Under the pieces are notes generated by a model. It worked only from the letters and a program-made list of their open reading frames with translations, did not search any database and was not told the origin of the DNA. From a virus: DNA of 21,489 bases. This document shows, piece after piece, positions 1 through 21,489 of the stretch. The position numbers and the translations under genes are program-made. Position 1 is the first letter of the stretch, and the number at the start of each line of letters is the position of its first letter. The stretch is taken from positions 1 to 21,489 of IMG/VR virus record IMGVR_UViG_3300031758_000671. One strand, written 5' to 3'.

Positions 1-2
1 TC

Positions 3-2597
3 TTAACCCAGGGTATCAGTGAAATTGGGGGCGCATTTATTGGACCAACACCAAAGGGTCCAGCATTTATCCCGACAATTGTAAGAAGTCAACAAGAATA
101 TGTTACCCGTTTTGGTGAAGCCGATGCAAATCACTACACAGGGTTAACGGTAAAAAATTATCTACGTGAATCTGGTGTAGCAACCATCGTTCGTGTTCTT
201 GGAACGGAAGGATACAGTAATACAACCACAATCCCCGCACTTGTTTATGTGTCAGGATCCGGTGGAAATAAATTATTTGCAGTTATCCACCCAAGTAGTA
301 CTGGGAATACAATCAACAGTGTTACTGCAACTGGATCTGGAACTAGTTTCACATTATCGGTAGATACTGCAGCAGGAACGGATATTTCAAACCAATCAGG
401 ATTGAGTGTCAATCCTGATTCAAATGGATATCTAGGAAATTTACTGGGATACAGTCCCGTTACAACGAAAAACTCCTATATCTACGCAATATTCCCAGAT
501 GCAGTTACAGAAGTAGGATCATACGGTACTATAGGGGGATTATCAGTTGCATCACAATCATTGAATGCAAGTGACGTTCCGGCTGGTGTTTCTACGGGAA
601 GTCTTGTTAAGTATGTTATACCAACTACATCATTTTCCAATCTAGATACTACTAAGTTATCTAGCGTAGCTGTTACTGGATCTGGTGTAAATTTTGCCTC
701 ATTGTTACTAACACAATATACGGCAACGTCTGCATCAAATATCATGTTTATCGTAAGTTCAAGTTCAACGGGAACACTTACGACAGTAACCACATATCCA
801 AAAACATCAACTGGGGTATTTCAAGATGTTATAGTATCCGCAACTACGTCCAGTACGGCATTAAACTTTCTTGATGCGGGATATTCTAACGCACATACAC
901 CTTGGATTCAATCACAAACAATTGCAAATTTAAATGTTGATCTATTTAAACTTCATACATTGGGTGATGGAAACAGTGCAAACAGAGAAATTAAAGTATC
1001 CTTGTTAAACATGAAACCAAGTAGCGATGTTGAATATGCGTGGGGAACATTTTCTCTTGTAATCCGTAAATATGATGATACGGATGCACGTCAAGAAATA
1101 CTTGAACAATACGATAATCTAACACTGGACCCAGATAGTCCACAATATATTGCACGAGTGATTGGTAATAGTGCGCCAACAGAAGATCAAGTCACGGGTG
1201 AAATGTATTATCAAGGTGATTTCCCAAATAATTCACAGTACGTATACGTAGAAATGAATGATTCGGTAATTCCAGATAGTGCTCTCCCATTTGGATTTGG
1301 AACATTGGAATCAAGTATAAGACTACCTGCAATAAATCTTGCATCACCAAATTATGTAACATCACGTTGGCTTAGTGGTACAACGGAAGGATATACTACG
1401 GAGTCTATTGATAAGAGATATTATTATGGATGGGATTTCTCTGTAGCAAATGGTACAAACGAATCGTATTTAAATCCAGTATCGGATCCAAATAACACCA
1501 ACCCAATTATAGTTGGAACTGCGTTTAACTTAGAAAATTTGGTTGAAGTTCCAAGTGGATCATCATCACAGTTCTCTGCATCAATTTCACTTACCGATGA
1601 TAATTCGTTCATTTACCGTAAATTTTCTGTACCGTTCTTTGGCGGGTTTGACGGACTAAATCCAGCACGTGATATTAAGTTAGGTGGTGACATATTGTCA
1701 AATAATTCACAAGGATTTGATTTATCAACGTCGGTTGCAGCCGGATCAAAGGCATATAAGAAAGCACTAAACGCTATCAGTAATCCAGATCAATGGGATT
1801 TTAACCTCTTGGTATTACCTGGTGTTATCTATGATTTCCATTCATATGTTGCAAATGAAGCGTTAAGTCTTTGTGAAGATCGTGGTGACGCATTCTACAT
1901 CATGGACACGACTGGATTAAATGCTACACTTGCAACGGCAACAGCAAAAGCAGGGGAAATTGATAGTAACTATGCAGCAACTTATTATCCGTGGTTGAGA
2001 GTAATTGATGTTAATACCAATAAATTAATTTGGGTACCACCGTCAGTTATCCTTCCGGAAATCTATGCATACAACGACAACGTTGCAGCAGAATGGTTTG
2101 CACCAGCAGGGTTGAACCGTGGTGGTATTGCAAGTGCAGTGGGTGTGAAGGTCCGTCTCCCACAAGCAAGTCGTGATACTCTCTATGAAGGTAAGGTTAA
2201 CCCAATCGCACAGTTCCCTGGACAGGGCATCTGTGTGTGGGGTCAAAAGACACTACAACGTCGTCCATCAGCACTTGATCGTGTCAATGTCCGCCGGTTG
2301 TTAATTGCTGTGAAGAAATATATTGCAAGTGCTTCACGTTACCTCGTGTTTGAACAAAACGTAGAATCCACACGCAATCGTTTCTTGAACATCGTCAACC
2401 CATATTTGGCAAGTGTCCAAGAACGTTCTGGTTTGTACGCATTCCGTGTCATTATGGATGAAACCAATAATACACCGGACTTGATTGATAGAAATATCCT
2501 TTACGGACAACTCTATCTCCAACCAACCCGTACCGCTGAATTCATCATCCTTGATTTCAACGTACTTCCAACGGGCGCTACATTCCCAACGGCATAA
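3..2597 (+). CDS. Tail sheath protein, gp18-like (5' partial)
   Basis: Contractile tail sheath subunit: many copies surround the tail tube and contract at infection. The frame is open from base 3, and the first visible residues (LTQGISEIGGAFIGPTPKGP) are the conserved sheath N-terminus, so the true start lies outside the window; the GTG at 249 is an internal valine. 864 residues are visible. Residues 1-80 are the N-terminal core with the FG and VRVLG motifs. Residues of about 83-540 form a long Ser/Thr-rich variable region, probably the surface-exposed inserted domains. From about 545 the core resumes with FGGFDGLNPARD, then PGVIYDFHSYVANEAL, and ends in the conserved C-terminal domain (PGQGICVWGQKTL, then VRRLL, FEQN, DLIDRNILYGQLYLQP). 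T4 gp18 has 659 residues, so this is a long version. It is followed by a hairpin and then the tube gene, the same order as T4 genes 18 and 19. Assignment is very secure; boundaries of the inserted domains are approximate. Confidence 0.96.
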   Translation, partial: LTQGISEIGGAFIGPTPKGPAFIPTIVRSQQEYVTRFGEADANHYTGLTVKNYLRESGVATIVRVLGTEGYSNTTTIPALVYVSGSGGNKLFAVIHPSSTGNTINSVTATGSGTSFTLSVDTAAGTDISNQSGLSVNPDSNGYLGNLLGYSPVTTKNSYIYAIFPDAVTEVGSYGTIGGLSVASQSLNASDVPAGVSTGSLVKYVIPTTSFSNLDTTKLSSVAVTGSGVNFASLLLTQYTATSASNIMFIVSSSSTGTLTTVTTYPKTSTGVFQDVIVSATTSSTALNFLDAGYSNAHTPWIQSQTIANLNVDLFKLHTLGDGNSANREIKVSLLNMKPSSDVEYAWGTFSLVIRKYDDTDARQEILEQYDNLTLDPDSPQYIARVIGNSAPTEDQVTGEMYYQGDFPNNSQYVYVEMNDSVIPDSALPFGFGTLESSIRLPAINLASPNYVTSRWLSGTTEGYTTESIDKRYYYGWDFSVANGTNESYLNPVSDPNNTNPIIVGTAFNLENLVEVPSGSSSQFSASISLTDDNSFIYRKFSVPFFGGFDGLNPARDIKLGGDILSNNSQGFDLSTSVAAGSKAYKKALNAISNPDQWDFNLLVLPGVIYDFHSYVANEALSLCEDRGDAFYIMDTTGLNATLATATAKAGEIDSNYAATYYPWLRVIDVNTNKLIWVPPSVILPEIYAYNDNVAAEWFAPAGLNRGGIASAVGVKVRLPQASRDTLYEGKVNPIAQFPGQGICVWGQKTLQRRPSALDRVNVRRLLIAVKKYIASASRYLVFEQNVESTRNRFLNIVNPYLASVQERSGLYAFRVIMDETNNTPDLIDRNILYGQLYLQPTRTAEFIILDFNVLPTGATFPTA

Positions 2598-2598
2598 A

Positions 2599-2642
2599 TT
2601 GAAAACGTGGAGGGAGCGTAAAACCTCCCTCCACAATTTCAA
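2599..2642 (+). terminator. Hairpin after sheath gene, possible terminator
   Basis: A perfect 10-bp inverted repeat, GTGGAGGGAG (2607-2616) and CTCCCTCCAC (2625-2634), encloses an 8-base loop. An outer 6-bp arm, TTGAAA (2599-2604) with TTTCAA (2637-2642), is separated from it by a 2-by-2 internal loop. It starts just after the sheath stop codon. No T-run follows, so it may be a weak terminator, or an mRNA 3'-end stabiliser or processing site between the sheath and tube messages. Confidence 0.6.
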
Positions 2643-2651
2643 AATATTACA

Positions 2652-2659
2652 TATTTATA
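2652..2659 (+). promoter_or_regulatory. Putative late promoter octamer TATTTATA before tail tube gene
   Basis: TATTTATA, flanked by A and G, ends 26 bases before the ATG at 2686. The same octamer recurs at nearly the same distance before other unit-opening genes. The spacing leaves room for a start site and a short leader carrying the GGAG at 2675-2678. Promoter function is inferred from recurrence and position. Confidence 0.5.
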
Positions 2660-2685
2660 GTTAGAAATCCTTTCGGAGATTATAC

Positions 2686-3174
2686 ATGGCAAATCTAGTA
2701 ACTGAACAAGAGCTGTTCTTCACAGCATTTGAACCAAAGATGAAGAATCGTTTCATCCTATACATGGATGGAATTCCTTCATATATCGTCAAAAAGGTTG
2801 CTCGTCCTACATTAACACAAGAAGCAAAGCCACTTGATCATATCAATGTTCAAAGATATGTAAAGGGCAAAAGTAAGTGGGGTACCATGCAGATGACACT
2901 ATATGATCCAATCGTTCCTTCTGGTGCACAAGCAGTGATGGAATGGGTTCGTCTTCACCATGAATCAGTAACTGGCCGTGATGGTTACCTTGAGTTCTAT
3001 AAAAAGGATTTAACTCTCAACGTTCTTGGACCAGTAGGTGATAAGGTAGAAGAATGGATCATTAAAGGAGCACAAATTACAGAAGTTAATTTTGCTGAAA
3101 TGGATTGGGGAGCAGATGAACAAGTAGAATTTACCGTAACAATCCAACCAGATTACTGCGTACTCAACTACTAA
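2686..3174 (+). CDS. Tail tube protein, gp19-like
   Basis: Subunit of the inner tail tube through which DNA passes, polymerised inside the sheath. The product has 162 residues against 163 for T4 gp19. It has the family layout: a short variable N-terminus, then KNRFILYMDGIPSYIVKKVARP (residues 20-41, the first strand and loop), a central part with WGTMQMTLYDPI, and a C-terminal beta region containing GAQITEVNFAEMDWG followed by a VEFTVTIQPDY strand. The ATG at 2686 has a GGAG ribosome site 7 bases upstream and a putative promoter octamer at 2652. It is followed by a strong intrinsic terminator, so it looks like a monocistronic, highly expressed late gene. Four of its five arginines are CGT, unlike the fibre genes downstream. 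In T4 the portal gene 20 comes next; here fibre genes do. Confidence 0.92.
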   Translation: MANLVTEQELFFTAFEPKMKNRFILYMDGIPSYIVKKVARPTLTQEAKPLDHINVQRYVKGKSKWGTMQMTLYDPIVPSGAQAVMEWVRLHHESVTGRDGYLEFYKKDLTLNVLGPVGDKVEEWIIKGAQITEVNFAEMDWGADEQVEFTVTIQPDYCVLNY

Positions 3175-3192
3175 TATTATATTAGTTGTATT

Positions 3193-3225
3193 AAAACTCC
3201 CGCATTAACCTGCGGGAGTTTTTTT
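3193..3225 (+). terminator. Intrinsic terminator after tail tube gene
   Basis: AAAACTCCCGCA (3193-3204) pairs perfectly with TGCGGGAGTTTT (3211-3222) around the 6-base loop TTAACC, and the T-run continues to 3225. It lies 18 bases after the tube stop codon. This is a textbook rho-independent terminator. Confidence 0.93.
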
Positions 3226-3247
3226 ATATTAATAACATAACTTTTGA

Positions 3248-3255
3248 TATTTATA
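3248..3255 (+). promoter_or_regulatory. Putative late promoter octamer TATTTATA before 3281 gene
   Basis: A second exact TATTTATA, flanked by A and C, ends 25 bases before the ATG at 3281 and lies just downstream of the 3193-3225 terminator. A new transcript would be expected to begin between a terminator and the next gene. Confidence 0.5.
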
Positions 3256-3280
3256 CTAGAGTCCTTGTAACGAGAAATAT

Positions 3281-3634
3281 ATGGCAGAATTTACAGATTT
3301 TCAATTTGGCCAAGGTGAAACGTTTCGGTTTGCTGCCACAATTATTAGCGATGACGGAATTACGGCATTCAATATAACAGATTATACATTTATTGGTCAA
3401 GTAAGAGAAAATTATACAACGGAAGAAATTGCAGCTACATTAAATATTACAAAATATTTACCGTATACGTCTGGTAGTATTATGGTGGAATTAACACCAA
3501 CGCAAACAATGAATCTCGGTTCAAGAAAATACGTGTACGATGTAAATATGACTAGCGGATCCGTTGCACCAATAACACGAAGAATATTAGAAGGTACGTT
3601 GACCGTCCGTCCTACTGCTACGAGAAATGATTGA
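3281..3634 (+). CDS. Small virion structural protein with BppU-N-like domain
   Basis: A 117-residue protein that looks like one compact beta domain. It begins MAEFTDFQFGQGETFRFA, continues with a predicted strand and loop (ITDYTFIGQVREN), a GSIMVELTPTQT segment, then RKYVYDVNMTSGS and a final RRILEGTLTVRPTATR. This order (GQ.R segment, Gly-Ser-Ile plus LT, YVYDV, then EG..V.P) matches small proteins of T4-like cyanophages and, more remotely, the N-terminal domain of phage baseplate upper protein BppU. A role as a linker joining fibres to the baseplate is plausible but inferred. Its ribosome site is weak (CGAG at 3271-3274). The stop codon overlaps the next start as TGATG, so the two proteins are probably made together. 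Confidence 0.6.
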   Translation: MAEFTDFQFGQGETFRFAATIISDDGITAFNITDYTFIGQVRENYTTEEIAATLNITKYLPYTSGSIMVELTPTQTMNLGSRKYVYDVNMTSGSVAPITRRILEGTLTVRPTATRND

Positions 3635-4686
3635 TGAGTGGTTCACTTAATCTAGGAATACCAAATATAACGGTTGTTGTCAGAGAAAATACTGACACAA
3701 ATAAAATTGCATTAGCACTTCCTGATGTAAGTGTCAATGTTCAGCAGGGAAATAACTATACTGTAGAAATACAACCACCGGATTTGGTAGTATATAGAAC
3801 AGGCTCGTTACCTGCAATTGCTATATCTGCATATTCTGCTTCATATGTACAAACAGCAGACACAGCAAACACTGCCTCATATGTACAAACAGCACAATCT
3901 ACAATCAGTGCTTCATACGCATTAAAAGCAACTACATCAAGTTTTGCAACAAGAGCAGTTACATCATCACTTGCGTTAAATTCTAATACAGCAAATACTG
4001 CGTCATATGCATTATTTGCATTAAGTGTGGCGGCAAGTGCTTCTTCGGTATATACTAATTTAAGTGCATCAAATGATTTATTTGTTGGTAATAATCTAAC
4101 GGTAGGAACTTCGGCAACTATCCCGTCCATCACGGGTTCCGTAACAGAAGCAATAACTTCGTCATATGCAATAACGGCTTCGTATGTAAGTGGAGCTATC
4201 GTTGGATGGAATGAGGTTATTAATAAACCGACAGGAATTGTGTCAAGTTCGGTGCAAACGGTAGAGTATATCAACAATCAGATAATAACTCCATCAAGTG
4301 TAACCGCATCAATTCAGTCAACGCAAATTCAAGTAAAATCAGATACATCAAATGTGTATCTAAGTTCGTCGGTAGTCACCGGAGTATATGACGAAACCAG
4401 AGTAATTGATCCACCAATATCAGTACAGAGCTTTTCAGGTGTATCAATTGAATATACCGCTCAGAGAACATCGGGAATTCGGTCTGGATTCATCATAGGA
4501 TCATGGAGCGGAAGTACTACGACATATACCGACGTTTCTAACACAGATATAGGAAGTACTGAAGATTTATCGTTTAATCTTATTAGAATAGGAGATAATA
4601 TAAGATTGCGAGCATTAAGTATAGGATCCGGAACTGGAACTTGGAGTATTCAATTCTTATTTAAACTGTTTCCTAACCTATTATAA
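3634..4686 (+). CDS. Fibre-like structural protein with ASY repeats
   Basis: A 350-residue protein. I place the start at the ATG at 3634, whose TGATG overlap with the previous stop indicates translational coupling; the in-frame TTG one codon earlier is unlikely. Residues 1-60 form a non-repetitive N-terminus rich in beta-prone residues. Residues of about 65-190 are low-complexity shaft repeats of the type TASYVQTA and TASYAL. An INKPTGIVSSSVQ unit follows (196-208), a motif used in the larger fibres downstream. Residues of about 265-350 form a globular C-terminal domain (WSG, YTDVSNTDIGS, NIRLRA, GTWSIQ) that closely resembles the C-terminus of the next gene product. Probably a short fibre or fibre adaptor working with the 3281 protein. 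The exact role is unknown. Confidence 0.75.
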   Translation: MSGSLNLGIPNITVVVRENTDTNKIALALPDVSVNVQQGNNYTVEIQPPDLVVYRTGSLPAIAISAYSASYVQTADTANTASYVQTAQSTISASYALKATTSSFATRAVTSSLALNSNTANTASYALFALSVAASASSVYTNLSASNDLFVGNNLTVGTSATIPSITGSVTEAITSSYAITASYVSGAIVGWNEVINKPTGIVSSSVQTVEYINNQIITPSSVTASIQSTQIQVKSDTSNVYLSSSVVTGVYDETRVIDPPISVQSFSGVSIEYTAQRTSGIRSGFIIGSWSGSTTTYTDVSNTDIGSTEDLSFNLIRIGDNIRLRALSIGSGTGTWSIQFLFKLFPNLL

Positions 4687-4694
4687 TATTTATA
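4687..4694 (+). promoter_or_regulatory. Putative late promoter octamer TATTTATA before 4720 gene
   Basis: An exact TATTTATA, flanked by A and G, starts at the base after the upstream stop codon (TAA at 4684-4686) and ends 25 bases before the ATG at 4720. A GGAG ribosome site lies at 4708-4711. Confidence 0.5.
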
Positions 4695-4719
4695 GATATA
4701 TTCTTTTGGAGATTCTGCT

Positions 4720-6879
4720 ATGGCGAATGAATTTATAGCTAGAAAAGGTTTAATAGTATTAGCCAATGGTATAGTAGCCACTGGGTCTACTAGTGTCAAT
4801 GGTGATATTACTGCTTCCGGCGATGTCGTAGCAGTGAATTTCCGAGGTAGTGGTCAGTACCTCACAAATATAGCAGCAGACAGTGTACAATTTGCAAACG
4901 TTTTAAATAAACCAACATTAGTTTCATCATCAACGCAGTTTAATACGATCACGGATCCATTCACCGGATCATTTACGGGTTCATTTACTGGAGATGGTAG
5001 TCAACTAACAGGCATTGCTACCACACTATCGGTCACGGGTTCTACATCAGGAACTGATTCGGTAAACCTTAAAACGGAAGGATTGGTATTCAGTGGATCC
5101 AGTAATGTTACGGCAACTGTAACAAATAATACTGTTACGATTGGAGTATCGGGTCTTGTTTCACAATCAAGTCAAATATCATATTCGGGATTATCAAACA
5201 TCCCAGACGGCATAGTATCCAGTTCTACACAATTCACCAATCTTGCCGCACCATTTACAGGATCATTTACAGGGTCATTTAAGGGAGACGGTAGTCAATT
5301 AACCGGCGTTGCTGCAACAAACGTAGAATATGCAAATGTTCTTAATAAACCAGCATTAGTATCCGCATCAAGTCAAATTGATCACGATTTAACAACCAAC
5401 TTCGTAGCAAACGAACACATTGATCACAGTTCCGTATCAATTAGTGCCGGTAATGGTTTAAGTGGTGGTGGCGATATTACAACTACCCGTACATTATCTC
5501 TTGATACGGGATCAACCCATTTTACAAACGGTGTAAAAACCAAACTTAATACAGAAGGTGTCTTCAGTAGTTCGGTACAAGTTGATGTACGTAACACAAC
5601 AGGAATTGCTACTATTGCAACAACTGGGTCTAATACCTTTACTGGTGTACAAACTATATCCAACACGACAAATAGTACTGTATTTAATAATGGTGCATTA
5701 ATTGTCGCAGGTGGAGTAGGAATTGCTAAAGACGTAAATATTTCGGGTAGTTTAACCGTCACGGGATTACTCACCGCAGTATCAACGTCGGTACAATACG
5801 TAACCTCATCGCAATTAAATGTAGCAGATAATAAGATTGTTGTTAATACGAATGATTTAGTACGATTCGGTGGATTGTCGGTAATTGACTCGGGATCCTC
5901 TTCTCCGACCACTGCATCCATATACTGGGATAGTTTAGCGCATCACTTCATTTACGAAAATCTTAGTGGATCGGCATACAATAGCGCAGTAATTATAGCG
6001 GGTCCAAAAAATACGGGTGCTTTAGGAAACGAAGCAGAATTAATAACAGGTCGTATTCCAGTAGCATCAGGCGGTGATCATATTGATACGGGTCTTGCCT
6101 CAAGTTCCATGTATGTGGAATTTCCTTCACGACGGACACACGTTGAAGCGGGATTATATGTTACTGGAGCAATTACGTCTTCGGTGGGATTCTCTGGGGA
6201 TGGTAGTAATCTTACCGGTGTTGTTAGTACATTAAGTGTCACAGGATCAGAAAGTGGTACCGGTACAATTAATCTTAAAACACAAGGATTAATTGTCAGT
6301 GGAACCAACGGCGTTGTAGCAACCGCCAATGGACAAACTCTCACCATCAGTGGTAGTAATGCAACAACAACAACAAAGGGTGTTGCATCATTTAACAGTA
6401 CAAACTTTACGGTTACTGGTGGTGAAGTTACATCCAACAATATTACCATCAATGGCGGAACCGTTACACTTGGTGGTACACGTAACATTACTCTTGCACA
6501 AATTACAACACAAGGTGCAACTACCACTGATGCAGTCACGTTAAGTGGTGGAGCAACCATTGGAAGTGCATTTCAAACGTCTAGTACTTATGTTGCTGCC
6601 GGTCCCACAACAAATGAAGTTGTATTAAGTTTGGCCACCGGAAGTTTTGATGCAGCACATTTTGATTATGTTCTCAAGAGTGGAGCAAATCTCCGTACAG
6701 GAACGGTCATGTCAATATGGACGGGTGGTTCAATAGAATTTACCGATACATCAACAAACGATATCGGAAATACTAGAAATGCAGATTTCACTGTAGATAC
6801 CAACTCTGGAAATGTGCGATTAAAGTTTACTGTTACCTCCGGCACGTGGACGATTAAAACATCAACGAAGTTACTCTAA
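4720..6879 (+). CDS. Tail fibre protein with MANEFIARKGLI N-terminus
   Basis: A 719-residue fibre protein, presumably a trimer. Residues 1-12 are the signature MANEFIARKGLI, identical in the next gene and probably the attachment peptide. The shaft has NKP/SSS-Q units (63-72, 209-219) and repeated SGSFTGSF segments. A module of about 52 residues beginning GDGSQLTGI occurs twice (91-142 and 493-545). Residues 246-262 (GLSGGGDITTTRTLSL) and 320-345 (GALIVAGGVGIAKDVNISG) are motifs common in cyanophage-type fibres. A less repetitive region (368-464) may be globular. Residues of about 648-719 form a C-terminal beta domain shared with the preceding gene product. No S74 self-cleaving chaperone domain is seen. 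GGAG at 4708-4711 sets the start, and a strong terminator follows the stop codon. Confidence 0.85.
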   Translation: MANEFIARKGLIVLANGIVATGSTSVNGDITASGDVVAVNFRGSGQYLTNIAADSVQFANVLNKPTLVSSSTQFNTITDPFTGSFTGSFTGDGSQLTGIATTLSVTGSTSGTDSVNLKTEGLVFSGSSNVTATVTNNTVTIGVSGLVSQSSQISYSGLSNIPDGIVSSSTQFTNLAAPFTGSFTGSFKGDGSQLTGVAATNVEYANVLNKPALVSASSQIDHDLTTNFVANEHIDHSSVSISAGNGLSGGGDITTTRTLSLDTGSTHFTNGVKTKLNTEGVFSSSVQVDVRNTTGIATIATTGSNTFTGVQTISNTTNSTVFNNGALIVAGGVGIAKDVNISGSLTVTGLLTAVSTSVQYVTSSQLNVADNKIVVNTNDLVRFGGLSVIDSGSSSPTTASIYWDSLAHHFIYENLSGSAYNSAVIIAGPKNTGALGNEAELITGRIPVASGGDHIDTGLASSSMYVEFPSRRTHVEAGLYVTGAITSSVGFSGDGSNLTGVVSTLSVTGSESGTGTINLKTQGLIVSGTNGVVATANGQTLTISGSNATTTTKGVASFNSTNFTVTGGEVTSNNITINGGTVTLGGTRNITLAQITTQGATTTDAVTLSGGATIGSAFQTSSTYVAAGPTTNEVVLSLATGSFDAAHFDYVLKSGANLRTGTVMSIWTGGSIEFTDTSTNDIGNTRNADFTVDTNSGNVRLKFTVTSGTWTIKTSTKLL

Positions 6880-6894
6880 GAACTACTTACATAT

Positions 6895-6931
6895 AAGGGG
6901 TGGGTACTAATCCTACCCACCCCTTTTTTTT
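6895..6931 (+). terminator. Intrinsic terminator after 4720 fibre gene
   Basis: A 12-bp perfect stem, AAGGGGTGGGTA (6895-6906) with TACCCACCCCTT (6914-6925), a 7-base loop and a run of eight T (6924-6931). It lies 15 bases after the fibre stop codon. No TATTTATA octamer is found between it and the next start at 6961. Confidence 0.95.
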
Positions 6932-6960
6932 AACCTTTGGAAATGTGAAAAAGGGATAAT

Positions 6961-8676
6961 ATGGCGAATGAATTTATTGCCCGTAAAGGGTTAATATCAA
7001 GCGGTAGTATTGAAGTATCTGGATCTGTTACCGCAAGTGGATTTTTTGGCACAGCATCATTCGCGTCCCTGGCAGTAACAGCCTCCTATATATCAGGCGG
7101 AATAGTAATAATTGGATTGCCTACTGATGGGGCATATGGCGGGGCAGCTGGAAACGTATCAGGCATTGGCTCTGGCGATAAAGCAGAAGATGCGTTTGAT
7201 AAAATTGAAACTATTTTGGGAAGACTAGCTCCAGCAAAGCCTGCTAATTTAAGTACCCGTACATTAACGACGAACGCAACCACATATACAGCATTTACTG
7301 CAAGTGGTGCAACTCCGTCATCATTTAGTAATATTACGGTAACCGCACGTCCTACAGCAAGTTGGACATTTGCCGCGGCAACCAGTGGATCTGGAACTAC
7401 CTTATCATTTGATGCTGATTCGGGAACGTTACAAGCAGAAGTTGATGGAGTGGTTGCACCTCTATCACAAGATGTCTTTACAACTGCATCAGATGTTGGT
7501 ACGTTTGGTGATTTAATTGTGACCGCCGATTTAGACCCATATAATGGAACGTTTGGTCAGCAAGGATTCTGGAAAGGATTTCTTGCATCTGTCGCAGCAA
7601 CCAGAAGTTTAGCACTTGGACCACACACCTACCGATTATTACATTCCACCACAGGTAACACGCCAGTATTCACGTGGTATTTGGATAACCCATCAACCCC
7701 AGTAGTTACCGTAGTGACGGGTTCTTCAACGGGCGGATCTACCCGATTTGTGTCTGGCGTTCCTACGTTGGCAACGGGAGAAACTGTACTCATTGCCACA
7801 ACTGCGTCTAATGCAGTTAGTCAATTTTATAATGGTACACGAATATTTTCTGCGGTAGGAAATAATTCGGTAGCACCGTCAGTAAACGCAACGCTACCAT
7901 CAGTACCTCCGACATCTGCTTCTCTGGTTAGTTCGTCTATCACATTAACCGTTGCAACAAACGTATATACGGTTGCCAGTACTTATACGGTTACTGCATA
8001 TAACTCCGCGGGAACTACGGCAACGGCAACGTGGACTCCTACATTACCAATTAGAGTAGATACAATTAGTAATGAAACGGCACGGTGTCGTTCGGGTATT
8101 GGTTGGTATCCAAATATTGCCACTGATATTTCTGGGGCAGGAAATTTATGGACTGCATCGGTAAACTTGACGGGTAGTAGAGAATTACAAATGAGTAATA
8201 ATGTCTATCATTATCCAAGTGGTAGTAGTTATGTATCCAATTACCCATTAGCCGGACCCGATTATAGAGGATTGGCGGGGGACACTACAGCATCATTCCC
8301 AGGAGAAGCAGTTCGTTGGGTTACATTTAGTGGTTCAGTAACTGCCGCATCAAACGTAAGTGTGGCGTTTACGGGAACAAATGCTGCATTTACTGGAGTG
8401 ATAACTTCTGGATCAATGCGATTATATGTACGAGTGTCCGGATCAATACCTACTAATGGGTGGATTGATGGTTCAACTGCATATCCTGGAACCGGAACCC
8501 CCACCAACAATGGAGATCCTGCATTAGTGGTGGGAAGTAGTACAGCAACTACCAAAGTTGTTACTTTCGGCGGCACTCCACGAACTGGAAGAGTATTTAT
8601 TAGAGTGGGTATTCCATCATCATCATTGGCTGGTAGTACTAGATCGTTCTCTGGCGTAACTATTACGCAAGTATAG
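6961..8676 (+). CDS. Fibre or decoration protein with MANEFIARKGLI N-terminus
   Basis: A 571-residue protein. Residues 1-12 repeat the MANEFIARKGLI signature of the previous gene, followed by a short shaft with GTASFASLAVTASYISGGI (30-48). Residues of about 54-100 (TDGAYG, then GDKAEDAFDKIETILGRLAP) form a helical segment found in other phage fibre-type proteins, where it introduces large beta domains. Residues of about 100-360 look like one or more beta-sandwich domains, with a TYTVTAYNSAGTTATATW strand pair (341-358) resembling an Ig-like fold. Residues of about 360-571 form a second globular region ending in MRLYVRVSG, NGWIDGS and GRVFIRVG. Function is probably host binding or fibre decoration. 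AAGGGA at 6951-6956 is the ribosome site. A terminator sits upstream without a recognisable promoter motif. Confidence 0.75.
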   Translation: MANEFIARKGLISSGSIEVSGSVTASGFFGTASFASLAVTASYISGGIVIIGLPTDGAYGGAAGNVSGIGSGDKAEDAFDKIETILGRLAPAKPANLSTRTLTTNATTYTAFTASGATPSSFSNITVTARPTASWTFAAATSGSGTTLSFDADSGTLQAEVDGVVAPLSQDVFTTASDVGTFGDLIVTADLDPYNGTFGQQGFWKGFLASVAATRSLALGPHTYRLLHSTTGNTPVFTWYLDNPSTPVVTVVTGSSTGGSTRFVSGVPTLATGETVLIATTASNAVSQFYNGTRIFSAVGNNSVAPSVNATLPSVPPTSASLVSSSITLTVATNVYTVASTYTVTAYNSAGTTATATWTPTLPIRVDTISNETARCRSGIGWYPNIATDISGAGNLWTASVNLTGSRELQMSNNVYHYPSGSSYVSNYPLAGPDYRGLAGDTTASFPGEAVRWVTFSGSVTAASNVSVAFTGTNAAFTGVITSGSMRLYVRVSGSIPTNGWIDGSTAYPGTGTPTNNGDPALVVGSSTATTKVVTFGGTPRTGRVFIRVGIPSSSLAGSTRSFSGVTITQV

Positions 8677-8684
8677 GATTATAT

Positions 8685-11600
8685 ATGGCACTAACTACTG
8701 CACAACAAGCATTACTACTATTTAAAAAATGGTTAGGATTAGGACAAACGACTTCTTCACGTGAGTTTTTTAATGAAACTTCGTTTCCTGGTCGTTCTGC
8801 GGTATATACGAATCAAATATGGACTCAAGCCGATCTTATACCTAGTACTGCACCTGCGTTAAGTAATGGACAAACGAGTGGCGTCGTCCAGTATTGGCAA
8901 AATGCTCCTCTTGGTGCTGTTCCTGGTACTACCAACGCATTTACGAGTTCTTTATTAATTGATGCAATTCCATTCAACTATGGCGATGGGTCGTCTTATA
9001 ATTATGTCATTCGTAATAATATTGGAGGAACTATTGCATTCGGTGAAGGTGATTGGATTGTAGATACGGATGCAGGTCTGGTAACGTTTTATAGTACGGT
9101 CCCAGGAAACATGCCACCAAATATTTCGTTTTATAAATATGTTGGCGCAAAAGGATTTTCTTCTGGATCAGTACCTTTAACGGGATCTTTGTTTGGAACC
9201 GCAAGTTGGGCAAGTAATGTAATATCTGCGTCATTTGCAACTACTGCATCTGCTGCTACATCTATTACGTTCATTCCAAGTACTGCATCTTTTGCGACCA
9301 CCTCATCGTTTGCAGTAACGGCAAGTTATGCACTAAATTCTACGGAACTTCCACCAAATCTCGTGAGTAGTTCCACGCAAATAGATTACACGCAGATCCA
9401 AAATAAACCCACCACGATTGAAACCGCGTCCTACGTAGAATATAATAATGTCGCAAATAAACCAGCACTGGTGTCTAGTTCACAACAAATTAATACGGGA
9501 TCATTTAGCGGATCATTTATTGGAACTGCATCAATAGCAGATAAGGTAACGGGCGGAACCTCCCGATATATTCCAATGTGGACGGGCTCGGGGGCAAACG
9601 AACTCACGTCCAGTATCATATATCAAACCACTAAAGGTGTTTTTATTGGATATGATACTGCGCCGCATTTTCATTCCGCAGTAGGTGAAACTCTTGCCGT
9701 TCACTCGGGCGAGACGGGTGTTAAAAATGTTATCTATGCTCACGGTTCATCTGATGATTCGTATCGTGTAAATATTCGGAATATTAGTAGTGGAGTATCT
9801 GCGTCCACCAACTTCATTGCTACTGCTGACGCAGGTACTGATGACGGTGGATATATTCGCATGGGTATCAATTCTAGCACATATTCGCGAACTGACGAAA
9901 TTGGTGACCCATTAGACGCATATCTATTCACCACAGGAAGTGACTTACTAATTGGAAATCTATCTCCAGACAAACGTATTATTTTATTCACGGGTCCTGG
10001 AGATGCCGATAATAATGCTCGGGTGTTTATTGACCCGTCTGGTAGTGTGGGAATCAATACATCAGAAGTGATAGCAGGTGCTCCAGATGCACTACGTGTA
10101 AAAGCAGTACCATCTGTTGCAACCTTTAACGTTATTACGGCACTTGGTCTAACAGACGATTACGCACAAATTAATATGAAAAATACGGGGACCGGTAACT
10201 CCGTATCCAGTGACATCGTAGCAACTGCCAATAATGGTGACGAAAATACGAACTTCGTCAACATGGGAATTAATGGTGAAACGTATACTGGAACCATTGG
10301 TGGACCGAATGACTCGTATGTGTATTCTACGGGTGGGCATTTACATTTAGGTGCAATTGACCCTGGCGAAGAAATCATGTTGTTCGTTGGTGGCGAAGAT
10401 GTGATGATGACCACCAAATTAACATTACGAGATAACAATCAACACGAACTATCCGGTTCATTAAATGTCACTGGTAGTTTAAATGTACTACAAAATGTGG
10501 TAAATAATTTAACGGCTTCATTTGCAATCACGGCAAGTTATGTTGAAGGAGCGGCAAGTGATTGGAGTACATTAGCAAATAAACCAGACGGAATAGTTTC
10601 TAGTTCTACACAAGTTCAAAATTACAATATATTTACTACTACCGGATCCAATGCATTTAAAGCATCACAAACTATTACGGGTAGTTTAATTGTCACCGAC
10701 ACGATTACCGCGCAACAATTTAATATTGAATTTATATCATCATCGGTAATATATGAAAGTGGCTCTACAAAGTTTGGTGATAGTACAGATGACACACATC
10801 AATTTACGGGATCACTAAGTGTTCTAGGTACAATTAGTGGAAGTTTGGTATTACCTATAGGAACCGTTAGTAGTTCGGCACAAGTAGATTATAATGGAAT
10901 ACAAAACAAACCCACAACAATTGCAACTGCCTCTTATGTAGAATACAATAATGTTGTAAACAAACCGACGTTAATCTCCAGTTCTCTACAAATCAATACG
11001 GGATCGTTTAGTGGTTCTATAACGACTGCATCGTTTGCTACTACTGCGAGTTTTTCACAAACATCTTCGTTTACTGTAAGTTCGTCATTTGCAACCACGG
11101 CTTCGGCAGCAACTAGTATTACGTTTACACCGTCAACCGCATCGTTTGCACAAAACGCACAATTATTAAACAATACATCATCGGCAGTATTTGCCACAAC
11201 GGGATCCAACTCCTTTAATGGAACCCAGACAATTACTGGATCATTACTACTAACTACCGACATCGTAGTCTTTAGTGGATCGTTTACTACGTCAGGATCA
11301 TTTGCAATATCGGGTAGTTTGGGTGTCACGAATGGAATCACGGGGTCATTATTTGGAACGAGTAGCTGGGCAAATAATGTAATATCTAGTTCGTTTGCGA
11401 CAACAGCCTCTGCAGCTACGTCCATTACCTTTACACCGGCTTCAGCATCATTCAGTACGACGGCATCATTTGCAACAAGAGCAAATAGTTTAAATGGTGG
11501 TACCGTAAACTACGTTCCACTCTGGAGTAGTGCAACCGCACAAAGTTCCAGTAATCTATTTCAAGCTGGAAGTAATATTGGTATTGGTACAACAGTACCG

Positions 11601-12116
11601 CTTAGTCATTTACATGTATTATCTACGGCATCACGTGCATTTAGAATTGAACGGGGAACTAATAATGTTGGTATAGAAGTTTCTCCTGGCACTTCAACTG
11701 GTTGGGGATTTTTTGATTATAATAGAGTTGCCTATGATATATGGATGCAAGCAGGTAATGTTGGTATTGGAACAACAACAACGATTAATGCAACTCTTCA
11801 AGTCCAAGGTAACGTATCAGCATCATCTTATACAAGTTCACTAGATAATGCAGTAGGATTTTTTGGAACTAGTAGTTGGGCAGTAAGAACAACAACTGCC
11901 TCATTTGCCACTACCGCTTCTGCTGCCACGTCTATCACGTTTACTCCAACTAGTGCATCATTCGCTACCACTGCATCTGCGGCAACTAGTATTACGTTTA
12001 CGCCAACTACAGCATCTTTCGCAACAACAGCGTCAGCGGCAACCTCCATCACCTTTACTCCCGCAACATCATCCTATGCATTAAGTGCCAGTTTCATTGA
12101 CGGAGGATTCTACTAA
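8685..12116 (+). CDS. Large tail fibre protein with docking domain and shaft repeats
   Basis: The longest protein here, 1143 residues. Residues 1-158 are a non-repetitive N-terminal domain (KKWLGLGQTTSSREFF, NQIWTQADLIPSTAP, DAIPFNYGDGSSYNYV, FYKYVGAKG) of a type seen at the N-terminus of other environmental phage fibres, probably the tail-docking end. The rest is shaft: ASFATTASAATSITFTP units, five NKP units, and two copies of a module of about 100 residues (357-457 and 484-578) with the pattern MGIN, DAYLF or DSYVY, and L.IG or L.LG. GIGTT turns occur near 955-1025. It ends in three tandem 19-residue repeats and IDGGFY, with no chaperone domain. AGGA (8675-8678) overlaps the upstream stop codon and is the ribosome site. 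The stop overlaps the next start as TAATG, which suggests the LamG protein caps or decorates this fibre. Confidence 0.85.
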   Translation: MALTTAQQALLLFKKWLGLGQTTSSREFFNETSFPGRSAVYTNQIWTQADLIPSTAPALSNGQTSGVVQYWQNAPLGAVPGTTNAFTSSLLIDAIPFNYGDGSSYNYVIRNNIGGTIAFGEGDWIVDTDAGLVTFYSTVPGNMPPNISFYKYVGAKGFSSGSVPLTGSLFGTASWASNVISASFATTASAATSITFIPSTASFATTSSFAVTASYALNSTELPPNLVSSSTQIDYTQIQNKPTTIETASYVEYNNVANKPALVSSSQQINTGSFSGSFIGTASIADKVTGGTSRYIPMWTGSGANELTSSIIYQTTKGVFIGYDTAPHFHSAVGETLAVHSGETGVKNVIYAHGSSDDSYRVNIRNISSGVSASTNFIATADAGTDDGGYIRMGINSSTYSRTDEIGDPLDAYLFTTGSDLLIGNLSPDKRIILFTGPGDADNNARVFIDPSGSVGINTSEVIAGAPDALRVKAVPSVATFNVITALGLTDDYAQINMKNTGTGNSVSSDIVATANNGDENTNFVNMGINGETYTGTIGGPNDSYVYSTGGHLHLGAIDPGEEIMLFVGGEDVMMTTKLTLRDNNQHELSGSLNVTGSLNVLQNVVNNLTASFAITASYVEGAASDWSTLANKPDGIVSSSTQVQNYNIFTTTGSNAFKASQTITGSLIVTDTITAQQFNIEFISSSVIYESGSTKFGDSTDDTHQFTGSLSVLGTISGSLVLPIGTVSSSAQVDYNGIQNKPTTIATASYVEYNNVVNKPTLISSSLQINTGSFSGSITTASFATTASFSQTSSFTVSSSFATTASAATSITFTPSTASFAQNAQLLNNTSSAVFATTGSNSFNGTQTITGSLLLTTDIVVFSGSFTTSGSFAISGSLGVTNGITGSLFGTSSWANNVISSSFATTASAATSITFTPASASFSTTASFATRANSLNGGTVNYVPLWSSATAQSSSNLFQAGSNIGIGTTVPLSHLHVLSTASRAFRIERGTNNVGIEVSPGTSTGWGFFDYNRVAYDIWMQAGNVGIGTTTTINATLQVQGNVSASSYTSSLDNAVGFFGTSSWAVRTTTASFATTASAATSITFTPTSASFATTASAATSITFTPTTASFATTASAATSITFTPATSSYALSASFIDGGFY
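11901..12071 (+). repeat. Three tandem 57-bp repeats encoding SFATTASAATSITFTP units
   Basis: Copies lie at 11901-11957, 11958-12014 and 12015-12071. Each encodes SFATTASAATSITFTP plus three variable residues. The peptide is nearly constant, but the codons are not: copy 1 to copy 2 shows 11 synonymous codon changes and one amino-acid change in 19 codons, and copy 2 to copy 3 shows 12 synonymous and two non-synonymous. The same unit occurs once or twice elsewhere in this gene and four times in the 12969 gene. Confidence 0.9.
12102..12107 (+). promoter_or_regulatory. Ribosome binding site for LamG gene, inside upstream CDS
   Basis: GGAGGA lies inside the last codons of the 8685 gene, 8 bases before the ATG at 12116. 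It fixes that ATG as the start and, with the TAATG overlap, supports coupled translation of fibre and lectin. Confidence 0.7.
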
Positions 12117-12919
12117 TGCCGTGGTCATTTACGAGTAGTGGAAATCCTGGCGGATTTTCTGGGGCATCATCGGGTAATCCTGGGGGTATGGTTGCTGTTC
12201 CACAAATAACTACGGCGGGATTGGTTATTAATTTAGACGCAGGAAATAGAGCATCATACCCCGGTAGTGGAACTACATGGACAGACCTGACAGGAAATTC
12301 AAGAAATGCAACATTAATCAACGGACCAACGTTTAACAGTGCAAACGGTGGAAGTATACTGTTTACATCAGCAAGTTCACATTATGCGGATATAGCAAAT
12401 ACTGCCAATTCTACATTTGATTTTGCAAATACAACATTTACGGTGGATGTGTGGTTTAATTTCACATCGTTGACTTTTAATAGAATGCTTGTTACTAAAG
12501 CATTAGACGTTGGGGGTTGGGCGGTGTATGGAGGTCTTAATGGACAAATATTCGTGGGGGCAAAAAATGGAACTACGGGAGGATATCCATTAAATTGGTT
12601 TTCTGGAAATTCTTTATTGAATAGTAACACGTGGTATAACTTAACGTCAATTATTACTACAAATACCACAACGGTAGCATCAAATACTGCAAAAGTATAT
12701 TTAAATGGTGTGGAAATACCTGGAACCAACTCACCTACCACGGCTGAAGCATATGGAGGAGAACCAGCAGTTCCTATAAAAATTGGAAGACGATCACCTG
12801 CGGCATCACCGTTTTATATGGATGGAAGAATTGCGGCAGTAAAAATATATAATCGTGGTTTAACGGCAGGTGAAGTTTTTAAAAATTATATTTCGTTACG
12901 TGACCGTTTTGGAATATAA
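12116..12919 (+). CDS. LamG/concanavalin A-like lectin domain protein
   Basis: A 267-residue protein consisting of a Gly/Ser-rich N-terminal tail (1-28, two SSGNPGG units) and one laminin-G / concanavalin A-like jelly-roll domain (about 32-267). Family motifs in order: GLVINLDAGNRASYPGSG (35-52), TWTDLTGNSRNATLINGPTF (54-73), FTVDVWFNF, WYNLT, KVYLNGVEI, and the C-terminal MDGRIAAVKIYNRGLTAGEV then NY and RFGI. Such domains bind carbohydrates and are frequent in phage fibre-associated proteins, so a receptor-binding role on the cell surface is likely. The ATG overlaps the previous stop as TAATG and has a strong GGAGGA site. The N-terminal tail probably attaches it to a partner, perhaps the 8685 fibre. 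The fold is secure; its ligand is unknown. Confidence 0.87.
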   Translation: MPWSFTSSGNPGGFSGASSGNPGGMVAVPQITTAGLVINLDAGNRASYPGSGTTWTDLTGNSRNATLINGPTFNSANGGSILFTSASSHYADIANTANSTFDFANTTFTVDVWFNFTSLTFNRMLVTKALDVGGWAVYGGLNGQIFVGAKNGTTGGYPLNWFSGNSLLNSNTWYNLTSIITTNTTTVASNTAKVYLNGVEIPGTNSPTTAEAYGGEPAVPIKIGRRSPAASPFYMDGRIAAVKIYNRGLTAGEVFKNYISLRDRFGI

Positions 12920-12934
12920 CCAATCATCACAAAA

Positions 12935-12942
12935 TAGTTATA
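12935..12942 (+). promoter_or_regulatory. Degenerate late promoter octamer TAGTTATA before 12969 gene
   Basis: TAGTTATA matches TATTTATA at seven of eight positions and ends 26 bases before the ATG at 12969, the same spacing as the exact copies. It lies in a 49-base gap with an AAGAGAG ribosome site at 12956-12962. Confidence 0.35.
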
Positions 12943-12968
12943 TACAGTTCATATCAAGAGAGTAATAG

Positions 12969-15785
12969 ATGCCAGATACGATACTACACAAACGTAATTT
13001 AACACCAGGAGTTGCCCCCACGACAGAATCCTTGTCGGTGGGAGAACTTGCTATTAACGTTGCGGATCGGAAACTCTATACGAGAAGTGGATCCGCAATT
13101 GTAATATTAAATGACAATACCGGATCGTTTACGGGATCGTTTACTGGAGAATTGATTGGAACTGCGTCCTTTGCGACAACTGCTTCCTATGCACCAACCA
13201 TTTTACCGAATGGATTGTTTAGTAGTTCATTACAAGTAGATTATACTGATATACAAAATAAACCTACCACGATTGAAACTGCTTCATACGTACAATTTAG
13301 CAATATAGCAAACAAACCAACACTGATTTCCAGTTCTACACAATTTACTAATATCACCGAACCATTTACGGGATCGTTCACAGGATCGTTTACGGGTGAG
13401 TTTATTGGAACTGCTTCGTTTACTACATCGGCCTCATATGCACCGACAATATTACCAAGTGGTGTAATCAGTAGTTCCGCACAAGTAACTGCAAGTATTA
13501 ATGGTGCAATTATCACTCCCGCAGAAGTATCTGGTAGTGATATTCATGCACAAACATTAATGGCTCATCGTTGGTTGGAATTATATCCCACTGACATTGC
13601 AATCAGTCCCGATCCTGATTCCGCATATTTCTATATCAGTGGATCTAGTAACGATCTCTGGTATACCCATAAAACCGATTCCACGGTCAACTTTGATTGG
13701 ATTGAAGGCGTATTGGAAACGGGATTAATACATGGTGGAATCAATGGATTTAATGGTAGTGAAGTTCATATTCGGTCAGGCTCGGGTATTATTGTCAACC
13801 ACGGAGCAAATACTGGATCTGCCTCTTCACCAACCGTTACATATGTAAACTGGCCGGTAATCACGGGTAGTATTGATGTCACTCAAGGATTTGTTACCTA
13901 TCTTGCTATTAACGCAAATGGAATTCTGGAAAGTTCCTCTACGAAATTTACCTCACTGGACTATCATGACAAGATTCCATTAGGTGCCGTTGGACATTTC
14001 AATCAACAAGCCATTGCGGCAAAAGGTGAACAAGTCAATACCCAATATAGTCAAACAGCCCAACTCACCGACTTTGCACGTAACTTCGGTCCAATCAAAG
14101 TGGGTGGTTATGGGATCACGGCACAATCGGGATCGTTGAAGTTTACTCGTGCAGCAGGTAACGCATTTATTTACGGGGGATTCTACAGTCAAAATCCCGA
14201 AACCCCGTCAGATTATCAATCTCCCTCCGTTAGTACAGGAAGTCTTGCTTACATCTATCGGTCGGGATCTGCATATACGGTAGATGCAAATAATAACAAT
14301 TTCTATACTGATTTGAAGCCAGGTTGGTATGATAATGGTGGACTTACGACTGCCTCACTTGCGTCCAACGAATGGAGTATTCAACGGGTCTTCATAGAAC
14401 CGGTGACGGGTATTCACTACATTTATTTCGGACAAGCAAAGTATACGTCACTTGCAAATGCAGTTTCCAATATTTTAACGGATCCATTTGCAGAAGGTCC
14501 AGCCACTACACTCTTTACCGTGTTTGTTGGCTATCTGGTGATGAAGGGCGACACCACGAATTTGGCAGATACGGGAAGTAATGATATTATTAGTGCGGGA
14601 TTATTCCGTAATACGTCAGCGGGTAGTGTGGGCGGAGGAGCGGCAGCACAATTGTTGAATGATTTGAGTGATGTGACGGTTACGTCACCATCTAACGGAC
14701 AAGCACTCATTTATAGTTCGGGAAATTGGATTAATGGAACACCAGCAAACGCAACGTCTGCTTCGTATGCAACGTCAGGATCCTATACGGTTACTGCGTC
14801 CTTTGCAACCTCTGCGTCTTATGCACCGACGATCCTTCCTGACGGAATCTTCAGTAGTTCCTTACAAGTTGACTATACACAAATCCAAAACAAACCGACA
14901 ACGATAGAAACTGCATCCTACGTAGAATATGTAAATGTTGCGAACAAACCCGCATTAATATCCAGTTCAGCACAAATTAATGAGTTAACTGGTGTCTCAG
15001 CGTCTTTTGCAACCACTTCATCGGCAGCAACGTCTATTACGTTTATACCAACATCGGCGTCATTTGCAACAACTTCAAGTGCGGCCACGAGTATAACATT
15101 TACACCAGCAACGGCGTCCTTTAGTACGACAAGTTCTTTTGCTACAACTGCAAGTGCTGCTACATCTATCACGTTTACACCAAGTACCGCATCATTTGCT
15201 ACATCTGCCTCATACGCACCCACAATCCTTCCTAGCGGAATCTTTAGTAGTTCCTTACAAGTAGATTATACGCAGATTCAAAATAAGCCTACGACGATAG
15301 AAACTGCGTCTTACGTAGAATATAATAATGTCGCTAATAAACCGGCGTTGGTATCAAGTTCGGGACAAATCTCATATACGGGAATTACCAACGTTCCTTC
15401 GGGAATACTATCCAGTTCAACGCAAATTAATGAGTTAACTGGTGTCTCGGCGTCTTTTGCAACCACGTCATCGTTTGCAACATCTGCGTCATTTGCTACT
15501 ACCGCATCATTCGCAACTTCCGCAAGTTTCGCACCCTACGCGGGATTACGAACCAAAGCAGGAAGTGTTGCAAATACCTCGTTTGCTGGTAATCCAAGAA
15601 AAGCTACAGTCAATTTTGCAACCGCTTTCCCCAACACATCGTACGCAGTCACAGTGACGGGTGAAGATGCACGAAGTTGGACGATTGAAAGTAAGGCAGC
15701 AGGAAGTTTCGTAATCAACGCTAATAGTAATACGAACTTGACAGGAACGACCTATTGGACCGCGATGACATACGGGGAGACATAA
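12969..15785 (+). CDS. Large tail fibre protein with globular middle domain
   Basis: A 938-residue fibre. Residues 1-48 (ILHKRNLTPGVAPTTESL then GELAINVADRKLYTRSG) are an N-terminal motif common in phage fibre proteins. A 55-residue shaft module (ASYAPTILP to SSS.QI) occurs at 72-126 and twice more near the C-terminus. Residues of about 186-555 form a large non-repetitive globular domain (HRWLELYPTD, HFNQQAIAAKGEQVNTQ, WSIQRVFIEPVTG, YFGQAKYTSLANA, VGYLVMKGDTT) resembling domains of other phage fibres, here unnamed. Residues 563-589 (LNDLSDVTVTSPSNGQALIY then WING) are a well-known fibre linker. After more ASFATTSS repeats, residues of about 862-938 form a small C-terminal beta domain (VNFATAFPNTSYAVTVTGED, then SWTIESKAAGSF and YWTAMTYGE), probably the tip. 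No chaperone domain is seen. Confidence 0.85.
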   Translation: MPDTILHKRNLTPGVAPTTESLSVGELAINVADRKLYTRSGSAIVILNDNTGSFTGSFTGELIGTASFATTASYAPTILPNGLFSSSLQVDYTDIQNKPTTIETASYVQFSNIANKPTLISSSTQFTNITEPFTGSFTGSFTGEFIGTASFTTSASYAPTILPSGVISSSAQVTASINGAIITPAEVSGSDIHAQTLMAHRWLELYPTDIAISPDPDSAYFYISGSSNDLWYTHKTDSTVNFDWIEGVLETGLIHGGINGFNGSEVHIRSGSGIIVNHGANTGSASSPTVTYVNWPVITGSIDVTQGFVTYLAINANGILESSSTKFTSLDYHDKIPLGAVGHFNQQAIAAKGEQVNTQYSQTAQLTDFARNFGPIKVGGYGITAQSGSLKFTRAAGNAFIYGGFYSQNPETPSDYQSPSVSTGSLAYIYRSGSAYTVDANNNNFYTDLKPGWYDNGGLTTASLASNEWSIQRVFIEPVTGIHYIYFGQAKYTSLANAVSNILTDPFAEGPATTLFTVFVGYLVMKGDTTNLADTGSNDIISAGLFRNTSAGSVGGGAAAQLLNDLSDVTVTSPSNGQALIYSSGNWINGTPANATSASYATSGSYTVTASFATSASYAPTILPDGIFSSSLQVDYTQIQNKPTTIETASYVEYVNVANKPALISSSAQINELTGVSASFATTSSAATSITFIPTSASFATTSSAATSITFTPATASFSTTSSFATTASAATSITFTPSTASFATSASYAPTILPSGIFSSSLQVDYTQIQNKPTTIETASYVEYNNVANKPALVSSSGQISYTGITNVPSGILSSSTQINELTGVSASFATTSSFATSASFATTASFATSASFAPYAGLRTKAGSVANTSFAGNPRKATVNFATAFPNTSYAVTVTGEDARSWTIESKAAGSFVINANSNTNLTGTTYWTAMTYGET
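13182..13346 (+). repeat. 55-residue shaft module, copy 1 (diverged)
   Basis: Encodes ASYAPTILPNGLFSSS through NKPTTIE and NKPTLISSSTQF. It is the most diverged of three copies in this gene, and a related unit lies in the 8685 gene near residues 222-270. The two copies of NKP in each module give the characteristic fibre-shaft pattern. Confidence 0.8.
14814..14978 (+). repeat. 55-residue shaft module, copy 2
   Basis: Encodes ASYAPTILPDGIFSSS through NKPALISSSAQI. It differs from the copy starting at 15207 by four of 55 residues. The offset between the two copies is 393 bases, and the gap is filled by ASFATTSS and AATSITFTP units. Confidence 0.85.
15207..15371 (+). repeat. 55-residue shaft module, copy 3
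   Basis: Encodes ASYAPTILPSGIFSSS through NKPALVSSSGQI. As after copy 2, a QINELTGVSASFATTSS segment occurs downstream (from about 15422), so the duplication extends beyond the module but is interrupted here by an extra SYTGITNVPSGILSSST unit. Confidence 0.85.
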
Positions 15786-15788
15786 GAT

Positions 15789-16553
15789 ATGGCAGTCAGG
15801 TTTTTACAAGGGGTGAAATTTTCAGGTGGAACAATACGATTTGCTGATCCCGTAGTAGTTCCCGAAGTTCCATTTACGGTGCAAACATTTACTACGACCG
15901 GTGCAGGAAATTGGACCAAGCCGGTAGGAATCACGGAAGTGGTGGTGGAATGTTGGGGTGGTGGTGGTGCAGGTGGTGGATGTACGGTTAATAACGCAGG
16001 TGGCGGCGGTGGTGGAGGAGGAGGATACGCCAAAAAAACTATTTTTTATTCATCACCATCACAAAATATATCGTATTCAATCGGTACTGGCGGAACGGCA
16101 AGCACTGGTGATGGAACTGACGGTGGTGATACTACCTGGAATACTACGGACGTAATTGGTAGAGGTGGACAAGGGGGAATATCTGCGGCTAACGGAGGAA
16201 CCTCTGGTCGGGGTGGCGGCGATATTGACTTTAGTAGACCTGCCAACGTAGGTGACACAACGTATCGTGGTGGTAGAGCTCGTCCTGGTGCAGGTGGAAT
16301 AGGATCTAATTTAAACGGGGCCGGTGGTGGCGGCGCAGGATCAACTGGCGATGGTGGTGATGCTGGTGTTGAGGGTGGATTAGGAACCACGGAAAATGGT
16401 GGAAACGGTGCAAACGGACATGGGGCAGTAAGCTTTACAGGGCTACCTGGTTCTGTATATGGCGGCGGTGGAAGTGGAGCATTTAAAACAGGTGGAGGAA
16501 ATCGTTCTGGTGGCGTTGGAGCACAAGGACTAATTCGTATCAGTTATCGTTAA
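15789..16553 (+). CDS. Glycine-rich adhesin-type tail protein
   Basis: A 254-residue protein with a short N-terminal segment (MAVRFLQGVKFSGGTIRFAD), then FTTTGAGNWTKPVGITEVVVECWGGGGAGGG (34-64), the hallmark entry into phage glycine-rich tail proteins (a T..G...WT.P.G...V.V..WG pattern). From residue 56 to the end glycine dominates: uninterrupted glycine tracts (73-81) and many GGxG clusters separate short variable patches. It closes with AQGLIRISYR, the usual C-terminus of this family. Known relatives include polyglycine-type adhesins such as the gp38 adhesin of phage S16, which sit on fibre tips and contact receptors through variable loops. GGGGAGA (15774-15780) is the ribosome site, overlapping the end of the 12969 gene, whose stop lies 3 bases before this start. 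It may form the tip of that fibre. Confidence 0.82.
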   Translation: MAVRFLQGVKFSGGTIRFADPVVVPEVPFTVQTFTTTGAGNWTKPVGITEVVVECWGGGGAGGGCTVNNAGGGGGGGGGYAKKTIFYSSPSQNISYSIGTGGTASTGDGTDGGDTTWNTTDVIGRGGQGGISAANGGTSGRGGGDIDFSRPANVGDTTYRGGRARPGAGGIGSNLNGAGGGGAGSTGDGGDAGVEGGLGTTENGGNGANGHGAVSFTGLPGSVYGGGGSGAFKTGGGNRSGGVGAQGLIRISYR

Positions 16554-16570
16554 ATGGAGAATATAGATCC

Positions 16571-17764
16571 ATGAATATGATGGTTATTAAACCAGAGGGA
16601 ACTAACTCAATTATTATTACTAATAAATTACGAAGTAATATATTAGGTGCATTCAACAACACCGTGCAAGTAGTTGTAATAGATTCCAACGGAAAAATAT
16701 ATGTTGGTGGATTTTTTACTTCGTACCAAGGCGTTACAGCAAATTATATTATTAGACTCAACGCAGACGGAACCAAAGACACAGCGTTTGATAACTCAAC
16801 AGGGTTTAATGGAGGAGTTTATTCTATTGAGATTGACTCCAACGGAAAAATATATGTTGGTGGAAGTTTTACTAGTTATAAAGGCGTTGCAGCAAACGGT
16901 ATTATCCGACTCAACGCAGATGGAACCAAAGACACAGCGTTTGATAATTCAACAGGGTTTACTATTCCAGCAGATACTGCGTCGGTTTATATCACAAAAA
17001 TTGATTCCAACGGAAAAATATATGTTGGTGGATTTTTTACTTCATACAAAGGAGTTCAAGCAAATTATATTATTAGACTCAACGCAGACGGAACCAAAGA
17101 CACAGCGTTTGATAACTCAACTGGGTTTGACGCGGAAGTAAATTCTATTGAGATTGACTCCAACGGAAAAATATATGTTGGTGGAAATTTTATTTTATAT
17201 AAAGGAGTGGAAGCAAATAGTATAATTCGTCTGAATCCGAATGGAACCAAAGATACGGGGTTTGATAATTCAACAGGGTTTGATGGTTCCGTTTTAAGAT
17301 TAATTTTAAATTCTAGTGGAAAGCTGTATGTTGGTGGAATTTTTGAATTATATAAAGGAGTTCAAGCAAATAGTATCATCAGACTCAATGCAGATGGAAC
17401 CAAAGACACAGCGTTTGATAACTCAACGGCGTTTGGAAATTTAGAACTTGTATATTCTTTGATTCTTGATACTAATGAAAAACTATATGTTGGTGGTAGT
17501 TTTACTACGTATAAAGGAGTTACGGCAAATAATATTATCAGATTAAATGCCGATGGAACGAAAGATACCAATTTTGATAATTCTATAGCGTTTGATAGTA
17601 GTGTTACATCTCTCGCGATTGACTCAAGCGGAAAATTATACGTCGGTGGAACTTTCAGCTCATATAAATCAATCACCGCTGAAAAAATAATTCGGTTAAA
17701 TGCGGATGGTAGTATAGACGCAACATCAATTCAATTACAAAATACTCAAATTGTTACTACTTAA
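16571..17764 (+). CDS. Seven-repeat beta-propeller protein (delta-60/DUF5122-like)
   Basis: A 397-residue protein made almost wholly of seven repeats of 51-56 residues (first six) plus a shorter last one, starting at residues 32, 83, 139, 190, 241, 294 and 345. Each repeat reads roughly V.SI.IDSNGKIYVGG.F..YKGV.AN.IIRLNADGTKDT.FDNSTGF. This is the delta-60 / DUF5122 beta-propeller repeat, and seven copies fit one closed seven-bladed propeller. Residues 1-31 and the C-terminal strand (QLQNTQIVTT) could close the ring. No signal peptide or membrane segment is seen. Placement between adhesin and fibre genes suggests a virion receptor-binding head or fibre cap; that role is inferred. GGAG at 16556-16559 lies 11 bases before the ATG; ATGs at codons 3 and 4 are possible alternatives. 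Arginine codons are mostly AGA. Confidence 0.85.
   Translation: MNMMVIKPEGTNSIIITNKLRSNILGAFNNTVQVVVIDSNGKIYVGGFFTSYQGVTANYIIRLNADGTKDTAFDNSTGFNGGVYSIEIDSNGKIYVGGSFTSYKGVAANGIIRLNADGTKDTAFDNSTGFTIPADTASVYITKIDSNGKIYVGGFFTSYKGVQANYIIRLNADGTKDTAFDNSTGFDAEVNSIEIDSNGKIYVGGNFILYKGVEANSIIRLNPNGTKDTGFDNSTGFDGSVLRLILNSSGKLYVGGIFELYKGVQANSIIRLNADGTKDTAFDNSTAFGNLELVYSLILDTNEKLYVGGSFTTYKGVTANNIIRLNADGTKDTNFDNSIAFDSSVTSLAIDSSGKLYVGGTFSSYKSITAEKIIRLNADGSIDATSIQLQNTQIVTT
16664..17722 (+). repeat. Seven tandem repeats of about 153 bp in propeller gene
   Basis: Copies start at 16664, 16817, 16985, 17138, 17291, 17450 and 17603. The first four are very similar at the DNA level. Copies 1 and 3 share an identical run of about 63 bases covering the AN.IIRLNADGTKDTAFDNS part, and another of 41 bases covering DSNGKIYVGGFFTS. 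Copy 2 carries five extra residues, copy 5 two, and copy 7 lacks the FDNSTGF end. Confidence 0.93.
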
Positions 17765-17810
17765 TATTATTTATGAAATGGTTTTTACACCACAACCTAT
17801 TTTTAGACTC

Positions 17811-17818
17811 TATTTATA
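17811..17818 (+). promoter_or_regulatory. Putative late promoter octamer TATTTATA before 17849 gene
   Basis: An exact TATTTATA, flanked by C and G, ends 30 bases before the ATG at 17849, slightly further than the other copies. It lies in an 84-base gap that also has a 7-of-8 match (TATTTATG) at 17768-17775. The leader carries AAGAGA at 17835-17840. Confidence 0.45.
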
Positions 17819-17848
17819 GATTGACGGAAACTTGAAGAGAATAACATT

Positions 17849-19936
17849 ATGCCATTTTTTTATACCGATTCTGGAAGTTTTAACAATTTAGAAGTCACCG
17901 GCAGTACGATTCTTTCCGGCTCGTTGATTGTATCGGGTGCGACCAATTTCGGTCCTTCGGGATTGACAGGATCGTTGTTTGGAACTGCCAGTTATGCAGA
18001 TAGTGCGTCCTATGCGTTAACCGCCTCGTATGCAACAAATGCTGTGTCTACTCCCGCATTCCCATTCAGTGGATCAGCAGTTATTACGGGATCGTTGTTG
18101 GTGAGTGGGAGCGGAATAAATGTTACAGCATCTTCTTTTACGTTAGAAAATCAAGGTAATAAATTAACAATAGAAAAGACTCCTGGTGGTGCTTTCGGAT
18201 CAAGTATTACTACTAACGATGTCTTTTACGTTGGCACTGGTGATTATTTTATATTAGGTGAAACTCCCTATGTTGGCGCAGAAGATTTAACTGGATTTTG
18301 GGCTAATGATATTAGATCAACAATTAACGTGTATGGGGGGTCCGTAGGCATTGGAATACAATCAAGCCAAACTAACCGATTGGCAGTTAGTGGTAGTGTG
18401 TTAGCATCCTCCTACACCAGTTCCCTCAATAACCAAGTCGGATTCTTTGGTACTTCAAGTTTTGCCGTTTCTTCGTCACGAGCAATATCGGCAAGTTTCG
18501 CACAAACCGCAATATCCGCATCTTATTTTTCTGGAAGTGTATCGTTCCCCGATGGATTGACGGTGGGACAGTTAACGGCGTCAAACGCTCAGTTAACGAA
18601 TATTGCAGTAACCCAATTAACTGCATCAAACGCTCAGTTAACGAATATTGTGGATACGACAGCAACAAATAAAATTTTGGTCTTGAACACGGCAACTAAC
18701 CAAATTCATACTACTTCATCGGTGGGAACCGGTGGTGGAAGTGGAGCAGGGTTCCCCTTTAACGGGTCAGCGGTTATCACCGGTTCGCTACTTGTATCAG
18801 GATCATCTAACGTATTACGAGCAATTGGAAGCGGATCTACAGTATTTTCTGTGTCAGGAAGTTTGGGTGCACTCTTTGAAGTGATTGACAGTGCTTCTGG
18901 TGAACTCTTTACCATTTCGTCGGCAAGTATAGACATTTTTAAAATAGATAATAAAAAAAATATACATGTATCAGGAGCATTAAACGTCAACGGACCAACA
19001 ACACTTTCAGGATCGTTGATTGTTTCTAGTTCCAATAATAGTCCAGTAACAATTAGTGGTAGTGTGAATGATTTCTTTGAATTAGAAGTTGTCAATGCGT
19101 CTGCGGGAAACAATGCAAGTGCTGATGTGGTAGTTTCATCAAATAATACCACGGATTTTGGAAACTATGCGTCATTTGGTATTAATAGTACTACGTTTAA
19201 TGGTCCGTTGGTCGGTGGGGCAAGTGATGCGTATTTGTATGTAACCTCCAGTGTCGGTGAATTGGATATCGGTCATGCGCATCCTGGCGCAAATAGTAAT
19301 ATCCGATTATTTACCAATGGACCAAACAGTACCGCAAACACACGGGTATTTATTAGTGCCAGTGGAAATGTAGGAATTGGAACAGCAACGCCAAACGAAC
19401 GGTTGGTTGTTGCAGGGAATCAAGTAATTTCAGGGTCATTGACCGTATCTGGATCACGAGCAATAACTGCCACAGGATCACTCACTCTGTTATCAAGTTC
19501 CTTAACAATAAACACTGGTTCAATTTCCATAAACACCGGGTCATTAACTGTTGATCAATTGCCTGGACAGACTTCAGGAATAACCCTCCGTGTTACTGGA
19601 TCTAATCAAGTTTTATATATTGGAAACGATGGTCAGGGGTCATCGTTCTTGAAAACTAATAATACACAACTCCGATTTGGGGGGTTGGGATTTAACGGAT
19701 TTGCGTGGGACGGATTATCACTGTATCCTGAAACAACTGATGAAGAAAATTTAGGAAGTACAAGTAATAGATGGAACCGATTAATAGTGAACCAAGTAAC
19801 TGCATCCATCGTTTCCGCATCGGCTGGTATTACGGGTTCTCTCGCACAATTTAATCCCGTCTCACTAAAACTTACCGTAGGAACTACCGCACCAGGCAGT
19901 CCCGCAGTCAATGACTTATGGGTAGACACGAACTAA
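17849..19936 (+). CDS. Tail fibre protein with SGS shaft repeats
   Basis: A 695-residue fibre. The N-terminus (MPFFYTDSGSFNNLEVTGST) differs from the other fibres and leads into a shaft of SGSLIVSG and TASYA units. An FPF-GSAVITGSLLVSGS unit occurs twice (about 71 and 305), and a 15-residue TQLTASNAQLTNI repeat occurs twice near 241-270. Residues of about 328-366 (STVFSVSGSLGALFEVIDS, then GELFTISSASIDIFKID) are a motif frequent in phage fibres. Residues of about 410-512 are the third copy in the window of the MGIN / DAYLY / IGH module, here ending in GNVGIGTATP. The C-terminus (LKLTVGTTAPGSPAVNDLWVDTN) is a common closing segment of fibre proteins. No chaperone domain is seen. The next gene starts 13 bases after the stop codon, so they are probably co-transcribed. 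Confidence 0.83.
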   Translation: MPFFYTDSGSFNNLEVTGSTILSGSLIVSGATNFGPSGLTGSLFGTASYADSASYALTASYATNAVSTPAFPFSGSAVITGSLLVSGSGINVTASSFTLENQGNKLTIEKTPGGAFGSSITTNDVFYVGTGDYFILGETPYVGAEDLTGFWANDIRSTINVYGGSVGIGIQSSQTNRLAVSGSVLASSYTSSLNNQVGFFGTSSFAVSSSRAISASFAQTAISASYFSGSVSFPDGLTVGQLTASNAQLTNIAVTQLTASNAQLTNIVDTTATNKILVLNTATNQIHTTSSVGTGGGSGAGFPFNGSAVITGSLLVSGSSNVLRAIGSGSTVFSVSGSLGALFEVIDSASGELFTISSASIDIFKIDNKKNIHVSGALNVNGPTTLSGSLIVSSSNNSPVTISGSVNDFFELEVVNASAGNNASADVVVSSNNTTDFGNYASFGINSTTFNGPLVGGASDAYLYVTSSVGELDIGHAHPGANSNIRLFTNGPNSTANTRVFISASGNVGIGTATPNERLVVAGNQVISGSLTVSGSRAITATGSLTLLSSSLTINTGSISINTGSLTVDQLPGQTSGITLRVTGSNQVLYIGNDGQGSSFLKTNNTQLRFGGLGFNGFAWDGLSLYPETTDEENLGSTSNRWNRLIVNQVTASIVSASAGITGSLAQFNPVSLKLTVGTTAPGSPAVNDLWVDTN
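18569..18658 (+). repeat. Two tandem 45-bp repeats in 17849 fibre gene
   Basis: Copies at 18569-18613 and 18614-18658 each encode QLTASNAQLTNI plus three residues. Most of the second half of each copy is identical at the DNA level, with only one difference across a 28-base stretch, so this duplication looks recent. Confidence 0.85.
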
Positions 19937-19948
19937 AAGGAATAAATT

Positions 19949-21489
19949 ATGGCAACAAGAATTAAAACCGTAGAATATTGGCTGGGAGGTAGTAACACGA
20001 CACTGGCATCAAACACTCGTCGTGACTTTACACAAGTGGCAGTTCGTCTACCAGAAACATCAAAAGTATTCCGTTCGGTACGTCTTATCGTACATGTGAT
20101 GGATGCGCAGACGACTGCAGCAACCATGACAAACCCAGTACTCGGTATTCAGATTGGGGCAGTGGCATTCAGTAATGCAACGCTTGGTAACCCACCAGCC
20201 AACTCGGGTGAACATGGAGCATATATATTTGAACGAGATGTTACAGCATATTTTACAACAAACTTTACGACACAAGTACATAACGTCGGGGCTGGAGTGC
20301 AGTTCACCGGTCCAACCACGATTAATCATTCTGCCAAAATTATTATCACATATGAATATGATGATGCGTCTACTGAACACGTAAAGACGGTGCGTATTCC
20401 CATTGAATCAAATACTGGTGCCTTAACGACCACGTTGGCAAACATTGGTACCACGCAAATTCCTGCATTGGATACGTTCCTTCCAGAAGCATCTAAAACA
20501 TATCGTCGTGTATGGATTGAAGCAATCTACAACGACCAAGCCACGGGTGCTACTAACGACCCTACGTTAGGTATCAGCGTGGCAGGTGGTGCAGAACAGT
20601 TGTCAGGTGCTCACTTTACCGACCTTGCATCTGCTCGTGCAATGGTATACATGTATGACCAAGGGGCAACGCCAGTTTGGGCGACTAACACGGCACAGAA
20701 CATTCAAGCTCGTACATCTGCCGTAACGAACGGTGCAGCATTTAATCACATTGCCTTTTTGTTATGTGTCACCTATACGTTTGACCCCGCAACAACGACT
20801 CGCGTATTGAATTCCGTGGCATTGGTGCTTCCCCCAATCTTCACACCGGGTGGTACTACCGCTAACGATTCAAACGAACAGACATTTGATTTATGGGTGC
20901 AAGAACCTGGAACCATTACATTACGACAATCGGGAGCAGTTATATACTATTCACAGACCGCCGCAGTTGGTCCTCGTATTGCATTCGGCGCACAAGCAGA
21001 ACGTTCGTATACGGATACCAACGTGTTAAATTGTGGGGTAACCTTCGTGTGTCAGCGAGTAGACAGTGGTGGTGCGCAAGGTGCGGGTATTACGCTTGCG
21101 CGAGGAAAGAATACCTTCAATTTCGGTGTATCTATTGGTACACTAGGCACTTCACCTAGTAACTTTGGTGGAATGATGTATCTCAATTACGAATCTGACC
21201 AATCTGCATTGGGAGTGGGTGCGCACAATCAATCTCTATTGTTCGGTATCCAGAATAGTCAAGCAGCGGGTAACCAAAGTAACATCACTGCCGCACAATT
21301 CATCTTCTTACCATCAACACACTGGTTCCGTTCTAATCTCGGGTTTTTGAGTAATCAAGTTATAAATGCTCCGTCAATTACTTTTACGCAGTTTGAATGT
21401 GAATCGGCTGTAGGGGAATTGTCGGGAGGTGGCTGGGAAAATCAAGGAGCCATTCCGTTGGTTGCAGAAACGGAATTGGGTTGGTATCC
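19949..21489 (+). CDS. Unrecognised virion-like protein with duplicated domains (3' partial)
   Basis: The frame is open from the ATG at 19949 (AAGG at 19937-19940 upstream) to the window edge, giving 513 residues without a stop; the 3' end is outside. I do not recognise the family. The protein contains an internal duplication. Residues of about 33-153 (RLPETSKVFRSVRLIVHVMD, then NPVLGIQIG, ITYEYDD, VRIPIE) align with about 178-297 (FLPEASKTYRRVWIEAIYND, then DPTLGISVAGG, VTYTFDP, VALVLPP). A third, more diverged unit may cover about 310-440 (LNYESDQ). The alternation of short hydrophobic strands suggests tandem beta-sandwiches. There is no signal peptide or membrane segment. Of its 19 arginines, 13 are CGT, like the tail tube gene and unlike the fibres. 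Location, 13 bases after a fibre gene, suggests a virion component. Confidence 0.75.
   Translation, partial: MATRIKTVEYWLGGSNTTLASNTRRDFTQVAVRLPETSKVFRSVRLIVHVMDAQTTAATMTNPVLGIQIGAVAFSNATLGNPPANSGEHGAYIFERDVTAYFTTNFTTQVHNVGAGVQFTGPTTINHSAKIIITYEYDDASTEHVKTVRIPIESNTGALTTTLANIGTTQIPALDTFLPEASKTYRRVWIEAIYNDQATGATNDPTLGISVAGGAEQLSGAHFTDLASARAMVYMYDQGATPVWATNTAQNIQARTSAVTNGAAFNHIAFLLCVTYTFDPATTTRVLNSVALVLPPIFTPGGTTANDSNEQTFDLWVQEPGTITLRQSGAVIYYSQTAAVGPRIAFGAQAERSYTDTNVLNCGVTFVCQRVDSGGAQGAGITLARGKNTFNFGVSIGTLGTSPSNFGGMMYLNYESDQSALGVGAHNQSLLFGIQNSQAAGNQSNITAAQFIFLPSTHWFRSNLGFLSNQVINAPSITFTQFECESAVGELSGGGWENQGAIPLVAETELGWY

Follow-up and report, generated by a model that had tools for sequence, protein, structure and literature searches.

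The octamer TATTTATA is very probably the late-promoter -10-like element of a viral clade, and the factor that reads it would be a gp55-like sigma, diverged from that of T4 and extended by a C-terminal domain. The element was proposed as a candidate late promoter in a preliminary description of the window, by which we mean the whole 21,489-nucleotide stretch of IMG/VR record IMGVR_UViG_3300031758_000671 that was analysed. The four exact octamers and one 7-of-8 copy reported there lie where they were described and at the ATG distances given, and the tightly coupled genes at 8685, 12116, 15789 and 16571 do lack the box. The box copies, hairpins and genes concerned are as follows.

2652..2659, + strand: TATTTATA box, ending 26 nt before the tail tube ATG at 2686; predicted +1 at about 2665
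3248..3255, + strand: TATTTATA box, ending 25 nt before the ATG at 3281; predicted +1 at about 3261; terminator directly 5'
4687..4694, + strand: TATTTATA box, ending 25 nt before the ATG at 4720; predicted +1 at about 4700
12935..12942, + strand: TAGTTATA variant box (7/8 match), ending 26 nt before the ATG at 12969
17811..17818, + strand: TATTTATA box, ending 30 nt before the ATG at 17849; predicted +1 at about 17824
9132..9139, - strand: exact TATTTATA copy within a gene, regarded as a chance copy
2606..2635, unstranded: GC-rich hairpin of 11 pairs, just 5' of the 2652 box
3193..3222, + strand: intrinsic-terminator-like hairpin and T run, just 5' of the 3248 box
6895..6925, + strand: strong terminator-like hairpin, preceding the box-less gene at 6961
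249..2597, + strand: tail sheath (PHROG 23, E 1.2e-65); true start at -57, outside the window; no box
2686..3174, + strand: tail tube protein, gp19-like (PHROG 4542, E 1.1e-25)
3281..3634, + strand: protein of 117 aa with weak similarity to L-shaped tail fibre assembly proteins (PHROG 3304, E 1.4e-11)
4720..6879, + strand: repetitive tail-fibre-like protein, unit-opening; no family match
12969..15785, + strand: repetitive tail-fibre-like protein, unit-opening
17849..19936, + strand: repetitive tail-fibre-like protein, unit-opening; no family match

The raw number of copies in the window is weak evidence, as five exact copies were counted where 2.3 were expected and 4 of 100 shuffles reached five; this is close to chance, and the case therefore rests on position. 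The variant TAGTTATA is likewise weak as a class, with 3 of its 33 copies falling in the zone before starts across five long relatives and the window. The window also holds a counter-example that the preliminary description overlooked: a unit begins with the gene at 6961, after an 81-nt gap and the strong terminator at 6895-6925, and this gene has no box, its best match carrying two mismatches. Among the window proteins themselves, the adjacent fibre genes at 4720-6879 and 6961-8676 share the N-terminus MANEFIARKGL, several proteins contain recurring ASFATTASAATSITF-like repeat units, and the gene at 16571 encodes a DUF5122 beta-propeller with near-identical repeats.

Positional evidence is available from a larger contig of 56,468 bases (G011, IMGVR_UViG_3300032050_000168), which contains the window at 100% identity on its reverse strand and additionally encodes portal, capsid and head-completion genes. 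In this contig, where 97% of bases are coding, 8 of the 11 TATTTATA copies lie within the 3.1% of DNA that is non-coding (p=1.3e-10), and 10 of the 11 are on the coding strand. Among the 18 genes preceded by a gap of 30 nt or more, 7 have an exact box 15-45 nt upstream, compared to none of the 37 other genes (p=1.6e-4), and when TACTTATA, TATGTATA and TAGTTATA are added, the counts become 11/18 and 0/37. Because copies are concentrated in non-coding DNA and before gapped genes in this way, the genome-wide comparison with coding regions that had been suggested as a check comes out in favor of the octamer.

Conservation of the box was assessed at 80 IMG/VR loci encoding a relative of the tail tube gene, 79 of which have readable upstream DNA. 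In 59 of these 79 relatives, many of them near-duplicates of one another, the exact octamer stands before the tube orthologue, and the sequence and length of the spacer vary. At four loci (L024-L026 and L044) the box is retained despite a longer leader; several tube genes among L063-L081 have no box. In a set consisting of five long relatives (G001-G004 and G008) and the window, TATTTATA was the top-enriched of all octamers upstream of starts, with 52 of its 96 copies in the zone (log10 p -61), a zone rate of 0.54 compared to 0.047 for octamers of equal base composition. The same-sense T4 word TATAAATA was not found in the zone in this set (0 vs 52). A chance AT-rich word was considered as the source of the signal and rejected on the basis of the zone enrichment and the gapped-gene counts in G011. 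Since the reversed control ATATTTAT overlaps the real box within ATATTTATA, it was set aside.

The related words TACTTATA, TATGTATA, TATTTATT, TATTTATG and TATATATA are also enriched in the zone, and box positions 1, 2, 6 and 7 are strict. One subclade (L067, L070, L073 and L078) appears to have shifted from TATTTATA to TACTTATA, which lies upstream of genes in 8/8 copies. Enrichment of the box extends to contigs G007, G031, G032, G036 and G042 as well as to marine loci, and 71 kb of the jumbo relative LR756508 did not show the motif. The gaps upstream of major head and sheath genes are small, and these genes have no box. In G007, upstream zones are also enriched for GGGTTCGA, which probably represents the T arms of tRNA genes preceding open reading frames.

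The genes that follow the box are predominantly of the late type. Going by transferred annotation, tail tube and head-completion genes have the exact box in front of them, the baseplate hub has a form with one mismatch, and none of the annotated replication genes has an exact box. With late and structural region boundaries drawn from annotation by the analyst, the box in G002 precedes 11 structural-region genes and 1 gene elsewhere, compared to 0 and 6 for sigma-70-type promoters of the form TTGACA-17-TAnnnT (p=4e-4), SSB and PolA being among the six. Under the same kind of boundary, 11 of 37 genes in the late region of the cultured Flavobacterium phage immuto have the box before them, among them the terminase gene at 119017 and the tape measure gene at 150801, compared to 2 of 96 genes elsewhere (p=1e-5); the immuto motif TATATTTAGGTATCAAT stands before 16 genes that are not late and before no late gene. 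Other promoter-like motifs were also observed in these genomes. The 60-77 kb region of immuto (L126) has a second strong one, TTCnTATATTTAGGTATCAATAAT, at about 25 nt from the starts of many small non-late genes, and in G031 and Microcystis phage Mel-JY01 upstream motifs of the TATATTTG type resemble the TAnnTTTG box of Bacteroidota, which is odd for Mel-JY01 given that a cyanobacterial host is recorded for it.

The box might be read by an alternative or primary sigma factor of the host rather than by a phage sigma, and late genes of Ma-LMM01 have been reported on host sigma-70-like promoters (PMC5780444). We regard this as improbable, as the box has no -35 element and remains constant while the other promoters vary from genome to genome (TTGACA-17-TAnnnT in G001-G004, TTTG...TAnnTTTG in G031 and another motif in immuto). 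Moreover, host-type promoters precede replication genes in the same genomes, and only two genes have both a host-type promoter and the box.

The form of the element was derived from 47 non-redundant sites, whose logo shows A or C followed by TATTTATA, with no information in the -35 region. C hardly occurs 10-12 nt downstream of the first base of the box, which is where T4 promoters start. Between box and start codon lie 21-44 nt, in most cases 23-32 nt, and running the T4 late region through the identical procedure returned TATAAATA as the top word (12/18), with gaps of 14-28 nt. A strong hairpin lies within 75 nt 5' of 10 of the 47 boxes, compared to 1.7% of random stretches, and hairpins precede two of the boxes in the window; the layout is that of a terminator, then the box, then a new unit. 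In T4 numbering, the octamer would span -13 to -6, which would place the start of transcription about 6 nt past its end, rather than 10 nt as in the preliminary description.

That the octamer is instead an RNA-level leader signal, such as an AU-rich processing site or a translation element, is a reading to which we give very little weight. The box is AU-rich and lies in the 5' gap, as such a signal might, but it lies beyond the ribosome-binding-site region and tolerates spacings across the whole observed range. It also follows terminators with little room between for another promoter, it is concentrated on late-type genes, and the clade has a sigma-like gene.

Weaker still is the option, raised in the preliminary description, of an opposite-sense T4-type promoter on the other strand: the reverse complement of the box is exactly TATAAATA, but same-sense TATAAATA is missing from the zone in which TATTTATA abounds, the box lies at a fixed distance, in the sense direction, from the start that follows, T4's own box lies at the same distance in that direction, copies in G011 favor the coding strand, and terminators lie on the upstream side. 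Compared in the same sense, TATTTATA and TATAAATA differ at only 2 of 8 positions (4 and 5, AA to TT), and they are reverse complements because the frame TAT..ATA is palindromic and the central AA has become TT. No inverted function is needed for this relation, and since the strand data speak against it, inversion was rejected.

A gp55 homologue, which the preliminary description had recommended seeking, was found as a divergent gp55-like sigma in relatives within the clade; no such gene is present in the window, in the parent contig G011 or in G001 (164 kb, incomplete). Searches of the relatives with phrog_234 and phrog_12791 yielded a single weak lead, a gp55 profile match in immuto gp118 (phrog_234, E 0.008), and this led to a family with members in immuto, Mel-JY01, G002, G008, the jumbo record LR756508 and at least 579 IMG/VR stretches. 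Three of the genes are located as follows.

L126:28174-28872: gp55-like sigma gene of immuto, annotated "hypothetical protein"
L124:8764-9534: gp55-like sigma gene of Mel-JY01, annotated "hypothetical protein"
L094:13712-14470: gp55-like sigma gene of G002

Alignment of the family with eleven T4-type gp55 proteins using hhalign was co-linear over 110 columns, with P=2e-4 and a modest probability of 45-47%, and phrog_234 matches 4 of 45 family members (best E 7.9e-4). The divergence is such that phrog_234 gave no match at E <= 10 in related IMG/VR contigs carrying the sigma, T4 gp55 gave no match to the family by direct HMMER, a PDB sequence search with the family gave no match, and a generic Sigma70_r2 Pfam search of the relatives returned no sigma above the cut-off. 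Structure provides additional support. An AlphaFold model (pLDDT 77) has a sigma-2 fold, and its top PDB matches are mostly sigma factors, as are its matches among viral models; against T4 gp55 in the open complex 7d7c, the probability is 0.90, with a TM of 0.57 on the target at 4.3 A. Seven IMG/VR contigs encode both the gp55-like sigma and a window-type tail tube.

Family members are about 230-255 aa long and include an extra C-terminal helical domain. In isolation this domain gave no convincing fold match, so a sigma-4 or gp33-like role for it is only a guess. The proteins end in hydrophobic tails (e.g. GSFF, SSLF and SMFFV), in which a clamp-binding motif is only possible judging from the sequences. 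In G002 and G008, the sigma gene is directly followed by a box-preceded 128-aa gene (L094:13282-13668 and L117:5391-5777) homologous to a 131-aa gene of Mel-JY01, which may be a gp33 analogue or the first gene of a baseplate unit.

Given a late-class element on the sense strand and a divergent gp55-like sigma in the clade, the better supported of the two options in the preliminary description is a late sigma with altered specificity. The candidate late promoter described there is thus retained as a sense-strand, late-class element without a -35 partner, and its opposite-sense alternative is dropped. Under the preferred reading, TATTTATA, mostly after A or C, would act in the sense direction as a -10-like element without a -35, and the phage gp55-like sigma on the host RNA polymerase core would read it, with transcription beginning at the predicted site just past the box. 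We infer that the gp55-like sigma of the clade probably does read TATTTATA.

The residues and bases that meet in the T4 complex are consistent with this recognition. In T4 gp55, Y97 stacks with A(-12), N13 and H95 contact A(-9), and T99 bonds to A(-8) (PMC7892883). In the family alignment, which is a remote one, position 97 is Y in 45/45 members, T99 is replaced by S in 44/45 and H95 by F; by the same remote alignment, the new family has Q, E or D in place of N13, which does not vary among the eleven T4-type gp55 proteins. The box in turn retains A(-12) and A(-8), while -10 and -9 are altered from A to T. As 5 of the 11 T4-type gp55 proteins also have F at position 95, the loss of H95 alone is no explanation, and N13 is the better candidate. 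The clade would then be a natural example of joint change in a sigma and its box, with kept contact residues facing kept bases and the lost N13 facing an altered base.

The sigma may also be activated by a sliding clamp. In the clade's replisome, the clamp loader is represented by a clear gp44 (phrog_168, E 5.7e-81) and a gp62-like match. The gp45 profile PF09116 gave no match in the clade, though T4 and Aeh1 score, and a PDB search for the gene near gp44 returned nothing. It is conceivable, if rather unlikely, that the clade uses a one-piece late sigma, in which a gp55-like region is joined to a helical C-terminal domain of its own and to a hydrophobic tail that may bind the clamp, together with the re-specified box TATTTATA, where T4 splits the job between gp55 and gp33. 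Fused gp55-gp33 proteins are functional in vitro in T4 (PMC2988020).

For a large group of distantly T4-like myoviruses of bacteria, most of them uncultivated, these results supply the late promoter together with a probable late sigma, whose gene is now labelled a hypothetical protein in the annotated records of the group. With the box, late operons can also be recognised in phage contigs from metagenomes. In T4, the late promoter is TATAAATA, used with gp55, gp33 and gp45 (PMC2988020, PMC7892883). Like T4, the clade has a single -10-like box without a -35, in the sense direction about 25 nt before late-gene starts, a T4-like replisome with a clamp loader, and a sigma-2 protein of the gp55 type. 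Unlike T4, its box is TATTTATA, with A changed to T at -10 and -9, its sigma carries the additional C-terminal helical domain, and gp45 is not detected by profile. Precedent for a late box altered together with a diverged gp55 is found in Aeromonas phage Aeh1, whose late promoter is CTAAATA (PMC1524935); Aeh1 alters -13/-12, whereas the clade alters -10/-9 and keeps A(-12). Phages CBB and GAP32, with the late motif ATAAATA (PMC5259590), are large myoviruses that similarly have a T4-like late box predicted before structural genes and a gp55-like sigma, in their case with no detectable gp33 or gp45, but their motif keeps the AAA core, unlike TATTTATA. The literature searched contained no report of TATTTATA as a phage promoter. 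Late boxes deviating from that of T4 are already known, and TATTTATA would be a further one, accompanied by a newly recognised sigma family.
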